This document shows, in pieces, positions 1 through 64,000 of a stretch of 64,000 bases of DNA. Location: the IMG/VR virus record IMGVR_UViG_3300031758_000004, positions 62,001 to 126,000 of that record; one strand, written 5' to 3'. The position numbers were made by a program, and so were the translations under genes. The DNA is from a virus. The notes under the pieces were generated by a model. That model was given only the letters and a program-made list of their open reading frames with translations, had not been told where the DNA came from and did no database searches. Position 1 is the first letter of the stretch. Every line of letters starts with the position of its first letter.

Positions 1-5
1 TTATT

Positions 6-470
6 ATGATGAATGAAAGTATTGAAGGCTATTCTATTGATAAAAGAATGGATAGTGATGATTTTTTAGTTAATTATGAATTTACTGATTTAAATGATAA
101 TAGATATTTAGTACAATTCAAGAATGATACTGTTGGTCCAAAGTCTAATCCAGTTTTAGGTAAATGTTATGAATTAACATATTATGTTTGGGATGAGGAA
201 ATCAACAATTGGAATGTTAATAAGTTAGTAAACACAAATCTTTATAAAGTTTTAGTTACGGTATTTGGAACAATACTAAATGACTTTATTAAAAGAAAAC
301 CTTGGGTCACAAGAATTAGATTTGAGGGACTAGCAAAAGAACAAGAAAGAGAATATGTTACACAAAGAACGAAAGCTTATTTAAGACATTTAAGAAACAA
401 TCCAGTTCCAAACTTTAGTGTTGAGAATTTTGGAAATAATAGAATAACACTAATAAAAAATAAAATTTAA
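6..470 (+). CDS. Hypothetical protein, 154 aa
   Basis: Two ATG codons in tandem (6 and 9) give the same protein with or without one extra Met. The sequence is acidic in its first half (DSDDF, NDNRY) and basic in its second half, with a KRKPW stretch and an Arg-rich QRTKAYLRHLRNN segment. No signal peptide, membrane segment or known catalytic motif is visible. It is followed after two bases by the next plus-strand gene, so the two are probably co-transcribed, and both lie beside the fibre region. The gene may be structural by position only; I do not recognise the family. Confidence 0.75.
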   Translation: MMNESIEGYSIDKRMDSDDFLVNYEFTDLNDNRYLVQFKNDTVGPKSNPVLGKCYELTYYVWDEEINNWNVNKLVNTNLYKVLVTVFGTILNDFIKRKPWVTRIRFEGLAKEQEREYVTQRTKAYLRHLRNNPVPNFSVENFGNNRITLIKNKI

Positions 471-472
471 AC

Positions 473-844
473 ATGAACCGTCCAGAAGTAAGAATAGTTC
501 AAAATCAAGAGATTGAAACTAATCAAAATCCTAACATTGATAATTGGGAAGCTGAACAATTATTAAGAAAGTATGGATATAAACCGGAAAATTCCAATAC
601 TTTTCAACAACCTGAACAAATTGAACAACCTGGGATGACATTTGAGGAAATGATTGCTCAAGAAGAAAATAGAAGAAATCAAGAACGAATGAGAATGGAA
701 CAACAAATGAGAGGTCCTAAACCAGTTTCATTTGATGGTAGAAATGGTTATTATTCACAAACTTCATATGGTACTGATAGTGATTCTGGATTTTCATTCA
801 AGATTGAAGTTACTAGTGATATGAATATTCCTAAAAATTACTAA
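473..844 (+). CDS. Hypothetical Gln/Asn/Glu-rich protein, 123 aa
   Basis: This small hydrophilic protein is rich in Gln, Asn and Glu, with low-complexity stretches around residues 45-85 (repeated EQ, RRNQE, MEQQ). It starts two bases after the previous gene and ends in a 4-base convergent overlap with the minus-strand gene behind it. The composition suggests a flexible or coiled segment rather than an enzyme. There is no recognised domain. Function is unknown; a minor virion or assembly protein would fit the neighbourhood, but that is inference. Confidence 0.7.
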   Translation: MNRPEVRIVQNQEIETNQNPNIDNWEAEQLLRKYGYKPENSNTFQQPEQIEQPGMTFEEMIAQEENRRNQERMRMEQQMRGPKPVSFDGRNGYYSQTSYGTDSDSGFSFKIEVTSDMNIPKNY

Positions 845-1194
845 TTTAATATCTGACTTAATTTTAATTCTCTTAATAACTGAATTAGTATAGGAGATGT
901 TCTGAATGGAAAATAGTGATTTGGGACTTCTTCATTTAAAAACTTTTTAAAGTTTAAAATTATTGTAGTTTCTTTATAATCTGATTTTGATAAATCAAAG
1001 TGGTAAATTCCCTTTTTAAAAGACTCTTGTAGATGTGATAACGAACACAAGTCATAAAATCCGTTAATAAATCCAAACCATTTTTTCATAAGATATTCTA
1101 AATCATTATTGAATTCATATTCAGATAACTCATTTTCATTTAGTATTTTTAATACCAAATAGTTTTTATCACTTAATGTTATTTTATTATCCAT
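841..1194 (-). CDS. Hypothetical protein, 117 aa
   Basis: A small protein with no recognised domain; the sequence mixes acidic and aromatic residues (KKWFGFINGFYDLC, FHFDLSKSDY-like). It is downstream of the FkbM methyltransferase on the same strand and overlaps that gene by 16 bases, so the two are almost certainly one transcript. It may assist or modify the same substrate, but nothing in the sequence shows this. It converges on the gene ending at 844. Confidence 0.65.
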   Translation of the reverse strand: MDNKITLSDKNYLVLKILNENELSEYEFNNDLEYLMKKWFGFINGFYDLCSLSHLQESFKKGIYHFDLSKSDYKETTIILNFKKFLNEEVPNHYFPFRTSPILIQLLRELKLSQILN

Positions 1195-1973
1195 TCTCTA
1201 CTATTATATAATTCATTTGGTATGGCAACAAAATCTAAACACAGACCAGATACGGTTTGAAAAGATATGCCTTCATTAAATCTTTTAGTAAAATAACCAT
1301 AATCATTTAATAAATTAACTACACTATTTTCATCCTCACCGTAATTTTGTAATTGATCTTCTTCGATTTCTATATAAATTATAGGACGATTTTTCATTAT
1401 AGTTTCTTTAGCACCCAATAAAACTCTTTTTTCATAACCTTGTACATCTATCTTAATTATAGATATATTTTCTATATTATAAGAATCTAATTTATGTAGT
1501 TGAACTAATTCATAATTTTCTTCAACACCAACATGAATATTTCCGAAATTAACAGGACCTTTATCAAAGTAATTGGGTTTTTCTATACTTATAAAACCCT
1601 CATTATCACCTAATGCTACATTAAAACAATGTACATTATCTAATCCATTGAAAAAAACATTTCCGCATAATTGATAGTAAATAATTCTTTGTGGTTCAAA
1701 TGAAAAGACTTTTCCATTATCACCAACTAAATTTGCAAATTCCACAGTTATTTGTCCATTATTTGCACCAATATCAACTACATTTGATCCAGATATATCT
1801 AAGTTGTTATCAACCAAAAATTGATATATCCAAGGTTCGTATAAGGTATTATTAAGAAGAGTTGATGTTACTGCATTATCATTCGGAAATAATAAATACC
1901 TTTTTTCTAAATTATCTCTTTTATTTGATATTGCTTCTATTCTAAATGTTGATTTCATTTGAATTTTATTCAA
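1179..1973 (-). CDS. FkbM-family SAM-dependent methyltransferase
   Basis: This is a 264-residue protein with the Rossmann SAM-binding motif VVDIGANNGQ (about residues 65-74), an acidic strand end FSFEPQ and the FkbM signature IIKIDVQGYEKRVLLGA near residue 180, followed by IYIEIE. The FkbM family (Methyltransf_21) O-methylates sugars or small molecules. A second FkbM domain occurs in the plus-strand protein at 12290-13819, so the phage carries at least two. With the nearby glycosyltransferases it suggests methyl-capping of a glycan on the virion or on the host surface; the substrate is inferred. The upstream region is shared with the divergent fibre gene at 2044. Confidence 0.88.
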   Translation of the reverse strand: MNKIQMKSTFRIEAISNKRDNLEKRYLLFPNDNAVTSTLLNNTLYEPWIYQFLVDNNLDISGSNVVDIGANNGQITVEFANLVGDNGKVFSFEPQRIIYYQLCGNVFFNGLDNVHCFNVALGDNEGFISIEKPNYFDKGPVNFGNIHVGVEENYELVQLHKLDSYNIENISIIKIDVQGYEKRVLLGAKETIMKNRPIIYIEIEEDQLQNYGEDENSVVNLLNDYGYFTKRFNEGISFQTVSGLCLDFVAIPNELYNSREWIIK

Positions 1974-2043
1974 ATAAGTAGGTTTGTTTTAAAAAAGGAT
2001 AATTTAAAAATAATATATATAGTAAATAAAATAAATTGTCTAA

Positions 2044-4413
2044 ATGAGTCAAATAATTTTCAATACCACGGTAGATATGCAAAACATTTTAGGAACTCCT
2101 TCGAGTGGTTTTGCTGTCGCATATGATCTAGATAACGTAATAAAACAAAAAGACTCTAGTGGTGTCATAACACCAATTGGTGGAGGAGGTGGTTCACAAT
2201 CACTAAAACAGACTTTGTCTATTGGTAATGACTCAGGTACATATTCAATTAATTTAGGTACGACAAGTTATATTAAAACATCAGTCGGAAATGGTAGACT
2301 TTATTTAAGTTATGGTAATACTTATAGTACATACATAATGAATGGTGATTTATCAACATCTACATCTTCTGTTAATTTAACACCAGATTTTATATCTATA
2401 AATAAAAGCACTACAAATCAATTTACCAAATTAGATCTATTTTCGAGTACATCATCTATAAATGTTGGAAGTTTAACCTACTCAACTACAATAAGAAATA
2501 ATAAAAATACCATTTCTTTATTGGTTAATCAATTAGGATTAGGTCCTGGTTTCGTTGAACCTATCAAAATAGGTAATATTTCGGATGGTAGTGATGGTTT
2601 GGTTAAATCATATCTACACTTGAATACAAATGGATCTACTACAAGTAATGGAGTTTATAATACGGTTATTATTGGTGGAGAGAACATATTAGCAACACAG
2701 TCTAATTTTGTTTATTTAGGTAATAATGTTAATATAAACAATGCTTATACCTTACCTAATACAGATGGTACCATTGATCAAGTTATGAGAACTGATGGAG
2801 TTGGAAATTTATACTGGTCTGACTCATCAGGATCAACGCCTGGTTTGTATCAAGTTTTAGCTGCTAGTGCTTACTCTGGTACTTACTCAATTTTTATGGG
2901 TACATCACAGTCTATAAAAAGTGAAAATGGAGATTCAGCAATATATTTAGATTATGATGGTATTTCTAATAATTTATATTTAACAAATAATATATCGGTA
3001 ACACAATCATATATACAGTTATCTGAAGATGTTTTATATATTGGAGCTACAAATGGTTTAGTTACTATAACTAATGGATTAGGACTTCAATATACCGATG
3101 ATTATACAGGAACATTTGTTACACACTCCTTGGTTACTAAAGGATATGTTGATAGTTTGAGTAACGGTTCTTACGAAAACTTTAAAACCGCTTATGTTGA
3201 CTCACAATATGGTGTTAACTCAACTGCTAAATTAAATAGAATTGATTTACCTTATTTAACATTCGCATCAGCATCCCAAGCTATAACAGATACTTATCCA
3301 TCAGGTGGTTTAATTTATATTAAGAAGGGACTTTACACAGAGGCTTGTGAACTATTGGATAATACTGATTATTATTGTGAACCAGGAGTTGTATTCTCTC
3401 AAAATGGTTTTAACGATGGTGGTGGTGATGTGAATTGTAATATCTATGGATATTCACAATTCAACGGCACTGATGCTACTTTAGTTGCTTTGGATGTTCA
3501 GAATAACTCAAATATTAATTTTGAATTTGACTCAATTAACAATTTACAAGTTGGTTTTAAAATTAATTCATCAACTGGAAATATTAATGTAAAAGGTAGA
3601 TATATTAAGTCACAAACTGACTATGGTAGTGTTATTTCAGTTGAAGGTGGTGGTAAATTTCATTTTGATATTAGAGATGGTATAATAGGAGCTTATGATG
3701 TTGTTTATATAAAATCTGGATTTACTGGTACTTTCTCAGTTACATCACCAAATATAGTATGTGATTCTTCTTTAAACGCATCTGGTGCGGTTGCTGACTA
3801 TGGACATGCACTTAATGTACATGAGTCAACATCTGGATATGTTATTGTAAATTCTAATTTATTAAATTCATCAACTTATATAGGTGGTAATAATTCAGCT
3901 GCTAAAATAGGGTCGGGTTATGTTACAATAAATGGTAATTTAAATGGTAATGATGAAATTGGGCTTTATTTAACCAATGGTCAAACCGGTGATGTTACCG
4001 TTAATGGTGATATTAATAGTAATAGAGAGGCTATTAAACATTTAGGAGACTTAATAAAACTAAAAGTAAATAATTCATTGATTAAATCAATGGGATTAGG
4101 TACGAGTACTTACTCTATTCATATAAATAGTGGTAGTCAATCAAGTACTTATTTATATAACACTACAATTTATAATGGATTAACTAATTCAAGTCTTATT
4201 TATATACAAGGAACAAATTCACAATTTGGATCTTACAATTCACTTGCTTATAGTGTTGGTACATCATCCGGATATTTTATTTACGGAACACCTTCATTTA
4301 ATGTTGGTATACATAATACTAGAAGTAATAAGGACAATTTTGAAGCTGTGAATGATATATTCTCACCTAGTGGGTTTATTTATGATACAAATTTATATTT
4401 ACCTATATTTTAA
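2044..4413 (+). CDS. Tail-spike or fibre protein with beta-helix-like region
   Basis: A 789-residue protein with the Ser/Thr/Asn/Gly-rich make-up of phage fibres. The first 130 residues have short repeated strands (YSINLGTTSYIKTS, later YSIFMGTSQSIKSE), so the N-terminal half holds a duplicated module. Residues about 395-690 carry a pectate-lyase-like opening (FASASQAITDTYPSGG, then IYIKKGLY) and regularly spaced strands typical of a right-handed parallel beta-helix, as in tail spikes. No catalytic residues can be assigned. It leads a row of three giant fibre genes, with an AT-rich leader containing AATAATATATATAG about 30 bases upstream. Confidence 0.8.
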   Translation: MSQIIFNTTVDMQNILGTPSSGFAVAYDLDNVIKQKDSSGVITPIGGGGGSQSLKQTLSIGNDSGTYSINLGTTSYIKTSVGNGRLYLSYGNTYSTYIMNGDLSTSTSSVNLTPDFISINKSTTNQFTKLDLFSSTSSINVGSLTYSTTIRNNKNTISLLVNQLGLGPGFVEPIKIGNISDGSDGLVKSYLHLNTNGSTTSNGVYNTVIIGGENILATQSNFVYLGNNVNINNAYTLPNTDGTIDQVMRTDGVGNLYWSDSSGSTPGLYQVLAASAYSGTYSIFMGTSQSIKSENGDSAIYLDYDGISNNLYLTNNISVTQSYIQLSEDVLYIGATNGLVTITNGLGLQYTDDYTGTFVTHSLVTKGYVDSLSNGSYENFKTAYVDSQYGVNSTAKLNRIDLPYLTFASASQAITDTYPSGGLIYIKKGLYTEACELLDNTDYYCEPGVVFSQNGFNDGGGDVNCNIYGYSQFNGTDATLVALDVQNNSNINFEFDSINNLQVGFKINSSTGNINVKGRYIKSQTDYGSVISVEGGGKFHFDIRDGIIGAYDVVYIKSGFTGTFSVTSPNIVCDSSLNASGAVADYGHALNVHESTSGYVIVNSNLLNSSTYIGGNNSAAKIGSGYVTINGNLNGNDEIGLYLTNGQTGDVTVNGDINSNREAIKHLGDLIKLKVNNSLIKSMGLGTSTYSIHINSGSQSSTYLYNTTIYNGLTNSSLIYIQGTNSQFGSYNSLAYSVGTSSGYFIYGTPSFNVGIHNTRSNKDNFEAVNDIFSPSGFIYDTNLYLPIF

Positions 4414-4430
4414 AAAGATTTTAATATGAG

Positions 4431-7400
4431 ATGCAAGAATCAAGATACGGAAGAACAAATATAACAGATGAATATTTAAGGTATCCATTTAATGGACCAT
4501 TAAACTACAACTATAATTATAGTGGGACTTTTTCTAAATATTCAATAATTGATAAATATTATGTAGATTCACTAGTTAAAAATACTAAAAGATTGATAAG
4601 TGGTGGGGCTGAGTGGTCATCTGGTATGACTTTTAGTTTAACTGATATATGGTATTCTTTTTCTGGTGAAATACTATCATACTCTGCTAGTTATCCCGGA
4701 TTAACAATTAGTAATGGTGATTCATCATATCCTAGAATTGACTCAATAGTAATTACAGAGGATAGAACAATTAGAGTTAAAAGAGGTGTTCCCTCAGCAA
4801 CTCCAGTTAAAACCCCTCTAAATGAAGATGAGATTTTAATACAATACGCTTATATACCAGCATCTGCTACAACTATTGGAAGTAAAGTTCCTGTTTATTT
4901 AACAGATGCTCAATGGCAATCAAGCTCTTATTTAGTTTCTGGTACTTATTCTGGTACAGTAAGTTTTACGAGTACTGATAATCCTTTCGATGGTGGTGGT
5001 GACTTTTGTGTCGATGTTACATCTGATTATAGAACAGGTGTTAGGTTTACAAAAGCAATTGGAACTATACCACTTTCAACATACGGTTCTTTGAGTTTAA
5101 GAGTTAGATTTTCTGAAAGAGTACCTGGTAATAGATCATTAGTTGCTCAAATACAAGGTACATCTTCTCAATTTACTGGAACTGCATCTAGTAGTGTTAT
5201 TAACTTAATGTCATACGGTGTTGATAGAGATGTTATTAATCAATGGCAACATATTGTTGTTCCTATGTCTAAGTTTGGTTCGGTAATTACCAATGCTAAA
5301 AATATATCATTTAGATTAATTGGTGGTTCACCAAATTCAAATCATAATTGGAAATTAGACAATATTTACTTTCAAAGTGGAGCGCCTTATGATGAATATA
5401 TGGGAGAACCTGATCCTTCTTCAACTGGTGGTTCATTTTCTTATATAGTTCAACAAAGTAATGAATGGTTAAAATCTGTTTTTGGTAGAACAAATAGTGT
5501 GCCGAGTGGTCCAACTGCTGGTGATAGATATTTAATTATACCAACTGCTAATGATATATTTACCGGAATGGAAGATCAAATTGCCGAATTTGATGGATTA
5601 GCAGCAACTTGGTCTTTTACTATACCAACTAATGGAACATCAATAAGAGTTGATAATGAAGACAACTCTATTTATAGATATGAAGGTGATTATAATACTG
5701 GTTCTTGGATTAAAGAATTATTAGCTCAAATAAGATATTTAGATGCTACTACATCAAATGCTGGTTTAAGCTATTCAGCAACATCTACACCTTTATTTGA
5801 CGCATATAACAAAGAAATGATTTATCTTATTTCTTTTGGTGCAACTAATTCAATTGGAACGGCTTCTTTATCAGTTAACAATTTAGAACACGTTACACTT
5901 AAAAAAATTGCTGCTACTTCTGGTGTTGTAAATCTTGAGCCTAACGATTTAAAAGTTGGTGGTGTTTATAGTGTTAGTTATGATGGTACTTATTTCCAAG
6001 TTAATTTAGGTGGTGGTGGTGTAGGTAGTTTTATCGAAAATCCAGGTGATTATAGAATTTTAACAGCTACTGGTACATCTAATAATCAAGCAATAGCAAA
6101 CTCAAACTTAACTTTTGATGGTACTACATTGGGTATAACTGGGTCTAATATATCTGGTAATTTAATATATGCTTCAGCATCATCAACTGACACACTAATT
6201 AATATAACTCAAAATGGATCAGGTGATTCATTAATAGTTAATTCAAATAACTCAACATTTGTAATTGATTCAAATGGAAATGTTGGTGTTGGTACTCAAT
6301 CAACAAATAACAAATTAGAAATATTTGGAACCGTTTCGACTTTTGGATTTCAATTAAAAAACGGTGGTACTGAAGGATACTTCTTAGTATCAGATTCTAA
6401 TGGAATTGGTACATGGACGGCATCTTTCCCAGGAGCTACGGGAGCTACCGGGTCATCCGGAACATCTGGAACATCAGGTACAAGTGGTGAACAAGGTACA
6501 TCAGGTACAAGTGGTGGTGGATCTGCTGGTACATCAGGTACTTCAGCCTTAGGATCATCTGGAACATCAGGTACAACTGGTGCTCCCGGAGAGACTTTAA
6601 GTCCTCAAGGTGTCGAGGCTTCATATTCGTCATTAACTCAAAGTGTTGGTACTGTAAATACAATACCAACACCTGGATTTCTAGATACTTACATTGTACA
6701 AGATACTGCTAGTTTATGGATTTATGATCCAACTTCAACAGCGGCTAACTCAGAAGGTTGGGTTGATATGGGTTCAATTCAAGGTCCAGCTGGTTTAGAT
6801 GGATCTGCTGGAACTTCAGGTACAAGTGGTAGTCAGGGTACATCTGGAACATCAGGTTCTAATGGAACATCTGGAACATCCGGAACTCAAGGTACATCCG
6901 GTACAAGTGGTGAGAATGGAACAAGTGGAACTTCTGGTTTACATGGATCTACTGGTACATCTGGAACTCAAGGAACATCTGGAACTCAAGGAACATCTGG
7001 AACTCAAGGAACAAGTGGGACTCAAGGAACATCCGGAACATCTGGTTTAAACGGATCTGCTGGAACACAAGGAACATCTGGAACAAAAGGAACAAGTGGA
7101 ACAAGAGGTTCATCAGGAACAAGTGGATCATCTGGGTCACAAGGTAATTCAGCTGGTATTCAATATAACTATGCTACTAGCACCACAAACTCAAATCCAG
7201 GCGTAACCAATTTGAGACTTTTGAGTAACTCACTACCAACAGTTGGAACTATATTAATAAGTATTATTGATTTAAATTCAATAGATGAGTCTGCTTGGTT
7301 ATCTTCTATGACAACTGGTTATTTAACTATTAGAGGTAACTCAAATGATTCTACAAATTCAGCGGTTTTTTATATATCAAATGTTTCTTTACAGACTAGT

Positions 7401-8261
7401 TCACCATTTAACTACTACTCATTGACAGTTGATACTACATATACATCTGGTAATTGGAATTTCGCCTCAACTGATATTGTTGTTTTAAACTTTTCTAAAA
7501 CTGGTGATGGTACATCAGGAACAAGTGGTTCTGCTGGAACAAGTGGCTTAAGTGGCTCAGCTGGGACAAATGGTACTTCTGGATCATCTGGAAATCAAGG
7601 AACATCTGGTACAAGTGGTGGTGGATCTGCTGGTACACGTGGAACATCCGGTACAAGTGGTGGTGGATCTGCTGGTACACGTGGAACATCCGGTACAAGT
7701 GGTGGTGGATCTGCTGGTACACGTGGAACATCCGGTACAAGTGGTGGTGGATCTGCTGGTACAAGTGGTTTATTATTATTGACTGGATCTACCGATAATG
7801 GTATTATTACATTAAATGGTACTCAACCAAATGCTACAGTAGAACAGTATTTAAAATATGACGGAACTACATTCACGGTTGGTAATGCAAGTGGTAATTT
7901 TTTCCAAGCTGGTAATGATACAATTATAATAGGTCTAACACCATCTTTATATGCTACTAAAGGAACTGTTATAGGAGTTGGTACTACAAATATCTTTTCT
8001 GTCGCAACAGCATCATATACTAGTATGTTTTATGAATATTATATTAAAAATGGAACTAATTTAAGAGCGGGTAATATAGTAGCGGTTTGGACAGGAAGTA
8101 GTATTCAATTCACCGAAACATCAACTATGGATATAGGTAATACCACAACTGGTGTAAATGCTTTTACATTCTCAGCTGTATTATCAACACCAAATGCAGT
8201 TTTACAAGGAATTTCATCATTGACAAATTGGGAAATTAGAACAATAATTAGAGCAATTTAA
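4431..8261 (+). CDS. Giant fibre protein with collagen-like GTSG repeats, 1276 aa
   Basis: The order of parts is: an N-terminal segment; a beta-sandwich, carbohydrate-binding-like region at about 150-310 (LSLRVRFSERVPG, WQHIVVPMSKFG, WKLDNIYFQSG); a region resembling DUF2793 at about 345-430 (GPTAGDRYLI, WSFTIPTNGT); a long beta-rich region; then three blocks of Gly-Thr-Ser triplets at about 673-720, 790-910 and 1025-1113, separated by globular inserts; and a conserved-looking C-terminal domain. Gly-X-Y triplets form collagen-like trimeric rods in phage fibres. The start ATG lies 17 bases after the previous stop. Several short open frames on both strands here are only shadows of the triplet repeats. 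Confidence 0.85.
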   Translation: MQESRYGRTNITDEYLRYPFNGPLNYNYNYSGTFSKYSIIDKYYVDSLVKNTKRLISGGAEWSSGMTFSLTDIWYSFSGEILSYSASYPGLTISNGDSSYPRIDSIVITEDRTIRVKRGVPSATPVKTPLNEDEILIQYAYIPASATTIGSKVPVYLTDAQWQSSSYLVSGTYSGTVSFTSTDNPFDGGGDFCVDVTSDYRTGVRFTKAIGTIPLSTYGSLSLRVRFSERVPGNRSLVAQIQGTSSQFTGTASSSVINLMSYGVDRDVINQWQHIVVPMSKFGSVITNAKNISFRLIGGSPNSNHNWKLDNIYFQSGAPYDEYMGEPDPSSTGGSFSYIVQQSNEWLKSVFGRTNSVPSGPTAGDRYLIIPTANDIFTGMEDQIAEFDGLAATWSFTIPTNGTSIRVDNEDNSIYRYEGDYNTGSWIKELLAQIRYLDATTSNAGLSYSATSTPLFDAYNKEMIYLISFGATNSIGTASLSVNNLEHVTLKKIAATSGVVNLEPNDLKVGGVYSVSYDGTYFQVNLGGGGVGSFIENPGDYRILTATGTSNNQAIANSNLTFDGTTLGITGSNISGNLIYASASSTDTLINITQNGSGDSLIVNSNNSTFVIDSNGNVGVGTQSTNNKLEIFGTVSTFGFQLKNGGTEGYFLVSDSNGIGTWTASFPGATGATGSSGTSGTSGTSGEQGTSGTSGGGSAGTSGTSALGSSGTSGTTGAPGETLSPQGVEASYSSLTQSVGTVNTIPTPGFLDTYIVQDTASLWIYDPTSTAANSEGWVDMGSIQGPAGLDGSAGTSGTSGSQGTSGTSGSNGTSGTSGTQGTSGTSGENGTSGTSGLHGSTGTSGTQGTSGTQGTSGTQGTSGTQGTSGTSGLNGSAGTQGTSGTKGTSGTRGSSGTSGSSGSQGNSAGIQYNYATSTTNSNPGVTNLRLLSNSLPTVGTILISIIDLNSIDESAWLSSMTTGYLTIRGNSNDSTNSAVFYISNVSLQTSSPFNYYSLTVDTTYTSGNWNFASTDIVVLNFSKTGDGTSGTSGSAGTSGLSGSAGTNGTSGSSGNQGTSGTSGGGSAGTRGTSGTSGGGSAGTRGTSGTSGGGSAGTRGTSGTSGGGSAGTSGLLLLTGSTDNGIITLNGTQPNATVEQYLKYDGTTFTVGNASGNFFQAGNDTIIIGLTPSLYATKGTVIGVGTTNIFSVATASYTSMFYEYYIKNGTNLRAGNIVAVWTGSSIQFTETSTMDIGNTTTGVNAFTFSAVLSTPNAVLQGISSLTNWEIRTIIRAI
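6955..7026 (+). repeat. 18-bp tandem repeats coding GTSGTQ
   Basis: About four in-frame copies of an 18-base unit (GGAACATCTGGAACTCAA with small variations) sit within the second collagen-like block. The last copy uses AGT/GGG codons instead of TCT/GGA, so copies have begun to diverge at synonymous sites. The unit is protein-coding, not an intergenic repeat. Confidence 0.85.
7599..7766 (+). repeat. Four 42-bp tandem repeats in the fibre gene
   Basis: Four consecutive 42-base units begin at 7599, 7641, 7683 and 7725, each coding GTSGTSGGGSAGTR. They are nearly identical; the first uses TCT where later ones use TCC, and the fourth ends in Ser instead of Arg. Such near-perfect repetition points to recent slippage or unequal recombination that changes rod length in 14-residue steps. 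Confidence 0.93.
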
Positions 8262-8289
8262 ACATTTTGGAATAAAAGAAGTTTATGAA

Positions 8290-8301
8290 TTTAATATATA
8301 C
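8290..8301 (+). promoter_or_regulatory. Putative phage promoter motif TTTAATATATAC
   Basis: TTTAATATATAC followed by TTT, 42 bases before the ATG at 8343, in the 81-base gap between two fibre genes. The same word occurs at 16382, 29302 and 46529 on the plus strand, and in shortened form (TTAATATATAC) at 41252-41242 and 52032-52022 on the minus strand. Function as a promoter is inferred from recurrence and position. Confidence 0.6.
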
Positions 8302-8342
8302 TTTAACTTATTTTGGAAAGTGAAAAAATTGAGTTATTGTAA

Positions 8343-11300
8343 ATGGGTAATGAATTCTTTGCTAGAAAAGGTCTAGCGCTTGGTACAGCTTCCGAAACAG
8401 CAACAGATAACCGAATATTAATATATGGTGCTGATGGTGTTCTAAAATATAGAACTGATATATCAGGTACGGGTACATCCGGTACATCCGGTACTCGTGG
8501 TACATCCGGTACATCCGGTATTCAAGGTACATCCGGTACTCGTGGTACATCCGGTACATCCGGTATTCAAGGTACATCCGGTACTCGTGGTACATCCGGT
8601 ACATCCGGATCACAAGGGCCTTCTTCCGGTCTTCTTTATAACTTTATTTCATCTGGTACAATGGCTGATCCAGGTGTTAGTAATTTTAAACTAATAAGAA
8701 CATCATCATTCTCAAATGTTACTAATATTTATATAAATGAGATTGATAATTTATCTGTTATACAAACATCTTATTTATTTGGTATAGGTGTAGGCGATTA
8801 TATAATTATAAGAGGTAATGATAACTCAACAACAAACTTTGGGATATTATATGTAACATCAAAAACTGATGTTGGATCTTATTGGGATTTTGGTGTTAGT
8901 GTTATATCCGGTAATTGGAATTTAAACTCATCATACTTATGTTCTATATCTATACAATTTTCCGGTACATCTGGTAGCCAAGGAACATCCGGAACATCTG
9001 GAGTTAAAGGTACTTCTGGTACTTCAGGAACCTCCTTATTAGTAGCCGGTGTTCAAAATCAAATACAGATTAATAATGGTTTAGGTGGATTGGGTCAATT
9101 TGGATTGATGGATTCGACTAGGGGTTCAATTCTTATAAACAATAGTAGTCCAATAAACACAACCGGATTGGATAATACATTTATAGGACATCAATCTGGT
9201 TGTGGTAACACAACCGGATTTAGTAATATATTCATCGGATCTCTATCTGGTTCTAATAATATAACCGGTTTTGAAAATATATTTATTGGTACTAAGTCAG
9301 GTTGTAGTAATACCTTTGGTGATAATAACTTATTCATTGGTAGTAATTCTGGTTGTAGTAACACAACTGGTAGTTATAACACATTTATAGGTAATTACTC
9401 AGCTAATTGCAACACAGTACAAATAGCTAACACTTATATTGGTGCTTTTACTGGTGCTGAATTACAAGGTCAATTCAATACTTTAGTTGGATATATTTCT
9501 GGTGGAGGTGGGGGGTTAATAAACGCCACTAGTTCTTACAACACATCACTAGGTGCAGCGTCTGGTGGATCTATATCATATGGTATTGGTCAAAATACAT
9601 ATATTGGATCTTTTGCTGGATACTCAGATTCATATGGATTTTCAAGTGTCATGATTGGATTTTGTTCAGGTGCTTGTACTGGTGTATCATCAACAAATTT
9701 ATTTATAGGTGCTTATAGTGGGGGTGGTAATAAGTATTCATGTCTAAATACATTTGTAGGATATCAAACCGGTGGATCTTTTAACCCAAATCCTAATTCA
9801 CAGAATGCAACAAATTCACAAAAATGCAACGTGATATTTGGTCATCAATCTGGTTTTTTAAGTTTTTATTCCTGTGATAATACATATTTGGGATTTAGAT
9901 CTGGTTATTCGGGAACACAATCATCATTTAATACATTTATAGGTTTTTGTTCAGGATATTCCAATATTATAAACAGTAATACATTTATTGGATATCTATC
10001 GGGTAATAAAAATACAATTGGATCTTCTAATTCATTTATCGGTTATAAATCTGGGAGTGAAAACACAACAGGATCTTTCAACACTTTCATTGGATATCAA
10101 TCAGGTATGTGTAATTTAACCGGGATTGCTAATGTATTTATAGGACACTGTACTGGTGGTAGTAACACAGCAGGTGAAAGAAATACATTTATTGGCGTTA
10201 ACGCTGGAGTTTCTAATACGGTCGGAATTTGTAATACTTATATTGGTCAAGGTGCTGGTTATAGTAATACAACAACTAGCGAAAATATCTATATTGGTAC
10301 ATTATCCGGTTTTTCTAGTAATGGTGCGTCAAATACGATATCAATGGGTGTTAGAGCTGGGTATTTTACATCTGGTTCTGATAATATATTTATAGGTAAT
10401 TGCTCTGGTTATGATAATAATATTGGTTTTAGTAATGTATATATTGGAAAATTATCCGGTTTCAGTGGAACCCAATCGTCTCAAAATACATTTATTGGTG
10501 TTTGCTCTGGTTATAATAACAAAACTAGTACCAATACATTCGTTGGATTTTGCTCCGGATCTTCCAACACATCAGGTTCAAATAATACATTCATTGGTAA
10601 TCTTAGTGGTTCTACTAACGTAACTGGTTCAAATAATACATTTGTTGGTAATCAAGCGGGTTTCAGTAATACAACTGGACATGAAAATACATTTGTTGGT
10701 AAATCGAGTGGTTACTATAATGTTTCTGGTGAATGTAATACTTTTATTGGAGCAGATGCTGGTTATTGTAATACTACTGGTCGAAGAAATACATTTATAG
10801 GTACTTGTGCAGGATGTTGTGCTAATGGACTTGATAATACGTTTATTGGATATCATTCTGGTAAGTCAGCGATAAATAATGGTGGTTGTGGTACTGATAA
10901 CACATTTGTAGGATCTTGTACAGGTCCAGTTAATACAACTGGTGAATTAAATACATTCATTGGTTCTGGTACTGGTTATTCAAATACATCAGGTAGATTA
11001 AATACATTCTTAGGTACTAATGCTGGTTTTGAAAATACCACTGGTTTTGAAAATACTATTGTTGGTGTACAAGCAGGACAGTATAACACAATTGGAAATT
11101 ATAACTCATTCTTTGGTGTTTATGCTGGATGGCAAAATACAACTGGTATATCAAACACATATATAGGTTGGGCATCGGGTGCATCAAATGTTTCGGGTCA
11201 AGGTAATACATTTATTGGTGAATCATCTGGTTATGGTAATACAAGTGGTATTTATAATACATTTATCGGATATTGCTCTGGTTTTGTTAGTGAAACTGGT

Positions 11301-11978
11301 GATTATAATACATTTGTAGGTGTTAATACTGGTTGTGTTAATACAGACGGATGTAATAATACATTTGTAGGATATGCTGCTGGTAGAGCAAATACAACAA
11401 CCGGTAACACATTTGTTGGTGCTTTTTCTGGTTTATCCAACACAACTGGTGTAGGTAATACATTTATTGGTAATAGTTCTGGTTATAATAATACAAGTGG
11501 TCGTGGAAACGTATTTATTGGAAACAATGCCGGATATTGTAATTGTAATGATGCTAATTTTAATACATTTGTTGGTGGTGAAGCTGGTAAAAATAATTTA
11601 TTCTCTTGTGCTCACACATTTGTTGGATATGCAGCTGGTTATTGTAATACAACTGGAGCAAACAACACATTCTTGGGTAGAGCGGCTGGTTACTATAATA
11701 CAACCGGTGGTAACAACATATTTATTGGTGAATGTACTGGTCTAAATCAAACAACGGGTAGGTTTAATACATTTATTGGTACGTGTGCTGGTATCAGTGG
11801 TAATTACTCATGTGCTATTGCAATTGGTATGAGAGCTCAACCAAGTGTAGATGGTCAATTAGCTTTAGGTTCATCACTTTATCCATTAGCCACAGCTGTT
11901 TCGGCTGGTGCGATTGCTGGTTACATATGTACAAATATAAATGGTACTAACTATAAGATACCTTATTATGCAGTTTAA
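8343..11978 (+). CDS. Giant fibre/adhesin with about fifty 17-residue YadA-like repeats
   Basis: A 1211-residue protein. Residues 42-92 are collagen-like GTS triplets, then comes a globular beta region, a second short triplet block (about 206-232), and from about 272 to 1155 a long array of 17-residue repeats of the form NTFIGxxSGxxNTTGxx. This spacing, with Ile/Val-Gly turns, resembles the left-handed beta-roll of YadA-type (Hep_Hag) adhesin heads. Many x positions are Cys (SGCGN, SGCSN, AGCC), unusual for such repeats. The C-terminus (LALGSS, then INGTNYKIPYY) looks like a fibre-tip ending common in Bacteroidota phages. It probably forms a long trimeric fibre. Confidence 0.85.
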   Translation: MGNEFFARKGLALGTASETATDNRILIYGADGVLKYRTDISGTGTSGTSGTRGTSGTSGIQGTSGTRGTSGTSGIQGTSGTRGTSGTSGSQGPSSGLLYNFISSGTMADPGVSNFKLIRTSSFSNVTNIYINEIDNLSVIQTSYLFGIGVGDYIIIRGNDNSTTNFGILYVTSKTDVGSYWDFGVSVISGNWNLNSSYLCSISIQFSGTSGSQGTSGTSGVKGTSGTSGTSLLVAGVQNQIQINNGLGGLGQFGLMDSTRGSILINNSSPINTTGLDNTFIGHQSGCGNTTGFSNIFIGSLSGSNNITGFENIFIGTKSGCSNTFGDNNLFIGSNSGCSNTTGSYNTFIGNYSANCNTVQIANTYIGAFTGAELQGQFNTLVGYISGGGGGLINATSSYNTSLGAASGGSISYGIGQNTYIGSFAGYSDSYGFSSVMIGFCSGACTGVSSTNLFIGAYSGGGNKYSCLNTFVGYQTGGSFNPNPNSQNATNSQKCNVIFGHQSGFLSFYSCDNTYLGFRSGYSGTQSSFNTFIGFCSGYSNIINSNTFIGYLSGNKNTIGSSNSFIGYKSGSENTTGSFNTFIGYQSGMCNLTGIANVFIGHCTGGSNTAGERNTFIGVNAGVSNTVGICNTYIGQGAGYSNTTTSENIYIGTLSGFSSNGASNTISMGVRAGYFTSGSDNIFIGNCSGYDNNIGFSNVYIGKLSGFSGTQSSQNTFIGVCSGYNNKTSTNTFVGFCSGSSNTSGSNNTFIGNLSGSTNVTGSNNTFVGNQAGFSNTTGHENTFVGKSSGYYNVSGECNTFIGADAGYCNTTGRRNTFIGTCAGCCANGLDNTFIGYHSGKSAINNGGCGTDNTFVGSCTGPVNTTGELNTFIGSGTGYSNTSGRLNTFLGTNAGFENTTGFENTIVGVQAGQYNTIGNYNSFFGVYAGWQNTTGISNTYIGWASGASNVSGQGNTFIGESSGYGNTSGIYNTFIGYCSGFVSETGDYNTFVGVNTGCVNTDGCNNTFVGYAAGRANTTTGNTFVGAFSGLSNTTGVGNTFIGNSSGYNNTSGRGNVFIGNNAGYCNCNDANFNTFVGGEAGKNNLFSCAHTFVGYAAGYCNTTGANNTFLGRAAGYYNTTGGNNIFIGECTGLNQTTGRFNTFIGTCAGISGNYSCAIAIGMRAQPSVDGQLALGSSLYPLATAVSAGAIAGYICTNINGTNYKIPYYAV
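8481..8615 (+). repeat. Three 45-bp tandem repeats in the fibre gene
   Basis: Three consecutive 45-base units (8481, 8526, 8571) code GTSGTRGTSGTSGIQ; the third ends in SQ. They are identical except at the last codons, so the amplification is recent. They lie in the N-terminal collagen-like block. Confidence 0.93.
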
Positions 11979-12004
11979 TAAATAAAAAAAAATAAAAATA
12001 AATT

Positions 12005-12256
12005 ATGTCAATTATTAATGTACAAAACAAAGAAGTAGTAACTACTCAAACAATTTCACAAGTTGAAATTTTAGAAGGAAATATTCAATTAGGTCAATCA
12101 GTTAGATTTCCTGTTAAATTATTGGATGCGAGTTCAAAATTAATTAGTATTGAGTTTGTTGAAGTTTCTGGTGATGATTACGCATCTTGGGGAACTGATG
12201 ATACTTATATCAATAACTTAGTTTTAACTACTTTGGGATTAACAGCTTCAGTTTAA
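12005..12256 (+). CDS. Small hypothetical fibre-associated protein, 83 aa
   Basis: A compact, mildly acidic protein without Cys and without a membrane segment (core SVRFPVKLLDASSKLISIEF, end LTTLGLTASV). It starts 27 bases after the giant fibre gene behind an A-rich leader and is followed by the sugar-transfer operon. Its size and position resemble the small genes that follow receptor-binding genes at 57351, 60788, 61026 and 61305, although I see no clear sequence similarity. A role as fibre cap, chaperone or minor virion protein is possible. Confidence 0.7.
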   Translation: MSIINVQNKEVVTTQTISQVEILEGNIQLGQSVRFPVKLLDASSKLISIEFVEVSGDDYASWGTDDTYINNLVLTTLGLTASV

Positions 12257-12289
12257 TAAACATTTTAAACTACTCAACATATAAGTAAT

Positions 12290-13819
12290 ATGTTTGAGAA
12301 ACCATTAGGTGGTACAGAATTGATGTATAATGAGTTGATATCAAGAGTACCCAAAGAATTATTAGATAAAATAAGCATATTTAATTATGTTCCAAATGCT
12401 GATCCCAGTAAACATATGGTTTACTGGAATCAGCTTTCTTATGACCAAGAAGCTGTTCAATTTCTTCAACATGAACAAAATATTAATTTAATTAATAATT
12501 TTATTTTTGTGAGTAATTGGCAAGCAGAACAATTTAGAAAAATTTTCAAAGTTCCTGGTCAAAAAACTCATGTCTTAAAAAATGCACACTTAGGTGTTTT
12601 TCCAAAAAAAATAACAAAAAAAGAAAAATTAAAAATTTGTTATACATCAACACCTTGGAGAGGATTAGATGTTTTGCTTTTAGCGTGGGAGATCTTAAAT
12701 CCACAAGATTGTGAATTACACGTTTTTTCTTCTTGTAAAATTTATGGTACTGATTTTTCTAAAAATGATAATCAGTATGAATTTCTTTATGATTGGTGTA
12801 AAAGATTGCCAAATGTAGTTTATAGAGGGTCTATACCGAATGATGAATTAAGAAAAGAATTACCGGAATTTGACATTCTAGCTTATCCGTCAACATTTGA
12901 AGAAACTTCTTGTGTTGCTGTTATTGAAGCTTTAGCAACTGGTTTAAGAGTTGTTACATCATCAATTGGTGCTCTTCCAGAAACTTGTGAAGGTTGGGCT
13001 AGAATGTACTCTTATATTGAAGATAGAGAACAACACGGTCAATTTTTTGCTAAAGTTTTAGCAGAAGAGATTGAAAAAATGAAATCTGGTGATTTAGTAG
13101 AACACCTAAAAACTCAACAAGAAGTTTATTCTAAAAACTGGAGTTGGGAAACAAGAATTAAAGATTGGAATAACTTTTTCAAATCAATTGGTTGGAAAGA
13201 ACAAAATGATAATTCACTGAAACAAATTTCTAATTATTTTACACCACAATCTATACTTGATATTGGTGCTAACGTTGGGCAATTTTATTTAAATTGTAAA
13301 AGTATTTATCCTGAAGCTAAATATCATTTAGTAGAAGGTAATCCAATGTGTGAAAGTAAAATAAAAGAGTTTGGTGAAGATTATTCAATTGTACTTTTAA
13401 GTGATGATGTTAAAGAAGTTGACTTTTGGATGAGAACTGATGATCCATACGCAACTGGTAATTCAATCTATAAAGAAAATACTCAGTATTATAATAATTC
13501 TTTATCAGTTAAAAAACAAACAAAAACATTGGACTCATTATTTGAAAATAAATCATTTGATTTAATTAAAATTGATACACAAGGTTCTGAATTAGATATT
13601 TTAAAAGGTGGTAAAGATTTGGTTAATTTAGCTAAGGGAATCATTATGGAAGTTTCATATTCTCAATATAATGATGGTTCTCCATTGTCAGAAGAAGTTA
13701 TCGAATACATGAATAATATAGGATTTACTAAAGTTTCTATTATTGAATCTATAAATCATCCAGAAACAGGAGCTCATATACAAGATAATGTTCTTTTCAT
13801 AAAAAATAATTTGTTATAA
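12290..13819 (+). CDS. GT4 glycosyltransferase fused to FkbM methyltransferase
   Basis: A 509-residue two-domain enzyme. Residues 1-300 form a GT-B, family-4-like transferase: GGTELMYNEL at the start, YTSTPWRGLDVLLLAW after the linker, and the sugar-nucleotide site FDILAYPSTFEETSCVAVIEA with GLRVV behind it. Residues about 313-509 form an FkbM methyltransferase: SILDIGANVGQF, YHLVEGNP, and FDLIKIDTQGSELDILKGG. One polypeptide would therefore transfer a sugar and methylate it or its acceptor, in the cytoplasm. The N-terminus is short for GT4 (no full first Rossmann strand), so it may be trimmed. Its stop overlaps the next start (TAATG). Confidence 0.88.
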   Translation: MFEKPLGGTELMYNELISRVPKELLDKISIFNYVPNADPSKHMVYWNQLSYDQEAVQFLQHEQNINLINNFIFVSNWQAEQFRKIFKVPGQKTHVLKNAHLGVFPKKITKKEKLKICYTSTPWRGLDVLLLAWEILNPQDCELHVFSSCKIYGTDFSKNDNQYEFLYDWCKRLPNVVYRGSIPNDELRKELPEFDILAYPSTFEETSCVAVIEALATGLRVVTSSIGALPETCEGWARMYSYIEDREQHGQFFAKVLAEEIEKMKSGDLVEHLKTQQEVYSKNWSWETRIKDWNNFFKSIGWKEQNDNSLKQISNYFTPQSILDIGANVGQFYLNCKSIYPEAKYHLVEGNPMCESKIKEFGEDYSIVLLSDDVKEVDFWMRTDDPYATGNSIYKENTQYYNNSLSVKKQTKTLDSLFENKSFDLIKIDTQGSELDILKGGKDLVNLAKGIIMEVSYSQYNDGSPLSEEVIEYMNNIGFTKVSIIESINHPETGAHIQDNVLFIKNNLL

Positions 13820-14736
13820 TGGATAAATACGTTGTACTTCATATTGAAGGTGGTATTGGAAAAAATGTAATTGCTACAGCTGTTATTAGAGCAATTCAAA
13901 AAAAGTATAAAAATAGAAAGATAATCGTTTTAACTGCTTATCCAGATATTTTTGAATTAAACCCAAGAGTTCATAGAGCATATCAATTTGGTCAAACTCA
14001 ATATTTTTACCAAGAGTATATTGAAAATAAAGACACTATTGTTATGTCACATGATCCTTATAGAGAAAGTGATTATATTTACCGAAAAAAACATCTTTCT
14101 CAAATCTGGTGTGATATGTATGGTATTGAATGGGATGGAGAACAACCAGAACTTTACTTTACACAATTAGAAGCTGAGTTTGTTCAAACACTTATCAATA
14201 AAGATAAACCAATATTCTTAATCAATGCTTTTGGTGGAGCTGTTAATCAACAACATAAGTACTCTTGGGCGAGAGATATTCCACCAGTTTTAGCACAAGA
14301 TATTGTTGATGAGGCATCTAAATATTATAGAGTTATTCAAGTAAGAAGAGAAGATCAAATTGCTCTTAAAAATTGTGAATATTTATCATTAAGTATTAGA
14401 CAATTAGCTTTAGCACTTCTTCAATCTGATAAGAGATTATTAATTGATTCTTATTTACAACATGCGGCAGCTTCTTTAAATCTACCATCTGTTGTACTTT
14501 GGAGTTGTAATTCACCAAAAGTATTTGGGTATAAAATACACACAAATATCTCTTCTAAATTTCAAGCTGCTAGTTTAAAAAATTCTTTATATGAAGCTTA
14601 TGATATATCAGGTGATCCTATTCAATTAGCTACACCACCTGGTGTGATGTTTGATAAACAACAAATATTAAAAGCACTTAACTTTGACACTACACTATTA
14701 GAAGTTGAACATAAAAAAGAATTAGAAAACGTATGA
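13819..14736 (+). CDS. GT9-like glycosyltransferase (heptosyltransferase family)
   Basis: A 305-residue protein. The N-terminal LHIEGGIGKNVIATAVIRAI with a following IIVLTAYPDIF is typical of the ADP-heptose:LPS heptosyltransferase family. The C-terminal half has LLIDSYLQHAAASLNLPSVVLW, matching the donor-binding region where a conserved aspartate precedes a helix and the strand VVLW. It overlaps its upstream neighbour by one base and its downstream neighbour by four, so the three sugar enzymes are translated together. Substrate and donor cannot be read from the sequence; transfer to a virion glycan or to the host envelope are both possible. Confidence 0.78.
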   Translation: MDKYVVLHIEGGIGKNVIATAVIRAIQKKYKNRKIIVLTAYPDIFELNPRVHRAYQFGQTQYFYQEYIENKDTIVMSHDPYRESDYIYRKKHLSQIWCDMYGIEWDGEQPELYFTQLEAEFVQTLINKDKPIFLINAFGGAVNQQHKYSWARDIPPVLAQDIVDEASKYYRVIQVRREDQIALKNCEYLSLSIRQLALALLQSDKRLLIDSYLQHAAASLNLPSVVLWSCNSPKVFGYKIHTNISSKFQAASLKNSLYEAYDISGDPIQLATPPGVMFDKQQILKALNFDTTLLEVEHKKELENV

Positions 14737-15479
14737 AAAAAGAAGTAATATTAATAGCCTTATTAACATTTAGAGATTCGGTTAATGTTAGTTTCTTATG
14801 GTGGTTAGATAACATAAGAAAGTTAAATAATGATCCAAACCATCCAAGAACATATGAAGTTATGTATGTCCCTGGTTTAAGACCAGTTGCTTACGCTAGA
14901 AACGTGGCAATTACAAACTTCTTAAATAATAAGACTGCTGATAAATTGTGGTTTATTGATGATGATTTAGTACCAACCGAAACAGCTCTAAATATTTTTA
15001 ATTCAGATGCTGATATTGTTTCAGGACTTTACTATCTTCTTTTAATGGAAGGCTCAAGACCTACACTTAGTTCAGCCATTTATCAAAAAGATGGTGATGA
15101 AAATAACCCAAAAGGATTTCAAGCAATTAATCCAAAAAACTATAAAGGCCAAAGTCAAATTATTCCAATTGATGCGGCTGGTACTGGTTCACTACTAATT
15201 AGTAGAAAAGTTGCTGAAGATCAAAGAATGATGTTGAGTAAGAAGTATGTTTCAGCTGATGGTAAACCAACCGAATTGGGTGATGATGAGGCACTTCCAA
15301 TTTTTAGAACTCTTTCTAAAGCAAATGGTTCAGAAGAAAGATCAGAAGATATTGATTTTGTTTGGAGAGCTAAAGAATTAGGTTATAAAGTAGAAGCTGT
15401 ATTAGATGCGAGATTTCTACATAAAAAAGAAATGTTAGTTGACTGGTCAGTATGGCAAGTTAACGGTGAAATTAGTTAA
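14733..15479 (+). CDS. GT2-like (GT-A fold) glycosyltransferase
   Basis: A 248-residue protein with ARN (in PVAYARNVAITNFL), the metal-binding acidic motif WFIDDDLVP, a DAAGTGSLLISRK segment and the late EDIDFVWRAKELGYKVEAV motif, which together are the usual order of a GT-A family-2-like transferase. It overlaps the GT9-like gene by four bases and is followed after one base by a small membrane protein. As part of this operon it probably builds or extends a glycan with the two preceding enzymes. Donor and acceptor are unknown. Confidence 0.8.
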   Translation: MKKEVILIALLTFRDSVNVSFLWWLDNIRKLNNDPNHPRTYEVMYVPGLRPVAYARNVAITNFLNNKTADKLWFIDDDLVPTETALNIFNSDADIVSGLYYLLLMEGSRPTLSSAIYQKDGDENNPKGFQAINPKNYKGQSQIIPIDAAGTGSLLISRKVAEDQRMMLSKKYVSADGKPTELGDDEALPIFRTLSKANGSEERSEDIDFVWRAKELGYKVEAVLDARFLHKKEMLVDWSVWQVNGEIS

Positions 15480-15480
15480 T

Positions 15481-15753
15481 ATGGAAAAAAGTAAAGGTGG
15501 TATTGGTGTAACGTCAATTTTATTTTTAATATTCTTAACTTTGAAATTGACTAATAATATTGATTGGTCTTGGTGGTGGGTTACTTCACCAATTTGGATA
15601 CCAGTTTGTATTGTACTTATTGTATTTTTATTTGCTTTTCTTTTCTTTTTTGGATGGGCAGTTATACTTCTTTCAAGAGGAGTTGATGCTGATACAATCA
15701 GAGAAAAGTTTAAAAATATAGCAGATATTAAAAACGAAAAACCTCAACAATAG
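15481..15753 (+). CDS. Small membrane protein with two transmembrane segments
   Basis: I chose the ATG at 15481, one base after the glycosyltransferase stop, over an in-frame ATG at 15439 that would overlap that gene by 41 bases. The 90-residue product has a hydrophobic segment near residues 10-22, a Trp-rich turn (DWSWWW) and a second, longer hydrophobic stretch (about 35-62), then a charged cytoplasmic-type tail ending in KPQQ. It could anchor the glycosyltransferases to the membrane or move their product. The gene ends inside a strong terminator hairpin. Confidence 0.72.
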   Translation: MEKSKGGIGVTSILFLIFLTLKLTNNIDWSWWWVTSPIWIPVCIVLIVFLFAFLFFFGWAVILLSRGVDADTIREKFKNIADIKNEKPQQ

Positions 15754-15766
15754 TTGAGGTTTTTTT
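15740..15766 (+). terminator. Rho-independent terminator, probably bidirectional
   Basis: A 9-bp stem AACCTCAAC / GTTGAGGTT with loop AATA is followed by a T run. It overlaps the stop of the small membrane protein and ends the glycosyltransferase operon. The A-rich left flank could also serve leftward transcripts coming from the YqeY gene, whose stop is at 15768. Confidence 0.9.
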
Positions 15767-15767
15767 A

Positions 15768-16166
15768 TTAGATAACTTCTTTAATTACTTCACTGACAAG
15801 TTTTCTATCTACTGGTAGAGTAGAGAACTCTTTCATAATTTGTCCGATATTAGTGATACCCGCTAATTTCAACTCAGTTACCTTAGCAACAATATCTTCT
15901 TTAGATAACTGTTTTGGTAAATAAGCTTCGATAATAGCTAATTCCATTTTAGCAATTTCACCACCTTTTTCGATAGTTTCTTTTAGTGATTTAACTGTTT
16001 TGTTAAGAATTTTTGTCACTTCTTCATCAGATAAAGAATCGACACCGGTATTCTTTTCAAGAGTTTGAATTTCACCTTTGATTACAGAAAGTAAGTTTTT
16101 TGATACTACGTCTTTTGCTTTAAACGCAGTCATGTAATCAGTACTGATTTTTTGTTTTAGTGTCAT
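15768..16166 (-). CDS. YqeY / GatB-like domain protein
   Basis: This 132-residue helical protein matches the YqeY family throughout: MTLKQKISTDYMTAFKAKD at the start, NLLSVIKGEIQ, the central ETIEKGGEIAKMELAIIEAYLPKQL and the terminal region MKEFSTLPVDRKLVSEVIKE. YqeY is related to the C-terminal tRNA-binding domain of the GatB amidotransferase subunit; its exact cellular role is not settled, but a link to tRNA is accepted. It is full length for the family. With SmpB (18513-18968) and the S1-domain protein (38853-39965) it forms a set of phage genes that touch translation. Confidence 0.93.
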   Translation of the reverse strand: MTLKQKISTDYMTAFKAKDVVSKNLLSVIKGEIQTLEKNTGVDSLSDEEVTKILNKTVKSLKETIEKGGEIAKMELAIIEAYLPKQLSKEDIVAKVTELKLAGITNIGQIMKEFSTLPVDRKLVSEVIKEVI

Positions 16167-16209
16167 AATACTTATTTTTTAATTTAGACAAAATTAAGGA
16201 TAAAAAATA

Positions 16210-16236
16210 AAACCACCAATTTTTTGGTGGTTTTTT
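16210..16236 (+). terminator. Rho-independent terminator
   Basis: A 10-bp stem AAACCACCAA / TTGGTGGTTT with a TTTT loop runs into a T tract. It lies upstream of the minus-strand YqeY gene and before the plus-strand promoter motif at 16382, so it would stop rightward read-through from the glycosylation operon before the next unit. The rest of 16237-16381 is AT-rich with no gene visible. Confidence 0.85.
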
Positions 16237-16381
16237 ATCATTTATTATATAATAAATAGTCTTTGTTATCATATATATTATCTCAAGGTAGAATTTGAAT
16301 TTCACTAACTTTATTAAAGACTAAAATTTATTTATTAGCTACTTACTACAATAAAAATTATATAAAAAATGAGAGTATAAG

Positions 16382-16393
16382 TTTAATATATAC
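16382..16393 (+). promoter_or_regulatory. Putative phage promoter motif abutting a start codon
   Basis: TTTAATATATAC then TTTT and directly ATG at 16398. If the motif is the -10 region, transcription would begin at or near the start codon and the message would be leaderless. The same close spacing is seen at 46529-46540 (ATG at 46544). Confidence 0.6.
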
Positions 16394-16397
16394 TTTT

Positions 16398-18170
16398 ATG
16401 AAATACCTTAAATATAGACAAAGTTTTTTAAATGAGAAATTTGAATCTCAATTTTTAACAAAGACAACTGGGTGGTTATCTAAAATGAAATTAAATAGCA
16501 AACCTTTTATTGAAGATTTAAAGAAAATATGTGAAAATAATTCAATTCCTTTAAGTTCTATAACTGATAACTTTTTTGATGTTAATATATTAGCCAATAA
16601 AGCTATTAAGATGAGAGCACCAGAAGATTCGGTTAATCATACTTGGGCTATTAAATTTTGGTTTTCCGCAACTGATGGTTATAAAGGATTTAGTGTTACT
16701 CCGAATAGAAGTGGAGAAAGAGTTAAAAGTAAAAGTGAGAGTAGAAAATTTGAACCATTTGAACCAGAAGAAATTTCTCTATTAAAGGAGAAAGCGGTTG
16801 ACTCCGCTTCCCAGTTAATAGGTGTCGATTTAACAAAAGGAGAATTAAGTATAGTTGATAATGATTATGTTAAAAATCTACATTTAAAAACAGGTGATAT
16901 TATAGCCTTTTATAGTTGTAGTGGTGATATAAATTATAGTAGAGACTATTCTTATCACTTAAATTGGGCTAAAATTTTCTCATCTCATGATGAATATGGT
17001 CGTTTTAGATCATATGTTGCTTATGGTAAAAATCTTAGTGGTGGATCTGCTGATTATTATTATGATGAAAACGGTGTAGAATATGCTAGTGTAATTGATC
17101 ATTTATATAGTAATGTAAGTGATAGAGAACGTAATTATATAGGATCTTGGATTTTATCTGAGAGTGGTGTTGGTTTACAAAGTGATAATTACAAAGTACA
17201 TCTTTATAAACATACAAGTGAAGATTTACATGTTGTTGGTGATTCTCCCAAAAAAGCTGAGAATGAAGATCCTAATACTTGGAACTTGAGTGTTCGTAAA
17301 GATATTAATAGTCTTAGAACTTTTGAAATACAAAAGTATGATAGAAGTGATGAAAAAAACAAATCTATTTATAAAGAAGATTTAGAAGATTCAGATTTTG
17401 CTATAATATTTTACATAGATGAGTTTCTCCCACAGATGGAAGGAGACTTAACAAGTATTAGAAAAGAAAGAATTGAGAGTAAATCCGGAGCTACTGCTTT
17501 AATGAGTAATGAAGAAATTAAAAAGATTAATGTTGATAAAAGACTTGATTATTTAGTTGACAAAATGAAAATAGATCAAAATCTTAAAATCGATGAAATG
17601 TCTAATCTAAAATCAATCTTGTTGAAAATATTGAAAGATGATTATGTTATTATTACACTATTTAGAGGTTTTAATGCGAGTATTATAAGTGGATTTTATT
17701 ACTTTTTTGATGGTCTTGAAAGTATTGAAAAACTGCAAAATGAAGAACAACTGAAAAATTATGTTGAGAGTTCACTTCAATCAATTAAAGAACAATATAG
17801 AAAATTATTAGAGGATTATCAATCAACCACTCCTAAGTTTAAGAATTCATATGAGTTAATAATGAAATCTGATAACGAAAAGTTAAAAGAAGTATTTGAA
17901 AATATATTGAGAATTGGTAAAAAATTTACAACTAAAATTAGATCCAGAGAAATAGTAAATCTTTATGATATTTCAATTATTATTAGTAATCTTCAAAATA
18001 TTCACAATATACATGATACTAATAGATTATCATACAGAACCATAAGAATTATGGAGGAATTTAGATACAGCGATGAAGTTGAGAATATGATGCGTAATTT
18101 TGATGATGATGATTATAATAAATCAATGAAAGGTATTAAATTCATGGAAAGAATGATTGATCTTATATAG
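16398..18170 (+). CDS. Hypothetical protein, 590 aa, with T4-like N-terminal leader
   Basis: I do not recognise this protein. It begins MKYLKYRQSFLNEKFES, which resembles the capsid-targeting leader of T4 internal proteins (MKTYQEFIAEA) in its Lys, aromatic and LNE/IAE pattern. The middle (residues about 80-260) is Tyr/Ser/Asp-rich and globular; the C-terminal third is charged and helical with repeated Glu/Lys stretches, ending MKGIKFMERMIDLI. There is no membrane segment. It is alone on its strand, driven by the motif just upstream, and converges by 8 bases on the next minus-strand gene. An ejected virion protein is a hypothesis only. Confidence 0.7.
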   Translation: MKYLKYRQSFLNEKFESQFLTKTTGWLSKMKLNSKPFIEDLKKICENNSIPLSSITDNFFDVNILANKAIKMRAPEDSVNHTWAIKFWFSATDGYKGFSVTPNRSGERVKSKSESRKFEPFEPEEISLLKEKAVDSASQLIGVDLTKGELSIVDNDYVKNLHLKTGDIIAFYSCSGDINYSRDYSYHLNWAKIFSSHDEYGRFRSYVAYGKNLSGGSADYYYDENGVEYASVIDHLYSNVSDRERNYIGSWILSESGVGLQSDNYKVHLYKHTSEDLHVVGDSPKKAENEDPNTWNLSVRKDINSLRTFEIQKYDRSDEKNKSIYKEDLEDSDFAIIFYIDEFLPQMEGDLTSIRKERIESKSGATALMSNEEIKKINVDKRLDYLVDKMKIDQNLKIDEMSNLKSILLKILKDDYVIITLFRGFNASIISGFYYFFDGLESIEKLQNEEQLKNYVESSLQSIKEQYRKLLEDYQSTTPKFKNSYELIMKSDNEKLKEVFENILRIGKKFTTKIRSREIVNLYDISIIISNLQNIHNIHDTNRLSYRTIRIMEEFRYSDEVENMMRNFDDDDYNKSMKGIKFMERMIDLI

Positions 18171-18513
18171 ATTTAATATCTTCTATTTTATAATCTAATT
18201 CAATTAAAAGTAACTGACATTCAACTTTTAATTGAATTAGTTTATCTACATCAACCTCTTCTAATATAGACCTACTTATTGATTCCATTTCATCTAAAAT
18301 AGTTTGTCTAATCTTATAAAGATCTTCTAATACATCTTCCTTTATCTCTAATAAGATAGATTTATAAAAAGGATTTTTTGTTAAATCTTCTCTGTAAAAA
18401 TCAACACTAAATCCTTTAACTATCTTTTCAATATTTGAAATGATATCTTCCTCAGTATTAGACTGATTTAATTCTTTAAGTATTTTTTGATATTCATCAA
18501 AGTTTTTACCCAT
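18163..18513 (-). CDS. Hypothetical helical acidic protein, 116 aa
   Basis: The protein is almost entirely charged and helical (NQSNTEEDIISNIEKIV, DEMESISRSILEEVDVDKL), with no Cys and no membrane segment; a coiled coil is likely over residues 55-110. Its start overlaps the SmpB stop by one base, so it is co-expressed with SmpB. No family was recognised. A partner or regulator of SmpB is conceivable from the coupling, but there is no direct evidence. Confidence 0.65.
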   Translation of the reverse strand: MGKNFDEYQKILKELNQSNTEEDIISNIEKIVKGFSVDFYREDLTKNPFYKSILLEIKEDVLEDLYKIRQTILDEMESISRSILEEVDVDKLIQLKVECQLLLIELDYKIEDIKSI

Positions 18514-18968
18514 TATCTAAAATTCATTTCTCTTTTAGCATCTCTATCAATATCCCTTTGTTTGATATCTTGCTTTTTATTCCAAAGTTTCTTACCTTTA
18601 CAAACACCAATTTTCAATTTCAATCTGTTATTTTGAATGAAAATACCTAATGGTATAATAGTAGTTCCTTTATCTTGTATAAGTCTATCTATTTTAGCGA
18701 TCTCTTTCTTATGTAATAATAATTTCTTTTCACGATTTTCATCATGAACTTCAATTTTATGAGACCATTTGTAACGAGAAACTTTTAAGTTTTTAATCCA
18801 TAACTCACCAGACTTAAAGTAAGCATACGAATCAACTAAGGTAACATCACCTCTTCTGATAGATTTAACTTCACTACCTGTTAAAATAATACCGCAATCA
18901 AATTCTTCAATTACATCAAACGAATATCGAGCCTTTCTATTACTTACTATCATATATTTTTTATACAA
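18513..18968 (-). CDS. smpB: SsrA-binding protein SmpB
   Basis: A full-length 151-residue SmpB. Diagnostic stretches are VSNRKARYSFDVIEEF, GIILTGSEVKSIRRGDVTLVDSYA, KKLLLHKKEIAKID and the C-terminal KGKKLWNKKQDIKQRDIDRD, the last being the tail that enters the empty mRNA channel of a stalled ribosome. SmpB binds tmRNA and is required for trans-translation, which frees ribosomes stuck on broken messages. I found no tmRNA-like sequence next to it, so it would have to work with the host tmRNA or one encoded elsewhere. A phage copy could help rescue ribosomes when host mRNA is degraded during infection. Confidence 0.95.
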   Translation of the reverse strand: MYKKYMIVSNRKARYSFDVIEEFDCGIILTGSEVKSIRRGDVTLVDSYAYFKSGELWIKNLKVSRYKWSHKIEVHDENREKKLLLHKKEIAKIDRLIQDKGTTIIPLGIFIQNNRLKLKIGVCKGKKLWNKKQDIKQRDIDRDAKREMNFR

Positions 18969-18996
18969 AAATAAACAAAAGTTTTATAAGGGGCTA

Positions 18997-19019
18997 CATT
19001 ATTTAATATATAAATAATG
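18997..19019 (+). promoter_or_regulatory. Perfect inverted repeat over a start codon, with promoter-like core
   Basis: CATTATTTA / TAAATAATG, 9-bp perfect arms around the loop ATATA. The right arm ends in the ATG of the gene at 19017, and the promoter-like word TTTAATATATAA (19002-19013) spans the loop. In a long transcript the start codon would be paired; a transcript begun at the internal motif would lack the left arm. Confidence 0.7.
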
Positions 19020-19151
19020 AAAAAGTGTAAATGGTGTAATAAAGAATTGGTTGATAAAAGATCTGACTCTCTTTTTTGTAGAAGATCTTGTAAAGGAATG
19101 TTCAGTAGAAAGAAAAAAATAGAAAATGAAAAAAGAGATAGAAAAGTTTAA
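19017..19151 (+). CDS. 44-aa zinc-finger protein in front of an endonuclease gene
   Basis: The start codon lies in the right arm of the inverted repeat. The product has a four-Cys pattern CKWC-x13-CRRSC (C-x2-C-x13-C-x3-C) followed by a strongly basic tail (MFSRKKKIENEKRDRK), which fits a small zinc-binding, nucleic-acid-binding module. A similar motif occurs in the 73-residue protein at 29038-29259. It overlaps the start of the endonuclease gene at 19126 by 26 bases in another frame, so the two may be translationally coupled, or may once have been one gene joined by frameshift. Confidence 0.6.
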   Translation: MKKCKWCNKELVDKRSDSLFCRRSCKGMFSRKKKIENEKRDRKV

Positions 19152-20190
19152 GTCTATACACGGTGATGCTTATGACTACTCATTAGTTAATTATATTAAC
19201 AATATAACAAAAATAGAGATAATATGTAAGATTCATGGCGTTTTTGAACAAACACCACATCATCATAAACGAGGTGGTGGTTGTGGTAAATGTACAAAGG
19301 GTGCGCCATCTTTATCAAAGGATGATTTTATCAAAAAGTCGGTTAGTAAACATGGTAATTTATATGATTACTCATTGGTGAATTATATTAATAATAGGAC
19401 TAAAGTCGAGATAATTTGTACTAAACACGGAATTTTTAACCAAACTCCACAATCACACTTAAATGGTAGTGGATGCTCAATGTGTAATGTGAAATGTATA
19501 AAAAATGATGAATTAATAAAAAGATTTAATGATAAACATAATGGTTCTTATACTTATCTCCTCTGTGAAGAAAGATATAAATTGTCGGACTTTATAGATA
19601 TCAAGTGTGAAATTCATGGTGTGTTTACACAAAGAATATCAAACCATCTTGTATCTGGTTGCCAGAAATGTGGTGGATTTGTATATGATAATGATGATTT
19701 TGTAGATAAATCGATTAAAGTACATGGTGATAAATATGATTATAGTTTATCAGTATATAAAAACTTCAAAACTGATGTTAATATAATATGTAAAAAACAC
19801 GGAATTTTTAAACAAAAACCTTATTTACATACATCTGGATCAGGTTGTGCTAAATGTAATGAGTCAAAAGGTGAAAAGATTATATCTTGGTTTTTGACTA
19901 AAAAAGGTATAAAATATGAAACACAAAAAACTTTTGATGATTGTGTTTATAAGAAAAAATTAAGATTTGACTTCTATTTACCCGAATATAATACTTGTAT
20001 AGAATATAATGGTATTCAACATTATGGAGAAGTTAAAGCTTTTGGAGGACATTCTTATTTATTAGATATTAAAACTAAGGATAATATAAAAGTTAATTAT
20101 TGTAATAATATGAATATAAATTTAATAGTGATAAAATATACAGATTTTGAAAATATATCTAACATAATTAGTAATTATATATCATTATAA
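19126..20190 (+). CDS. Putative homing endonuclease: DUF723-like repeats plus Vsr-like nuclease
   Basis: A 354-residue protein. Four copies of a roughly 60-residue unit fill residues 1-245, each with HGxxYDYSLVNYIN, IICxxHGxFxQ and a closing Cys pair such as GCGKC or GCSMC; these are the DUF723-type zinc-binding repeats found in phage endonucleases. The C-terminal 105 residues (GIKYETQKTFDDC, LRFDFYLPEYNTCIEYNG, then QHYGE) match a PD-(D/E)XK, very-short-patch-repair-like nuclease. The third copy is degenerate. It stands alone on the plus strand inside a minus-strand gene block, as expected for an inserted homing gene, and its stop overlaps the next minus-strand gene by six bases. Confidence 0.8.
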   Translation: MKKEIEKFKSIHGDAYDYSLVNYINNITKIEIICKIHGVFEQTPHHHKRGGGCGKCTKGAPSLSKDDFIKKSVSKHGNLYDYSLVNYINNRTKVEIICTKHGIFNQTPQSHLNGSGCSMCNVKCIKNDELIKRFNDKHNGSYTYLLCEERYKLSDFIDIKCEIHGVFTQRISNHLVSGCQKCGGFVYDNDDFVDKSIKVHGDKYDYSLSVYKNFKTDVNIICKKHGIFKQKPYLHTSGSGCAKCNESKGEKIISWFLTKKGIKYETQKTFDDCVYKKKLRFDFYLPEYNTCIEYNGIQHYGEVKAFGGHSYLLDIKTKDNIKVNYCNNMNINLIVIKYTDFENISNIISNYISL

Positions 20191-20721
20191 TTCATTTAAT
20201 GAAAATGTTTCGTTATCCGCTCCAAATCTATTTTTCATTAGTTTAGCAACTCCCTTATCAATCATAAAAGCCAAATCAGCAATATACATACTTCCACTCC
20301 CTCCCTTTAAATTTTGAGATGGTGTTACTTCTAATGAAGTGTATGTTGGTGCAGTAAAAATTACTTTTAATCCACATTCTACACACTCACTTCTTAACTT
20401 TTCAACTATTTGATTTAATTGTATTGATTTATATACATCACTTTTTTGTAAATGTGGTAAATCGTTGTAATCAATCAATATGTATTTAAAGTTTATTTTT
20501 GATAAATCTTCCGAATCATTTAGAATAGAATCTAATCTAATATCTCTTATCTTTTGTTTAAGACTACCATTAAAAGAAAAAGATGGATCTATTTCTCTTA
20601 AATCAATATATGATAATTTAGAAATAAATTCATTTTTTAAATTTTTATCATTTGAAGTATATCCAATTGTAGTAAAGTTAGATTGATCTACTAAACTATA
20701 TAAATACTCAATTGATTTCAT
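20185..20721 (-). CDS. Degenerate RecA-fold / DnaB-helicase-like protein
   Basis: This 178-residue protein resembles the end of a DnaB-type (SF4) helicase core: a Walker-B-like FKYILIDYNDLP (about 80), a helix LNQIVEKLRSECVECGLKVIFTAP like the DnaB segment before the L2 region, then NLKGGSGSMYIADLAFMID (compare LRESGSIEQDAD in DnaB) and GVAKLMKNRFGADNETFSL (compare the KxRNG strand). A P-loop is missing: the N-terminal strand reads TTIGYTSNDKN where GxxxxGKT would be. It may be an inactive paralogue, a loader or a regulator of the real helicase. It sits 5 bases after thioredoxin. Confidence 0.6.
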   Translation of the reverse strand: MKSIEYLYSLVDQSNFTTIGYTSNDKNLKNEFISKLSYIDLREIDPSFSFNGSLKQKIRDIRLDSILNDSEDLSKINFKYILIDYNDLPHLQKSDVYKSIQLNQIVEKLRSECVECGLKVIFTAPTYTSLEVTPSQNLKGGSGSMYIADLAFMIDKGVAKLMKNRFGADNETFSLNEL

Positions 20722-20726
20722 AAAAA

Positions 20727-21053
20727 TTAATTTAAATGGTTATTAATTAATTCTTCTATTTTTTCTTTTGTTACATTTCCTGTATTTCTCTCAACTATTT
20801 CACCATCTTTATAGACAAGTAAAGTTGGAATATTTCTTATTCCTAATTCTCTAATTAAGTCTTTGGCTCCATCAGCATCTAATTTACCAACACTTAAACC
20901 CTTTTCTTTGTACTCTGAAGAAATTTGATCTACTAAAGGACCAACAACCCGACACGGTCCACACCACGTCGCTAGAACGTCAACTAATACCAAACCATTT
21001 TTAGTAAAAGACTCATAGTTTTGTTCATTTAATTCAGTAATATAAGCTATCAT
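20727..21053 (-). CDS. trxA: Thioredoxin
   Basis: A 108-residue classic thioredoxin with the active site WCGPC at residues 30-34 in VDVLATWCGPCR, the cis-Pro loop RNIPTLLVYKDGE and a normal C-terminal helix. It is cytoplasmic (no signal peptide) and would reduce disulphides; phage thioredoxins are known to feed ribonucleotide reductase or to act as polymerase factors. No reductase is visible in this window. It heads a minus-strand pair with the DnaB-like gene. The 96 bases upstream are shared with a divergent homing endonuclease gene. Confidence 0.96.
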   Translation of the reverse strand: MIAYITELNEQNYESFTKNGLVLVDVLATWCGPCRVVGPLVDQISSEYKEKGLSVGKLDADGAKDLIRELGIRNIPTLLVYKDGEIVERNTGNVTKEKIEELINNHLN

Positions 21054-21149
21054 AATTTTATTTTATTTTTTATTTATATCATTTAAATATAAAAAAGTTT
21101 ATTATACAAGGGAAGCACCACCATTTTAATAACTACCAGTTTATAAAAT

Positions 21150-21866
21150 ATGGAAAATTTAACTTGTGAAGTTGCTTATATCTATGGATTGGTTGATCCT
21201 AGAAATGATGAGATAAGGTATATTGGTAAAACAATTAATCCACATTCCAGATTAGAAAGTCATTTAATAGAGTCTAAAGATATAAATAAAAAAAATTATA
21301 GAGTTAACTGGTTGAGAAAATTAACATCAATTGGTTTACATCCCAAAATAACCTTTTTAAGAACATGTCCATCTCATGAATATGAGAAGTATGAGACTGA
21401 GTATATAAAAATTTATTCTTGTAATAGATTAACTAACTCTGATGAAACTGGACAAGGCAATACAAATCGCAAGAGAGAAGTTTTAGATAGACAATCTGAA
21501 AACTCTGGTAAAAAAGTATATCAATATGATTTAGATGGTAATTTCATAAAGGAGTTTAGAAGTGCGAGAACAGCCGCTTCTGAATTAAATCTAAATCATG
21601 GTAATATATCAAGATGTTGTAATGGTAAGTTTAAACACACAGGGGGATATATTTTTAGATATGAAATGAATAGTGATATAAAATTAGAAAACCCCAATGC
21701 TGTTAAAAAAATAGTCATTGAGGTTGATTATAATGGATTGGAAATTAATAGATGGTTATCTATTATGGATTGTTCAAGAGATACAAAATTAGATCAGGGT
21801 AATATTAGTAGAGTTTGTAATAATAAATTAAGAAGTATTAAAGGTAGATTTTTTAAATTTCTTTAA
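21150..21866 (+). CDS. GIY-YIG homing endonuclease with two NUMOD1-like repeats
   Basis: A 238-residue protein. The N-terminal nuclease has YIYGLV and YIGKT motifs and the catalytic Arg in NPHSRLESH, as in Seg/I-TevI type GIY-YIG enzymes. The C-terminal half carries two NUMOD1 DNA-binding modules (VYQYDLDGNFIKEFRSARTA... and VIEVDYNGLEINRWLS...), each ending in a GNISR(C/V)CN helix. It lies on the plus strand inside the minus-strand block and overlaps the end of the nucleotidyltransferase gene by 14 bases. Upstream, CCATTTTA (21121-21128) can pair imperfectly with TAAAATATGG (21144-21153), which contains the ATG. Confidence 0.9.
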   Translation: MENLTCEVAYIYGLVDPRNDEIRYIGKTINPHSRLESHLIESKDINKKNYRVNWLRKLTSIGLHPKITFLRTCPSHEYEKYETEYIKIYSCNRLTNSDETGQGNTNRKREVLDRQSENSGKKVYQYDLDGNFIKEFRSARTAASELNLNHGNISRCCNGKFKHTGGYIFRYEMNSDIKLENPNAVKKIVIEVDYNGLEINRWLSIMDCSRDTKLDQGNISRVCNNKLRSIKGRFFKFL

Positions 21867-23127
21867 TTTTATTCTCTAAGTTTAGAACTTTTCTAACTTT
21901 ACCTTTAGTATCATTAACAATTTCTTTTCTAACCGATAATTCCAATAATAATTTCTCACTATCATCAATAATATCAGGCATTTTAAACCCCTCTTTTTCT
22001 AATAGAGAAATTGCTATAATTGGATCATCAGAAAACTCATTAAATAAAGTTTTAATTATATTTAATTGTTCTGATAGAGTGTAACCATTGAGTGAGTTTA
22101 TTGCTCTTGTGTTCTCAACAAGTCTTTTAAGTAAATCTAAATCTTCTTTACTCGGTTGACAATCTATATAATCTTCTGTGTTAAAATTATAAGACTTCCA
22201 TATTTTTTTAATCTCTTCATTTTCATAAACATTTCTTATATAGAATAAGAAGTTCTTACAAGTTTGAATAGATGTTATATCAGAGTCACTCCAATATTCA
22301 AATCCTTTATCAACCATGTTTATAACATCAAATAATACTTTTTCTTCTTTAACATATTTAACTGGTATCAATTTATATAACTTATCATCAGAATTAAACA
22401 TAGTTTTTATATACATCTCATCATCTAAACACCTAACTATATTAAAGTAATTACTTAACTTATCTGAGTATTTTTCAAATATTTCATAATATCTTTCTTT
22501 AAACATTCTTTTTGAAACATCTGAGAAATAGTAACTATTACTGATTACATAAGACAGGATCTTATACTCAAATTCATCTAATTCACAACCTAATTCATCA
22601 GACTTTTTAATTATTCTGATAGCAGTATGTGATGGTGTGGTTAAGTTAACTATCTTCAATTCACCGGTTTTCAAGAAATTCTCAAACTCTTTAGTCCAAT
22701 AAAATTTATCTTCATCAATTGAATAACCAACTGCTGTACAATTTATATCAAATGAGTCTATAATAAACTTTGGATCTTCGATATTTGAATCGTATTCTAT
22801 AATATTAAATATTCCGTCTTTTTCAGACGATGCGATTGAATAGAAATTTTTTGTGTAAGTACTCCAGTTTATACCAGTATAATCTTCATAAGCTTTAATA
22901 TCATCAACTTTATATCTATAAAGACTATCTCTATCAACATTAGAGAATTTATCTATTTTATTTCTAAAAATAAAAACATCAATATCATTTACAACTGCTT
23001 TTTTACCGGAAACTAATTCCCACGCAATATTAGCAATAGAACCACCAGCAATAAATCCTGTTTTTGGAATACCCCAAGTATCTTTAATTATTTGTAGAGC
23101 TGATCTACAAAGACTTTCTATATTCAT
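21853..23127 (-). CDS. Putative Pol-beta-fold nucleotidyltransferase, 424 aa
   Basis: The N-terminus shows the nucleotidyltransferase pattern: FIAGGSIANIAWELV at residues 25-39 followed by VVNDIDVFIF with the paired acidic residues D48 and D50. The order GG, helix, DxD is that of CCA-adding enzymes and other Pol-beta-like transferases, although the spacing is a few residues longer than usual. The rest is helical and unrecognised, with HTAIRIIKKSDELG around residue 165. Such proteins add nucleotides to RNA, proteins or small molecules; the substrate is unknown. It overlaps the next upstream gene by four bases. Confidence 0.62.
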   Translation of the reverse strand: MNIESLCRSALQIIKDTWGIPKTGFIAGGSIANIAWELVSGKKAVVNDIDVFIFRNKIDKFSNVDRDSLYRYKVDDIKAYEDYTGINWSTYTKNFYSIASSEKDGIFNIIEYDSNIEDPKFIIDSFDINCTAVGYSIDEDKFYWTKEFENFLKTGELKIVNLTTPSHTAIRIIKKSDELGCELDEFEYKILSYVISNSYYFSDVSKRMFKERYYEIFEKYSDKLSNYFNIVRCLDDEMYIKTMFNSDDKLYKLIPVKYVKEEKVLFDVINMVDKGFEYWSDSDITSIQTCKNFLFYIRNVYENEEIKKIWKSYNFNTEDYIDCQPSKEDLDLLKRLVENTRAINSLNGYTLSEQLNIIKTLFNEFSDDPIIAISLLEKEGFKMPDIIDDSEKLLLELSVRKEIVNDTKGKVRKVLNLENKIKEI

Positions 23128-23387
23128 TTTAAAAGTTTTATGAGTTTACTATCTCTTATTTCTTCTACTTTTGTGAAGAAACTTTTATCTATACAAAATT
23201 TATCAGCATGGATTTTAGAAGGGTTTTCAAATATCAGAAGTTTTTCTTCACCATCTTCAAAAGTATCCAAAACCATTAATTTTTGATTTCTATCAATACC
23301 AAATGACTCTAAAAGATTTTGACTGTCCTTTTTGAAAAGACGGTCAAAACCAGTACAGATAACTATATCACCAATATTAAAATCCAT
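23124..23387 (-). CDS. Hypothetical small protein, 87 aa
   Basis: A short beta-rich protein (GDIVICTGFDRLF, KLMVLDTFEDGEEKLLIF) that could adopt an SH3-like barrel, with a basic end (SKLIKLLK). It is wedged between the sigma factor and the nucleotidyltransferase, overlapping the first by one base and the second by four, so all three are one operon. No family was recognised. Confidence 0.65.
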   Translation of the reverse strand: MDFNIGDIVICTGFDRLFKKDSQNLLESFGIDRNQKLMVLDTFEDGEEKLLIFENPSKIHADKFCIDKSFFTKVEEIRDSKLIKLLK

Positions 23388-24073
23388 TATTTAACTGTAT
23401 CAATACAATTTCTCCATCTACGACCTTCATAAACTTCATCAATTTTCTTAAAGTCGTTTTTAGTTTCACCAATAAGAATTGACCTACCATTTCTTATTTG
23501 TGATTTGATTGTACTTAGGTTTTTACCTAATTGATCAGAGATTTCTTTGTAAGACATTTTTCTAATCTCTCTCATTTCAATGACTGTTTTATATGGTTCT
23601 TTTAATTTAGATATTTGTTCTATCATAATAGAAGCCTTAATATCATTAGACTCATATAATTCTAAATTAGTTTGATAATCTTCAGGTATAAAATCTTTCA
23701 TTGTTGTACCTTCATCATCATACTCTGTATCAAGAGATACATTTCTTTTATCATTTTTGATTGCTTGAAGAGCAAGATTTTTAGCTATAGTGAATAGCCA
23801 AGTTGAAAATTGAGCTTTTTCATCATCATACTTATCAATCTTTTCAAAAGCTGTTAAGAACGAATCTGTTGCTATGTCTTCTGTTTTTTGAGGATCATTA
23901 CACATTTTAGAAGTGTAATAAATTAATTTTGGATAATACTTTTTGTAAAGAGTTGAAAAATCTTTACCTGTTTTTTCTACGAAAAACTTTTCTTGTTCTG
24001 AGAATAAAATGTTTTCTTTCATAATTGCCGTTAAAATTTTATTGACTGCCGTCATTGCCTTATATTTATTCAT
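23387..24073 (-). CDS. ECF-like sigma-70 family RNA polymerase sigma factor
   Basis: A 228-residue protein with both sigma domains. Region 2 is LYKKYYPKLIYYTSKMC, TEDIATDSFLTAFEKIDKYD and QFSTWLFTIAKNLA (residues about 38-105), the helix that binds core polymerase and the -10 element. Region 4 is EPYKTVIEMREIRKMSYKEIS with a following helix LGKNLSTIKSQIRNGR, the -35 reader. The N-terminus carries about 30 extra residues. It would redirect host RNA polymerase to phage promoters; the motif TTTAATATATAC found across this window is a candidate target. A GAGGGG stretch lies about 12 bases before the ATG. It is expressed with two downstream genes. Confidence 0.93.
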   Translation of the reverse strand: MNKYKAMTAVNKILTAIMKENILFSEQEKFFVEKTGKDFSTLYKKYYPKLIYYTSKMCNDPQKTEDIATDSFLTAFEKIDKYDDEKAQFSTWLFTIAKNLALQAIKNDKRNVSLDTEYDDEGTTMKDFIPEDYQTNLELYESNDIKASIMIEQISKLKEPYKTVIEMREIRKMSYKEISDQLGKNLSTIKSQIRNGRSILIGETKNDFKKIDEVYEGRRWRNCIDTVK

Positions 24074-24160
24074 AACTTAATCCCCTCTATGAGAAGACCA
24101 AGTAATATTATACTTATTTATTTATAAAAAGTTTACTACTTTTATAAATTTTTTTGTATA

Positions 24161-24574
24161 TTAACGGACATATTTAGTCTTAGCAGTCATTGTGTTTAAA
24201 TTCACAATTATATTATAATCCCAACCAGTAAAGGTTAATTTATTATCATCTTCATAGTATCCATTTGACTGATAAACGTTTAGAAAGTAAATTTTCTCAT
24301 CTTTCTTAATTAAGAAAGAGTCTTCATTTTCAAAAACTTCAATACCATTATCGAGAGTTTCAACTTTCTTAAATCTCATAATTTCATTTTCATTGAAATC
24401 ATATTCTTTTTGATAATCAAAAATCTCATTAAATGAGTCTTTTTCAATTTCCAATAAATTAATATTATCATCTTTTTTCAAGTTGATAATATTTGGGTTG
24501 TTCACTTCTTTTGGTGTAATAGCATTATCACCAACTGGGACATAATCATCCCAACTATCAAAATCTAGCTCCAT
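24161..24574 (-). CDS. Hypothetical acidic protein, 137 aa
   Basis: This acidic protein starts MELDFDSWDDYVPV and has a beta-rich C-terminal half (GIEVFENEDSFLI, TFTGWDYNIIVNLNTM). The first 60 residues are low-complexity Asn/Asp/Glu and likely disordered. It sits in a run of minus-strand small genes upstream of the sigma factor. The 87 bases after it hold an AT-only inverted repeat (TTTATAAAAAGT / ACTTTTATAAA) and the sigma-factor leader. No family was recognised. Confidence 0.65.
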   Translation of the reverse strand: MELDFDSWDDYVPVGDNAITPKEVNNPNIINLKKDDNINLLEIEKDSFNEIFDYQKEYDFNENEIMRFKKVETLDNGIEVFENEDSFLIKKDEKIYFLNVYQSNGYYEDDNKLTFTGWDYNIIVNLNTMTAKTKYVR

Positions 24575-24586
24575 TTTATTTTGTTT

Positions 24587-24973
24587 TTAATTAATTCCTA
24601 AATCACCTAATTTTTCATCTCTTCTTTTTGAAATAATCATTGAATAAACTTTTCGTAAAAAGTCATCAAAATGATCATCTTCCATTACTCCATCAGATAT
24701 AGATACATCTAAATCTTTTTCCATTTTCATAATAAGATCTATAACGTCATAAATATCAATATCTGTAAGATTATTTATATCATATCCAATCTCTTTTATT
24801 TTGGATTCAATATCATACTTTTTATCCACTATTAACTCAACCAATTCATCAACGGTCTCAATTAATCTTATTTCAGATCTAGTATATGATTGTACTGTTA
24901 CCTCATGAGGACCATTTTTGAGTTTATTAAGCTCATCAATGTTTATATTGATATTTGGTGGATTTACACTCAT
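24587..24973 (-). CDS. Hypothetical acidic helical protein, 128 aa
   Basis: Largely helical and acidic, with repeated Ile-Asp segments (NNLTDIDIYDVIDLIMKME) and a basic end. It begins where the next gene ends (ATGA-type one-base overlap at 24973) and is 12 bases from the following gene, so it belongs to the minus-strand operon leading to the sigma factor. No Cys, no membrane segment and no recognised domain. Confidence 0.65.
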   Translation of the reverse strand: MSVNPPNININIDELNKLKNGPHEVTVQSYTRSEIRLIETVDELVELIVDKKYDIESKIKEIGYDINNLTDIDIYDVIDLIMKMEKDLDVSISDGVMEDDHFDDFLRKVYSMIISKRRDEKLGDLGIN

Positions 24974-25194
24974 TATTTATGAAAATGTATTTTTGGTATT
25001 GTTTTGATAATCTCTACTGTGTGAGTGATGATGTTCTCATTATCCATGTGTTCAAAATGGTCGAAAACAAGTTGTTCAGCTTGTCCAATCCCATCAGCCT
25101 CAACTAAAACAACGGTCGAATATTTTTCAATTGTTCCTAATTGGTGGTGCTCCTCAACTACATTGATAGCAACCGTGTACTCATTGTGTGTCAT
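24973..25194 (-). CDS. Hypothetical small protein, 73 aa (DUF4494-like?)
   Basis: A short protein with strand-helix-strand character: YTVAINVVEEH, STVVLVEADGIGQAEQLVFDHF, then THTVEIIKTIPKIHFHK. The layout, with a VEA segment followed by an A-x-Q/E helix, recalls the small DUF4494 proteins of Bacteroidota phages, but the match is loose. It overlaps its downstream neighbour by one base. Function is unknown. Confidence 0.6.
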   Translation of the reverse strand: MTHNEYTVAINVVEEHHQLGTIEKYSTVVLVEADGIGQAEQLVFDHFEHMDNENIITHTVEIIKTIPKIHFHK

Positions 25195-25199
25195 ATTAC

Positions 25200-25781
25200 T
25201 TAATTTAAAATTTTATCTATTTTTTCGTCTCTTATCTCACCAATGAAATGAGAAAGCATAGTATTTATATCCGAGTCAATAAGATGTCGGTTCGATAAAA
25301 TACTCATTTTATTTATATATTCAAAGAAATTAAACTGATTTCTCTTAATATCTTCTAAGTCTATATCTAATTTATCACAATCCGAAAAAAATGAATTTTT
25401 ATAATCTGGATAAATATTATTTACATATTTTTCTGATATACTCAATTTTCTACCAGTTATAACATCTTGTGGACTTTTATTCACAAACTCGTTTGTTATT
25501 ATATCATTTAGTGACTTACCAACTTCTATATAACCAATCTCACCATTAAGAATAACTGAATAGAAATATCTAGTTCCAATACTCTTAACTTTAGATGCGA
25601 TTTTAGAATTATCAAATTCTCTTTTGTAAAGCCAAATTTTATTTGATAGTTTACCATCTAAATCATAGTATATTTTACTATCAATATAGACGTATCTTGT
25701 CGATATATTCAAGTCAAAACTCTGACCGTTCCATATCGGTAAGATCCTAAACTCTTGATTATTTTCAATTTTAAATTTCAT
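25200..25781 (-). CDS. Hypothetical protein, 193 aa
   Basis: I placed the start at the ATG at 25781, one base after the upstream stop (TAG at 25785-25783); an in-frame ATG at 25814 would overlap that gene by 32 bases. The protein begins MKFKIENNQEFRILPIWNG and looks globular and mixed alpha/beta, with a conserved-looking QSFDLNISTRYVYID stretch and a charged C-terminus (EIRDEKIDKILN). No signal peptide or membrane segment. It is the third gene in the minus-strand run that follows the LAGLIDADG endonuclease. No family was recognised. Confidence 0.65.
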   Translation of the reverse strand: MKFKIENNQEFRILPIWNGQSFDLNISTRYVYIDSKIYYDLDGKLSNKIWLYKREFDNSKIASKVKSIGTRYFYSVILNGEIGYIEVGKSLNDIITNEFVNKSPQDVITGRKLSISEKYVNNIYPDYKNSFFSDCDKLDIDLEDIKRNQFNFFEYINKMSILSNRHLIDSDINTMLSHFIGEIRDEKIDKILN

Positions 25782-25782
25782 A

Positions 25783-26283
25783 CTAATTATCAAAAAAGAA
25801 ACAACATCTAACAAAAGATGGATTTGTATCCAACTTACTCATTTTATCCAAAGTGGATTTAAAATTTGGAAAATCAGTCCAATCATACTCTAATAACTCT
25901 TTTAAAGTAAAGTATGAGTGTGAGTGACCGTCACCATTCCATTGTTCACACATATACTTATATCCAAAAGAAGCATCTTTTGGAATTCCTCTTGGATCTG
26001 AGATAGCATTATATTCTCCGTAACCTCTAACATCAGCTAATATTGAAAATAAAGAGTAGTTTCTACCAGAATAAAAACGTTCTTCATATAAGGTGTTCCA
26101 ATACTCATTAAATCCATCAGTTTCTATCTCCCAACTATCAGCAGATACCCATCTAAAATGAGATGGACTTTCATCTAAAATCTGATTTAATCTCAAATCT
26201 CTTTCTTCTGAAAGATCTCTTGGACCTTCATAATCATTAGAATCTGTCCACCTCTCTACAAAAAAATGACAATCACACCCCAC
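25783..26283 (-). CDS. Conserved phage protein, MGCD family, 166 aa
   Basis: It opens MGCDCHFFVERW and later has the linked motifs SWEIETDG, RFYSGRNYSLFSILADVRG, ISDPRGIP and GDGHSHSYFTLKELLEYDW. This series is a familiar conserved protein of many unrelated phages (usually starting MGCDIH), whose function is not known. The invariant-looking Cys, His, Asp and Arg positions suggest a metal-binding or catalytic site; the usual Ile at position 5 is Cys here. The protein is full length. Its start lies one base from the stop of the LAGLIDADG endonuclease. Confidence 0.8.
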   Translation of the reverse strand: MGCDCHFFVERWTDSNDYEGPRDLSEERDLRLNQILDESPSHFRWVSADSWEIETDGFNEYWNTLYEERFYSGRNYSLFSILADVRGYGEYNAISDPRGIPKDASFGYKYMCEQWNGDGHSHSYFTLKELLEYDWTDFPNFKSTLDKMSKLDTNPSFVRCCFFFDN

Positions 26284-26284
26284 A

Positions 26285-27076
26285 TTATTTATTTTTATAG
26301 TAATTTAACATATCTTGATATTTTTCATATTTTCTATCTAAATGAGTGGTTGTTTCATCATACAACCAATCTAAAACCTTAATTATTTGTCTATTACCTC
26401 TTAGATAAACTGAATATATCGACTTCATTTTTCTTAATTTAATATTAACATTATTTTTAGAAAGTATTAATTGTAAAGTCTTCATCAAATCATAAGAACC
26501 AACAATGGAAAAAGTATATCTTCTATAATTTTTATCCATTGAGTAAGTCAAACAACCATCACCATCAAAAATACCTTTTATAAAAAATCTATCAAATTCC
26601 GAATCTATATTTGGATAAGTAACAATTTTGCTTTTTCTCTTAACTAATCCTAAACAATCAACATCAGATAATAACTTTTTATCTTGTATTGTTAGATAAA
26701 AAATATCTTTACCGTTTATTATATTTTTCTTTTTTCTAACCGGCATATCACAATTTACATAAATTTTATCTCTCAATTTTTCCAAATGTCCCTCATCTTG
26801 TATATCCACTCTAATAAACTTACCACTATTATAACCATCAGCCATCAAAAAACCCAACCAATAAGCTTTATCTTCCGAATCTATTACTTCAAAATAATCT
26901 TTGTTTATCAAATATTTTCTATGAGTCTTTTTAACCTCAATATTATTAACTTTTAACCTGTTTGTTATAGTAGCGACATCAACATTAAAAAGTCTTCCTA
27001 TTTTACTAGCACTAAAATTCTCTTCGGTATAAAGTCTAATAATCTCTTTTTCATCAATTTGTTTTTTCTTTCCCAT
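26285..27076 (-). CDS. LAGLIDADG homing endonuclease with N-terminal HTH
   Basis: A 263-residue single-chain enzyme. Residues 8-45 form a helix-turn-helix (IIRLYTEENFSASKIGRLF then VATITNRLK). Two LAGLIDADG motifs follow: YWLGFLMADGY at 72-82 and FIKGIFDGDGC at 165-175, each with the catalytic acidic residue. These enzymes cut an unoccupied allele to spread their own gene. It sits between the DNA ligase and the MGCD gene on the same strand, with no interrupted gene visible around it. Its start codon is enclosed in a perfect inverted repeat (27072-27098). Confidence 0.92.
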   Translation of the reverse strand: MGKKKQIDEKEIIRLYTEENFSASKIGRLFNVDVATITNRLKVNNIEVKKTHRKYLINKDYFEVIDSEDKAYWLGFLMADGYNSGKFIRVDIQDEGHLEKLRDKIYVNCDMPVRKKKNIINGKDIFYLTIQDKKLLSDVDCLGLVKRKSKIVTYPNIDSEFDRFFIKGIFDGDGCLTYSMDKNYRRYTFSIVGSYDLMKTLQLILSKNNVNIKLRKMKSIYSVYLRGNRQIIKVLDWLYDETTTHLDRKYEKYQDMLNYYKNK

Positions 27077-27098
27077 ATCTTATATATTAAGATATGGG
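27072..27098 (-). promoter_or_regulatory. Perfect 11-bp hairpin enclosing the endonuclease start codon
   Basis: CCCATATCTTA / TAAGATATGGG, perfect arms around a 5-base TATAT loop. Read on the minus strand, the second arm contains the ATG (27076-27074) and the promoter-like word TTAATATATAAG covers the end of the first arm and the loop. Long read-through messages would fold over the start; a message begun at the internal motif would not. Confidence 0.8.
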
Positions 27099-27144
27099 TT
27101 GTTCATTTCACCTTACCTTAGAATTATCTATTTGATACTATCTA

Positions 27145-29013
27145 TTATTTTAATAGATCCTCTAATTGTTCAACAGTAATAACTTCTACTCCCAAATCAA
27201 GAGCCTTTTTCTCTTTAGAAGAACCAGAACCAATCGCTTTCATAACTAAGTGTGTTGTGTTTTTACTAACACTACCACCAATTTTACCACCACGAGATTC
27301 AATAACCTCTTCTAATTCTTTTCGACGAACTCCTGTGAATACAAACTGCTTACCTTCTAAGTCATTAGAAACTTGTACTACTTCAACTTTCTCAGAAATA
27401 GTAACTGGTAAATCAGAAATAAACTCGAAGAACTTATCATAATTATCAACATAAGTTTTAGCAGAAATCTCAGCAAATCCTTCAATTTCCATAACTTTTC
27501 CAACAGTAGGTTTTTCATTGAAGTGTTCTAACAGAGCTAACTTTTTACTTCCTAATCCAGAGAAGATGCCAGTAGCGTGTTGTAATTTAGATAATTGAAC
27601 ACCAGTGATAGACTTTTGAATTGAGTCATAAACAATTTTAGCTTTACGTTTACCAAAACGATCAATCTTTTCTAAGTTTTCTACTTTAAGATTTAAAATA
27701 TCTTTAATAGTTTTATAACCAGCATCCCACAATTGTGTGATAACACCTTCTGAAACATTATCAGCTTCTAATATCTCAAAGAAAGCGATATTCTTTTTTA
27801 ATTTTTGCTCTTCTGTTTCAGTTAATGTGATTAACTCAATACCAGCCTCATTCCAATCAATCTCAACACCTTCGATAGTTGGTAAAACAAATTCAACTGT
27901 TTCTAATACGTCAGCAATAATTGGAATAACCATACCACTACGTTTAACAACAACTTTAGCACCAACTCCCAATCCCATATCTTTTACGAAACGAGCGTTA
28001 TTACCAGTTACATTAGATACAGTAACTCCGTCTAATTTAACAGGTTTGATATGTAATACCGGTTTTAATAAACCTTGTTTAGAAATATTCCAAGTAATAC
28101 CAATTACTTCTGTTTCAGCTGATTGCTCGAAACTTGGGTGTTTGAATGCTCTTGCGAATACTGGGTTACCTGATGAAGTTTCACGACCTAATGATGATTG
28201 TGTTGCTAAGTTATTTACCTCTAAGATAATACCATCAATCTCATATTCTTCAGACCATTCTTTAAATAAAGAGATAAGTAATTCTTCTGTTAAATCTAAA
28301 ATGCCACAAACATGATAAGGTACTTTTACTTTTTGATTCTCATTTAATTCATCTAATATTTGTTGTTTAGTGGTGAAATGATTTCTGAATTTTGATGATG
28401 GAATAGCACCATATTTAATAAAGTTACAATCTTTTAAAGCTTCTCTCGCATCTGGTGAGTTGATAAGACCAGCCACGAAGTTTCTTGGGTTAGCATAATC
28501 ATTTGAGTATTTATCGATAAATACTCGTTTAGGCATAATAACTTCACCATAACTATGTGAGAAAGTAATAGGTGCGAAAGGATCTATATCATTTTCAATG
28601 TCATATAACTTGTTTCCTATAAGTTTATAGTGTTCATTTGATTTTTGACCATAAACACCATCTCCACGAGTGATAGCATCACCGTTGTTTTCTTCATCTT
28701 TACATAAAGAAAGACCATCATATTTAGGTGTACAGATAATTTCAACAGAGTTTGGGATAAGTTTAAGACGTTGCCAGTCTTTAATTTCTTCTAAAGACTT
28801 AATTTTGTTCATAGAAGCCATTGGAATAGGTAGACGAGTTTTTCTCGTTTCGTCAAGAATTTCATGTCCTACAACAGATAACAATTCATCATCTGGTGAC
28901 ATATCAGATAACTCTTCTACAAGAATATCATATTCTTTATCAGACATAATTGGTTTTCCAATTCTATATGCCTCGTTTGCTTCTTTAATCTTATTCTTTA
29001 ATTGTTCTATCAT
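27145..29013 (-). CDS. ligA: NAD-dependent DNA ligase
   Basis: A 622-residue NAD-dependent ligase. Visible parts: the Ia-like N-terminal (SDKEYDILVEEL), adenylation domain with nucleophilic Lys97 in CTPKYDGLSL, the ITRGDGVYGQ and YANPRNFVAG motifs, EIDGIILEVN, the OB domain (SKQGLLKPVLHIKPVKL, GAKVVVKRSGMVIPII), helix-hairpin-helix repeats (NLEKIDRFGKRKA, FSGLGSKKLA) and a C-terminal BRCT domain (KQFVFTGVRRKELEEVIES). The four-Cys zinc finger normally found after the OB domain is absent; that stretch contains no Cys. It joins nicks in phage DNA replication. It is about 50 residues shorter than bacterial LigA, matching that loss. Confidence 0.96.
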   Translation of the reverse strand: MIEQLKNKIKEANEAYRIGKPIMSDKEYDILVEELSDMSPDDELLSVVGHEILDETRKTRLPIPMASMNKIKSLEEIKDWQRLKLIPNSVEIICTPKYDGLSLCKDEENNGDAITRGDGVYGQKSNEHYKLIGNKLYDIENDIDPFAPITFSHSYGEVIMPKRVFIDKYSNDYANPRNFVAGLINSPDAREALKDCNFIKYGAIPSSKFRNHFTTKQQILDELNENQKVKVPYHVCGILDLTEELLISLFKEWSEEYEIDGIILEVNNLATQSSLGRETSSGNPVFARAFKHPSFEQSAETEVIGITWNISKQGLLKPVLHIKPVKLDGVTVSNVTGNNARFVKDMGLGVGAKVVVKRSGMVIPIIADVLETVEFVLPTIEGVEIDWNEAGIELITLTETEEQKLKKNIAFFEILEADNVSEGVITQLWDAGYKTIKDILNLKVENLEKIDRFGKRKAKIVYDSIQKSITGVQLSKLQHATGIFSGLGSKKLALLEHFNEKPTVGKVMEIEGFAEISAKTYVDNYDKFFEFISDLPVTISEKVEVVQVSNDLEGKQFVFTGVRRKELEEVIESRGGKIGGSVSKNTTHLVMKAIGSGSSKEKKALDLGVEVITVEQLEDLLK

Positions 29014-29037
29014 AATACAAATATAATAAAATTATTA

Positions 29038-29259
29038 TTAAATTCTTAATTGATTTAATTTATAATCTCTAGTTTCTCTAATCTTTTCTACTCCTTTTAA
29101 GTGTTTTAGTTTAGTTTTATATGAAGCTGCGCAAGACTTTGAACAACAAAGCCCCCATCCTCTTTTCAAATTTCTTTTATCTGGTATAAAACTAGATTTA
29201 CAATAAAGACAGAATGACTCTTCTTTTTTACTTTTAGCTTTATCAAATAAATTCTTCAT
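29038..29259 (-). CDS. Small zinc-finger protein, 73 aa
   Basis: A basic protein with CLYC, then CCSKSC about 20 residues later (C-x2-C ... C-x3-C), followed by a Lys/Arg-rich tail. The pattern resembles the 44-residue protein at 19017-19151 and is typical of small nucleic-acid-binding zinc ribbons in phages. It is 24 bases upstream of the ligase gene on the same strand, so the two are probably co-transcribed; its own upstream region is divergent with the structural operon at 29335. Confidence 0.7.
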   Translation of the reverse strand: MKNLFDKAKSKKEESFCLYCKSSFIPDKRNLKRGWGLCCSKSCAASYKTKLKHLKGVEKIRETRDYKLNQLRI

Positions 29260-29301
29260 TCTACAAATATATGAAAAATTTTACATGAAAGAAAGCATTT
29301 T

Positions 29302-29313
29302 TTTAATATATAC
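29302..29313 (+). promoter_or_regulatory. Putative phage promoter motif TTTAATATATAC
   Basis: The full motif, its last base exactly 22 bases before the ATG at 29335. The same 22-base spacing is seen for the minus-strand copies before 41220 and 52000. A purine-rich GAAAGAAAG lies just upstream. Confidence 0.68.
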
Positions 29314-29334
29314 TAAAAAATCAAATAGAATAAG

Positions 29335-32300
29335 ATGCCAATTCAAAGTTCTTTTCCTAAAGTAGCTGATCAGATATTAAACTTTAATAAAAATATTGTT
29401 GATATATTATCAAAGATAAATTCGATAACTACAACAACTGATCCTACTGTAAGTCTTCAAATATTTAATGAAAATGGTGTATTAAAAAACTATACACTAC
29501 CTAGTATTAATTCACTTAAATCTGAAATTGATAGACTAAATAATAATATCAATTCACTTTATAGTATTGATGTAACTGGTTCACTAATTCAAACTTCACC
29601 TAACTCATTTAAACGAGTTATAACAGTTGACTTAAATAGAGAGCCTAATCCAATTAGTAGTTTAGGTTCAATAACAACTTTTAATACAACAAATAATTGG
29701 TTTTTTGACTCTATGTTAAATCCGATGTTAAATATTGAATTAGACTTAACTGGTCAAATTGAAGATAATGTTAGAAAAGTACAAATAAGAAGATATATTG
29801 TTGAATTTGCTAAAGATAGTGCTGGAAACTTTACTAACTTAGGTCAATCAGCTTTAAATAGTTTTAATACTTTATTTAGAGGTAATACAAATATTAATAT
29901 TACTGATTTTGAAAATTGGCATAGAACAACACCTGGTGTTGTGGATCCATTAAATCCACGTATTGATGAGCAAGTATTTGATTTAGATCCTAATGAATTA
30001 TTGTATGAAGGTCAATTCTCGGTTTTAAGAGTTGATGAGGATAGAATTAATAGAAAACTTTGGTATGTTTTAAACACATTAGATTATCTTGATATTTCTC
30101 TGAATCAAATTCAACAATTAAAAATTGGTAGTGAACTTATTGTTAACAGAGCTCAAACATCAACAAAGTATAGAGTTACTGAGATATCAACAGCTGATAC
30201 TAGTCCAAGAATAAGAGTTGAGAGAGTTGAAGGTTTAGAGGCTATTCCAATTGGTGTTGGAACTATGAAGATATATTCACCAATTGTTTATAAAAAGTCT
30301 GTTAGAGTTAGTATTGGTTATAATGAAAGAAATATAATATTTGCTAAACCAATAAATACTGAAAATCATTTACTTTCGAGAGAATGGTCTTTTGGAACTG
30401 GATATTGGTCAAATGATTTAAGATTAAGTGCTAATTCACCAGATGATGGTATAACAATGGAGCAGTTTTATATTGACTATGTTTATGATTATGGAACAGT
30501 TTTACAAGATTTAGTTGCTAAGAAAACACCTAATAAATTGGCTGGTACTCCGGTATCACCTACTCTTAATGCGACTAACTTTAAAGTAGTTCAAATAAAT
30601 AAACATTTAACTGATACACCAGATGCTAATTTGATTAAACAAAAACATAATTATCAACAAAGTTTAAAATCTCAATTAGAGCAAATATCTAAAGGTATTA
30701 TATCTAGAAATAGAACTTCTAAAGTATCAAGATTTAAATCAGAATCTCTAAGAGTAGAAGCTCAATTTGAAATAGAAGAATTGGGTAGAAAAAGAGATAG
30801 TATATCTAACTTATTAAATTCCACTACGAGAGAAATTTTAGATCTTAGTAGAACAAGTTTTAGTGAAGTTCAACCTGTATTTAGAATTAGAGGTTTTTGG
30901 AGTATACCAGAAGCTGTAATCACTAGAAGTACTAAACCACAAGAAATTGTACAATTTAGAGTTCAATATAGATATTTAAGTAAGGATGGTAAAGAAACAC
31001 CGGTTGAAACTTTCTCATTAGATAATACACAAACAACAGCAGCTTTCTCAAATTGGAATGAGTTTAAAACAGATGCTAGAAAACGAGTTTTTGACGCTGC
31101 TACTGGTGGATATACTTGGCAAATAGAAGATGTTACAAGTGCTGATACACCAAATATTAACCAAATAGATATTCCAATTAGAGCTAATGAGAGAGTAGAA
31201 ATTAGAGTTAAATCTATTTCAGAAGTTGGATGGCCTGAATCACCAGTTGAGTCTGAATGGTCGGAAGTATTAACTGTTGATTTTCCGGATGATTTAAATA
31301 ATGTTTTAAATGAAAATCAATTTATTTTACAAGAGGCTACCAAAGAAGATTTAAAAGTTTCTATGAATAGAGAGTTATCAGCTAAAGGTTTAGATGAACA
31401 CCTTTCTGATACAGTTACTATAAATAATAAAATCTTTCATCACGATTCTGATAAAATATTATCTGGATTTAAAGATGAGAATGGAGTAGCTTTAGATTTA
31501 TTTGAGTATTTACAAAAACTTGAAAATAGAATTAAAACACTTGAAGAAAAAATTACAAGAGCTAAGGGTGAACTTGAAGTTGTTGTACTTAGAAATAACC
31601 AAGAATATCCTGTTAAAAATGGTACAGAAATAACATTCAATATTGAGTGTGAAGATTATTTACAATTATTTAAAGGAACTGGTATACCAACTGGTAGAGT
31701 TTATGCTAATAATATTTATGTTATTAAAGATTTTCTTGTTAAATTAAGAAATAAATCAGCTGACTCACCACTTGGATTACTTTCAAATAAAACATATTTG
31801 AATAATGCTTCTGTTTATAACTCAAGTGCACCACAAATATTTTGGGTAAATGATAGAGATGAGTTGATTACAACTGAAACAACAGGACAAACAAGAACTC
31901 AGTTAAACTATCAGTATCTTTGGAGTGTTAATTACGATTCAATTACATCAAACTCCGTTCAAAAGCTTTCTGAAAATATTGGTAATACATTTAATAATAT
32001 TGGTAATAACTCTTTAACATCTGTTTTGGGATCTACTGAATTTAACTTAGGATATTATGAAACAACACCTTTGAATTTTGTTGGTAATAATAAATCTGTT
32101 TTAGATAGATCTAAGTGGATAGATAGAGCGGTATCGGTTAACTCAACAACTAAATTATTAACATCTGTTCATCCAGTTATTAAAAAATTAGAAAACATTG
32201 TTGAAACAAATTCTGATCAAGTTAAAAGTATTTCACCTGGAGAAGCTAATTCTGTTATAATACCAATTAATATTTATTTTAAAATGAATGCTTTGGATAA

Positions 32301-32577
32301 CAACCAACCTGGTTTAAATTACCAATACATAAATTTGAACAAAACAAGAAATACTGTTAAACACGTTAAAAAAGTTAAATTTTTACTTGATAATGAGGCT
32401 GATGGTAAAGAGTTTACGTTTACAATTAAGTTTAATATAAACAGAAGTAAAGTAATTAATTATCAACCAGACTTAAACATCGCTCCTTATATACAAAGAG
32501 GTGTAAATACAGATTTTGATATATTATCAAGTAAAGCAGCTAGATTTACTGATTTTACAAATACAAATTTCATATAA
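29335..32577 (+). CDS. Large structural protein with FnIII-like domain, 1080 aa
   Basis: A large Asn/Ser/Thr-rich protein of virion type. It has a helical N-terminus with heptad-like spacing (LKSEIDRLNNNINSL), a beta-rich body, a charged coiled segment at about 440-510, a fibronectin-III/Ig-like region at about 515-650 (FRIRGFWSIPEAV, RVEIRVKSISEVGWPESPV), a short coiled coil at about 722-750 (LENRIKTLEEKI) and a C-terminal beta domain. It starts the plus-strand structural operon 29.3-38.4 kb. A baseplate or tail-fibre hub protein is likely, but no exact family was recognised. Confidence 0.75.
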   Translation: MPIQSSFPKVADQILNFNKNIVDILSKINSITTTTDPTVSLQIFNENGVLKNYTLPSINSLKSEIDRLNNNINSLYSIDVTGSLIQTSPNSFKRVITVDLNREPNPISSLGSITTFNTTNNWFFDSMLNPMLNIELDLTGQIEDNVRKVQIRRYIVEFAKDSAGNFTNLGQSALNSFNTLFRGNTNINITDFENWHRTTPGVVDPLNPRIDEQVFDLDPNELLYEGQFSVLRVDEDRINRKLWYVLNTLDYLDISLNQIQQLKIGSELIVNRAQTSTKYRVTEISTADTSPRIRVERVEGLEAIPIGVGTMKIYSPIVYKKSVRVSIGYNERNIIFAKPINTENHLLSREWSFGTGYWSNDLRLSANSPDDGITMEQFYIDYVYDYGTVLQDLVAKKTPNKLAGTPVSPTLNATNFKVVQINKHLTDTPDANLIKQKHNYQQSLKSQLEQISKGIISRNRTSKVSRFKSESLRVEAQFEIEELGRKRDSISNLLNSTTREILDLSRTSFSEVQPVFRIRGFWSIPEAVITRSTKPQEIVQFRVQYRYLSKDGKETPVETFSLDNTQTTAAFSNWNEFKTDARKRVFDAATGGYTWQIEDVTSADTPNINQIDIPIRANERVEIRVKSISEVGWPESPVESEWSEVLTVDFPDDLNNVLNENQFILQEATKEDLKVSMNRELSAKGLDEHLSDTVTINNKIFHHDSDKILSGFKDENGVALDLFEYLQKLENRIKTLEEKITRAKGELEVVVLRNNQEYPVKNGTEITFNIECEDYLQLFKGTGIPTGRVYANNIYVIKDFLVKLRNKSADSPLGLLSNKTYLNNASVYNSSAPQIFWVNDRDELITTETTGQTRTQLNYQYLWSVNYDSITSNSVQKLSENIGNTFNNIGNNSLTSVLGSTEFNLGYYETTPLNFVGNNKSVLDRSKWIDRAVSVNSTTKLLTSVHPVIKKLENIVETNSDQVKSISPGEANSVIIPINIYFKMNALDNNQPGLNYQYINLNKTRNTVKHVKKVKFLLDNEADGKEFTFTIKFNINRSKVINYQPDLNIAPYIQRGVNTDFDILSSKAARFTDFTNTNFI

Positions 32578-32594
32578 TAAAAAATTTATAATAA

Positions 32595-35500
32595 ATGAAG
32601 AGTTTTGGTATTTTAAGAACAAATGTGGGTTTAACAACAAATGTTAAAATAATGGTTGATAGTCAATATAATCTTTCATTAGATAGTATTGATTCTGTTC
32701 CAGAATTGAAAAATTCTAAATATAAAAAATTATCATTTAATAAGAATAATTATTATGATGAATTAGTTCCATATTTATGGAAAGATTTACCATCTCAAAT
32801 AGCATACTCTATTAAATATGATAATGATAATAGCACAATGAGTAATGATTTTTCCAATCAATACGATGAGATATATCAATATGGCGCCAGAAATATTATA
32901 GATAATAAAAATTACTCAGAAGAGTTTGAGTATTTTGCACCACTTTATTTAATAAAAGATAAATTACCAAATGGATTTATAATATTTAGAGTTGATGGTC
33001 CTGGTCTTTTAGACTTAGATAGATTTAATTTTAAAAGAGAAATTATTAATAAATTTAAAACTGTTAAATTATTTGACTTTAGTAAAAAGACAAATTTAGG
33101 AGAGTGGTTAAATAATAACTTTGTTGATAACGATTTTTTTCCTGAATCTCCATTTGAAATGAGTTTTGATAGACTTGAATTCAGTGAGTGGAATGGTATA
33201 GATTATAAATCTGGTGGATATACAACTAGATCTTTGTTTTTAGATGATTTTTTAGAAAAGGAAAATGAGATTTTTGAATTTGAAAAATTCGTATTTGATA
33301 ACTATAAAGAATCAGGTACTATATTTCCTAATATATTGAACTTTTCATTCTTATTTGATGATACCCCAGCGACTGGTGATTTATTGAGAAAATGGTCTAT
33401 TAATAGATACTATGGATTTTATTTAAATGGAATGGATTTAGTTAAAACTATTTCTCCATATTCTACACCAAAATTAAAAAACGGAGTTAAAGTATTAATT
33501 GGTAATGTTTTAGAAAGTGTTGATAACCTATCACCTTTTATAGATGGATGGGATTCCAATAAAGAATATTACATTGAGTATTTAGGTCAATACTATAAAG
33601 TTGAAAAATTTACACAAGATATTAGATATAGTCTTTTTAACTCTAGAGTTAGAATTCCTTTAAACTTTAGATTTTTACCAAAAGTTGGATCACGTGGATC
33701 AGGCTTATTTGGTAGAACAGTTAATTCAATTCCAGTTTCGAGAAATTTATTCACCGATGAAATAATTACACCAATTGTTGATAAGTGGAGAATAATATCT
33801 TCAGTGGATCTATCGGGAAAAGAAAATTTACTAAATAAAAATACTGCTATAATTGATTCCAACAAAAGAATAGTTGATTATAGTGGTAATAAGATAGAAA
33901 TAGATGATTTTGAACTAGCAGATGTTTGGATTATAGAAATTGATGGGGTTTATCATAATATAATAAAAGAAGATGGTTATTTAAAATTGAATACTGATTA
34001 TGAATTTAATTTTAAAGAAAATACTTATACTTATTGGATTAATAAAAACGATCCTTCTTATACTAAAGAAGTTAGTTTTATATTAAATATAGGAGAAACT
34101 CCTAAAAAGTTTAATATTTATAGACTTAATTTTACTGATATTAAAGATTTTGATGATAGGATTGTTGATACTGAATATTCTAAATTTGAGTATGAGAAGA
34201 GAGATGAGATCACAAACACTGATGAAACAAAAATGTATTTTATCAATCTAAACGAGAGTCCGGCTTCTCCAGAAGACTTTGTGTATAAAAATGAAACTGA
34301 GAATATACCAATCTCATCTGAATATACGGCTAATCATGAGACATTTAAAATACAAGACAATGACTTAACACCTCTTTGGCGAAAAAACTCTGTATATTGT
34401 AGATGGGTTTACAATAACTCATTATCAGCTAATGACTATCCATATCTATTAAATAATTCTAAATTATTTGAAAGATTTAATAGAACTGCAAATACTTATG
34501 ATGCTGACTTAATTAGAAGTGAAAGAACATTAGATTATTTTTATACAATAAATTCATCTACCTTTTCTTATCTACATCATACATTACATGTTGAGAACAA
34601 TAATAATAATGGTATTGATTTAAATTTCTTTTTTGATTTTGATAAATATTTAGGAAAAGATACGTATGTAACTGGTACAAATTCTGTAAATCTATACAAT
34701 TTTGATTACTTTAAGTGGTTTTTTGAAAGAAAAACATCATTCTTAAATAATACGTTAAAGAAAAATGTTGTTAAGTATTCTTTATTTAATAGAGGTAGTG
34801 AAGATTATCCAAACTCAACTTTATTCAAGGGTATTAAATTTAGTTTATATGATGTTCAGGATATCAAAAAGAATAATGACGGTAATATTGATGTTATAAA
34901 TACTAGAAATACAAATAATTATGAAGACTATAAATTTAGTATTTTACTAACTTCGGATAGTAATAACATGGAGTGGGATATTATAGAGAATTGGGAAATG
35001 GAAAAAGCTTATGCTACCGGATCGATAGTCATTTATGATGATATATTATATCAATCTTTGGGTTATAATCAAATAAATGAACCATCTTATACATATAGAT
35101 ATTCTACATTACAAACTTCTGGTAGTGTAAATATTAAATCTAGTCCTTACTCAACTTTAATAAATACAAATGGTGTTAAAGTAACTAATATTTTAACCGA
35201 TTCAAAAAGAGATCAATATTGGTCATATTATTCAAATGAAAATTCCCCATTTTGGAATCCTTATAGATCTTTATTATCTGGATTAAGTCCCGATGTTAAT
35301 GGAGTTTCTAAATATACTGACAATACAATTATTTATAATAGTGGTGAGTGGTATATAATAAATTCAAATACATTCTCAAGTGTTGACTTTTGGAATCCTT
35401 ATAAGAGTTTACTATTTGGTGGAACTGGTAGTCATGCTAATGATTTTGTTGGTGATGAACAAAAAACACAATATGGTACTTTAAATGGATACAACAAAGG

Positions 35501-37190
35501 TTCTATTGTTATTTATAAGGGTGATTATTATGAATCATTAATTGACTATAACTTTCAAAAACCTGATTTTAATCAAGAAATAAGAGTCTATTCAAATCAA
35601 TATTTTGAATATGAGATAAATGAAGATTTTATAAGTCCGGTCTCTAAAAGTGGTATGACCTGGACAACAAATTGGAAGAAAATTGAATCTCTTCCAACAT
35701 CTATAAATCCTAAATGGTTAAAAATATCAGTTTGGAATCCAGGAACAGTATATGATTATAACTCATATGTTGTTCATGATGATATTGTTTTTGTTGGTAC
35801 TTTTTCAAATCCAGAAAATCAATTTATTAAAAATAATGAAGAGCCTGGTATATCTCTATATTGGAAAAGAGTTTATAGTATGGAACCTGATACTAATTTT
35901 GTTTATGGAACCTCATCAAATCCTTATATAATAATGAATGATGAAATATATAAAATTAAGTCAAATCCAAATAAAAGTACATTAGAAAATGGTATCAGAA
36001 TTTATGTTAATAAAAAATGGAAAAATGTTTTAGTAAATATTGTTGTAAATGATAATACACTATCAAATTTAGAAAATACTGATAGAGATGATCTTTATAA
36101 ATCTATCTATTCTAAATTATCTGCTAAAAACTTTATAGATTCTATAAATAATTTAACAAATAAATATGATTTTACCGACTATGTTAAATATATTGTTATT
36201 GATGAGAATTTAAATATTAAGGAATATGACTATAATAATATTGAACAGTTACCATTAATTATATTTGCTGATAAACCAAGATCAACTTATTTTAAAATGA
36301 ATTCTTTATTAAAATATCCTATAAATGTCGAAAAGTTAAAATCAAAAAAGAATTTAAATAATGGATTTATAGATAATTTATATAATTTAAATTACTATAA
36401 TCAAACACCAGTTGCAACGACAATAGTAGAGAATTTGAGTGAGACACCGGTATTATCTTTTATGCACGGTATTAGAAATCAAGTTAATAGTTATGTTTAT
36501 AGATTTAGTGGTAATTATATGCCACTATTTTATGATATTGAGTTGTTTAAGAAGGATAATAGTACAAATTATAATGAGATACAATTCATATTCTATACTG
36601 AAATAGATGATGAGTTTACATTTACATTTGAAAAAGACGGAACTATTGTTGAACAAAACTATAATATTAAAGCTAATTCATATTATAATGATATTATGAA
36701 TATTTTGTATAACCAAAGTCTTTTTTCAGGAGCTGGATTTATATTTGAAGTTCTAAAAAAAGATGATAGTTATATTGATAATACTACTAATCAGAATTAT
36801 GATGTTTTATCAGTTAAATATAAGTCATCATTTGGGAATTTGAAGATTTCAGCAAAACAAACGGTTCCTACTTTGTTATTTGATATTTCAAATAGTTATT
36901 CCGATTCAAATATTACTTTTGTTTTATCAGCAACTTCTGGTCATCCACCATACGAGTATGCTTTTGGTTACAAATCTGGTACTTATAGCTCAGCATTATC
37001 ATCATTTACTAGTACTGTTACTTATACAGCTGATAAAACATTTGCTCAAAATAGTAATGATACTAAGATTTACTTTGAGATTTATACCAAAGATTTTTAT
37101 GGTATAACTTCTTCTAAGTCAATATATACAATAAACTCAAATACTGAAACAACAACAGTTGATAGTACTTTTTATTATGAGTTCTTTTAA
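32595..37190 (+). CDS. Giant structural protein with CBM5/12-like repeats, 1531 aa
   Basis: The largest gene of the window. The N-terminal 500 residues are mixed alpha/beta and unrecognised. Between about 800 and 1070 there are four short modules of the carbohydrate-binding CBM5/12 style, Tyr-x-x-Gly-Ser-(Ile/Val)-Val-x-Tyr-x-Gly/Asp-x-x-Tyr: AYATGSIVIYDDILYQS, NTIIYNSGEWYIINS, YNKGSIVIYKGDYYES and YNSYVVHDDIVFVG, with WNPYRSLL and WNPYKSLL linkers. The C-terminus ends in an Ig-like fold (VLSATSGHPPYEYAFGYKSG). A tail-associated host-surface-binding protein is probable. It starts 17 bases after its neighbour. Confidence 0.72.
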   Translation: MKSFGILRTNVGLTTNVKIMVDSQYNLSLDSIDSVPELKNSKYKKLSFNKNNYYDELVPYLWKDLPSQIAYSIKYDNDNSTMSNDFSNQYDEIYQYGARNIIDNKNYSEEFEYFAPLYLIKDKLPNGFIIFRVDGPGLLDLDRFNFKREIINKFKTVKLFDFSKKTNLGEWLNNNFVDNDFFPESPFEMSFDRLEFSEWNGIDYKSGGYTTRSLFLDDFLEKENEIFEFEKFVFDNYKESGTIFPNILNFSFLFDDTPATGDLLRKWSINRYYGFYLNGMDLVKTISPYSTPKLKNGVKVLIGNVLESVDNLSPFIDGWDSNKEYYIEYLGQYYKVEKFTQDIRYSLFNSRVRIPLNFRFLPKVGSRGSGLFGRTVNSIPVSRNLFTDEIITPIVDKWRIISSVDLSGKENLLNKNTAIIDSNKRIVDYSGNKIEIDDFELADVWIIEIDGVYHNIIKEDGYLKLNTDYEFNFKENTYTYWINKNDPSYTKEVSFILNIGETPKKFNIYRLNFTDIKDFDDRIVDTEYSKFEYEKRDEITNTDETKMYFINLNESPASPEDFVYKNETENIPISSEYTANHETFKIQDNDLTPLWRKNSVYCRWVYNNSLSANDYPYLLNNSKLFERFNRTANTYDADLIRSERTLDYFYTINSSTFSYLHHTLHVENNNNNGIDLNFFFDFDKYLGKDTYVTGTNSVNLYNFDYFKWFFERKTSFLNNTLKKNVVKYSLFNRGSEDYPNSTLFKGIKFSLYDVQDIKKNNDGNIDVINTRNTNNYEDYKFSILLTSDSNNMEWDIIENWEMEKAYATGSIVIYDDILYQSLGYNQINEPSYTYRYSTLQTSGSVNIKSSPYSTLINTNGVKVTNILTDSKRDQYWSYYSNENSPFWNPYRSLLSGLSPDVNGVSKYTDNTIIYNSGEWYIINSNTFSSVDFWNPYKSLLFGGTGSHANDFVGDEQKTQYGTLNGYNKGSIVIYKGDYYESLIDYNFQKPDFNQEIRVYSNQYFEYEINEDFISPVSKSGMTWTTNWKKIESLPTSINPKWLKISVWNPGTVYDYNSYVVHDDIVFVGTFSNPENQFIKNNEEPGISLYWKRVYSMEPDTNFVYGTSSNPYIIMNDEIYKIKSNPNKSTLENGIRIYVNKKWKNVLVNIVVNDNTLSNLENTDRDDLYKSIYSKLSAKNFIDSINNLTNKYDFTDYVKYIVIDENLNIKEYDYNNIEQLPLIIFADKPRSTYFKMNSLLKYPINVEKLKSKKNLNNGFIDNLYNLNYYNQTPVATTIVENLSETPVLSFMHGIRNQVNSYVYRFSGNYMPLFYDIELFKKDNSTNYNEIQFIFYTEIDDEFTFTFEKDGTIVEQNYNIKANSYYNDIMNILYNQSLFSGAGFIFEVLKKDDSYIDNTTNQNYDVLSVKYKSSFGNLKISAKQTVPTLLFDISNSYSDSNITFVLSATSGHPPYEYAFGYKSGTYSSALSSFTSTVTYTADKTFAQNSNDTKIYFEIYTKDFYGITSSKSIYTINSNTETTTVDSTFYYEFF

Positions 37191-37206
37191 AATAAATATA
37201 TAGATT

Positions 37207-37686
37207 ATGTCAGCACCTGTTTTTTTCAGTCAAAGTAATTATTTAAAAAAAGAAAACTCTTACTATAACCCTATTTATGGTAATTATTCTTTTGATACAG
37301 ATCTAACAGCATTTGGTGTTGTAAAAGAAAGAAAATTTAGAAAAATAAATAGAATACAGAGTGTTTTAAAATTAAAAGATGATAAGGATATTAAATCAAT
37401 TTATCCAATGTTAGATGAATTTGGATATTCAGTAACTGATTTTTTTATATTTAAATCTACTTGGGATTATGAATATCATTTAGAAACATTTGAATCTACG
37501 AATCCATCATATACTTATGATTTAAGTAATCTAAAATTCTATAATAAAAATAGAAATAATTATGAGAGAGTTTTAATAGATTGGAGAGATAATTTTGAAA
37601 TAAATACTGGTATTATCCCAACCGAAACTATTGATATTGGTAGACCAATTAGAAGTTTTAATATAAATAGAAATGATTATATATGA
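37207..37686 (+). CDS. Hypothetical structural-operon protein, 159 aa
   Basis: A Tyr/Asn/Asp-rich protein (YYNPIYGNYSFDTD, STWDYEYHLETF) with no membrane segment and no recognised domain. It starts 16 bases after the giant gene and overlaps the next gene by four bases (ATGA), so it belongs to the structural operon. It is probably a small tail or baseplate component. Confidence 0.7.
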   Translation: MSAPVFFSQSNYLKKENSYYNPIYGNYSFDTDLTAFGVVKERKFRKINRIQSVLKLKDDKDIKSIYPMLDEFGYSVTDFFIFKSTWDYEYHLETFESTNPSYTYDLSNLKFYNKNRNNYERVLIDWRDNFEINTGIIPTETIDIGRPIRSFNINRNDYI

Positions 37687-38372
37687 GAAGAAGTTACATA
37701 AGTCCTGAGTTTACACACAAAGATATAAATGGTAGTCTTAATATGGTTGAAGAAAGTAATTTCTTTGGATCCAAAATGCTTGAAATAGAAGACTCAATCT
37801 ATATTGATGTACAAGATATTATCTATTTTCAAAACTCAAATGGTGAGCAGATTGACTTATCATCAGAACAAATATTGGATTCAAACATCTACTCTTCATC
37901 AACTTCAAAAAAAAATTATCACTTATTGGAGCTAGATCAAACTCAATCTACATATACTAGAGATAATGCAACCCGTTGGATCATAACTATTGATTTAAGA
38001 AATATTTTAATAGATTATATTTTTGCAGAAATGAAGAGATGGAGAACTTTTGAAGGCATTAAAAATAATATGACATTGAATAATGATGTTAATTCATCTC
38101 TTAAAAATTACATAAATAATAATGTACTTGATAGATACAAGATCAATAGAGTTGACTTATATGTTGAGAATAAAGATTTGAGAAGTCAAAATCTACTTAG
38201 ATTTAAAAATAATTGGAATTCATCAGCGTTCAAACCCGAATTTCAAATGAAGAAACTTCAAACTGAAACTAAATTCGACGGAACATCAATAAAATTATTC
38301 TTTAATCAAGAAGTACCTAGTACACTATATAACTTTAACTACTATTTTAATTTATTATTCACTAAAATATAA
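37683..38372 (+). CDS. Hypothetical structural-operon protein, 229 aa
   Basis: It begins with Arg-rich MRRSYISPEF and contains a beta-rich first half, a helical middle (DYIFAEMKRWRTFEGIKNN) and a C-terminus with TSIKLFFNQEVPSTLYNFNYYF. No family was recognised. Its start overlaps the previous stop by four bases, and it is the last gene of the structural run; the next gene has a different character. A tail or neck protein is possible. Confidence 0.7.
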   Translation: MRRSYISPEFTHKDINGSLNMVEESNFFGSKMLEIEDSIYIDVQDIIYFQNSNGEQIDLSSEQILDSNIYSSSTSKKNYHLLELDQTQSTYTRDNATRWIITIDLRNILIDYIFAEMKRWRTFEGIKNNMTLNNDVNSSLKNYINNNVLDRYKINRVDLYVENKDLRSQNLLRFKNNWNSSAFKPEFQMKKLQTETKFDGTSIKLFFNQEVPSTLYNFNYYFNLLFTKI

Positions 38373-38406
38373 AACTTACTAAGTACCCAAAATATAATAT
38401 TTAAGT

Positions 38407-38793
38407 ATGGAAAATGAAGATTTATATAGAAATTTTGTAATCTTATTAAAGATGTTCAAAAATAGACCTTTTCATTTAGCTAAATATTTAATAGAGAATT
38501 CTGCTTTAACAGAGGATTTTATTAAAAAAGTAATGAATAGCTCTTCTTTAAAAGAACTTATAGATTCAAATGATCCTAAACAAAAAAATCTTTTTTTGGA
38601 TATAAATCAAATGAACAAATATTTTAATTCATTAACAGATGATATTAAAAGAATTGGTAATTCTAAGAATCCGGAAGAAATTGCAGCAGCACTTAATGAA
38701 AAGTTAGAAACTCTTATAAATGAAGAGAGATACGAAGATGCTGCGAGATTGAGAGATTATATGATTAAAAATAATATTAAAAGAATAAAATAA
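38407..38793 (+). CDS. UVR-motif protein, 128 aa
   Basis: The C-terminal 35 residues (AALNEKLETLINEERYEDAARLRDYM) match the UVR motif, the short helical hairpin shared by UvrB, UvrC, McsA and some Clp ATPases, which mediates protein pairing. The first 90 residues are helical and unrecognised. UvrB and UvrC themselves are absent here. It may dock onto a host repair or Clp protein through this motif; that is inference. It stands between the structural operon and the S1-domain gene, with a 59-base AT-rich gap after it. Confidence 0.72.
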   Translation: MENEDLYRNFVILLKMFKNRPFHLAKYLIENSALTEDFIKKVMNSSSLKELIDSNDPKQKNLFLDINQMNKYFNSLTDDIKRIGNSKNPEEIAAALNEKLETLINEERYEDAARLRDYMIKNNIKRIK

Positions 38794-38852
38794 TTTTTTA
38801 AACTTTTATATAAGTTAGTCAATATAATCATTAGTTAGTAACTTTTAAATTT

Positions 38853-39965
38853 ATGAATATGATAAACAAAATCGGTAATGAAGAGTTAGATTATCTCTTC
38901 GAAGACAATACGTTTTCACCAAGAAAAAACAAAAACAGAAAAATAGACAGTAAATTATCAGCACTTTACGATTCTATTGAAATTAATGTACCTAAAAAGA
39001 ATTCTGTGGTATCAGCAGTTTATGTTGGTAAAACATCAGAACAATTTTTATTTGAAGTTTCTGGTTATAAAGACTTCATCAGAATTGATAACAAGGGTAA
39101 TGAAGAAAAATACCTTAAAAATGCTGAATTTGGTGATGTAGTTGATGTCTTAATCTATGATATTAGTGATAAAAACTTCATGATCAAAGGATCTATCGCG
39201 AACTTATACGAGTCAAGAGCTCACGCTAACTTGAAATCTCTTGAGGAAGGAGAATCGGTAACAGCCTATATTAAATCACTTAATCCAGCGGGATATGATG
39301 TTGATGTATTCCACGGTGGTGTTACTCTTCCTGGATTTATGCCAAATACGTTGGCTGGTATCAACAAATTATTTGATCCAAATTCTATTGTTGGTGAAAC
39401 ATTTGAAGTAGCAATTGAGTCTTACTCAGACCATGAAGGTACTTATATTGTTAGTAGAAGAAAATTCTTACAATCACTTATCCCAGCAGCTATTAAAGAA
39501 CTTAATAACGAAACTGTTTACACAGGAAACGTTACAGGAACAGCTCCATTTGGTGTGTTTGTTGAATTTAACGAGTGTTTAACTGGTATGATTCACAAAG
39601 CAAATGTACACCCAGACTGGCAAGAAAAACTTAACGATATTAAACCTGGTTTTGAAATTGATTTTTATATCAAAGAGATCGTTAAAGATGCTAAAGGAGA
39701 CCCTACAAGAGATAAAATCATCTTAACTCAGATTTTAAGAGAAACTCTTTGGGACACTATCAAAAATGGTCAAACATTAAAAGGTTCTGTTAAAGATACT
39801 AAACAATTTGGTACTTTAATTAATCTTGATGATGAGACAGTTGGATTAATTCACACTTCAGAAATGGAGAAATTGAATAAGAAATTCAATGTTGGTCAAG
39901 ATTTAAACGTAAAAGTTTTATCTGTTGATCGTTCAAGTAGAAAAATATTCTTAACATTAGCTTAA
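38853..39965 (+). CDS. S1-domain RNA-binding protein (ribosomal protein S1-like)
   Basis: A 370-residue protein built from four S1/OB-type domains at about 45-115, 130-205, 218-295 and 302-370. The last two are the clearest: GNVTGTAPFGVFVEFNECLTGMIHKANV and GSVKDTKQFGTLINLDDETVGLIHTSEM, each with the FGxxV/I core. The first two are diverged. Bacterial S1 brings mRNA to the 30S subunit; a phage version could favour phage messages, which here lack strong Shine-Dalgarno sites. The start could also be the Met at codon 3. A strong terminator follows, so the gene ends its unit. Confidence 0.85.
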   Translation: MNMINKIGNEELDYLFEDNTFSPRKNKNRKIDSKLSALYDSIEINVPKKNSVVSAVYVGKTSEQFLFEVSGYKDFIRIDNKGNEEKYLKNAEFGDVVDVLIYDISDKNFMIKGSIANLYESRAHANLKSLEEGESVTAYIKSLNPAGYDVDVFHGGVTLPGFMPNTLAGINKLFDPNSIVGETFEVAIESYSDHEGTYIVSRRKFLQSLIPAAIKELNNETVYTGNVTGTAPFGVFVEFNECLTGMIHKANVHPDWQEKLNDIKPGFEIDFYIKEIVKDAKGDPTRDKIILTQILRETLWDTIKNGQTLKGSVKDTKQFGTLINLDDETVGLIHTSEMEKLNKKFNVGQDLNVKVLSVDRSSRKIFLTLA

Positions 39966-39987
39966 GATTATTTAAAACTCTTTAAAA

Positions 39988-40015
39988 AACCTCTGAAACT
40001 TTCAGAGGTTTTTTT
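39988..40015 (+). terminator. Rho-independent terminator
   Basis: CCTCTGAA / TTCAGAGG stem (extended by A/T pairs) with a 3-base ACT loop and a T run, 22 bases after the S1-domain gene stop. Confidence 0.9.
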
Positions 40016-40026
40016 ATATAAAATTT

Positions 40027-40413
40027 ATGGAAAAAAAGTTACCCGATAGTTATGTACCTGATAGGTATTCTAAAGCATATCCAACTGAAATTGGTTCACA
40101 ACCATTTGAACCCGATAATATTGAGTTGTTTAAACTTGATAAATCCAATAGATTAAAACATCATTATACTCAAAGATTTAACGAAATTAAATCTCAATAT
40201 GAAGATTTGATGAATAGTATAAATTTAAATGAACGTATTTATAAATCTAAGTATAACTTTCAACCAATTGTTGGAAATAATTATTATCTTTATTCGAATG
40301 GTGAATATGAATTTTTATCTATTATATCACCAGAAGAATGGAAAAATAAATATGTATTCATTGGTAAGTATCAATTACTAACTGATGGGATGTGGCTTCA
40401 AATAAATGATTAG
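40027..40413 (+). CDS. DUF2452-like protein, 128 aa
   Basis: It matches the DUF2452 family by its successive elements: PTEIGSQPFEPDNIELFK, an HHYTQRFNEIKSQYEDLM helix, NERIYKSKYNFQPIVGNNYYLY, and LSIISPEEW. Function is unknown; the family is present in bacteria and phages. It begins a few bases after a terminator, with no TTTAATATATAC motif visible, and overlaps the next gene by eight bases. Confidence 0.78.
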   Translation: MEKKLPDSYVPDRYSKAYPTEIGSQPFEPDNIELFKLDKSNRLKHHYTQRFNEIKSQYEDLMNSINLNERIYKSKYNFQPIVGNNYYLYSNGEYEFLSIISPEEWKNKYVFIGKYQLLTDGMWLQIND

Positions 40414-40759
40414 TACAATAGAAATTATAAAATCATCCTTAATAGAAATTAAAAAGTCTATTAAAATATTATTTTGTCGTCATCAAATGAGAGGTTGGGA
40501 TATGAAGTGGTTTGTAGAAGATGAAACATCATACTTCTATGATAGATTTAATGGTAAAGTCTGGAAAGATGTATTTTGTCAATGTCAAAAATGTGGTGTT
40601 AAATATAAAAAATCTTTATTAGTTGGTAAGTTTGGTAAGTGGGAGCGTAGTAATTTCACACCAACTAATAATTCATATATTGAAGTTGAAATTATTGAAT
40701 CCGGTAAAGAATCAAAAAGACAAAAAAGAGATAGAATACTTAGAGATTTACTAGATTAA
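40406..40759 (+). CDS. Hypothetical protein with Cys pairs, 117 aa
   Basis: A basic protein with C24-x-H in LFCRHQMRGW and CQCQKC (about 60-65), which could bind zinc. The C-terminus is charged (GKESKRQKRDRILRDLLD). It overlaps its upstream neighbour by eight bases and converges on the next minus-strand gene by four. An upstream-shifted start is possible, since the first 20 residues are weakly conserved in character. No family was recognised. Confidence 0.65.
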   Translation: MISTIEIIKSSLIEIKKSIKILFCRHQMRGWDMKWFVEDETSYFYDRFNGKVWKDVFCQCQKCGVKYKKSLLVGKFGKWERSNFTPTNNSYIEVEIIESGKESKRQKRDRILRDLLD

Positions 40760-41220
40760 ACCACAATAACATGCTGACCTGGATATGTTGTGAAATTCGG
40801 TTTAGTCATTATAGTTATTATAGTTAATGTAAATTCCCATTCTCCTGGTTGAAGAATACAAACAATATTTAAGTTATTCTCTTTGTTTTTTATAACAAAT
40901 CTATTAAAATCACCAGCTTTAACACCTCTTGTTGGATAATCATCCTCATTTTGATAGATATCAAATTCATCCTGCATTAAATCAATAGTAAGTTGCTCAA
41001 TAGCCTTTTCAATAGTTTCTACTATATCATCATCTGTTATCTTATCATCCACACCATGTCTCCATTGACGATCTGATGTGTGTGTTGGTTTTTCAATCTC
41101 AACTCTAATCTCAACTGGTTGTTTTAAATAGCCAATCTCAACAGGTTTTCTAGCAGCCATAGCTCTTCTGTCTATATAAGGTCTACCTTTAAATGCTTCA
41201 AATAATTTAATATGTTTCAT
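40756..41220 (-). CDS. Hypothetical protein with MKHIKLFEAF leader, 154 aa
   Basis: The N-terminus MKHIKLFEAFKGR is the kind of short leader often seen at the start of phage virion proteins, resembling the capsid-targeting sequence of T4 internal proteins. The body is acidic and mixed alpha/beta (DDIVETIEKAIEQLTIDLM, NIVCILQPGEWEFTLTI). It may be packaged in the head and ejected, but this is inference from the leader alone. A minus-strand copy of the promoter motif ends 22 bases before its ATG. Confidence 0.68.
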   Translation of the reverse strand: MKHIKLFEAFKGRPYIDRRAMAARKPVEIGYLKQPVEIRVEIEKPTHTSDRQWRHGVDDKITDDDIVETIEKAIEQLTIDLMQDEFDIYQNEDDYPTRGVKAGDFNRFVIKNKENNLNIVCILQPGEWEFTLTIITIMTKPNFTTYPGQHVIVV

Positions 41221-41241
41221 AAAATAAAAAAAATTCTTAAT

Positions 41242-41252
41242 GTATATATTAA
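41242..41252 (-). promoter_or_regulatory. Putative phage promoter motif TTAATATATAC, minus strand
   Basis: The motif reads leftward and its last base lies 22 bases before the ATG at 41220. It overlaps a perfect 8-bp inverted repeat (41234-41241 TTCTTAAT and 41248-41255 ATTAAGAA). Confidence 0.62.
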
Positions 41253-41302
41253 GAACTCAATTTACTTTTTTTATCCATAAGTAGGTTCGGAGACCTAAGA
41301 CT

Positions 41303-41358
41303 ATTTTATATATACAATAAAAAGTATATTTGAAAATGTATTATATTGTATATAAAAT
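41303..41358 (+). promoter_or_regulatory. Inverted repeat flanking an endonuclease start codon
   Basis: ATTTTATATATACAATA (41303-41319) can pair with TATTGTATATAAAAT (41344-41358): 9 bp, a 2-base bulge, then 6 bp. The ATG at 41336 lies in the loop. The left arm contains the promoter-like TTTTATATATAC, so an internally started message would lack that arm. Confidence 0.55.
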
Positions 41359-42217
41359 AAAAAATATATTGAATGGTAAAATTTATGTGGGAATACATAA
41401 GACCTATGATATAAACGATTCCTATATGGGATCCGGTAAAAATTTAAAATTAGACTTAAAGTTATATGGACGAGAAAATTTCACAAAAGAGGTATTATAC
41501 ATTTTTGATAATAGAGATGACATGATATTAATGGAAAAGAAAATTGTTAATAGGGAATTCATAGAACGAAAAGACACATATAATATTATACTAGGTGGTG
41601 GGTGGAGACCAAATAATGGTTCTATTTTAGTAGAAAATGAGATTGGTAAAAGATTTAGAGTTTCAAAAGATGATCCAGATTTTATATCTGGTAAATTAAA
41701 ATCAACATTGAGTGACTTTATAATGGCAGTTGACTCAGATGGTAATAATTATCGCGTTAAAAAAGACGATCCAAGAATTATATCAGGTGAGATATTCTCA
41801 AAAATTAAAGGAAAGACTTTAATAATTGACAAAAATGGAATTAAAAAATGGGTTTCAGTAAATGACCCAAAATTCTTAAATGGTGAATACAAGCATATAA
41901 CAAAGGATCGAGTAATAAGCGAAGAGACAAGAGAAAAATTTAAGAAAATTCCAAAAGGTGGTGGGAAAAATCCAATGTATAACAGAACATTTGTTACTAA
42001 TATAGAAGATGGGAAAACTATAGCTGTATCTAAAGACGACCTATCAACCTATTTACAAAATGGATTTTACCTAGGTCGCCCAAAAGAAAAAACAAATAAC
42101 CAATTAAACACCAAGTGGATTAAGAATGATATATTAAAAAAATCAAAACAAGTTAGTTTGGACCAATTAGATCTATACTTAAATGATGGTTGGTCATTGG
42201 GTAGAAAATTCTATTAA
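41336..42217 (+). CDS. GIY-YIG homing endonuclease with repeated DNA-binding segments
   Basis: I used the ATG at 41336; an in-frame TTG at 41330 is only two codons longer. The 293-residue protein starts MYYIVYKIKN and has KIYVGIHK, the GIY-YIG pair, then a conserved NGS... region. Residues about 100-190 repeat a short motif three or four times, V-x-x-(D/N)-DP-x-x-(I/L)-x-(S/N)-G (for example VSKDDPDFISGK, VKKDDPRIISGE, VSVNDPKFLNGE), with a further related segment near the end. These are probably DNA-binding modules of a homing enzyme. It is on the plus strand between two minus-strand genes and overlaps the next stop by four bases. Confidence 0.82.
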   Translation: MYYIVYKIKNILNGKIYVGIHKTYDINDSYMGSGKNLKLDLKLYGRENFTKEVLYIFDNRDDMILMEKKIVNREFIERKDTYNIILGGGWRPNNGSILVENEIGKRFRVSKDDPDFISGKLKSTLSDFIMAVDSDGNNYRVKKDDPRIISGEIFSKIKGKTLIIDKNGIKKWVSVNDPKFLNGEYKHITKDRVISEETREKFKKIPKGGGKNPMYNRTFVTNIEDGKTIAVSKDDLSTYLQNGFYLGRPKEKTNNQLNTKWIKNDILKKSKQVSLDQLDLYLNDGWSLGRKFY

Positions 42218-42708
42218 TCGTGATCGTATTCATCAACATCAACACCATTTTTAGTTACTGTTATTTCTGTATGATCTCCATATTTACTTAGATAAAAATC
42301 ATCATCAAATAATTGTAAAAAATCTTTAATCTCAGTAACTAAATTATCCAATCTTTCATCATAGTTTGGATTTTCAAACTCTACTCGATTATCATACTTT
42401 TTAGTTACTCTGTTCCAAGTACCCCAATTTGTTACTTTTATTTTTTGAATATTTTCCAATTCATCACAATAAACATCATTTACTTTTATGTAATCTGTGT
42501 TTGCTGAGAACACTGTCGCGTCCCCGTCGTTAAAATAGGGTGTGTATTGGTTCCAAGCGAATGACTCAATCACATCTGAGTTTTTAGTAAAAAAATCTTT
42601 ACACCAAGAGTCAAAAAGATCTGATGAAGCATCATCCAATTCAGTTCTTTTAGACCTTAACTCCTTTTTAAGTTTTTTAAGGTTTTCTAGTTTTTCGTTT
42701 ATTTCCAT
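42214..42708 (-). CDS. Conserved phage-type hypothetical protein, 164 aa
   Basis: It has a helical N-terminus (LENLKKLKKELRSKR), then WNQYTPYFNDGDATVFSANTD, a stretch with WGTWNRVTKKYDN, and an acidic C-terminal end. The FNDGD/VFSA segment reminds me of a family of unknown-function proteins in other phages. No membrane segment or catalytic motif is evident. It lies between two homing endonuclease genes. Confidence 0.68.
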   Translation of the reverse strand: MEINEKLENLKKLKKELRSKRTELDDASSDLFDSWCKDFFTKNSDVIESFAWNQYTPYFNDGDATVFSANTDYIKVNDVYCDELENIQKIKVTNWGTWNRVTKKYDNRVEFENPNYDERLDNLVTEIKDFLQLFDDDFYLSKYGDHTEITVTKNGVDVDEYDHD

Positions 42709-42718
42709 ATTATATTAT

Positions 42719-43297
42719 TTAATTGTTGTTAAAAAAATATCCAGGTTTTATATCAAAATTCTCATTTTTGTTGTTTGAACTTACTAATTCACACATTTTG
42801 AAAAAATAATCCTCTGGAAAGTTATTCTTCATTTTATTTATATCTCTATGTAACCATTGAACATTACCGACTATATATCCTTTATTACTATCAATTCTAT
42901 CTAAAGTCGCGGTTTTGTATTTTTTATCACTACACTTTTCATTTAAATAAATTGGTATCTTTGATAAAGCACACTTTCCATCTTGTTTTAAAAATAAATC
43001 CCAAAGAAATTCAATAGTCAAATCAAAAGTCAATTTTCTATCTCTAGCATTTAATTTTATTGTTGTAAAAAGATCTGATGATAACTCACCACATCCTTTC
43101 CATGATTTGTGATTTTTACCTCTATTTTCAATATGATACTCATTTATACATCCTTTGCAATGACTTTGTGATCTTATTTGTGATGTTCTGAACTCATATA
43201 CTCTACCACATTTATGTTCAGCTTTCCAATAACCTTTCTTTTCAGATCTTTCTAATAATTTAAATCCATTTATAACATCATTATCTTTCCACTTCAT
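42719..43297 (-). CDS. HNH-type endonuclease (likely homing)
   Basis: A 192-residue protein. The N-terminal half has zinc-ligand-like residues (KAEHKCGRVYEFRTSQIRS, HCKGC). The C-terminal half holds an HNH-like core: GKCALSKIPIYLN, ATLDRIDSNKGYIVGNVQWLHRDINKMK, where the DRID...GNVQW pattern is typical of phage HNH homing enzymes. It would cut DNA at a target and spread by recombination. It sits in the minus-strand block without an obvious host gene. Its start is preceded by a perfect inverted repeat at 43302-43327. Confidence 0.82.
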   Translation of the reverse strand: MKWKDNDVINGFKLLERSEKKGYWKAEHKCGRVYEFRTSQIRSQSHCKGCINEYHIENRGKNHKSWKGCGELSSDLFTTIKLNARDRKLTFDLTIEFLWDLFLKQDGKCALSKIPIYLNEKCSDKKYKTATLDRIDSNKGYIVGNVQWLHRDINKMKNNFPEDYFFKMCELVSSNNKNENFDIKPGYFFNNN

Positions 43298-43301
43298 ATT
43301 A

Positions 43302-43327
43302 GTATTTTATTTTTATATATAAAATAC
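43302..43327 (-). promoter_or_regulatory. Perfect 9-bp hairpin just upstream of an HNH gene
   Basis: GTATTTTAT (43302-43310) and ATAAAATAC (43319-43327), with an 8-base loop. On the minus strand the promoter-like TTTTATATATAAA (43324-43312) covers the outer arm and loop, and the near arm lies four bases before the ATG, where it would block ribosome binding in long transcripts. Confidence 0.62.
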
Positions 43328-43360
43328 AAGATACTCCCTTTTATCGTAGGGTGTGTGTTG

Positions 43361-44101
43361 TTATTTGTTTGTTTCTATTAATTCTAATAAATCTTTAAGA
43401 GGCAACTCCAATAATCTTTCAAAATCTTTATTTTGTATTCCTAATTTTCGATCATGTTTTTCACATGCCCAATCAATAATTGATAATTTATGTCTATTAG
43501 GATCTAAAATTGACATTGCTAATGATTTAATTAAATCTAAATCAGGATTTTCCGAGTAGTCTAATTTTCTTGAAATCGGTTTATCAAAAACATTAAGTTT
43601 CTCATTATTTAATAATTCATTTAAGTTAGCATCTCTTAACTCCTGAGTAGTCATTTTTCTGAAATTCCAAGAGTTATATTTCATAACTCTCTTAACTCCA
43701 ACAAACTTAATTTTATTCTCACTACTTGTGTAATTGTTACCAGTCCAACTTTGTACTTGTTTAGTTTTAGTATCTAAACTTTCAATTTTATAATAACCAC
43801 CGTTTACAATAGTTTTATAGTTATCTGTTTTACAAACAAGTATATCACCAACTTTTAATTCTTCAAACTTTGCACTATCACTGATAAAAGTAGTCATAAC
43901 GTTATTGATATCTGTTCTTGGAACATCATTACCATTAACATCAGTAAATTGAGTTACTCTAAACCATCCTTTAACTTCTTTTAAGACTATTCTACCCTCC
44001 ATCCAACGATTTTGGTTAGTACCACTATTGAAAAGTTTATCAACTTCATAAGTAGAACCTTTAATTAAACGTTTTGACGTAGATTTGGCTATTACATACA
44101 T
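43361..44101 (-). CDS. Hypothetical protein, 246 aa
   Basis: A mixed alpha/beta protein that begins MYVIAKSTSKRLIKG and has two short SH3-like beta segments (GWFRVTQFTDVNG, VGDILVCKTDNYKTIVNGGYYKI), then a helical C-terminus (DFERLLELPLKDLLELIETNK). The beta segments with KG-x-Y pattern suggest two small barrel domains. No family was recognised. It starts one base after the DUF6915-like gene and is probably in the same operon. The 63 bases after its upstream endonuclease neighbour hold the hairpin described separately. Confidence 0.68.
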   Translation of the reverse strand: MYVIAKSTSKRLIKGSTYEVDKLFNSGTNQNRWMEGRIVLKEVKGWFRVTQFTDVNGNDVPRTDINNVMTTFISDSAKFEELKVGDILVCKTDNYKTIVNGGYYKIESLDTKTKQVQSWTGNNYTSSENKIKFVGVKRVMKYNSWNFRKMTTQELRDANLNELLNNEKLNVFDKPISRKLDYSENPDLDLIKSLAMSILDPNRHKLSIIDWACEKHDRKLGIQNKDFERLLELPLKDLLELIETNK

Positions 44102-44102
44102 A

Positions 44103-44498
44103 TTAATCCATATTTACTTTAATATTGCCCTTTTCACTTAATTTTTTAAATGATGATGGGCTACCTTTAATACCATTTTGCATCCAATCTTGAAACTCCA
44201 TATTTTCTAAATAGTCTTGAGCAGTTGGAATAAATCTCATACCAAAATCTTCTAAAATATGTTGTTCACAAATATCTTTTACAGAAACTACTTTACCAAC
44301 AGAGTTTGTAATAGTATATCCAAAAATTGGAATCATAACTTCATGAATCCAGAATGAATTATGCGTCAAGCATCTGTGTCGATTATCTGAAATATAAGCC
44401 TTTGAGCAATCCATTTTGATATGAATTGGTAAATAATCTTCTACTTCACCACCGAACTTTCTAGCTGAAGATTTTGAATGTACATAAGCGTTTGCCAT
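44103..44498 (-). CDS. DUF6915-like protein, 131 aa
   Basis: It opens MANAYVHSKSSARKFGGEVEDYLPIH and continues with DCSKAYISDNRHRCLTHNSFWI, VGKVVSVKDICEQHILEDFG and IPTAQDYLENM, which together match the phage family DUF6915. Conserved His and Asp residues (HSKSSARKFGG, RHRCLTH, EQH) could bind a metal. Function is unknown. It is two bases from the DUF1937-like gene. Confidence 0.78.
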   Translation of the reverse strand: MANAYVHSKSSARKFGGEVEDYLPIHIKMDCSKAYISDNRHRCLTHNSFWIHEVMIPIFGYTITNSVGKVVSVKDICEQHILEDFGMRFIPTAQDYLENMEFQDWMQNGIKGSPSSFKKLSEKGNIKVNMD

Positions 44499-44500
44499 AA

Positions 44501-44830
44501 TTAAAATTTTTGAATATAAATAACTTCTTTTCCTATTTCTTTAGCGTATTTAATCTCGTCATTAACACCGACTGAATTTTTAGTTGCTAAATCATTAAAG
44601 TTTATAACATGGACTTCATCACACCATCTGATAAACTCCATATCTAATTCTTTCCAAGTGTCCCATGATCCATCCAAACCACCAAGTTTTGATATTGGAT
44701 GTGACATACTAATTGGTGAAAATACAAAGTGACCCTCATTAATTAGTTTCGCTGCTTCTTTATTAGCCAAGTCGAAACTAAGATCCTCATAACCCGTGTA
44801 TGCGATTGCTAAATATATTTTTTTTCTCAT
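44501..44830 (-). CDS. DUF1937-like, nucleoside deoxyribosyltransferase-fold protein
   Basis: A 109-residue protein matching the DUF1937/nucleoside 2-deoxyribosyltransferase fold: KKIYLAIAYTG at the start, AAKLINEGHFVFSPISMSHPIS, GSWDTWKELDMEFIRWCDEVHVI and SVGVNDEIKYAKEIGKEVIYI. This fold binds and cleaves or transfers nucleoside bases; short phage members are thought to act in nucleotide salvage. The start codon overlaps the CoaE-like stop by one base (TAATG), linking it to nucleotide metabolism next door. Confidence 0.8.
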   Translation of the reverse strand: MRKKIYLAIAYTGYEDLSFDLANKEAAKLINEGHFVFSPISMSHPISKLGGLDGSWDTWKELDMEFIRWCDEVHVINFNDLATKNSVGVNDEIKYAKEIGKEVIYIQKF

Positions 44831-45480
44831 TATAATAAATTAGGATTAAAATCTTCTCCGTAAGTTGTTTGTTCTTTCAATAAGTACTTATCAACAATTT
44901 TTTGATCAACTCTACTTATTTGGTCTATAATATCACCATAAGATGGAACTGCTCCTAAGTAATTACTTAATACAAAGTCTCCATAAGAGTTTTTACATAA
45001 CTCGTCTAACTCAGAACTTATCAATTGTTTGATTTTATGCTCTTCTAACTTTGTTGATTTTTTACAACGATCTATTCTTTCGTCTCTTGAAGAGAAAACA
45101 GTAATGTTATAATCCATTACTTTATGCCATTCTCTTTCATATAAAATAGAAGAGTGGAAGATAGTATAGACTTTTTGTTTATGACGTTTATTGAACTCGT
45201 CATAAGCATTTAACAATTCATACTCGACAATATCAAGTAAATCATCAAACTTTCTCTTTTCTGAAAACTTATTCAAATCAAGTAAATCACCTTTTAGTGA
45301 AAAAACATCACCAAACGCACTTCTGATTTTATAATTAATCTCATAATTATAATTAAGAATAAATTTAAGTACAACATCTGCATTAAATACCGGAACACCG
45401 ATTTGTTCAAATATTCTACAACAAACATCTTTACCTGAATATCTATTACCTGATAAGCCTACTTTTATCATATTTTTCAT
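44830..45480 (-). CDS. CoaE-like P-loop kinase (dephospho-CoA or dNMP kinase)
   Basis: The start is taken at the ATG at 45480 (a second at 45471); a longer in-frame extension to 45642 would overlap the divergent primase gene and adds only low-complexity residues. The product has a P-loop KVGLSGNRYSGKDV, the substrate segment VFNADVVLKFIL (compare DAD in CoaE), and a C-terminal CKKSTKLEEHKIKQLISSELDEL. T4 dNMP kinase (gp1) is of the same superfamily, so nucleotide kinase is as likely as dephospho-CoA kinase. It is coupled to the DUF1937-like gene. Confidence 0.78.
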   Translation of the reverse strand: MKNMIKVGLSGNRYSGKDVCCRIFEQIGVPVFNADVVLKFILNYNYEINYKIRSAFGDVFSLKGDLLDLNKFSEKRKFDDLLDIVEYELLNAYDEFNKRHKQKVYTIFHSSILYEREWHKVMDYNITVFSSRDERIDRCKKSTKLEEHKIKQLISSELDELCKNSYGDFVLSNYLGAVPSYGDIIDQISRVDQKIVDKYLLKEQTTYGEDFNPNLL

Positions 45481-45553
45481 TTTATAATACAAATATATAG
45501 ATTTTATTAAACATTTCAAAAAAAATATATAAAATTTAACATAAAAATTATTT

Positions 45554-46528
45554 ATGTATTCTAAAGAAGATTTGAGTTTTATTTTATTTAATAATCGCTC
45601 TGTTAATGGAGTGGTTAAAAATTTCCTACCAAGTAACATCAATCCTTATAAACTAATTGAGTTAGAAGAGAATCTATCAAAGATTAAGAGTATGTATAAC
45701 TCACAAAGGTTCATTGAGGTTAATTCAAAAGAACTAGATTTAAGTTCAGGTGATGTTTATGTTACAAAACAACAGATTACTGAATTAACACCATTAGTAT
45801 CCAACTTGATTGGTTCTTTTAATGACTTAGAATATGAGTATTTAGTTAATAGAGGAATTGGCGAACAAACAATTCTTAAATATCAATTATTCGGTTTATC
45901 ATCTGTTGAAAGTAAAGAACACTTGGAGATTTTAGGAGCAACCGTACATCCAGTTCTTAGAAAGTTTTTAGATGATGGTTTAAATGTTGGTGGAATAGTT
46001 ATTCCACTTTTTGAAGGTGGTGAATTAGTGAATTGTGCTATCAGAAAAATTTCAATAGAAAATAACGATACTAAAACTTTAAAATACTCTTTAGCTTGTC
46101 CTGATGTGCCTGTTTGGGGATTAGATACTATTTTAGAAGGAAGTGAAATATGGATAACCGAAGGTATATTTGATATGGTAGCCATTAATAATATGGGTAG
46201 GAATGCCGTTTCTTGTTCAAGTGCTATGTGGAGTGGAATTCAATTATACCAAGTTCTTAAAAAGAAGCCTAGTAAAATAACTATTGTGGCTGATAATGAT
46301 CCGGTTGGTTTAAGAACAGCTTGTATTCTAAGAGATCTTTTTGATTATTATTTAATACCAACCAAAGTTGTGGTAAGTAAGTTTGCTAAAGACGCTGCTG
46401 AGCACTATTTTCAGAAAATGAGAAATATGGATGATTTTATCGAAATTGATATAAATGATGATATGATTGTAAATTCACATGAAGTTAGTTTTGACTTTAT
46501 AAAACACCTAAAGAGTAGAGTATTTTAA
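45554..46528 (+). CDS. Toprim-type DNA primase
   Basis: A 324-residue primase with the Toprim pair: Glu203 in IWITEGIFDMVAI and the acidic DND (247-249) in ITIVADNDPVGL, preceded by the RepA/primase-like VNRGIGEQTILKYQLFG and GGIVIPLFEGGELVNCAIRKIS segments. The length is close to T4 gp61. There is no N-terminal zinc-finger domain, which is not unusual in phage primases. It makes RNA primers at the fork, with the helicase (not seen here) and the ligase. It is divergent from the kinase gene and its stop abuts the promoter motif at 46529. Confidence 0.88.
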   Translation: MYSKEDLSFILFNNRSVNGVVKNFLPSNINPYKLIELEENLSKIKSMYNSQRFIEVNSKELDLSSGDVYVTKQQITELTPLVSNLIGSFNDLEYEYLVNRGIGEQTILKYQLFGLSSVESKEHLEILGATVHPVLRKFLDDGLNVGGIVIPLFEGGELVNCAIRKISIENNDTKTLKYSLACPDVPVWGLDTILEGSEIWITEGIFDMVAINNMGRNAVSCSSAMWSGIQLYQVLKKKPSKITIVADNDPVGLRTACILRDLFDYYLIPTKVVVSKFAKDAAEHYFQKMRNMDDFIEIDINDDMIVNSHEVSFDFIKHLKSRVF

Positions 46529-46540
46529 TTTAATATATAC
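46529..46540 (+). promoter_or_regulatory. Putative phage promoter motif, orphaned by an endonuclease gene
   Basis: TTTAATATATAC follows the primase stop directly, then TTT and ATG at 46544. The ATG opens only a 20-codon frame (MKKSIKNLLFF..., stop at about 46604). The antisense endonuclease gene (46557-47357) follows, so the next plus-strand operon, at 47433, lies nearly 0.9 kb downstream. The short frame may be a remnant of a displaced gene. Confidence 0.6.
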
Positions 46541-46556
46541 TTTATGAAAAAGAGTA

Positions 46557-47357
46557 TTAAGAATTTATTATTTTTTCAAAATCAGTATAGTCCTTATCTA
46601 TAATGAAAATAAAGTTATAACCATTCTCTATTGTGTATTTCATTTTTGCTATATTTTCATCATAATCACAATAAGTATAAGTTGACTTTACTTCAACAAT
46701 TAGATTAATATCTCTTATTAAGAAATCCGAATAATAAACTCTTTCTTTTTCACACAATTTATATTTTATAGTTGGACCATTTTCTATATTAATTTCATTT
46801 TTTATACAATATTCTATAAAATCTAATTCATACGTTCCTTTATAATATAATTCAGTTTCTTTATATTTTATAGTTCTATATGAGTTTTTCTGAGCTTTAT
46901 TAAAAATTTTTTCATTTTTCATAGGGTGATCTACACCATACTTCTCTATAAAAATATTTTTAATTTTATCTTTTATCTTTTTTGATTTTAAAACACAATC
47001 AACACCATATTTTTCCATACAAGTTTTTTTAATTTTATTTTTAACTTGATCTAAAATTTGAATATTATCTACCCCATAATTTTTCATAAAGATGATTTTT
47101 GTCTTATTAAAATGACATTTATGACATGAATATATTTTCTCTTCCGCTTTATTCATTTGTAATATATAATTTGACCAAGTTACATCATTTATTACTCCAC
47201 AATATTCACATTCACATTTTACTTTTGTTCTATTAGAATCATTCATATCCTCTGGTAAAACCATAAAATAACCATTATCTTCAATATATCCCTTTTCAAG
47301 GAAATATTTTTTAGTTCTATTGGAAACTTTAACTTTTATAAATTTATTTAATAACAT
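46557..47357 (-). CDS. Putative PD-(D/E)XK homing endonuclease
   Basis: A 266-residue protein. It has an N-terminal zinc module (KCECEYCG, YSCHKCHF), then three copies of a roughly 30-residue unit containing EKYGVD or NYGVD with KIKxx-type helices (about 95-160), known from phage homing enzymes as DNA-binding repeats. The C-terminal part has YYSDFLIRDINLIVEVKST, a D...ExK nuclease core. It is antisense to its neighbours, between primase and the RHH/M16 operon. The start codon lies in the loop of an 8-bp AT-only inverted repeat (47337-47344 and 47358-47365), with TTTTTATATATAAA upstream (47373-47360). Confidence 0.75.
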   Translation of the reverse strand: MLLNKFIKVKVSNRTKKYFLEKGYIEDNGYFMVLPEDMNDSNRTKVKCECEYCGVINDVTWSNYILQMNKAEEKIYSCHKCHFNKTKIIFMKNYGVDNIQILDQVKNKIKKTCMEKYGVDCVLKSKKIKDKIKNIFIEKYGVDHPMKNEKIFNKAQKNSYRTIKYKETELYYKGTYELDFIEYCIKNEINIENGPTIKYKLCEKERVYYSDFLIRDINLIVEVKSTYTYCDYDENIAKMKYTIENGYNFIFIIDKDYTDFEKIINS

Positions 47358-47432
47358 AATTTATATATAAAAACTTACCACTTTCCTACATACTTTTTAT
47401 AAACTTTTTTAAAATTTTTTTTATAAGTAATT

Positions 47433-47597
47433 ATGAATAATAAAATACCCGATGATGAAAAAAGGATTAAAATTTCAATAAGTATTGATCCTAAACTAAA
47501 TCAAAAAATAGATGAACTACTAAAATCTAAGTTTTATAAAAAATCTAGATTTGTAGAGTATTTAATAAAAAAATATTTAGAAGAAAATGATAATTAA
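47433..47597 (+). CDS. Small ribbon-helix-helix protein, 54 aa
   Basis: MNNKIPDDEKRIKISISIDPKL... gives a beta strand (RIKISISI) then DPKLNQKIDELLK and a second helix SRFVEYLIKKYLEE; this is the strand-helix-helix plan of the MetJ/Arc/CopG family. Its stop overlaps the M16 peptidase start by 11 bases, so the two are one transcript. It is a likely DNA-binding regulator of the operon. Confidence 0.75.
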   Translation: MNNKIPDDEKRIKISISIDPKLNQKIDELLKSKFYKKSRFVEYLIKKYLEENDN

Positions 47598-48696
47598 TTT
47601 AAAGAGTGAAAATGATCTAAGTTCATTTTACATACTATGGGAAGGCTCAACTAACCTTGAAAAGAAAGGAAATTTCGGGATATCTCATTTGGTAGAACAT
47701 TTGCAAACAAAAATGATTGATCACTTACAAGAAGATTTTGACCGAGACGGTGTCGAATGGAATTTATGGACAAGTTCTAATGATATATGTATGTATATCC
47801 AAGGGCTTGATGAAAAAGTAAATAAATGGAAACATATTATAGTAGATTTAATTTTCGATTTTAAAATAACAAAAGAAGATTTTGAGAATGAGAGAAAGAT
47901 TGTAATGGAAGAATATATGGATAGCTTCACAGATTTAAGTGAATCTCATATGTTAAATCTTTCTAGAAAATTATTTAATGACTATGGCCCTATCGGTTTA
48001 AAAGAAGATTTAGAAAGTTTAAAATTTTTAGACATAATAAACTTTTGGGAACTACAATATGCTAAACCAACTAAAGTAATTAATGTTTCTAAAAACAATC
48101 CTTATAAGAACAAGACTTTAGATTTTGCTGAAAGAGAAATCATTAAAAATGTTGAGTATGGTGACTACAAAGTACCATTTGAGTTAAATAATGATTTTAA
48201 AGATAAATCATCTTTAATTATGTTATCACCTATTATCAATGAAGACTTTGCTTATGTTCATTATATCAACGCAATGTTATCATTAGGATTAAAATCTCCA
48301 CTTTATCAAGAAATTAGAGAAAAAAGAGGTTTAGTTTATTATGTACACTGCTATCAATCAAGAATGAATCAACAAGGAATCAATGCTATCGCAACTCAAA
48401 CATCTAATAAAAACTTTAATGCTGTTGTAGATGCTACTAAATTGGTTTTAGACAATCCTAAAAAGTATTTAACAAAAGACAGATTTGACTTAGTTAAAGA
48501 TTTCTACTCAGTTAGACAAAAGAAAGATGAAATTTTAAGATATAAAAACGTAAATCAATTCATAAATCCAGAAGGTTGGAGTGTTTATGACATCTTAGAT
48601 GAAGTTAACTTTATGAAGGTTAAAGAAGTTTATGATAAGTACTATCAATTTGATAATTTTTATGTATCAAATGACAAAAATGAATTTAAGAAATAA
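47587..48696 (+). CDS. M16-family metallopeptidase
   Basis: A 369-residue protein with the inverted zinc site HLVEH at residues 34-38 (HxxEH) in GISHLVEHLQTKM, and ENERKIVMEEYMD about 70 residues later, giving the third Glu ligand. The second half has the LYQEIREKRGLVYYVHCYQS segment, which matches the R/Y-containing partner motif of M16 enzymes. Single-domain M16 proteins usually pair with a partner; here the short form may act as a homodimer. No signal peptide, so it is probably cytoplasmic. Its target is unknown. It is coupled to an RHH gene and a secreted protein. Confidence 0.85.
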   Translation: MIINLKSENDLSSFYILWEGSTNLEKKGNFGISHLVEHLQTKMIDHLQEDFDRDGVEWNLWTSSNDICMYIQGLDEKVNKWKHIIVDLIFDFKITKEDFENERKIVMEEYMDSFTDLSESHMLNLSRKLFNDYGPIGLKEDLESLKFLDIINFWELQYAKPTKVINVSKNNPYKNKTLDFAEREIIKNVEYGDYKVPFELNNDFKDKSSLIMLSPIINEDFAYVHYINAMLSLGLKSPLYQEIREKRGLVYYVHCYQSRMNQQGINAIATQTSNKNFNAVVDATKLVLDNPKKYLTKDRFDLVKDFYSVRQKKDEILRYKNVNQFINPEGWSVYDILDEVNFMKVKEVYDKYYQFDNFYVSNDKNEFKK

Positions 48697-48698
48697 TT

Positions 48699-49058
48699 AT
48701 GAGAAAATTTTTACTAACATTATTAATAACATTAACAACTTTATTTTCTTTTTCACAATCAGGTTGGCAATCTGGTAATTATTACCAATATCAAGGTCAA
48801 AGAGTTAAAGAATATGACTATTATTATCAATATAATTTTCAAGGTGGTTATCAAAAAAGATACAGAATTTTACAATGGGAACAACAGCAGTATTCTGGAT
48901 ATATTTATGTTTGGACTGTAAATGGTTGGTTAGCACAATATTGGAATTCTTATGCTTGGTATTGTTATTGGTCTAATTGGTATTATGAAAATTACTATTA
49001 CCCAAGACAAAACTATAATTATAACTACAATTATCAATACTATTATTGGAATAGATGA
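48699..49058 (+). CDS. Secreted Tyr/Trp/Gln-rich protein, 119 aa
   Basis: The first 20 residues (MRKFLLTLLITLTTLFSFSQ) form a clear signal peptide; the FSFSQ end is typical of Bacteroidota secreted proteins, with cleavage likely near Ser-Gln. The mature part of about 100 residues is extremely rich in Tyr, Trp, Gln and Asn, with many YYQY, YNYN and WxxxYW patterns, one Cys and no known domain. It overlaps the cytochrome gene by four bases. It may attach to the envelope or to sugars; the function is unknown. Confidence 0.82.
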   Translation: MRKFLLTLLITLTTLFSFSQSGWQSGNYYQYQGQRVKEYDYYYQYNFQGGYQKRYRILQWEQQQYSGYIYVWTVNGWLAQYWNSYAWYCYWSNWYYENYYYPRQNYNYNYNYQYYYWNR

Positions 49059-49525
49059 AAAAACTAATAATATATGAGTTTTTGGTTATATTTGGTATTT
49101 GGTTTTTAATACACACATTTTGTAGAACTTATCTTGAGCCAAAAATTAATAGTTATAATAAACCAACAACTGGAAATATTTCTGATTATAGAGATAAAGA
49201 TGATACTTTATCTGAGATAAATATTTTACCAGAATATATTGATTCTGGTAAAGTTTTATTCTCTAGATACTGTGCTAGTTGTCACTCTTTTGATAAAGAT
49301 TTTGCTGGTCCAAAATTAAATGATAGTATTTCTTTTAAATACTTTAATGAAAGTGTTAAAGATATAAGTGATTTATCAAAAAAATATAAACATACTGAAG
49401 TATTATTTAATAAATGGATGCCAAAATCAATGATTATGCCAAAGTTTAATGAAGTATTGAACGATAGTCAAATTGAATATATAAAGTCATATACAATATA
49501 TAGTATAAAATATAGAACTGATTAA
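49055..49525 (+). CDS. Membrane-anchored c-type cytochrome
   Basis: A 156-residue protein with an N-terminal hydrophobic anchor (residues about 4-22), then a monohaem cytochrome c domain: GKVLFSRYCASCHSFD with CxxCH at 73-77, DFAGPKLND after it, and the axial Met in SMIMPKFNEVLND (Met128), followed by the QIEYIKSY helix. All expected class-I elements are present, so it should bind haem covalently, facing the periplasm, using host cytochrome c maturation. It overlaps both neighbours (4 bases and 1 base). An electron-transfer gene in a phage is rare. It may act on host respiration or serve a redox role with the coexpressed envelope proteins. Confidence 0.88.
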   Translation: MKKLIIYEFLVIFGIWFLIHTFCRTYLEPKINSYNKPTTGNISDYRDKDDTLSEINILPEYIDSGKVLFSRYCASCHSFDKDFAGPKLNDSISFKYFNESVKDISDLSKKYKHTEVLFNKWMPKSMIMPKFNEVLNDSQIEYIKSYTIYSIKYRTD

Positions 49526-50247
49526 TGTTAATACCGTATTTAGGTGAAAAAAGTAGGTTATCAAATTTTATAACACCAAATATACCAACCGATATAAAAA
49601 CATATATTGAGCCTTTTGGTGGGGCAATGGGTGTTTTCTTTTCTTTAAACTTTAGTAAGTTTAAGGGTGTTGATTATATCTATAATGATATTAATTATTT
49701 GAATTATAATTTATTTAATCAACTAAAATTTAACAAAGATTTTATTTCGGAAATAAAAAATATCAAAGTAGATCAAAACTACTATTCTGATGTTTTAAAT
49801 AAACTTAATGATGGTGATGAATTACAAAAGGCAATTCAGTGGTTAATAATTTTAACTTGTTCATCAACAAATAAAATAGGTAAAAATTCTTGGTTAGGTG
49901 ATAGTGAGTTTGAGATATTCAAATTAAAACTTAGGGCTTATAAACCACTTTTAGATAAAATAACTAAAATACATAACTGGGATTATAAAAAGATTTTTAC
50001 CGAATATGATTCAGAATCAACATTTTTTTATATTGATCCACCTTATATGGGTAAAGAGAATTACTACATAAATCATAATTTTAATAAAGAATCTCATAAA
50101 GAGTTATCTGATATATTAAAATCTATTAAAGGTAGATTTGTTTTAAGTTATTGGCAATTTGATGATTTGGAGAATTTATATAATAACTTTAGAATTGAGA
50201 AAAAGATGACAATTATGGGTACTGAATTTATAATAATGAATTATTAA
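49525..50247 (+). CDS. dam: D12-class DNA adenine methyltransferase
   Basis: A 240-residue enzyme with motif order X-I-IV: YLGEKSRL at the N-terminus, YIEPFGGAMG (SAM binding, about 28-37) and FYIDPPYMG (DPPY at 171-174). This is the D12 (Dam-like) family that makes N6-methyladenine. It ends the operon, overlapping the cytochrome gene by one base. It may protect phage DNA from restriction or mark it; the recognition site is unknown. Its stop overlaps the minus-strand fibre gene by four bases. Confidence 0.93.
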   Translation: MLIPYLGEKSRLSNFITPNIPTDIKTYIEPFGGAMGVFFSLNFSKFKGVDYIYNDINYLNYNLFNQLKFNKDFISEIKNIKVDQNYYSDVLNKLNDGDELQKAIQWLIILTCSSTNKIGKNSWLGDSEFEIFKLKLRAYKPLLDKITKIHNWDYKKIFTEYDSESTFFYIDPPYMGKENYYINHNFNKESHKELSDILKSIKGRFVLSYWQFDDLENLYNNFRIEKKMTIMGTEFIIMNY

Positions 50248-51173
50248 AATAGAATATTTCTAGTTAAATATTCTATTGTAATTGTATCATTCTCATCAAT
50301 ATCATATCCTAATTTATTTGGATTTATATAGAGTATAGATCCCTCTTGTATATAATCAGTAGCTGTTTGCATACCATCATTTGAAAAAAATGCGATATTC
50401 TGAATTGAATTACTCGGTTTTAAATAAATTCCATTTATTAAAATTGTTACAGGTCCTTCACTCAATTCATTAAAAGTTAAGTTTAATATATCAACAGGTT
50501 CATTGCCACTAAAAGTGTTTACTGGGTTAAATGAATTTGAAATTTTTTCTTGTTTTTGATTTAATGTGTAAATATCCTGAGCTATATGTTCTGTAAGTGT
50601 TTTTATTCTTTGTGTTAAACTATCAGTTGTTGAGTATGTTGATAGAATTGGATTATATTCTAATTTCTTTATATCATACATACTTATAAAATCGGGACCA
50701 GCATCTGTAATACCGATATTTTGTTGTAGGGTATTCATACTTTGACTGATCATTTTAACCAAGTCAACTATTCTACTCTCAATACTACTTTGTGTACCAC
50801 CACTTTGTGTACCACCACTTTGTGTACCATAAATAATTTGATTATAAATTTGGGTAAAGTCGGTACCAGATTGTACTATTTCAACTGCTTGAGCCTGAGC
50901 TTGAGCTTGTGTTGTGATTCTTTTTCTGATTATATCGAATTGTCTTTGTAATTCAACAAGTGCTAATCTAGCTTCATTATTATCAGTAAAGTCGAGATTT
51001 ATAACTACGTTTTTGTTTGTAGTTAAAACAACTAAATTATTTTGAACTAAAACCCTAGTTATAGAAAGTGGGTTAACTGTATAGGTTGGTAAACCATTGA
51101 TATTATATATTGTTACTAAATTATCTGTTGGTTTTGCTTCCCTAACAAATTTATTTAAACTATAATTACTCAT
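50244..51173 (-). CDS. Fibre-type structural protein, 309 aa
   Basis: The first 100 residues look beta-rich and globular; around residue 120 there is a short GGTQSGGTQS repeat (coded by 15-base units at 50796-50828), then helical segments (LTQRIKTLTEHIAQDIYTL) and a C-terminal domain with LINGIYLKPSN and ILYINPNKLG. That C-terminal strand pattern resembles the end domains of the proteins at 52115 and 53176. It is probably a tail or fibre protein. It is on the minus strand with the gene at 51188, but lies downstream of it. Confidence 0.68.
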   Translation of the reverse strand: MSNYSLNKFVREAKPTDNLVTIYNINGLPTYTVNPLSITRVLVQNNLVVLTTNKNVVINLDFTDNNEARLALVELQRQFDIIRKRITTQAQAQAQAVEIVQSGTDFTQIYNQIIYGTQSGGTQSGGTQSSIESRIVDLVKMISQSMNTLQQNIGITDAGPDFISMYDIKKLEYNPILSTYSTTDSLTQRIKTLTEHIAQDIYTLNQKQEKISNSFNPVNTFSGNEPVDILNLTFNELSEGPVTILINGIYLKPSNSIQNIAFFSNDGMQTATDYIQEGSILYINPNKLGYDIDENDTITIEYLTRNILF

Positions 51174-51187
51174 TTATTATATATTAT

Positions 51188-52000
51188 TTAAGTTAAGTTT
51201 GCTAAAACAGTAAATACCGTTTTATTTTTAACTAGATCAGATATTTCAAATTTGATAAAAAACAAACCAGTTGTTGAGATATTACTTACTTCAGTTCCGG
51301 TAATAGACCCGGCATTAATAGTTATATCATTATCCATCATATTTATACTAATATCTCTATTATCAGTAACTCCCTTTACTAAATGAGTTCTTATATCACC
51401 TTTAGAAATTGGTAAAGTTCCTGTAAAACTATGAGTATTTATATTTAAGATTAATGATGTTGTTGCATCTGATGAAAATGTACCGGTTTGAAAATTATTA
51501 TCCAAAACATCAACATTATAAAAATTACTATTAAAATGTATAATTGGACCGGATGAATCGACTGTTACATTATTAGTATCAGCATTTGGATCATCCAATA
51601 GGAGAATTATTAAGGAGTAAGCCTGATTACAATCAAATTCTGTTTCAAATACTAAAGCAATCGGATTATTTGTAGTATCTATTACCTTTAATTTTGTTGA
51701 GGTTTCTCTTTGTATAGAGTCAATATCAGCAATTGTAAAATAAACATATGGAATTGGTGGTGTTCCTCTATCACTGATATAAAATGATTTACCAACAATA
51801 TTTGTTTTTATATCAAACCATCTTAGATTTTTAAATATTATTTCGGTTTGCTCGTATCCATCACGTATTATACCATAATATCTTTCTACAAAGAAATCTT
51901 CATTATTATTGTTATAATAAAGTATTTTTTTTCTTGTTTCAGTAATACCATTCACTGTAACATTATAAGTTTCTATATCATATCTACCAATATTCTTCAT
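51188..52000 (-). CDS. Hypothetical virion-type protein, 270 aa
   Basis: A beta-rich, Asn/Thr/Ile-rich protein without Cys clusters or membrane segments; the first 60 residues are Tyr/Asn-rich, and the C-terminus reads SNISTTGLFFIKFEISDLV. Its composition fits a tail-associated protein. It is transcribed leftward with the gene at 50244 and has a minus-strand promoter motif whose last base is 22 bases before the ATG. No family was recognised. Confidence 0.68.
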   Translation of the reverse strand: MKNIGRYDIETYNVTVNGITETRKKILYYNNNNEDFFVERYYGIIRDGYEQTEIIFKNLRWFDIKTNIVGKSFYISDRGTPPIPYVYFTIADIDSIQRETSTKLKVIDTTNNPIALVFETEFDCNQAYSLIILLLDDPNADTNNVTVDSSGPIIHFNSNFYNVDVLDNNFQTGTFSSDATTSLILNINTHSFTGTLPISKGDIRTHLVKGVTDNRDISINMMDNDITINAGSITGTEVSNISTTGLFFIKFEISDLVKNKTVFTVLANLT

Positions 52001-52021
52001 TTTTGTGAATTAATTTATCTA

Positions 52022-52032
52022 GTATATATTAA
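52022..52032 (-). promoter_or_regulatory. Putative phage promoter motif TTAATATATAC, minus strand
   Basis: TTAATATATAC then TAG, ending 22 bases before the ATG at 52000. On the other strand, ATATATATAC at 52081-52090 lies 25 bases before the divergent fibre gene at 52115 and is a looser copy. Confidence 0.62.
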
Positions 52033-52114
52033 TTTTTTTTATCTTTTTTTATGTTTAATTAAAAAAGAAATTAATTAATAATATATATACATAAATTAAT
52101 TATTATTAATTATA

Positions 52115-52681
52115 ATGGAGGGAAGAATTCATGGTAAACAAATTGTAAGTAATACGGTTTTAAGGAGTATTAATGGGTCACCAGGATCCACTCAATATCT
52201 TATTCCAAGTAGTGATTCTAACATTTTACTTGATATTGTCACATCTACTAACTCATCAACACATTCCTTTGTTGTTGGTTGGCAAGGTCAACTACCAATG
52301 GAAAGAGGTGGTTTAAACAATTCTAATTTTATAGAAGGTGAGTTATTAACTACTAATTCCGAATCTGTTATATCATCTGGTTATAAAATAAATGATTTTG
52401 GGTTAACAAATAAAGATATTTGGACAGCTGATAGAATTATTAAACAGATAGAATCAACAGTAATAAATAAAGAGGTTCCAATTGGTGATATAGATGGTTT
52501 TAATAGAGTATTTACTCTTTTATATAACCCCATAATAGGAAGTGATCATCTATATTTAAATGGATTATTACAAGATGAAGGTGATTATATAATAACTGGT
52601 AACCAAATTGTTTTTGATGAAGCTCCACTACCCGAATCTAAAATTAGATGTAGTTATATGAGTGTTGAAAAAAACTTTTAA
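52115..52681 (+). CDS. Fibre-type protein with shared C-terminal domain, 188 aa
   Basis: The N-terminal part is beta-rich (RIHGKQIVSNTVLRS, SNILLDIV). The C-terminal about 60 residues (GDIDGFNRVFTLLYNP, DHLYLNGLLQDEGDY, then IVFDEAPLPESKI) are shared in pattern with the C-terminus of the 863-residue protein at 53176 (LIYVNGLLQDSGDY). The module is a common short end domain of phage fibres. It is divergent from the minus-strand pair and followed by an 80-base AT-rich gap. Confidence 0.75.
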   Translation: MEGRIHGKQIVSNTVLRSINGSPGSTQYLIPSSDSNILLDIVTSTNSSTHSFVVGWQGQLPMERGGLNNSNFIEGELLTTNSESVISSGYKINDFGLTNKDIWTADRIIKQIESTVINKEVPIGDIDGFNRVFTLLYNPIIGSDHLYLNGLLQDEGDYIITGNQIVFDEAPLPESKIRCSYMSVEKNF

Positions 52682-52761
52682 AAAAATTAAAAAATATAGA
52701 AATATACAATTTATTGAATAAAAAAATAAATATATAAGATATAAATAAAAAAAATATTAAA

Positions 52762-52992
52762 ATGGACGAAAAAAAATACACAACATCGGATTTATATTTA
52801 ACAGCATATTTAAAAATAAAAGGATTCAAATTTATAGTTGAAAAAGTAAAATCCAAATCAAACTTTATATTTATTCAAACTCCTGATCTAATGGATGTTG
52901 TGAATGAGTATTTAACTGAAAATGGTTCTTGTGATCCATTAAATTATTCAAATTCTATAAAAAATATAAAAAATTTATTATACAATATGTAA
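52762..52992 (+). CDS. DUF5659-like protein, 76 aa
   Basis: It reads YTTSDLYLTAYLKIKGFKFI, then TPDLMDVVNEYLTENGSCDPLNYSNSIKNIKNLLY, which matches the small DUF5659 proteins of bacteria and phages (a strand pair, then helices, with a C-terminal DPL-N-I-K-L-Y pattern). Function is unknown; a nucleic-acid-associated role is often assumed because of its size. It is not part of the fibre genes by content. Confidence 0.75.
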   Translation: MDEKKYTTSDLYLTAYLKIKGFKFIVEKVKSKSNFIFIQTPDLMDVVNEYLTENGSCDPLNYSNSIKNIKNLLYNM

Positions 52993-53175
52993 TTTTTCAA
53001 TAAAAAAAGGGGTTTGAAAAAAAAACAGTATTTTTATTAAATATATAACATATAAAATATTTATATTAAAAATCGTGGATAATATAAAATCCACAAAAAA
53101 CTATTAAAATTTATATTTGTATTTAGCAGAAAAAAATATTGACGACACACTGTCAAATAACAAATAATTTTTTTT
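52993..53175 (+). other. AT-rich leader region of the coiled-coil fibre gene
   Basis: This 183-base gap holds a 6-bp hairpin GTGGAT / ATCCAC (53075-53094, 8-base loop) with no T run after it, and TATATTTG at 53112-53119, which fits the Bacteroidota -7 consensus TAnnTTTG. No TTTAATATATAC motif is present. No gene is visible. Confidence 0.4.
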
Positions 53176-55767
53176 ATGTCAAGTACAAAAATTGTATTAA
53201 ATAGACAGTCCGATTTAATATTGGACAACGCACAGATTACCGCTCCTGTTGGTATCGTTATTGATGATATTAATGGATTGGTTTCAACTATCGCATCTAT
53301 CGATACTAAAGAGAGTGTTGAAGCTTCTTTAAGAGTTTCCAGTGATTTATCTTTACAAACTGCATTATCAAATGAGGAATCTTTAAGAACTGCTGCTGTT
53401 TCTTCTGAAGCATCTTTAAGAGTTGTTGGTGATTTATCTTTAGAAAACGCATTAGCTGATGAAGCAAATTATAGAGATATTGCGGATTTATCTGTAACTG
53501 CTGCTATGTCTGCTGAGATTTCTACTAGAATCGTTGCTGAACAATCTTTACAAAACAACATTTCGATCGAATCTTCAGCTAGATTAGCTGATGTTGATGC
53601 TGAACAATCAAGAGCCGAAGCTGCTGAATTATCATTAGCAACAGATTTAAGTTCAGAAGCATCTAGAGCAATTGAAGCAGAAGCTTCATTGAATACAAAA
53701 GTTGATTTTGTTATTTCTAATACAGATCCTTCAGCTATTGACTCTTTAACTGAAATCGTTACTGCATTCCAAAATGCTGATAGTGATATGAATAATGCCA
53801 TCACATTATTATCTGGATCAGCTAGTAATGCAATCGCTGCTGAGGCTTCTACAAGATTAGCTGCAGATGATTCAATAGCTGCTAACTTATCAACTGAATT
53901 AGTTGATAGAGCTGCTGCTATCTCATCTGAAATCGTAGCTAGGATTTCCGGAGATACTTCTATTGCTTTAGATCTTTCTTCTGAAGTTGAAGCTCGTATT
54001 TCTGATGTTGATGCTGAGCAAGCAAGAGCTGAATCCTCTGAGCTTTCGTTAACTTTAAATTTATCAACTGAGTTGTCTAATAGAGTTGCTGGTGATTCAT
54101 CTTTAGCTACTTTAATTAGTAATTTAAATGTTAATAACTCATCCGATTTATCTGCTGAGGCTTCTATTAGATTAGCTGCTGATAATTCAATAGCTGCTGG
54201 TCTTTCTTCTGAATTAGTTGCTAGAGCTTCTGCTGATACAGCTGAGGCTTCTATTAGATTAGCTGCTGATAATTCAATAGCTGCTGGTCTTTCTTCTGAA
54301 TTAGTTGCTAGAGCTTCTGCTGATAACTCAATTGCTGCTGGTCTTTCTTCTGAATTAGTTGCTAGAGCTTCTGCTGATGCTTCAATTGCTGCTAACTTAT
54401 CTGCTGAATTAGTTGCTAGAATTTCTGCTGATGCTTCTGTTATAAACTCTTTTCCAATGACTGATGGTTCTACAATTGAGGTTGATGCTACTACTAACAC
54501 AGTTAGATTGATGGAATCGGTTGGTGCGCCTGCAAGTGGCACTCGTACTTTCTCTGGTTTAATTAACGTTGCTGCTCAACCAGCTTCATTAGCTGGATTT
54601 GGTGATTTATCTTTAGTTACTAAGGCTTATACAAGTGCTCAAATTTCTACTGAGGCTTCTACAAGATTAGTTGCTGATAATTCAATAGCTGCTGGTCTTT
54701 CTTCTGAATTAGTTGCTAGAGCTTCTGCTGATAATTCAATAGCTGCTGGTCTTTCTTCTGAATTAGTTGCTAGAGCATCTGCGGTTTCTACTGAAACCTC
54801 TTTAAGAGTTGCTGGTGATGCCTCTTTAGATACTAAGCTTTCTATAGAAAAAGATCGAATTGATGCTATTTTATTAGCTTCAGATGCTGATAAAGACTCA
54901 TTTGCTGAAATTGTTTCATTAATTAACTCTGTTGATACAACCAATGATCAAGCATTTGCATCTTATGTATTATCAAACGATGCTGCATTATCCACTGAAT
55001 TATCAAATAGAATTTCTGCTGACAATTCAATAGCTGCTGATCTTTCTTCCGAATTAGTTAACAGAGCAGATGCGGTTTCAACAGAGGCTTCTTTAAGAGT
55101 TCTTGGTGATGTATCAATAGCTGCTGATCTTTCTTCTGAATTAGTTGCTAGAACATCTGCTGATACAGCTGAGGCTTCTATTAGATTAGCTGCTGATAAC
55201 TCAATTGCTACTGGTCTTTCTTCGGAAATTTCAAGAGCAACATCAGCTGAGTTATCTTTATCTAATTTATTAGGTGCTGATTTATCTTCTGAAGTTTCTA
55301 ATAGAGTTTCTGCTGATAATTCCCTAGATAGTGCATTATCTGCTGAGATTTCGAGAGCTACTGCTGCTGAGGGATCTATTGCTACGGTATTATCGACTGA
55401 GGTATCTTACATTATTGCTAACACTGACTTAACTTCAATTGACTCATTTGCTGAGGTTGTTGATAACTTAGATTCAGAAATTTCAAGAGCTGAGTCTGCA
55501 GAAGCTTCTATTGCTTACGACTTAGAAACTATATATGCTAAACACGTAAGTATTGTTGAATCTGCTAATGGTATTATTACAACATTTACATTGAGTGTTC
55601 CAGTTAGAAGTGGATCTGAGTTAATCTATGTTAACGGTCTATTACAAGATAGTGGAGATTATACTCCTAACTTTGATATCGATAACAAAGTAGAATCCGT
55701 AACTTTTGAAATTGCTCCAGATAATGGATCAAAAGTTAGAGCTTATGGTGTTTATGGATTAATTTAA
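53176..55767 (+). CDS. Repetitive coiled-coil fibre protein, 863 aa
   Basis: After a short head the protein is one long alternating array rich in Ala, Ser, Glu, Asp and Leu (for example SLRVSSDLSLQTALS, SSELVARASAD, AEASIRLAAD). The alternation of Leu/Ile/Ala fits a long helical coiled coil with regular breaks, as in long phage fibres. Longer units of 29 and 18 residues are repeated almost exactly. The C-terminus (GIITTFTLSVPVRSG, LIYVNGLLQDSGDY) is the same end module as in the protein at 52115. A large antisense open frame (53469-54542) is a shadow of the repeats. A terminator follows. Confidence 0.85.
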   Translation: MSSTKIVLNRQSDLILDNAQITAPVGIVIDDINGLVSTIASIDTKESVEASLRVSSDLSLQTALSNEESLRTAAVSSEASLRVVGDLSLENALADEANYRDIADLSVTAAMSAEISTRIVAEQSLQNNISIESSARLADVDAEQSRAEAAELSLATDLSSEASRAIEAEASLNTKVDFVISNTDPSAIDSLTEIVTAFQNADSDMNNAITLLSGSASNAIAAEASTRLAADDSIAANLSTELVDRAAAISSEIVARISGDTSIALDLSSEVEARISDVDAEQARAESSELSLTLNLSTELSNRVAGDSSLATLISNLNVNNSSDLSAEASIRLAADNSIAAGLSSELVARASADTAEASIRLAADNSIAAGLSSELVARASADNSIAAGLSSELVARASADASIAANLSAELVARISADASVINSFPMTDGSTIEVDATTNTVRLMESVGAPASGTRTFSGLINVAAQPASLAGFGDLSLVTKAYTSAQISTEASTRLVADNSIAAGLSSELVARASADNSIAAGLSSELVARASAVSTETSLRVAGDASLDTKLSIEKDRIDAILLASDADKDSFAEIVSLINSVDTTNDQAFASYVLSNDAALSTELSNRISADNSIAADLSSELVNRADAVSTEASLRVLGDVSIAADLSSELVARTSADTAEASIRLAADNSIATGLSSEISRATSAELSLSNLLGADLSSEVSNRVSADNSLDSALSAEISRATAAEGSIATVLSTEVSYIIANTDLTSIDSFAEVVDNLDSEISRAESAEASIAYDLETIYAKHVSIVESANGIITTFTLSVPVRSGSELIYVNGLLQDSGDYTPNFDIDNKVESVTFEIAPDNGSKVRAYGVYGLI
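54154..54327 (+). repeat. Two 87-bp tandem repeats in the coiled-coil fibre gene
   Basis: Two units (54154 and 54241) code the same 29 residues, AEASIRLAADNSIAAGLSS and SELVARASADT-like, nearly base for base. A shorter 54-base part (NSIAAGLSSELVARASAD) recurs immediately after and again near 54674-54781. Recent duplication in a rod gene is likely. Confidence 0.9.
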
Positions 55768-55780
55768 AAATAAAAAATAA

Positions 55781-55812
55781 AAGAGTGTTTCATAATAGGA
55801 ACACTCTTTTCT
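55781..55812 (+). terminator. Rho-independent terminator
   Basis: AAGAGTGTT / AACACTCTT stem, 10-base loop, followed by TT and CT. It ends the coiled-coil fibre gene and separates it from the receptor-binding array. Confidence 0.85.
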
Positions 55813-55831
55813 AAAAAATAAATAAAAAATA

Positions 55832-57334
55832 ATGACACAAACAAAAGTTGGATGGAGGTCAGGTAATTTACAACCAGTATCATACCTTTTAGACACTTAT
55901 AATGGAGCGGCAGCAGCTTACTCATTACGTAAACTAAGAAACGCATACGCTGGTAGTGCAATTCGTGTTAGACGTTCGTCTGACAATACATCCCAAGACA
56001 TCGGATTCGATGCAAATGGTAATTTAGATACAACATCGATGTTGAATTTTGTCGGTGCAAATAACCAAGCATTATATTCTGAGGAATTTGATAATGTTTA
56101 TTGGAGTAAATATATTACAACCATTACCTCAAATCAAACAACGGCACCTGATGGTACAATGACTGCCGATTTATTAGCAGAAAGCACAGCTAATAATTAT
56201 CACACATTATACAACGCTACATCTTTATCGTTTGCTGTTGGAACAAGTTGGAATGTGAGTGTATACGTTAAAAAAGGACCAGGAACATCGGCACCTGATA
56301 CAATTATTCTGGGATTTCCTAGCCCAACGGGGAATGTTTTTTCACTTCCTTGTGTTCTATTTAATATATCATCAGGTACTGTATTAGATAGTTCGAACGC
56401 ATCTAATGATGCTAATTTTGGTTCATCAATTGTTGATGCTGGAAATGGTTGGTGGAGATGTTCAGTGTGGGGTACAGTAACAGTAACTGGAAACCGTTCT
56501 CAAGTAGGTGTAATTAGATTTAATAATAATTTAAATACGCTCAATACTTCACTATACCCTGGTAACGTACAATCAAACATTTACATATGGGGTTATCAAT
56601 TTCAAAAAGCGTTAAACGATACGTCAGTATTAACAACACAACCATATACAAAAACTACAACAACAACTACAGCTGGTAATGGATTCGTATCCATATGGTA
56701 TGACCAATCATCAACATATGACGCTTCCCAACAAGCATCTGCCAGTCAACCTCAAATAGTAAGTAATGGTTCATTAATAACTACAAATGGTAAACCAACA
56801 ATAAAATTTGATGGTTCGAACGACTTTTTAGTTACAAGTAATTATCCATTTACTAGTACTGATAAAGTATATGTAGCACATGTGTCAAGTATTGAAACAA
56901 ATAACATAACATCTCAAGTAATAGGACATTTTAAACAATTCAACATGTCTGTATATTTTTCTGGGTACCGTAGTAATGCAAGGTCAATTATGTCAGTGAG
57001 AGATGTAACAACTAGTAAAACTTATGATTTTGGTGTATATAATATTAACACTCAATATCTTTACGAACAACAAACCGATTTATTAAACGTTACAAGTGCT
57101 TTACGTATAAAGAGTTATAGAAATAACGTACAAGAAACTATGAGTTTTGATGGTACAACTAACACATCACTACCAACATTTACACAACCGTTATCAATAG
57201 GTGCTGATGAAATAGGTACAAACTTTAAATTAAAAGGTAACATACAAGAAATAGTGGCTTATTATAATGTTGACCAATCATCTAACCGAACAGGTATCTC
57301 ATCAAACATAAACTCATACTACTCAATCTACTAA
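55832..57334 (+). CDS. Receptor-binding protein, family A (arabinofuranosidase-B-like/CBM), 500 aa
   Basis: It begins MTQTKVGWR. Residues 25-75 have AAYSLRKLRNAYAGSAIRVRRS then DIGFDANGNLDTTSMLNFVGA, the opening of the GH54-like alpha-L-arabinofuranosidase-B fold used by many fibres. A CBM_4_9-like insert follows (TAPDGTMTADLL, SWNVSVYVKKGPG, NGWWRCSVWG), then GFVSIWYDQSS and a jelly-roll lectin-like C-terminus. Catalytic residues cannot be confirmed, so it may bind rather than cleave. Two close paralogues lie at 57589 and 61576. Confidence 0.83.
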   Translation: MTQTKVGWRSGNLQPVSYLLDTYNGAAAAYSLRKLRNAYAGSAIRVRRSSDNTSQDIGFDANGNLDTTSMLNFVGANNQALYSEEFDNVYWSKYITTITSNQTTAPDGTMTADLLAESTANNYHTLYNATSLSFAVGTSWNVSVYVKKGPGTSAPDTIILGFPSPTGNVFSLPCVLFNISSGTVLDSSNASNDANFGSSIVDAGNGWWRCSVWGTVTVTGNRSQVGVIRFNNNLNTLNTSLYPGNVQSNIYIWGYQFQKALNDTSVLTTQPYTKTTTTTTAGNGFVSIWYDQSSTYDASQQASASQPQIVSNGSLITTNGKPTIKFDGSNDFLVTSNYPFTSTDKVYVAHVSSIETNNITSQVIGHFKQFNMSVYFSGYRSNARSIMSVRDVTTSKTYDFGVYNINTQYLYEQQTDLLNVTSALRIKSYRNNVQETMSFDGTTNTSLPTFTQPLSIGADEIGTNFKLKGNIQEIVAYYNVDQSSNRTGISSNINSYYSIY

Positions 57335-57350
57335 AAAAATAAAATAAATT

Positions 57351-57572
57351 ATGACAGGATATAAATACACAACAGAAGAAGAAGCAATTATGGCAAGAAG
57401 TCAAGCCGCTACTTATATGGGTTTACCAAACCCAACTGGTGATACCTTATATTGGGTAAACTACAACCATTCAGAATTAGATGGGTTCTACTACATTCAA
57501 CATGTAGAAGGTTTAGAACAAGTCTTAGGAGAACCAATTGAATTCGAGGTTACTCAACCGGAGATAAATTAA
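57351..57572 (+). CDS. Small companion protein of receptor-binding gene, 73 aa
   Basis: It follows the family-A gene by 16 bases behind an A-rich leader. Its paralogue is at 60788: both read GYKxxTEEEAI or GYKFMTEAEAI at the start, then ARxQ, a WVxYxxxELDGFxYI core and end in PIEFExTQPE. The regular position suggests a fibre-tip cap or chaperone for assembly, or a second receptor contact. No known domain was recognised. Confidence 0.72.
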   Translation: MTGYKYTTEEEAIMARSQAATYMGLPNPTGDTLYWVNYNHSELDGFYYIQHVEGLEQVLGEPIEFEVTQPEIN

Positions 57573-57588
57573 AAAATAATAAAAAACT

Positions 57589-59088
57589 ATGACACAATCA
57601 AGAGTAGGCTGGAGAAAGTACGTAAGTCCTTACTTATTAGACATCTATAGTGGGGGTTCGGCTGCTGCATACTCACTGAGAAAATTAAATGGATCTTATA
57701 CAGGACCGGCAGTCAGAGTTAGAAGGTCCAGTGATAATCAATCACAAGACATTGGTTTTGATAATGATGGTAATTTGGATACGGTAGCATTAACAACATT
57801 CGTTGGTTCAAATAATAAATTTTATTATTCAGAAGACCTAGATAATGCGTACTGGTCAAAAAACGGAGTTACTATAACACCTAATGCTGGTATAGCACCA
57901 GATGGTACACAAACTGCTGATTTATTTACTGAAACAGCAACAACAACGGACCATTATTTCTATAGGGAAGATGTTCAGAGTGGTCTTCTCGTAGGGGGTA
58001 GTTGGAATATGAGTTTTTATGTTAAGAAATCACCAGATAATACACTTACTGAAAATAAAATAATGCTCCGTCAACAAAGAAGTGGTAATTCAAGTGGTGG
58101 TTCAACTGTAGTTTTTAATTTAGAAACTGGTAATGTTGATTATATTGCTGACCTTAATATTTTTGGAGGTTCATTAGGAGTTTTAGGTGCTTCTATGTCT
58201 GATGAAGGTAATGGTTGGTGGAGATGTTCTATGTGGGGAAAAAGACCACCAAAAACTGGTACTGAAAGTCAATCAACAAAAACACCTATAGCAATAGGTA
58301 GAGTTCCAGCAACTACCAATGGTGGTGTTCCAATTGTAAACGCACCTAGTTATGGACAAACTTGGAATGGTAATGTGAATGGTAAGTATTTATTGTGGGG
58401 GTTACAAATAACTCTTAAAAATGATGATGATAGTTATCAAGAATTAAAACCATATTCTAAAACTACTAATACTCTTCCTGGTTCTGGGTTTGTATCAATA
58501 TGGTATGACCAGTCGGGTAATAATATGAATATATCACAAACAACTTCTGCAAATCAGCCATCAATTATTGAAGATAGCACATTGATAGCTCTAAATGGAA
58601 AACCTACTCTTTCTTTTCTTTTTTCTGGAACTACTAGAAAATGGTTAGGTTTACCATTAAATTCGATAACATTAAATAGACCATTTAGCATATTCATAAA
58701 TATGAAAATATATGGAAGTATCTACGACTTCCCAATACTGTCTGGATTAGAAAACAATAGGAATTACTGGATAAGATATTTTATTGGTTTAGGAAGATAT
58801 GCTTATACTCTATATACAGCTGACAATAATTTAATTAACGGAGAAGATATTGTAGATACAAACCAAACACTACATTTTATGAATATATCTTCAAATAGTG
58901 CTAAAGTTGGTAAGAATGGTTCAACATATAGTAAAAATCTTACAACTACGAATTGGAAAGGTCTACAATTAGGTTTAAGTAATTCCGGTCAATTTTATGC
59001 ATCAGAAATGGTGTTATTTAATGGTGATGTGAGTTCTGATAGAAATATCATTGAATCAAGTATTAATTCATTCTATTCAATATACTAA
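57589..59088 (+). CDS. Receptor-binding protein, family A, 499 aa
   Basis: A full paralogue of the 55832 gene: MTQSRVGWRKYV start, AAYSLRKLNGSYTGPAVRVRRSS, DIGFDNDGNLDTVALTTFVG, the inserted CBM-like part (IAPDGTQTADLFT, SWNMSFYVKKSP, NGWWRCSMWG) and GFVSIWYDQSGN, with a different C-terminal jelly-roll. The conserved N-terminal region probably attaches it to the same fibre and the C-terminal part reads the host surface. It is 16 bases after the companion gene and 16 before the next. Confidence 0.83.
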   Translation: MTQSRVGWRKYVSPYLLDIYSGGSAAAYSLRKLNGSYTGPAVRVRRSSDNQSQDIGFDNDGNLDTVALTTFVGSNNKFYYSEDLDNAYWSKNGVTITPNAGIAPDGTQTADLFTETATTTDHYFYREDVQSGLLVGGSWNMSFYVKKSPDNTLTENKIMLRQQRSGNSSGGSTVVFNLETGNVDYIADLNIFGGSLGVLGASMSDEGNGWWRCSMWGKRPPKTGTESQSTKTPIAIGRVPATTNGGVPIVNAPSYGQTWNGNVNGKYLLWGLQITLKNDDDSYQELKPYSKTTNTLPGSGFVSIWYDQSGNNMNISQTTSANQPSIIEDSTLIALNGKPTLSFLFSGTTRKWLGLPLNSITLNRPFSIFINMKIYGSIYDFPILSGLENNRNYWIRYFIGLGRYAYTLYTADNNLINGEDIVDTNQTLHFMNISSNSAKVGKNGSTYSKNLTTTNWKGLQLGLSNSGQFYASEMVLFNGDVSSDRNIIESSINSFYSIY

Positions 59089-59104
59089 AAAATAATAAAA
59101 AACT

Positions 59105-60736
59105 ATGACACAAATTAAAGTAGGTTGGAGACCTTATGTTGATTTAGGACTAGATACTGACGCTACAGCCTTTTCATTAGCTGCAGGTCTTACTGATACA
59201 ACTCAAAAATCCGCAGTTAACACTTTAGTTAAAGATCTGAAAAGATATGGTCTTTGGACTAAAATAAAGGCTTTCTATCCTTTCGTTGGTGGAAATGCTG
59301 AATCTCATAGATTAAATTTAGTTAACACACAAATATACAGTTTAACATTTAGTGGCGGTTGGATTCATGATTCAAATGGTGTTAAATCAAATGGATCAAA
59401 CACAATTGCTGATACTCAATTAAATTTAAGAAGCGCTTTTGGTGCAAATAGTACCGAACATAATTTTGGTATTTATATAAATGATAATCCGATCCAATCT
59501 TCCAATGTTAGAGGATTTAGATCTGATATTTCAGCGTATGATTCTACAAACGGTTCAATAGATTCTTTTGTTTCGAGTCCAACTTTAATGTTTTTTAGAA
59601 GTATTCCATCACATGATTGGTTTTCATTTTATATTAGTCCAACAACTGTTACTGGTTTAAATGAATTAAAAAGATATAATACTACATATTTTTGTTGGTT
59701 TAAAGATGGTTTAGAGGTTCAAGGTGCTAGACAGACAGTTGCGACAACTAAAATAAATCCGAATTCAACTGTAAAAATTGGATCTTCTTCTTCAACGAAT
59801 AGATATTCAACTGCTTATATAACAAGTGCTTTAAATACGATGGAATCATATTTAATGTATATCGCAGTTCAAAGATTTAATTCATCTCTATCAAGACAAA
59901 TTGGAACTTCTATTGCACCATTAACAATTAATACTAATACATCAACCGATGTATTAGTTACAAATGGTTTAAAAATTAATATTGATGCTCAAAATCAAAC
60001 TCCACCAAATGAAAGATCATTAACATCTGACCTACCAGGATTATATTACTATCAAAATGATGTATTGGTTGATAGTAGTGGTAATAGTAATAATGGTACA
60101 GTAATTAGATTAAATCAATATGATTGGCAAAATCGTTTTATAGAATATAATAAATCTGATTTGGGTATACCTGAACTTAGATTTCGAAATTCTGATAACA
60201 CTGCGGGTGGTACTAAGCTGTATCAATCTGGTACTTCGCCGGATTATTTACAAACACTTTATAAAGGATCTGATACAGGTACATTTACGGTAGGTGGATG
60301 GTTTAAAGTTTCTTCAAGACATAATGGTTTTTATGCTATAACAAGAGGACATGATTCTTATGGTGGTGGATGGAGTTTTATTCTGAGTATGTCTATTGGT
60401 TCTAAATTCGGTATTAACATTGTTCCAACGTCTGGTTCAATTTCAGGAACATTTCAATCAACAACAACTGTACAATCTGATGTTTGGTATAATGTTTATG
60501 TAGTTTGGAAGCCAAATTCGTATGTTAAAATGTATGTAAATGGTGTGTTACAGGCAACAAATACAATGACATGTTCTGGACTTAGAGCATCAAATGCTGG
60601 ATGGGGTGTTAATTCGGCTACATCTACAAGTTCAGGTAGAGGTATTCTTGGAGCAATGCATATATATGACCGAGAACTTTCTGCAGCGGAAGTTTTACAA
60701 AACTTCAATGCTGGAAGAGTTAGATACAACGTATAA
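59105..60736 (+). CDS. Receptor-binding protein, family B (LamG-like end), 543 aa
   Basis: It shares the MTQIKVGWRPYV start but not the family-A body. Residues 18-95 contain AVNTLVKDLKRYGLWTKIKAFYPFVGG and SLTFSGGWIHDSNGVKSNG, a fibre module common in Bacteroidota phages and repeated in the gene at 63114. The C-terminal about 200 residues form a LamG/concanavalin-type lectin fold (TFTVGGWFKVSSRHNGFY, MYVNGVLQATNT, GAMHIYDRELSAAEV). It is a likely sugar-binding adhesin. Confidence 0.83.
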   Translation: MTQIKVGWRPYVDLGLDTDATAFSLAAGLTDTTQKSAVNTLVKDLKRYGLWTKIKAFYPFVGGNAESHRLNLVNTQIYSLTFSGGWIHDSNGVKSNGSNTIADTQLNLRSAFGANSTEHNFGIYINDNPIQSSNVRGFRSDISAYDSTNGSIDSFVSSPTLMFFRSIPSHDWFSFYISPTTVTGLNELKRYNTTYFCWFKDGLEVQGARQTVATTKINPNSTVKIGSSSSTNRYSTAYITSALNTMESYLMYIAVQRFNSSLSRQIGTSIAPLTINTNTSTDVLVTNGLKINIDAQNQTPPNERSLTSDLPGLYYYQNDVLVDSSGNSNNGTVIRLNQYDWQNRFIEYNKSDLGIPELRFRNSDNTAGGTKLYQSGTSPDYLQTLYKGSDTGTFTVGGWFKVSSRHNGFYAITRGHDSYGGGWSFILSMSIGSKFGINIVPTSGSISGTFQSTTTVQSDVWYNVYVVWKPNSYVKMYVNGVLQATNTMTCSGLRASNAGWGVNSATSTSSGRGILGAMHIYDRELSAAEVLQNFNAGRVRYNV

Positions 60737-60787
60737 AATTATCATAATTATAGTTTTATGATAAATAAAATAAAAAAATAAATTAAC

Positions 60788-61009
60788 ATGAAAGGTTACA
60801 AATTTATGACAGAAGCAGAAGCAATTGCTGCTAGAACACAATGCGACACCCATTTCGGATATCCGAAAGAAGGATGTGTTACTCAACACTGGGTAGATTA
60901 TCAAAATGCTGAATTAGATGGATTTTGGTACATCACATTTGACGAATCTATTGAGACAATATTAGGTGCCCCAATTGAATTTGAAATTACTCAACCAGAA
61001 TTAAAATAA
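60788..61009 (+). CDS. Small companion protein of receptor-binding gene, 73 aa
   Basis: Paralogue of the gene at 57351 (GYKFMTEAEAIAAR, WVDYQNAELDGFWYI, PIEFEITQPE). It has three Cys-containing turns instead of none. It follows family B after 51 bases and precedes another small gene by 16. Same inferred role as its paralogue. Confidence 0.7.
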   Translation: MKGYKFMTEAEAIAARTQCDTHFGYPKEGCVTQHWVDYQNAELDGFWYITFDESIETILGAPIEFEITQPELK

Positions 61010-61025
61010 AAAAAAATAAAATATT

Positions 61026-61250
61026 ATGAAAGTCTATAAATTAACTTTAGAACAAAAAGATCAATTAGTTGGTCAAAAATGGGATGGTGAAACTTTCTTC
61101 AACCCAACTTTAGATGCAGACGGTAACTGGTTTATCTCTATCGAAGAAGTTCAAGGATATACAGGAACTGAATTCGCTTGGATTTCTGAGTTGGTTGAGA
61201 TTCCTCACAATCCGATCATTGCTGAACTTCCGGGAGAAGTAACCGAATAA
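61026..61250 (+). CDS. Small companion protein, second family, 74 aa
   Basis: It reads MKVYKLTLEQKDQLVGQKWDG, then FFNPTLDADGNWFIS, and ends in HNPIIAELPGEV. The 61305 gene is a close paralogue with the same layout. Its sequence is unlike the 73-residue family. A terminator follows. The position after the receptor-binding genes suggests an assembly or capping role. Confidence 0.7.
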   Translation: MKVYKLTLEQKDQLVGQKWDGETFFNPTLDADGNWFISIEEVQGYTGTEFAWISELVEIPHNPIIAELPGEVTE

Positions 61251-61252
61251 AT

Positions 61253-61276
61253 AAAAGACCTCTTATGAGGTCTTTT
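61253..61276 (+). terminator. Rho-independent terminator
   Basis: AAAAGACCTC / GAGGTCTTTT, perfect 10-bp stem with TTAT loop, then CT. Confidence 0.9.
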
Positions 61277-61304
61277 CTAAAAAATAAAAAATAAGTAATA
61301 AACG

Positions 61305-61532
61305 ATGAAAGTAAGACTTTTAACACAAGAACAAAAAGACCTATTAGTTGGTCAAACTTATGATGGAATTCAATTCTTCAACCCAACATTAGATGCTGAT
61401 GGAAATTGGTTTATCTCAAATGAGGAAGTTAATCAATGTACACATGGAGGAGTAACTGAATGGGTTCATGATTTACCAGAAATCGATCACAATCCGGTTC
61501 AAGTTGAGCTTCCTGGAGATGTAAATCCATAA
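61305..61532 (+). CDS. Small companion protein, second family, 75 aa
   Basis: Paralogue of the 61026 gene: VRLLTQEQKDLLVGQTYDG, FFNPTLDADGNWFISNEE, HNPVQVELPGDV. The copies differ mainly in the middle third (a Cys-His insert NQCTHGG here). Flanked by terminators on both sides, so it may be a separate unit. Confidence 0.7.
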   Translation: MKVRLLTQEQKDLLVGQTYDGIQFFNPTLDADGNWFISNEEVNQCTHGGVTEWVHDLPEIDHNPVQVELPGDVNP

Positions 61533-61534
61533 AT

Positions 61535-61558
61535 AAAGACCTCTTCGGAGGTCTTTTA
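61535..61558 (+). terminator. Rho-independent terminator with UUCG tetraloop
   Basis: AAAGACCTC / GAGGTCTTT stem closed by TTCG (a C(UUCG)G tetraloop in RNA), then T. Very similar to the terminator at 61253, so the pair may have been duplicated with the genes. Confidence 0.92.
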
Positions 61559-61575
61559 AAAAATAAAAAAAAACT

Positions 61576-63057
61576 ATGACACAAACAAAAGTTGGATGGA
61601 GAACATACGTAGATCAATCTGCTCTTCTACTAGATCTATTTCCAAATTCTTTAGCAGCATACTCCTTTAGAAAATTAAATACTAATTACACTGGTGCATG
61701 CATTAGAGTAAGAAGAAGTGGAGATAATACAGAAATGGATATACCTTTTTTAAATAATGTTCTAGATGAAACTACATTAATGAATTTCGTCGGAGCATAC
61801 AATCAATTATCATATTCACAAGATTTTACTAATGCAGTATATGCTAAGTCTGGTGTTACGATAACTGCAGATCAGGGAACTGCTCCTGACGGAACACAGA
61901 CAGCTGATCTTTATTCAGAGAATAGTGGATCAGGTAACCATTATATGTATAGATATTATCCAAACACTACTTTACCTACTGGATATAACTGGAACGCGAG
62001 TTTCTATATTAAGAAAGCTCCTGGAAATACATCAACTAATAATAAAATTATAGCAAAGGAAGACCTTAATGGTTCTTGGGGATATGTTGAGTTCAATTTA
62101 GATACAGGAACTACTTATATTTTTAATTCTTCTGGTATAAACATAACTGGCGCAGCGATGACTGATGAAGGAAACGGTTGGTGGAGATGTTCTATGAGTG
62201 GAGATGTTCTTGCTGGTAGAACTGCAAATAAATTTCCGATAAACATTTTCAGGAACGGTAGTAATAATGGAAATTTCTCTTTTACCGGTGATACTGGTGC
62301 TAAATATTATATCTGGGGTATGCAAGTCACAGGTACTTTAAATAATGTTTCTGGAAAAACTATACAACCTTATGCTAAAACAACAGTTGGGTCTGCAGGT
62401 AACGGTTTTATAGTAACATGGTATGACCAGAGTGGAAATAGTAGACACGCTTCACAACCTACTGCTGCAAATCAGCCGTATATAGTATGGGAAGGGGCTA
62501 TGCTAAAGAATAATGGTAAAGCAACTTTGAAAAAGTTCACGACTGGTTTAAATTCATACGGAAGTAGCATAGGAGGGGATACATCATATAGAGGTAGAAT
62601 ACTTAGATATCCTTACGGATCGTTTACTATAACAAAACCTGTATCACTTTTTACTGTTACTAGATATAACGATACTGGCAATAGAGTGGCTGTTGGTGGT
62701 GATTTGTATTCAGTATATAGCCCTAATTATTTAGATTCCATTACAAATGGTAAATTTTCAATATATACTAGTGGATATCTTTATTCATTATTAAATGCAA
62801 ATACTAATAACAATATCAAGTTTATGCTTTATGATGGATCGAATTCAAAAATATCTGTTAATAATGGAGGTATTAATTCTACCGCTCTGGGAAATATCGA
62901 ATTAAGAGGTATATCAATAGGTGCTGCATCTGGAACTCCTTATTTTTTGAATGAGTTTGATGGGGATATTCAAGAGGTTATTTTCTGGAATTCAGATAAG
63001 TCAAGTACTAGATTAGATATTCAAGATAACATGAATACTTATTATTCAGTATACTAA
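61576..63057 (+). CDS. Receptor-binding protein, family A, 493 aa
   Basis: Third full family-A member: MTQTKVGWRTYVD start, AAYSFRKLNTNYTGACIRVRRSG, DIPFLNNVLDETTLMNFVGA, the CBM-like insert (TAPDGTQTADLYSE, NWNASFYIKKAPG, NGWWRCSMSG), GFIVTWYDQSGN and a jelly-roll C-terminus. It differs from the other two in the C-terminal half, as expected for proteins that share an attachment domain and vary in the host-binding end. Confidence 0.83.
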   Translation: MTQTKVGWRTYVDQSALLLDLFPNSLAAYSFRKLNTNYTGACIRVRRSGDNTEMDIPFLNNVLDETTLMNFVGAYNQLSYSQDFTNAVYAKSGVTITADQGTAPDGTQTADLYSENSGSGNHYMYRYYPNTTLPTGYNWNASFYIKKAPGNTSTNNKIIAKEDLNGSWGYVEFNLDTGTTYIFNSSGINITGAAMTDEGNGWWRCSMSGDVLAGRTANKFPINIFRNGSNNGNFSFTGDTGAKYYIWGMQVTGTLNNVSGKTIQPYAKTTVGSAGNGFIVTWYDQSGNSRHASQPTAANQPYIVWEGAMLKNNGKATLKKFTTGLNSYGSSIGGDTSYRGRILRYPYGSFTITKPVSLFTVTRYNDTGNRVAVGGDLYSVYSPNYLDSITNGKFSIYTSGYLYSLLNANTNNNIKFMLYDGSNSKISVNNGGINSTALGNIELRGISIGAASGTPYFLNEFDGDIQEVIFWNSDKSSTRLDIQDNMNTYYSVY

Positions 63058-63068
63058 ACTATATAAAT

Positions 63069-63098
63069 AAAGACTCGTCAAAGGGCGAGTCTTTTTTA
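63069..63098 (+). terminator. Rho-independent terminator
   Basis: AAAGACTCG / CGAGTCTTT stem with an 8-base loop and a T run, after the third family-A gene. Confidence 0.9.
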
Positions 63099-63113
63099 AA
63101 AAATAAAAAAAAT

Positions 63114-64000
63114 ATGACACAAATAAGAGTTGGATGGCGAGCTTTTGTTACTTCGGTAGTCAATGCAGTAGATGCAGATGCTCAAGCATTTATATCAGCT
63201 GCAGGAATTACTAACTTAACTCAAGCAGCAGCTATCAATACGTTAGTAAATGATTTAAAGACCTATGGAATATGGTCAAAAATGAAAGCTATTTATCCAT
63301 TTGTTGGTGGATCTGCAACTTCACATAAATTCAACTTAAAAGATCCGAGGGATTTAGATGCTGCATTTAGATTAGTATTTAATGGTGGTTGGACACATAC
63401 AAGTAATGGTATAAAAGGAAATGGTACTACAGGATATGCAGATACTAAATTAATACCATCTTCCAATTATCCAACTGAATATGATATGGCTTTTGGTTTT
63501 TATTCAAGAACTGATATAATGGAAAATTCTAATGATATATCAGCTTACAATAGTGGTACTCAATGTATTGGTATTGATACTAGATGGTCGGATGGAAAAA
63601 TATATGGATATATTTATAGAGATGCAGTACCATATAATATAGTAGTCACTAATTCTAGTTCAGCTGGTCTCATATCTTTATCAAGAACATCAACAACTAT
63701 GATGAAAATATTCCGAAATACTTCTATATTGGGAACCACCACTACTGCAATGTCTGGTTCTGTCCCGAATATATCTATAAGACTTTCAGGTAGTACTGTT
63801 GGTTCATATTCAACTAGGGAAAAATCTTTTACTTATATTGGAAATGGACTATCAGATATTGATATAACAAACCTTTATACGACTATTCAAAAATTTCAAA
63901 CAACATTAGGTCGTCATGTTGGATCTCCGATTGTATCAGATTCAGATGCTCAAGCTTTCTTGAATGCTGCAGGTATTACAGATTTAGGCCAAGCTACTGC
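63114..64000 (+). CDS. Receptor-binding protein, family B, partial (runs off the window)
   Basis: Starts at ATG 63114 (MTQIRVGWRAFV) and stays open to the last base, so the C-terminus is missing. It contains the same module as the 59105 gene (INTLVNDLKTYGIWSKMKAIYPFVGG, then LVFNGGWTHTSNGIKGNG), but here the expected DPRDLDAAFRL segment is intact. Near the end the module opening appears a second time, in frame (DSDAQAFLNAAGITDLGQA from about 63942), matching DADAQAFISAAGITNLTQA at the start, so the protein carries at least two copies. Confidence 0.82.
   Translation, partial: MTQIRVGWRAFVTSVVNAVDADAQAFISAAGITNLTQAAAINTLVNDLKTYGIWSKMKAIYPFVGGSATSHKFNLKDPRDLDAAFRLVFNGGWTHTSNGIKGNGTTGYADTKLIPSSNYPTEYDMAFGFYSRTDIMENSNDISAYNSGTQCIGIDTRWSDGKIYGYIYRDAVPYNIVVTNSSSAGLISLSRTSTTMMKIFRNTSILGTTTTAMSGSVPNISIRLSGSTVGSYSTREKSFTYIGNGLSDIDITNLYTTIQKFQTTLGRHVGSPIVSDSDAQAFLNAAGITDLGQAT

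Follow-up and report, generated by a model that had tools for sequence, protein, structure and literature searches.

This phage probably O-glycosylates its own fibres, with methylation of the added sugars; we infer this best-supported reading from gene content and gene neighbourhood. The window, the whole 64,000-nucleotide stretch analysed (positions 62,001 to 126,000 of IMGVR_UViG_3300031758_000004), is a piece of a 191,442-base viral record. Two near-identical records (100% identity) add 11.9 kb to its left end and 64.7 kb to its right end, giving a phage genome of at least ~268 kb. Gene content, gene order, folds, TibC membership with its catalytic residues and the statistical link to fibres with Gly-Thr-Ser (GTS) triplets were computed here; the fibres are the putative acceptors and the sugar identities are predictions.

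A minus-strand FkbM gene comes first; the plus strand then carries three Ser/Thr-rich fibre genes, a small ORF, the genes for a GT4-FkbM fusion, a GT9-fold and a GT-A-fold glycosyltransferase (GT), and a membrane protein gene. Fibre and GT genes lie on one strand with gaps of < 90 bases, and the GT genes overlap. Inspection of the fibre-to-GT interval revealed no convincing terminator; stem-loops are found at 15.74 and 16.2 kb. Such a region would be a module that combines fibres with the enzymes that modify them.

The first fibre-like protein (2044-4413, plus strand; 789 aa) contains 175 Ser+Thr (22%) and 3 GTS triplets, has no GTS tract and matches no family in Pfam or PHROGs. Giant fibre 2 (4431-8261, plus strand; 1276 aa) contains 369 Ser+Thr (29%) and 43 GTS triplets, and matches PF01391 (E 9e-21) and PHROG tail fibre families. 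Its four collagen-like tracts comprise 67 triplets, in which X is Thr in 41/67, Y is Ser in 38/67 and Pro occupies 2 of the 134 positions; the longest G-X-Y tract (6783-7151, plus strand; residues 785-907) is proposed as the acceptor stalk. Giant fibre 3 (8343-11978, plus strand; 1211 aa, 296 Ser+Thr or 24%, 16 GTS triplets) matches PF01391 (E 3e-8), phrog_6002 (E 2e-52) and the tail spike family phrog_4636 (E 5e-52). Short GTS collagen tracts near its N-terminus (8472-8624 and 8964-9035) precede ~43 copies of a 17-residue repeat, NTFIGxxSGxxNTTGxx, which make up most of the protein. PHROGs labels the families matched by fibres 2 and 3 as tail fibre, tail spike or virion structural protein. 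Shuffled sequence gives 1.1, 4.1 and 3.2 GTS triplets for fibres 1, 2 and 3, against the 3, 43 and 16 present. The preliminary description, in which the giant fibres have Thr and Ser by the hundreds within GTS triplets, overstates the number, because the 62 triplets hold 124 Ser/Thr; GTS tracts do occur in fibres 2 and 3, but fibre 1 lacks one and fibre 3 is mostly the 17-residue repeat.

Within a GTS tract of fibre 2 (7599-7768), the window differs in the copy number of a 42-bp unit from another record of the same phage (L011, ≥ 99.98% identical). Because two of the records of this phage stop within GTS repeats, the difference may reflect either assembly or a true variation in length. Further along, a row of paralogous fibre-like genes (53176-63998), several with an MTQxxVGWR start, runs on past the window and is followed by a DUF2827 protein (record 130932-132212; 308 bits, E 1e-91).

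The same preliminary description placed two FkbM domains and three glycosyltransferases around the fibres, and this is borne out by profile matches (FkbM, GT4), PHROG matches and AlphaFold2 (AF2) folds (GT9, GT-A). The separate FkbM-family methyltransferase (1179-1973, minus strand; 264 aa) matches PF05050 (E 7e-18) and TIGR01444 (103 bits) and is divergent from the fibre 1 gene. Between fibres and GT genes lies an 83-aa ORF (12005-12256, plus strand) with no family match in Pfam or PHROGs. The 509-aa fusion (12290-13819, plus strand) has a GT4 N-terminal half (PF13692, E 4e-10; phrog_2170, E 1e-36) and an FkbM C-terminal half (PF05050, E 4e-17). PF05050 scores above cut-off in these two window proteins and in one encoded at record 6608-8185. 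The next protein (13819-14736, plus strand; 305 aa) has no Pfam GT match. Compared with VIA-align, its AF2 model (pLDDT 61) is closest to the GT9 structure 3tov (Z 13.9), TibC (Z 12.1) and WaaF/WaaC (~Z 12; WaaF 12.0), with other GT-B folds at Z < 9, and predicts a GT-B fold nearest to GT9/heptosyltransferases, a placement to be read with a pLDDT of only 61. The last of the three (14733-15479, plus strand; 248 aa) matches PHROG glycosyltransferase families (E 4e-11 to 5e-5; phrog_1574, E 4e-11; phrog_34859, glycosyltransferase, E 5e-5), and its alignment shows that Asp and Glu-Asp motifs of the kind usual in GT-A enzymes are conserved. GT-A enzymes account for nearly all of the top matches to its AF2 model (Z 11-14); together with the conserved Asp motif, this predicts a GT-A fold at a model pLDDT of 58. 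A resemblance of the model to human LH3/COLGALT1 was set aside, the scores being tied with those of other GT-A enzymes. Searching the PDB with phmmer gave no useful match for the GT9-like protein or for the GT4 protein with a GT25 match described below. Close relatives of the GT4-FkbM and GT-A proteins were sought, and the matches were two records of the same phage only. The end of the region (15439-15753) encodes a small membrane protein and is no glycosylation gene; it matches phrog_1374 (E 2e-21), a family without assigned function, and overlaps the 3' end of the GT-A gene.

A parallel GT/FkbM operon of three overlapping genes lies outside the window (record 4282-9905, minus strand). The left end of the record is itself a GTS fibre, complete in record G002 as a 1208-aa open frame with 40 GTS triplets, and is followed by a further GTS fibre (1028 aa, 83 GTS). 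The operon is upstream of both on the same strand, with two short opposite-strand ORFs in between. Its genes encode a GT4 protein (record 8169-9905, minus strand), whose weak match to GT25 (procollagen galactosyltransferase-like) is under the Pfam cut-off and was set aside, an FkbM methyltransferase (record 6608-8185, minus strand) and a 783-aa protein with a C-terminal TibC domain (record 4282-6633, minus strand). With ADP-heptose as donor, TibC and Aah heptosylate repetitive autotransporter adhesins; in TibC, D110 is catalytic, K230 binds the sugar and Cys residues form the iron finger (PMC4358343). The phage protein matches TIGR04414 with 293 bits (cut-off 200; profile 28-372 of 374) and TibC in the PDB (4rap) with E 5e-57, and no PHROGs family matches it. 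In the alignment the catalytic Asp and the sugar-binding Lys are kept and all four iron-finger Cys align with those of TibC; the D110 and K230 equivalents are invariant in 17 phage TibC-family sequences. An LDSD motif suggests that the N-terminal domain of the 783-aa protein is GT-A-like. A TibC-family paralogue (L350:12538-13641) in a phage has lost the iron-finger Cys and keeps the catalytic Asp. A scan of five fibres of this phage gave no match to the strand-loop-strand repeat TIGR04415, so the acceptor would be of another kind.

The linkage of such enzymes to GTS fibres extends to other viruses, and many other phages seem to glycosylate their fibres likewise. Viral contigs of ≥ 30 kb carrying a GTSGTSGTSG-coding pattern (n = 44) were compared with contigs drawn by random 14/16-mers (n = 45). 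TIGR04414 occurs in 20/44 versus 1/45 (Fisher p 6e-7), FkbM in 17/44 versus 2/45 (p 6e-5) and GT4 in 22/44 versus 7/45 (p 5e-4), and the difference is still there among contigs of < 42% GC (p 0.0015 to 0.006). These p values are optimistic, since the sequences are phylogenetically related, and the association is correlational. Contigs with proline-type collagen have TibC in 2/37 cases, versus the 20/44 of GTS contigs (p 3e-5); of these two, one locus has 27 GTS triplets as well, and the second has a Ser/Thr-rich collagen. Counting against fibre glycosylation, 24/44 GTS contigs lack a TibC match, although many of these are fragments. In tests that rotate the enzyme positions, 15/20 contigs have GT4/FkbM no further than 5 kb from a GTS gene (expected 7.6; reached in 0/4000 rotations), and 11/18 have TibC that close (expected 5.0, p 0.001). 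Linkage of FkbM by itself is marginal (13 contigs, 5 kb, p 0.07), becoming clear after GT4 joined the enzyme set and contigs with GT4 alone were included.

The reverse test started from a TibC alignment-based query alone, which gave at least 591 matches; 80 loci in 55 clusters among them were examined. A GTS fibre ORF is present in 36/80 of these loci (30/55 clusters) and in 0/154 random loci, which average half the length, a shortness that cannot explain 0/154. Relatives of the GT9-like protein of the window (≥ 100 bits) are found in 15/55 of these TibC clusters versus 0/154 random loci, and FkbM-type matches in 22/55 versus 1/154. Among the random controls TibC occurs in a single contig (G067), where a giant Ser/Thr-rich fibre lies ~4 kb from it; another fibre protein, ~12 kb from TibC, carries strand-loop-strand repeats of the AIDA-I type (TIGR04415 just below cut-off), the known target of heptosylation. 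In an isolate, Microcystis phage Mel-JY01, a GT4-TibC fusion directly follows a structural protein; its sole annotation is methyltransferase FkbM. Genes resembling ADP-heptose synthase are present in a number of TibC contigs (above cut-off in G015; below in G067, G014 and others), so either host or phage may supply the donor. In one GTS contig (G035) a sulfotransferase (L391:17225-18043; PF13469, E 2e-20) adjoins a homologue of the GT9-like gene of the window; sulfated glycans are possible there.

On the proposed mechanism, the soluble GT4-FkbM, GT9-like and GT-A enzymes and the separate FkbM protein would put short O-methylated glycans on Ser/Thr of the neighbouring fibres. The main acceptors would be the dense Gly-Thr-Ser collagen-like stalks, modified in the cytoplasm late in infection, before or during virion assembly. 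The operon at record 4282-9905 would treat two further GTS fibres likewise: its TibC-type protein O-heptosyltransferase would set the first sugar, and the fused and neighbouring GT domains would extend it. That the three GTs of the window itself act on protein is suggested because of their neighbourhood and because the GT9-like family is shared with TibC loci; the fibres would be their substrate. Glycans may stabilize the proline-free stalks, confer resistance to proteases or antibodies, or tune adsorption; by the earlier suggestion they might hide the fibres or alter binding.

The GT and FkbM genes could instead modify the host surface, its LPS or its capsule, e.g. as a block to superinfection, and lie next to fibres only through a shared host-interaction hypervariable region. 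For pelagimyophages, the authors read the glycosyltransferases of the hypervariable region around the fibres as LPS modification (PMC7029224), and the FkbM, GT4, GT2, GT11 and Glf families turn up frequently in loci for surface polysaccharides. This phage has a third glycan cluster of that composition (28300-35300 of G001, IMGVR_UViG_3300042691_041718), with FkbM, three GT2, GT11, UDP-galactopyranose mutase (Glf) and DUF3431; no GTS fibre is nearby, so some of its GTs need not act on fibres. Against a host target, the TIGR04414 members of known function modify proteins, not LPS (PMC4358343), the association is with Ser/Thr-type and not proline-type collagen fibres, and in the random-control contig G067 the phage itself encodes an AIDA-type target. 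The correlational nature of the association, the kinship of the sequences, the low pLDDT of the models, the lack of a TibC member in the window cluster, the position of GT4 relatives outside fibre regions in two isolates, the third cluster and the published LPS reading keep fibre glycosylation at probable, and a host-surface role at unlikely though deserving some weight. The earlier proposal that the fibres are O-glycosylated and methylated is thus upheld in part: TibC near GTS fibres and the contig associations speak for it, while a host-surface target rivals it and the window GTs are assigned their substrate from context.

Independent cargo genes might also have come to lie beside the fibres with no common function, as fibre regions of large phages are hot spots of gene exchange; a second GT/FkbM operon by GTS fibres in the same genome and the linkage found over many contigs in the rotation and reverse tests make such chance quite improbable. 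Least credible of all is glycosylation of phage DNA bases (hypermodification) by the window GTs, as by the glucosyltransferases of T4-like phages: the GT4 domain does have relatives in the DNA-metabolism regions of two phages, Sinorhizobium phage phiM12 and Stenotrophomonas phage DLP6, away from fibres, but the window genes sit with fibres, FkbM fusions fit sugar O-methylation, the thymidylate synthase of the genome matches ThyA and keeps the dUMP-type Asn, so that alignment speaks against a dCMP hydroxymethylase and no such hydroxymethyl-pyrimidine synthesis gene is seen, and no Tet/JBP match was obtained in a search whose positive control gave no signal.

The usual reading of glycosyltransferases in large phages is that they modify DNA or the host. 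The recurrent tie between a protein-O-glycosylating family and Ser/Thr-type collagen-like fibres offers a concrete, testable substrate for many of them, would extend autotransporter-type heptosylation to viruses, and hints at how nearly proline-free collagen-like fibres might gain stability. More tentatively, and with doubt prevailing, many phages may use a dedicated system of TibC-type, GT4, GT9-like and FkbM enzymes whose sugars replace proline/hydroxyproline in stabilizing nearly proline-free GTS collagen-like stalks, a kind of collagen peculiar to phages; the idea that glycans would stabilize proline-free stalks comes from glycosylated collagens in general. A literature search on phage heptosyltransferases with fibres and on the GTS motif in phages did not find the combination of TibC and GTS fibre. 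The bacterial heptosyltransferase family was known before, as was virion glycosylation in mycobacteriophages (cited in PMC12619734).

Freeman et al. 2023, as cited in PMC12619734, reported glycans on mycobacteriophage structural proteins, at capsid and tail-tube C-termini; here glycans are predicted from genes and proposed on collagen-like fibres. Another parallel is the family of bacterial autotransporter heptosyltransferases with TibC and Aah (BAHT; NCBIfam TIGR04414), to which the protein at record 4282-6633 belongs by score, catalytic Asp, Lys and iron-finger Cys. The family is further marked by a dodecamer and by heptosyl transfer to Ser; known members modify Ser in bulk on long repetitive adhesins, which the phage fibres would parallel. 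Unlike those members, this one is phage-encoded and fused to a putative GT-A-like N-terminal domain, its operon includes neighbouring GT4 and FkbM genes that suggest a longer methylated glycan, and the fibres adjacent to phage members are Gly-Thr-Ser collagen-like rather than strand-loop-strand, G067 excepted. Side-tail fibres of the EPclA type share with the window fibres a collagen-like stalk, but EPclA collagen has much Pro (X position) and many charged residues, and the recombinant protein was not glycosylated (PMC3368898). By comparison, the tracts of the window are almost pure Gly-Thr-Ser, with Pro at 2 of 134 positions. In BclA-like bacterial collagen-like proteins, Thr of the Gly-X-Y triplets is an O-glycan acceptor; BclA is a spore exosporium protein with GPT triplets, glycosylated by other enzymes than those described here.

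Follow-up and report, generated by a model that had tools for sequence, protein, structure and literature searches.

The endonuclease gene and its neighbors

The window, a 64,000-nucleotide stretch of the viral record IMGVR_UViG_3300031758_000004, carries a compact cluster of co-directional genes in which a LAGLIDADG homing-endonuclease gene sits behind the gene for an NAD-dependent DNA ligase (Table 1). The record containing the window, here called G000, has 191,442 bases and 193 predicted ATG starts.

Table 1. Features of the endonuclease locus and its surroundings, in window coordinates
Feature	Position	Strand	Basis or remark
Phage sigma-70-family factor gene	23387..24073	minus	same cluster; candidate reader of TTAATATATA, putative role
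Downstream gene, phrog_10141	25783-26283	minus	function unknown; 1 nt past the endonuclease stop
Free-standing LAGLIDADG homing-endonuclease gene, 263 aa, two motifs, N-terminal helix-turn-helix	26285..27076	minus	Pfam, phrog, motifs, structure model
Perfect inverted repeat, 11-5-11	27072..27098	minus	exact sequence match and fold
Endonuclease start codon ATG	27076-27074	minus	within the 3' arm
68-nt leader, ligase gene to endonuclease gene	27077..27144	minus	
Short upstream ORF, MNNPYLNI-stop	27080..27106	minus	in frame, with its end 3 nt short of the ATG; likely fortuitous
Phage promoter motif TTAATATATA	27081..27090	minus	4 nt ahead of the ATG; genome-wide motif, conserved in relatives
NAD-dependent DNA ligase gene	27145..29013	minus	upstream, co-directional; presumed source of read-through RNA
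Host-type (-7-like) promoter motif TATATTTG	29018..29025	minus	4 nt before the ligase ATG; putative role

The endonuclease protein matches the Pfam family LAGLIDADG_3 above the cut-off and also phrog_4645, and its two motifs read WLGFLMADG and IKGIFDGDG. In 37 sequences, D80 and D171 are invariant and D173 is nearly so. The structure model (pLDDT 92.7) folds into an N-terminal helix-turn-helix followed by the LAGLIDADG fold, and its top matches among solved structures are LAGLIDADG enzymes, with the best match in the PDB being I-Tsp061I. Both the motif with its acidic residues and the fold place the protein among the LAGLIDADG homing endonucleases.

The Rfam search of the locus yielded no match at gathering score, neither to an intron such as a group I intron core nor to a known RNA element. 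Since the endonuclease gene lies between a complete ligase gene and an intact downstream gene, it is free-standing. The GTG of the phrog_10141 gene aligns without gaps with the ATG of its orthologue in LR756502, and the idea that the endonuclease gene had inserted at the beginning of this gene was rejected on these grounds. A homing site in the ligase gene was rejected as well, because the shared sequence AAGATATGGGA (11 nt) is unremarkable among the starts of this genome.

In LR745206 (634,780 bases), LR756502 (642,428 bases), and 16 IMG/VR relatives, the ligase gene is followed by other genes and by no such endonuclease, these 18 relatives being too distant to define the empty site. For the Mahaphage clade, the phages with genomes of 634 and 642 kb are predicted to infect Bacteroidetes (PMC7162821), and we infer that the phage of the window shares this predicted host. 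In another record (L039, near positions 5830 to 5880), the ligase gene's end forms an inverted repeat with the sequence following it (AGAAAAGGTATAATTATACCTTTTCT), perhaps a terminator common to two convergent genes.

A perfect inverted repeat holds the start codon

The start of the endonuclease gene is part of an inverted repeat whose arms, CCCATATCTTA and TAAGATATGGG, enclose the loop TATAT with zero mismatches over 27072-27098. Read on the coding (minus) strand, the 5' arm occupies 27098-27088, the loop ATATA 27087-27083, and the 3' arm 27082-27072. An earlier note, made from the sequence, had described perfect 11-bp arms around a 5-base loop with the ATG of the LAGLIDADG gene in the second arm, and this description is exact, including its coordinates.

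The RNA from 27100 to 27070 has a folding energy of -14.6 kcal/mol (z of -5.3), which was equalled by none of 200 shuffles, and the hairpin persists when a longer leader is folded. The structure prediction gives the AUG a pairing probability of 1.00, so that the translation start would be sequestered on upstream transcripts. This is the sole perfect repeat with arms of at least 9 bp that holds a gene's ATG in the 191-kb record with its 193 ATG starts, and by the cost of freeing the start codon, the endonuclease start ranks second among the 193. Two further contigs carry the identical sequence, and the locus shows no variants. The same hairpin was not found at this site in relatives.

A stable hairpin between two genes could also be a terminator or a processing site for the ligase transcript. 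However, no T-tract follows the repeat on either strand, which makes a terminator unlikely, whereas other long repeats of the genome form A-tract/T-tract hairpins, and the lack of an Rfam match at gathering score also counts against this role, which we consider extremely improbable. The record contains 15 repeats with arms of at least 11 bp and at least four G/C, many of which resemble T-tract terminators.

A genome-wide promoter motif lies within the hairpin

The motif TTAATATATA takes in three bases at the end of the 5' arm, runs through the loop, and extends two bases into the 3' arm, with TTAATATATAAG at 27090-27079 on the minus strand. The record contains 40 copies of TTAATATATA, 32 of which are located within 40 nt upstream of a gene start, a distance at which only 2.3% of random positions fall. 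These 32 copies are spaced either 4 to 6 nt or 17 to 25 nt from the start, with none between. In seven relatives, 297 sites are found at 3 to 7 nt, 45 at 9 to 15 nt, and 236 at 18 to 24 nt, compared to 9, 16, and 7 sites, respectively, for the reversed-pattern control, so the spacing to the ATG is bimodal, at about 4 and about 21 nt, in the record and in the seven relatives. With a single exception, the relatives examined have the motif 19 to 22 nt ahead of the same gene. The genes behind it include those for tail-fibre and virion proteins, and the spacing of 4 nt at the endonuclease gene is standard, the same motif serving virion genes. Judged by this distribution, TTAATATATA can be regarded as a real promoter motif. 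The resemblance to "the phage motif" pointed out in the earlier note is thus better founded than a reader of the sequence could know, as TTAATATATA is a genome-wide promoter-type element that overlaps arm and loop.

Six of the nine endonuclease-type genes of the record carry TTAATATATA (Fisher P = 6e-4). Endonuclease-type genes, mostly with their own TTAATATATA, are located at G000 13997, 26799, 29674 (minus), 54102 (minus), and 186863 (minus) and at window 19126 and 27076 (minus). In most of the other endonuclease genes of this genome, the promoter is present and such a hairpin is absent. At G000 175121, the 17-nt module TTAATATATAAGATATG shared with the endonuclease start stands at the start of another gene, where the complementary upstream arm is absent, indicating that the 5' arm is an addition. 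Among relatives of this phage, three of four homologous endonuclease genes have a TTAATATATA-like motif, with other hairpins or none.

The repeat might have arisen by chance beside a normal late promoter and have no effect beyond slightly lower translation. It is known from a single invariant locus in a genome of 28% G+C, simulated genomes contain about two perfect repeats with arms of at least 11 bp (2.05 per 191 kb), and the second-best promoter stem of the record is also 11 bp long and entirely A/T. However, the arm ends CCC/GGG contain G/C, and only 0.15 repeats of this length with at least four G/C are expected per simulated genome. Moreover, when the upstream DNA was randomised with promoter and start fixed, a 10-bp arm was reached in 0 of 3000 trials at this site, and 0.018 arms of at least 11 bp are expected over all 32 promoter sites together. 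A chance origin of this site is unlikely, and a repeat without further effect seems to us quite improbable. At G000 47192-47224 (window -14808), the promoter of a 540-aa gene is itself paired with the bases preceding the ATG, in an 11-bp hairpin made up of A/T only. A similar promoter-arm hairpin is found ahead of an endonuclease gene at L263 in a relative.

The ligase gene and the gene preceding it both have the motif TATATTTG 4 nt before the ATG. Copies are located at window 29018-29025 and 29264-29271 (minus). This motif is enriched just ahead of starts, with 12 of its 48 copies at most 40 nt away, and resembles the Bacteroidota -7 element, TAnnTTTG. It may be the host-type early promoter. 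The two motifs would then mark two promoter classes, an early host-type and a late phage-type.

Translation initiation without Shine-Dalgarno sequences

The endonuclease start has no Shine-Dalgarno sequence. Shine-Dalgarno cores are found at 2 of the 193 starts versus 7 in a control stretch; the phage makes no use of these sequences, and any lock must therefore act on the start codon and its surroundings. In the Bacteroidetes host Flavobacterium johnsoniae, mRNA structure is a determinant of initiation and tunes it (PMC6847099).

The short in-frame ORF ending just before the endonuclease ATG opens another explanation, in which translation of MNNPYLNI would melt the hairpin and the ribosome, having terminated 3 nt short of the AUG, would start again there, coupling the gene to translation of the read-through RNA. 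Translation of this ORF would open the hairpin and would count against a lock. However, one ATG is expected by chance per about 50 nt, the phage does not use Shine-Dalgarno sequences, and the related leaders described below have a start-stop, an unrelated upstream ORF, or none. The ORF was accordingly rejected as a conserved feature, and we regard such a switch as very improbable.

Homologous endonuclease leaders in other phages

In one clade of homologous endonuclease genes from IMG/VR (leaders L057, L088, L095, L115, L182, L256, and others), the element CACTAAnAGATATTTATTAGT directly precedes the ATG. A near-identical element is also found ahead of non-endonuclease genes in other phages, suggesting that CACTAAnAGATATTTATTAGT is probably a promoter. 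In most clade members, the first codons can pair with a complementary left block, and the resulting hairpin encloses both the CACTAAnAGATATTTATTAGT element and the AUG. Leader energies average -12.4 kcal/mol for the endonuclease genes versus -4.2 kcal/mol for the remaining genes that carry the element (P = 4e-7, with the sequences being related). As far as our paper search shows, these hairpin leaders have no earlier description.

The CACTAAnAGATATTTATTAGT leaders resemble the one in the window in that they precede members of the same protein family (about 31 to 36% identity to the window protein), hold the ATG in the 3' arm, and have a promoter-like element inside the hairpin. They differ in the promoter-like sequence and in the arms, and nothing in the comparison pointed to a shared descent of the leaders. 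Covariation by pair counts is not significant in the related leaders, RNAalifold finds no consensus structure over all 24, and a conserved structure demonstrated by covariation was therefore rejected. In only part of the set does a left arm match its own right arm better than it matches those of other leaders. One subgroup has lost the outer stem; in L155, L159, and L220, an upstream CAT now pairs with the ATG (CATACTAATA/TATTGGTATG), which is another way of keeping the AUG paired. Across all homologous endonuclease genes, start-codon hairpins are weakly enriched (P = 0.016), too weakly for a general enrichment to be upheld. That the layout recurs in other phages is supported; for the pairing, the results stop short of proving conservation.

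A start-codon hairpin with a probable internal promoter

We propose, with a probability of roughly 0.6, that the hairpin locks translation and that an internal late promoter, contained within it, acts as the transcriptional key. Read-through RNA from the ligase cluster would carry both arms, fold, and hide the AUG of the endonuclease, so that little enzyme would be made. Later, the phage promoter within the hairpin would initiate a second RNA at the AUG or immediately upstream of it, and this RNA would remain unfolded and be translated as a leaderless or nearly leaderless message. If TTAATATATA acts like a -10 element, the start would be at or adjoining the AUG; whatever the exact start, TTAATATATA covers the end of the 5' arm, so an RNA begun there would be without this arm and could not fold, and the hairpin would form on read-through RNA alone. 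Motif and geometry thus fit an internal promoter whose RNA is missing one arm. The proposed benefit, with silencing early and expression late in infection, is that premature cutting would be avoided.

The evidence for the promoter is strong, the remainder depends on structure prediction, and on this basis the lock is supported as the best reading. The earlier note had suggested a T4-like logic with a different promoter; the co-directional cluster, the host-type promoter motif of the ligase gene, TTAATATATA inside the hairpin, and the recurrence in homologues all speak for it at the level of sequence.

The main rival is a DNA operator, where a dimeric repressor, or the endonuclease itself through its helix-turn-helix, would bind the dyad and stop transcription, much as I-TevI acts on its own late promoter, with the RNA fold as a side effect or an additional layer. 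The promoter motif lies at the centre of the dyad, the endonuclease has an N-terminal helix-turn-helix, autorepression is established for I-TevI (PMC2988022), and one subgroup of the related leaders keeps its left block though the pairing partner has changed, as a DNA site would. On the other hand, an operator needs neither an ATG in the arm nor pairing with the first codons, and the element matches the neighboring ligase gene no better than would be usual. With two motifs, a LAGLIDADG enzyme should be monomeric and prefer an asymmetric site, which also counts against this explanation. An operator in place of a lock appears rather unlikely to us, and operator and RNA lock could act together.

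Extending the lock to the homologues, we tentatively consider a leaderless-message switch, in which, in phages whose hosts lack Shine-Dalgarno initiation, LAGLIDADG genes wrap a start-codon hairpin round the late promoter of their own phage. Each gene would be closed on read-through RNA and open on a message beginning at its own AUG. Such a switch would have arisen or been rebuilt repeatedly around unrelated promoters, which we see as possible rather than probable.

Comparison with known systems

For T4 I-TevI, segB, and Aeh1 mobE, an RNA structure before the homing gene forms on upstream transcripts only, the RNA from the internal late (or middle) promoter being too short to fold (PMC2988022). 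The T4 background given in the earlier note, homing genes silenced by a hairpin and expressed from an internal late promoter, was presented there as established knowledge. The intron homing endonucleases of T4 (I-TevI type) share with the window the hairpin on upstream transcripts and the internal promoter, but they are GIY-YIG/HNH enzymes inside group I introns with a hidden Shine-Dalgarno sequence, whereas the window has a free-standing LAGLIDADG gene, a paired AUG, another promoter, and no Shine-Dalgarno sequence. The genes segB of T4 and mobE of the Aeromonas phage Aeh1 likewise encode free-standing endonucleases and combine a sequestering hairpin with a late promoter next to it (PMC2988022), but they have a T4-like promoter, a Shine-Dalgarno sequence, other enzyme families, and another phage lineage. 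The I-TevI autorepression operator is also a symmetric or site-like sequence over the endonuclease's own promoter (PMC2988022); binding has been shown for I-TevI, whereas the dyad in the window is known from sequence alone. A hidden Shine-Dalgarno sequence is a defining part of the T4-type set and was tested and found absent here, so the window system is not a member of this set even though it would work alike.

Control by hairpin and late promoter was known before for GIY-YIG and HNH enzymes in T-even phages, via hiding of the Shine-Dalgarno sequence. If our reading is true, the T4-type layout is also found in a huge phage of a predicted Bacteroidetes-infecting lineage, with another enzyme family, another promoter, and the start codon as the target, which would point to a general need for timed silencing among phage homing genes.

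Other genes behind the promoter motif

The TTAATATATA rule, with two start spacings and hundreds of sites, offers a way to approach late transcription in huge phages that are uncultured. The two spacings suggest two classes of late messages, leaderless and short-leadered. Example sites are found at window 16383 and 29303 (plus) and at 41252 and 52032 (minus). Many proteins encoded behind the motif begin like MKYIKLFEAF (window 16398 and 41220 [minus]; G000 19410, 175107 [minus], and 187821), and these N-termini presumably resemble the capsid-targeting leader peptides of T4 internal head proteins. At window 19003-19150, a 44-aa zinc-ribbon-like ORF comes directly after the promoter and runs into the start of the HNH endonuclease gene (19126), and the two are perhaps a single gene split by a frameshift.

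The gene for the sigma-70-family factor, the candidate reader of the motif, is preceded by an 87-nt leader (window 24074-24160, minus). In some relatives (L027, L028, and L034), TTAATATATA is located 65 to 100 nt before a similar gene, which suggests that the factor controls itself.

Follow-up and report, generated by a model that had tools for sequence, protein, structure and literature searches.

Alternative complex III is the quinol:cytochrome c oxidoreductase of the Bacteroidota, and phage auxiliary genes are familiar chiefly from photosynthesis and central metabolism. In Flavobacterium johnsoniae, the N-terminal domain of ActA, which carries the sixth haem, has been proposed to shuttle electrons to cytochrome aa3 (PMC8552683). 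The Mahaphage clade, described by Al-Shayeb et al. from five genomes of more than 634 kb with predicted hosts in the Bacteroidetes, comes with a main text in which neither a cytochrome nor a peptidase is mentioned (PMC7162821). No cytochromes were observed in the phages of another study (PMC8115048), and in the largely open-access literature searched, we found no phage-encoded c-type cytochrome of the kind described below.

The window analysed here, a stretch of 64,000 nucleotides, belongs to a 191-kb virus record (G000) whose nearest full relatives are the 634–735-kb “Mahaphages” of Bacteroidota. Copies of its M16 protein with 100% identity occur in three further IMG/VR contigs, and relatives with 70–71% identity in LR745206 and LR756502; further relatives are found in LR756501/3 and LR756504, with lengths of 735 and 636 kb. 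Judging by these relatives of its proteins and by gene order held in common, the phage would belong to the Mahaphage clade.

Five plus-strand open reading frames of the window overlap or nearly touch, as an earlier sequence-only reading had described. They encode an RHH-like protein of 54 residues (47433–47597), an M16 zinc peptidase (47587–48696), a putatively secreted Tyr/Trp-rich protein (48699–49058), a monohaem class I cytochrome c predicted to be membrane-tethered (49055–49525), and a D12-class N6-adenine DNA methyltransferase (49525–50247). The RHH and M16 genes overlap by 11 bp, 2 bp separate M16 from the Tyr-rich gene, and overlaps of 4 bp and 1 bp join the latter to the cytochrome gene and the cytochrome gene to D12. 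In the same order, the probabilities that the frames are open by chance are 1.4e-3, 6e-17, 1.1e-5, 6.5e-8, and 8e-12. Pfam and PHROGs back the M16, cytochrome c, and D12 identities; the RHH call is weak. A scan for sigma-70 promoters in this AT-rich DNA stayed near background, with 50 found against 41 ± 7 expected.

The cytochrome, 156 residues long, matches Pfam Cytochrom_C (PF00034) with an E value of 1.8e-5 and 26.4 bits, against a cut-off of 21.3. It has a single CxxCH motif (CASCH), an N-terminal hydrophobic anchor, and a distal axial Met, M128 in MIMPKF, that is aligned in all three phage cytochromes found. The periplasm-facing cytochrome proposed in the sequence-only reading is upheld, with export as a prediction. 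The single-sequence AF2 model is poor (mean pLDDT 44); it has a helix over residues 2–34, confident to about residue 30. Inside the gene, at window positions 49223–49254, there is a terminator-like inverted repeat of 13 pairs followed by T's.

The phage cytochrome is homologous to host respiratory cytochromes. When a phage-cytochrome profile was compared with 198 Bacteroidota genomes, the best matches were N-terminal haem domains of ActA (best E value, 4e-12). The majority of the top 30 loci were of this kind as well. A profile of two phage cytochromes, those of the window and LR756502, matches ActA of F. johnsoniae (PDB 6btm_A). The phage protein and the N-terminal haem domain of ActA (6BTM) are both monohaem class I cytochromes with CxxCH-...GPxL and a distal Met, and both are membrane-tethered and periplasmic, in the phage case by prediction. 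Unlike ActA, however, the phage protein is free-standing, with its anchor at the N-terminus and an inverted topology, and it has no pentahaem part; one CxxCH in 156 residues does not make the full ActA architecture of monohaem domain, membrane helix, and pentahaem domain. Soluble Rhodothermus-type cytochromes are about as near to it. When samples of equal size are used, the window protein scores 35–38 bits with ActA and 39 bits with solo cytochromes. ActA is one candidate source among several, the ActA, soluble, and GSDH-fused domains all lying within a few bits of one another at equal sample size. The tree leaves the placement of the phage cytochromes among Bacteroidota class I cytochromes open. 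Since ActA fits no better than the soluble cytochromes, the safe assignment is a Bacteroidota class I cytochrome of the segment between complex III and the oxidase.

How widespread are such genes among these phages? In the first nine records searched, a cytochrome is present in the window's own lineage, LR756502, and LR756501. It had no match in 40 further relatives, mostly fragments, and therefore appears dispensable for the phage group; wider viral scans for cytochromes of the LR756501 and LR756502 types returned nothing more. The window and LR756502 cytochromes are 36% identical and form one clade (support 99/98), at unrelated genomic positions: in LR756502 (642 kb), the gene sits 281 kb from the M16 gene, with a small lipoprotein-like gene 1 bp upstream. 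A few hundred bases upstream of that cytochrome, at positions 6376–7050 of locus L013, lies a gene that by inspection encodes a ClpP-like protease. The cytochrome of LR756501, the 735-kb phage, is of a different type, an ActE-like lipoprotein that matches 6f0k_E (E 3.9e-5) and scores 36 bits against a Hymenobacter ActE; the reference ActE, encoded within an Act operon, has 6btm_E as a match. The LR756501 cytochrome has a further match in the cytochrome c portion of a fused cbb3 oxidase subunit. The LR756501 protein is a lipoprotein of the general type of ActE, the monohaem subunit of alternative complex III (6BTM_E, 6F0K_E), whereas the window cytochrome, at 17 bits, is not.

What, then, would the cytochrome do for the phage? 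Its most likely function would be that of an added, tethered electron shuttle that keeps respiration going or redirects it. The protein would be made with its N-terminal membrane anchor and then exported, its haem would be supplied by the cytochrome c maturation machinery of the host, and as an extra shuttle it would link alternative complex III of the host with the terminal oxidase. Respiration could in this way be sustained or redirected during the long infection by a very large phage. The opposite effect is also conceivable: the cytochrome, as an electron sink or inhibitor, might uncouple alternative complex III from the oxidase and so stop respiration or poison superinfecting phages. Such an action would suit a protein that resembles just a docking domain or a soluble donor, with the remainder of the complex missing, and ActA or ActE expressed from strong promoters is apparently lethal in F. 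johnsoniae (PMC8552683). However, both haem ligands are kept, which suggests redox activity, and a huge phage would presumably need a long, energised infection; we consider the inhibitor unlikely and prefer the electron shuttle.

The M16 peptidase matches Pfam M16_C (6e-11) and M16 (1e-5), and its AF2 model (pLDDT 95) is a two-domain single chain whose nearest solved fold is 3hdi (Foldseek E 1.4e-19). Residues H34, E37, H38, and E109, the HxxEH zinc motif with its distal Glu, are invariant in 32 phage sequences, reaching as far as phage G, and so is the C-domain pair R244/Y251. The two-domain fold, HxxEH...E, and the Arg/Tyr pair are shared with the M16B peptidases (3hdi of Bacillus halodurans, TTHA1265, and the mitochondrial processing peptidase beta); the phage enzyme differs in being shorter (369 residues), with 13–20% identity. 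No signal peptide was seen by inspection. The enzyme is predicted to be cytoplasmic, and its gene is a core gene of the phage group. Its plainest role would be that of a cytosolic enzyme that processes or clears peptides, the activity itself being predicted. It might instead be a virion maturation peptidase, which would make the locus part of morphogenesis: in phage G, M16 (gp2) lies right behind the large terminase gene, and poxvirus G1 proteins are among the distant fold matches. But S77-like prohead-protease domains are located elsewhere in four giant relatives (none was found in the 191-kb record, itself a genome fragment), so that a capsid-maturation role is disfavoured, and M16 is surrounded here by CoaE, Toprim, D12, and HD-like genes, with no head genes. 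We hold it to be improbable that the peptidase matures virions, and retain the cytosolic enzyme as the simpler proposal.

Gene order was compared across 40-odd loci with M16 homologues. In nine relatives (L004, L009, L010, and L037–L042), with M16 proteins 69–73% identical to that of the window, the same D12 gene follows M16, either directly or after an intervening insert. The gap between the two genes is empty in L004, L009, and L042; in L037, L039, L040, and L041, it holds a Lys-rich ORF of 77–113 residues; in L010, a Lys-rich ORF with a second D12 gene; and in L038, an opposite-strand gene that by inspection is IS605 TnpB-like. Among the compared loci, the Tyr-rich and cytochrome genes occupy this gap in the window's own near-identical lineage only, and the borders of the insert fall exactly at the M16 stop and the D12 start. 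On this comparison, the gap between M16 and D12 is an insertion site that has received differing inserts in the relatives. The downstream D12 protein matches Pfam MethyltransfD12 (2.4e-22) and contains FYIDPPY, with its DPPY motif. Under-representation of GATC (0.67) was considered as a sign of the methylase target and rejected because other palindromes are equally low or lower. Two further observations concern this side of the locus. In L002, a near-identical contig, a 60-bp deletion corresponding to window positions 50186–50246 removes the end of the D12 gene. In L009 (LR745206), positions 9847–10365, directly downstream of D12, encode a secreted protein with a HExxHxxGxxH metallopeptidase motif; with its export predicted, it may be another exported cargo near the M16–D12 spot.

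Upstream of M16, the endonuclease-like gene (46557–47357, minus strand) matches Pfam DUF7487 (4.8e-27) and homing-endonuclease PHROGs, with PHROG 15137, an endonuclease, at 1.3e-11. Matches of the RHH-like protein are weak: RHH_3 at E 0.1, PHROG 38821, a family of unknown function, at E 4e-6, and transcription-regulation PHROGs at E 0.004–0.02. The arrangement of a minus-strand endonuclease gene and a plus-strand RHH gene is also present in L040 and L051, and in L040 the RHH protein is 80% identical and its gene has the same 11-bp overlap onto M16. Every RHH gene among the sampled loci has a divergent endonuclease gene upstream, and RHH is absent from relatives that do not have the endonuclease. 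It is probable that the two genes are a mobile cassette, in which the RHH-like protein is probably a partner or regulator of the endonuclease rather than of the M16 gene. Recurring endonuclease–RHH pairs, usually divergent, are seen at window positions 46557–47597, at 6928–8011 in L040, and at 1796–3145 and 10296–11993 in L051; they look like mobile cassettes carrying their own small DNA-binding protein.

These comparisons bear on the proposal, made in the sequence-only reading, that the genes act as one unit. A co-selected module of M16, Tyr-rich protein, cytochrome, and methylase, acting on the host envelope and on electron flow, would account for genes that overlap or abut on one strand, and the five-gene run is one of only three tight runs of at least five genes in the record. 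Yet by the refuting condition which that reading itself set, the order peptidase, Tyr-rich protein, cytochrome fails: it is confined to copies with 99.7% or more identity to the window and is seen in none of the nine relatives with 69–73% M16 identity, and the five-gene order is kept in no diverged relative; dozens of phages have M16 but not the cytochrome, and the related cytochrome of LR756502 is, as noted, far from its M16 gene. Tight spacing is common throughout the 191-kb record, where 46% of 149 same-strand neighbour pairs are no more than 5 bp apart and eight runs of at least four tightly spaced genes occur. Because the order is broken up in relatives, where just M16–D12 and endonuclease–RHH–M16 recur, and because tight spacing is found genome-wide, a functional unit of five genes is unsupported; gene order in the relatives rules out a conserved five-gene module, and a co-selected one is very doubtful. 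The comparison across relatives thus turns the supposed unit into a mosaic of three histories.

The Tyr-rich protein has a signal peptide, MRKFLLTLLITLTTLFSFSQ, that by inspection is Bacteroidota-style and ends in SFSQ, and of the 99 residues of the mature part, 29 are Tyr and 9 are Trp. It matches no family in Pfam or PHROGs, and homologues were found only in the near-identical contigs and nowhere else searched. Together with the cytochrome gene, which it precedes, the Tyr-rich gene appears from the gene order to form a lineage-specific cargo pair, and the two products may function jointly. That this function is a haem peroxidase-like cross-linking of Tyr at the surface, armouring or sealing the envelope against superinfection, we find the least credible of all the readings, for while the genes overlap, both products look exported, the Tyr content is high, and LR756502 has a different small secreted lipoprotein gene directly upstream of its cytochrome, the distal Met points to an electron carrier of the six-coordinate kind and not to a peroxidase, and the Tyr-rich protein has no homologue in anything searched.

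Other features of these phages were noted in passing. Many of their proteins begin with a leader such as MKYIKLFENF or MIKRYxxFINE|S, which is N-terminal in 6.4% of 424 ORFs, compared with 1.2% for internal controls. Examples are at 6908 and 9909 in L004; 7021 and 10155 in L037; 2427, 6444, and 10132 in L040; 2961 in L042; 132827 and 159976 in G000; and 16398 in the window. We take the leader to resemble the capsid-targeting sequence of T4 with its xxE cleavage site, and its frequency suggests that many proteins may be packaged and ejected. A phage-encoded SmpB (Pfam, 9.4e-51) lies on the minus strand at window positions 18513–18968; ARAGORN found neither tmRNA nor tRNA in the 191-kb record. 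At window positions 55832–64000, five or more paralogues beginning with MTQ-VGWR lie in tandem; they may be genes for tail fibres or adhesins.

In sum, we think it probable, with real room for doubt, that the locus is a composite in which the cytochrome is a respiratory electron shuttle. M16 and D12 would be a core pair inherited within this Mahaphage-like branch, the endonuclease–RHH cassette would have been placed upstream of M16, and the Tyr-rich and cytochrome cargo would have been inserted precisely between the two core genes. Phage auxiliary metabolic genes and morons are likewise host-type metabolic genes inserted among conserved phage genes; the cargo of the window differs from the known ones in being a c-type cytochrome carrier. 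With the pair inserted between two older genes, the surprise is a phage that brings along a respiratory electron carrier: what stands out is the phage-borne respiratory cytochrome, and not the operon as a module of five parts. We propose, tentatively and with more doubt than attaches to the composite itself, that huge phages of Bacteroidota have acquired at least twice, in different forms, free-standing tethered shuttle cytochromes of alternative complex III, by which they would control respiration at the junction of complex III and the oxidase. If the cytochrome is indeed a respiratory cytochrome c of the alternative complex III type, the largest known phages would intervene directly in the respiratory chain of their hosts, and they would offer, for testing, a naturally minimal form of the mobile electron-shuttle domain, about whose role in Flavobacterium there is still debate.
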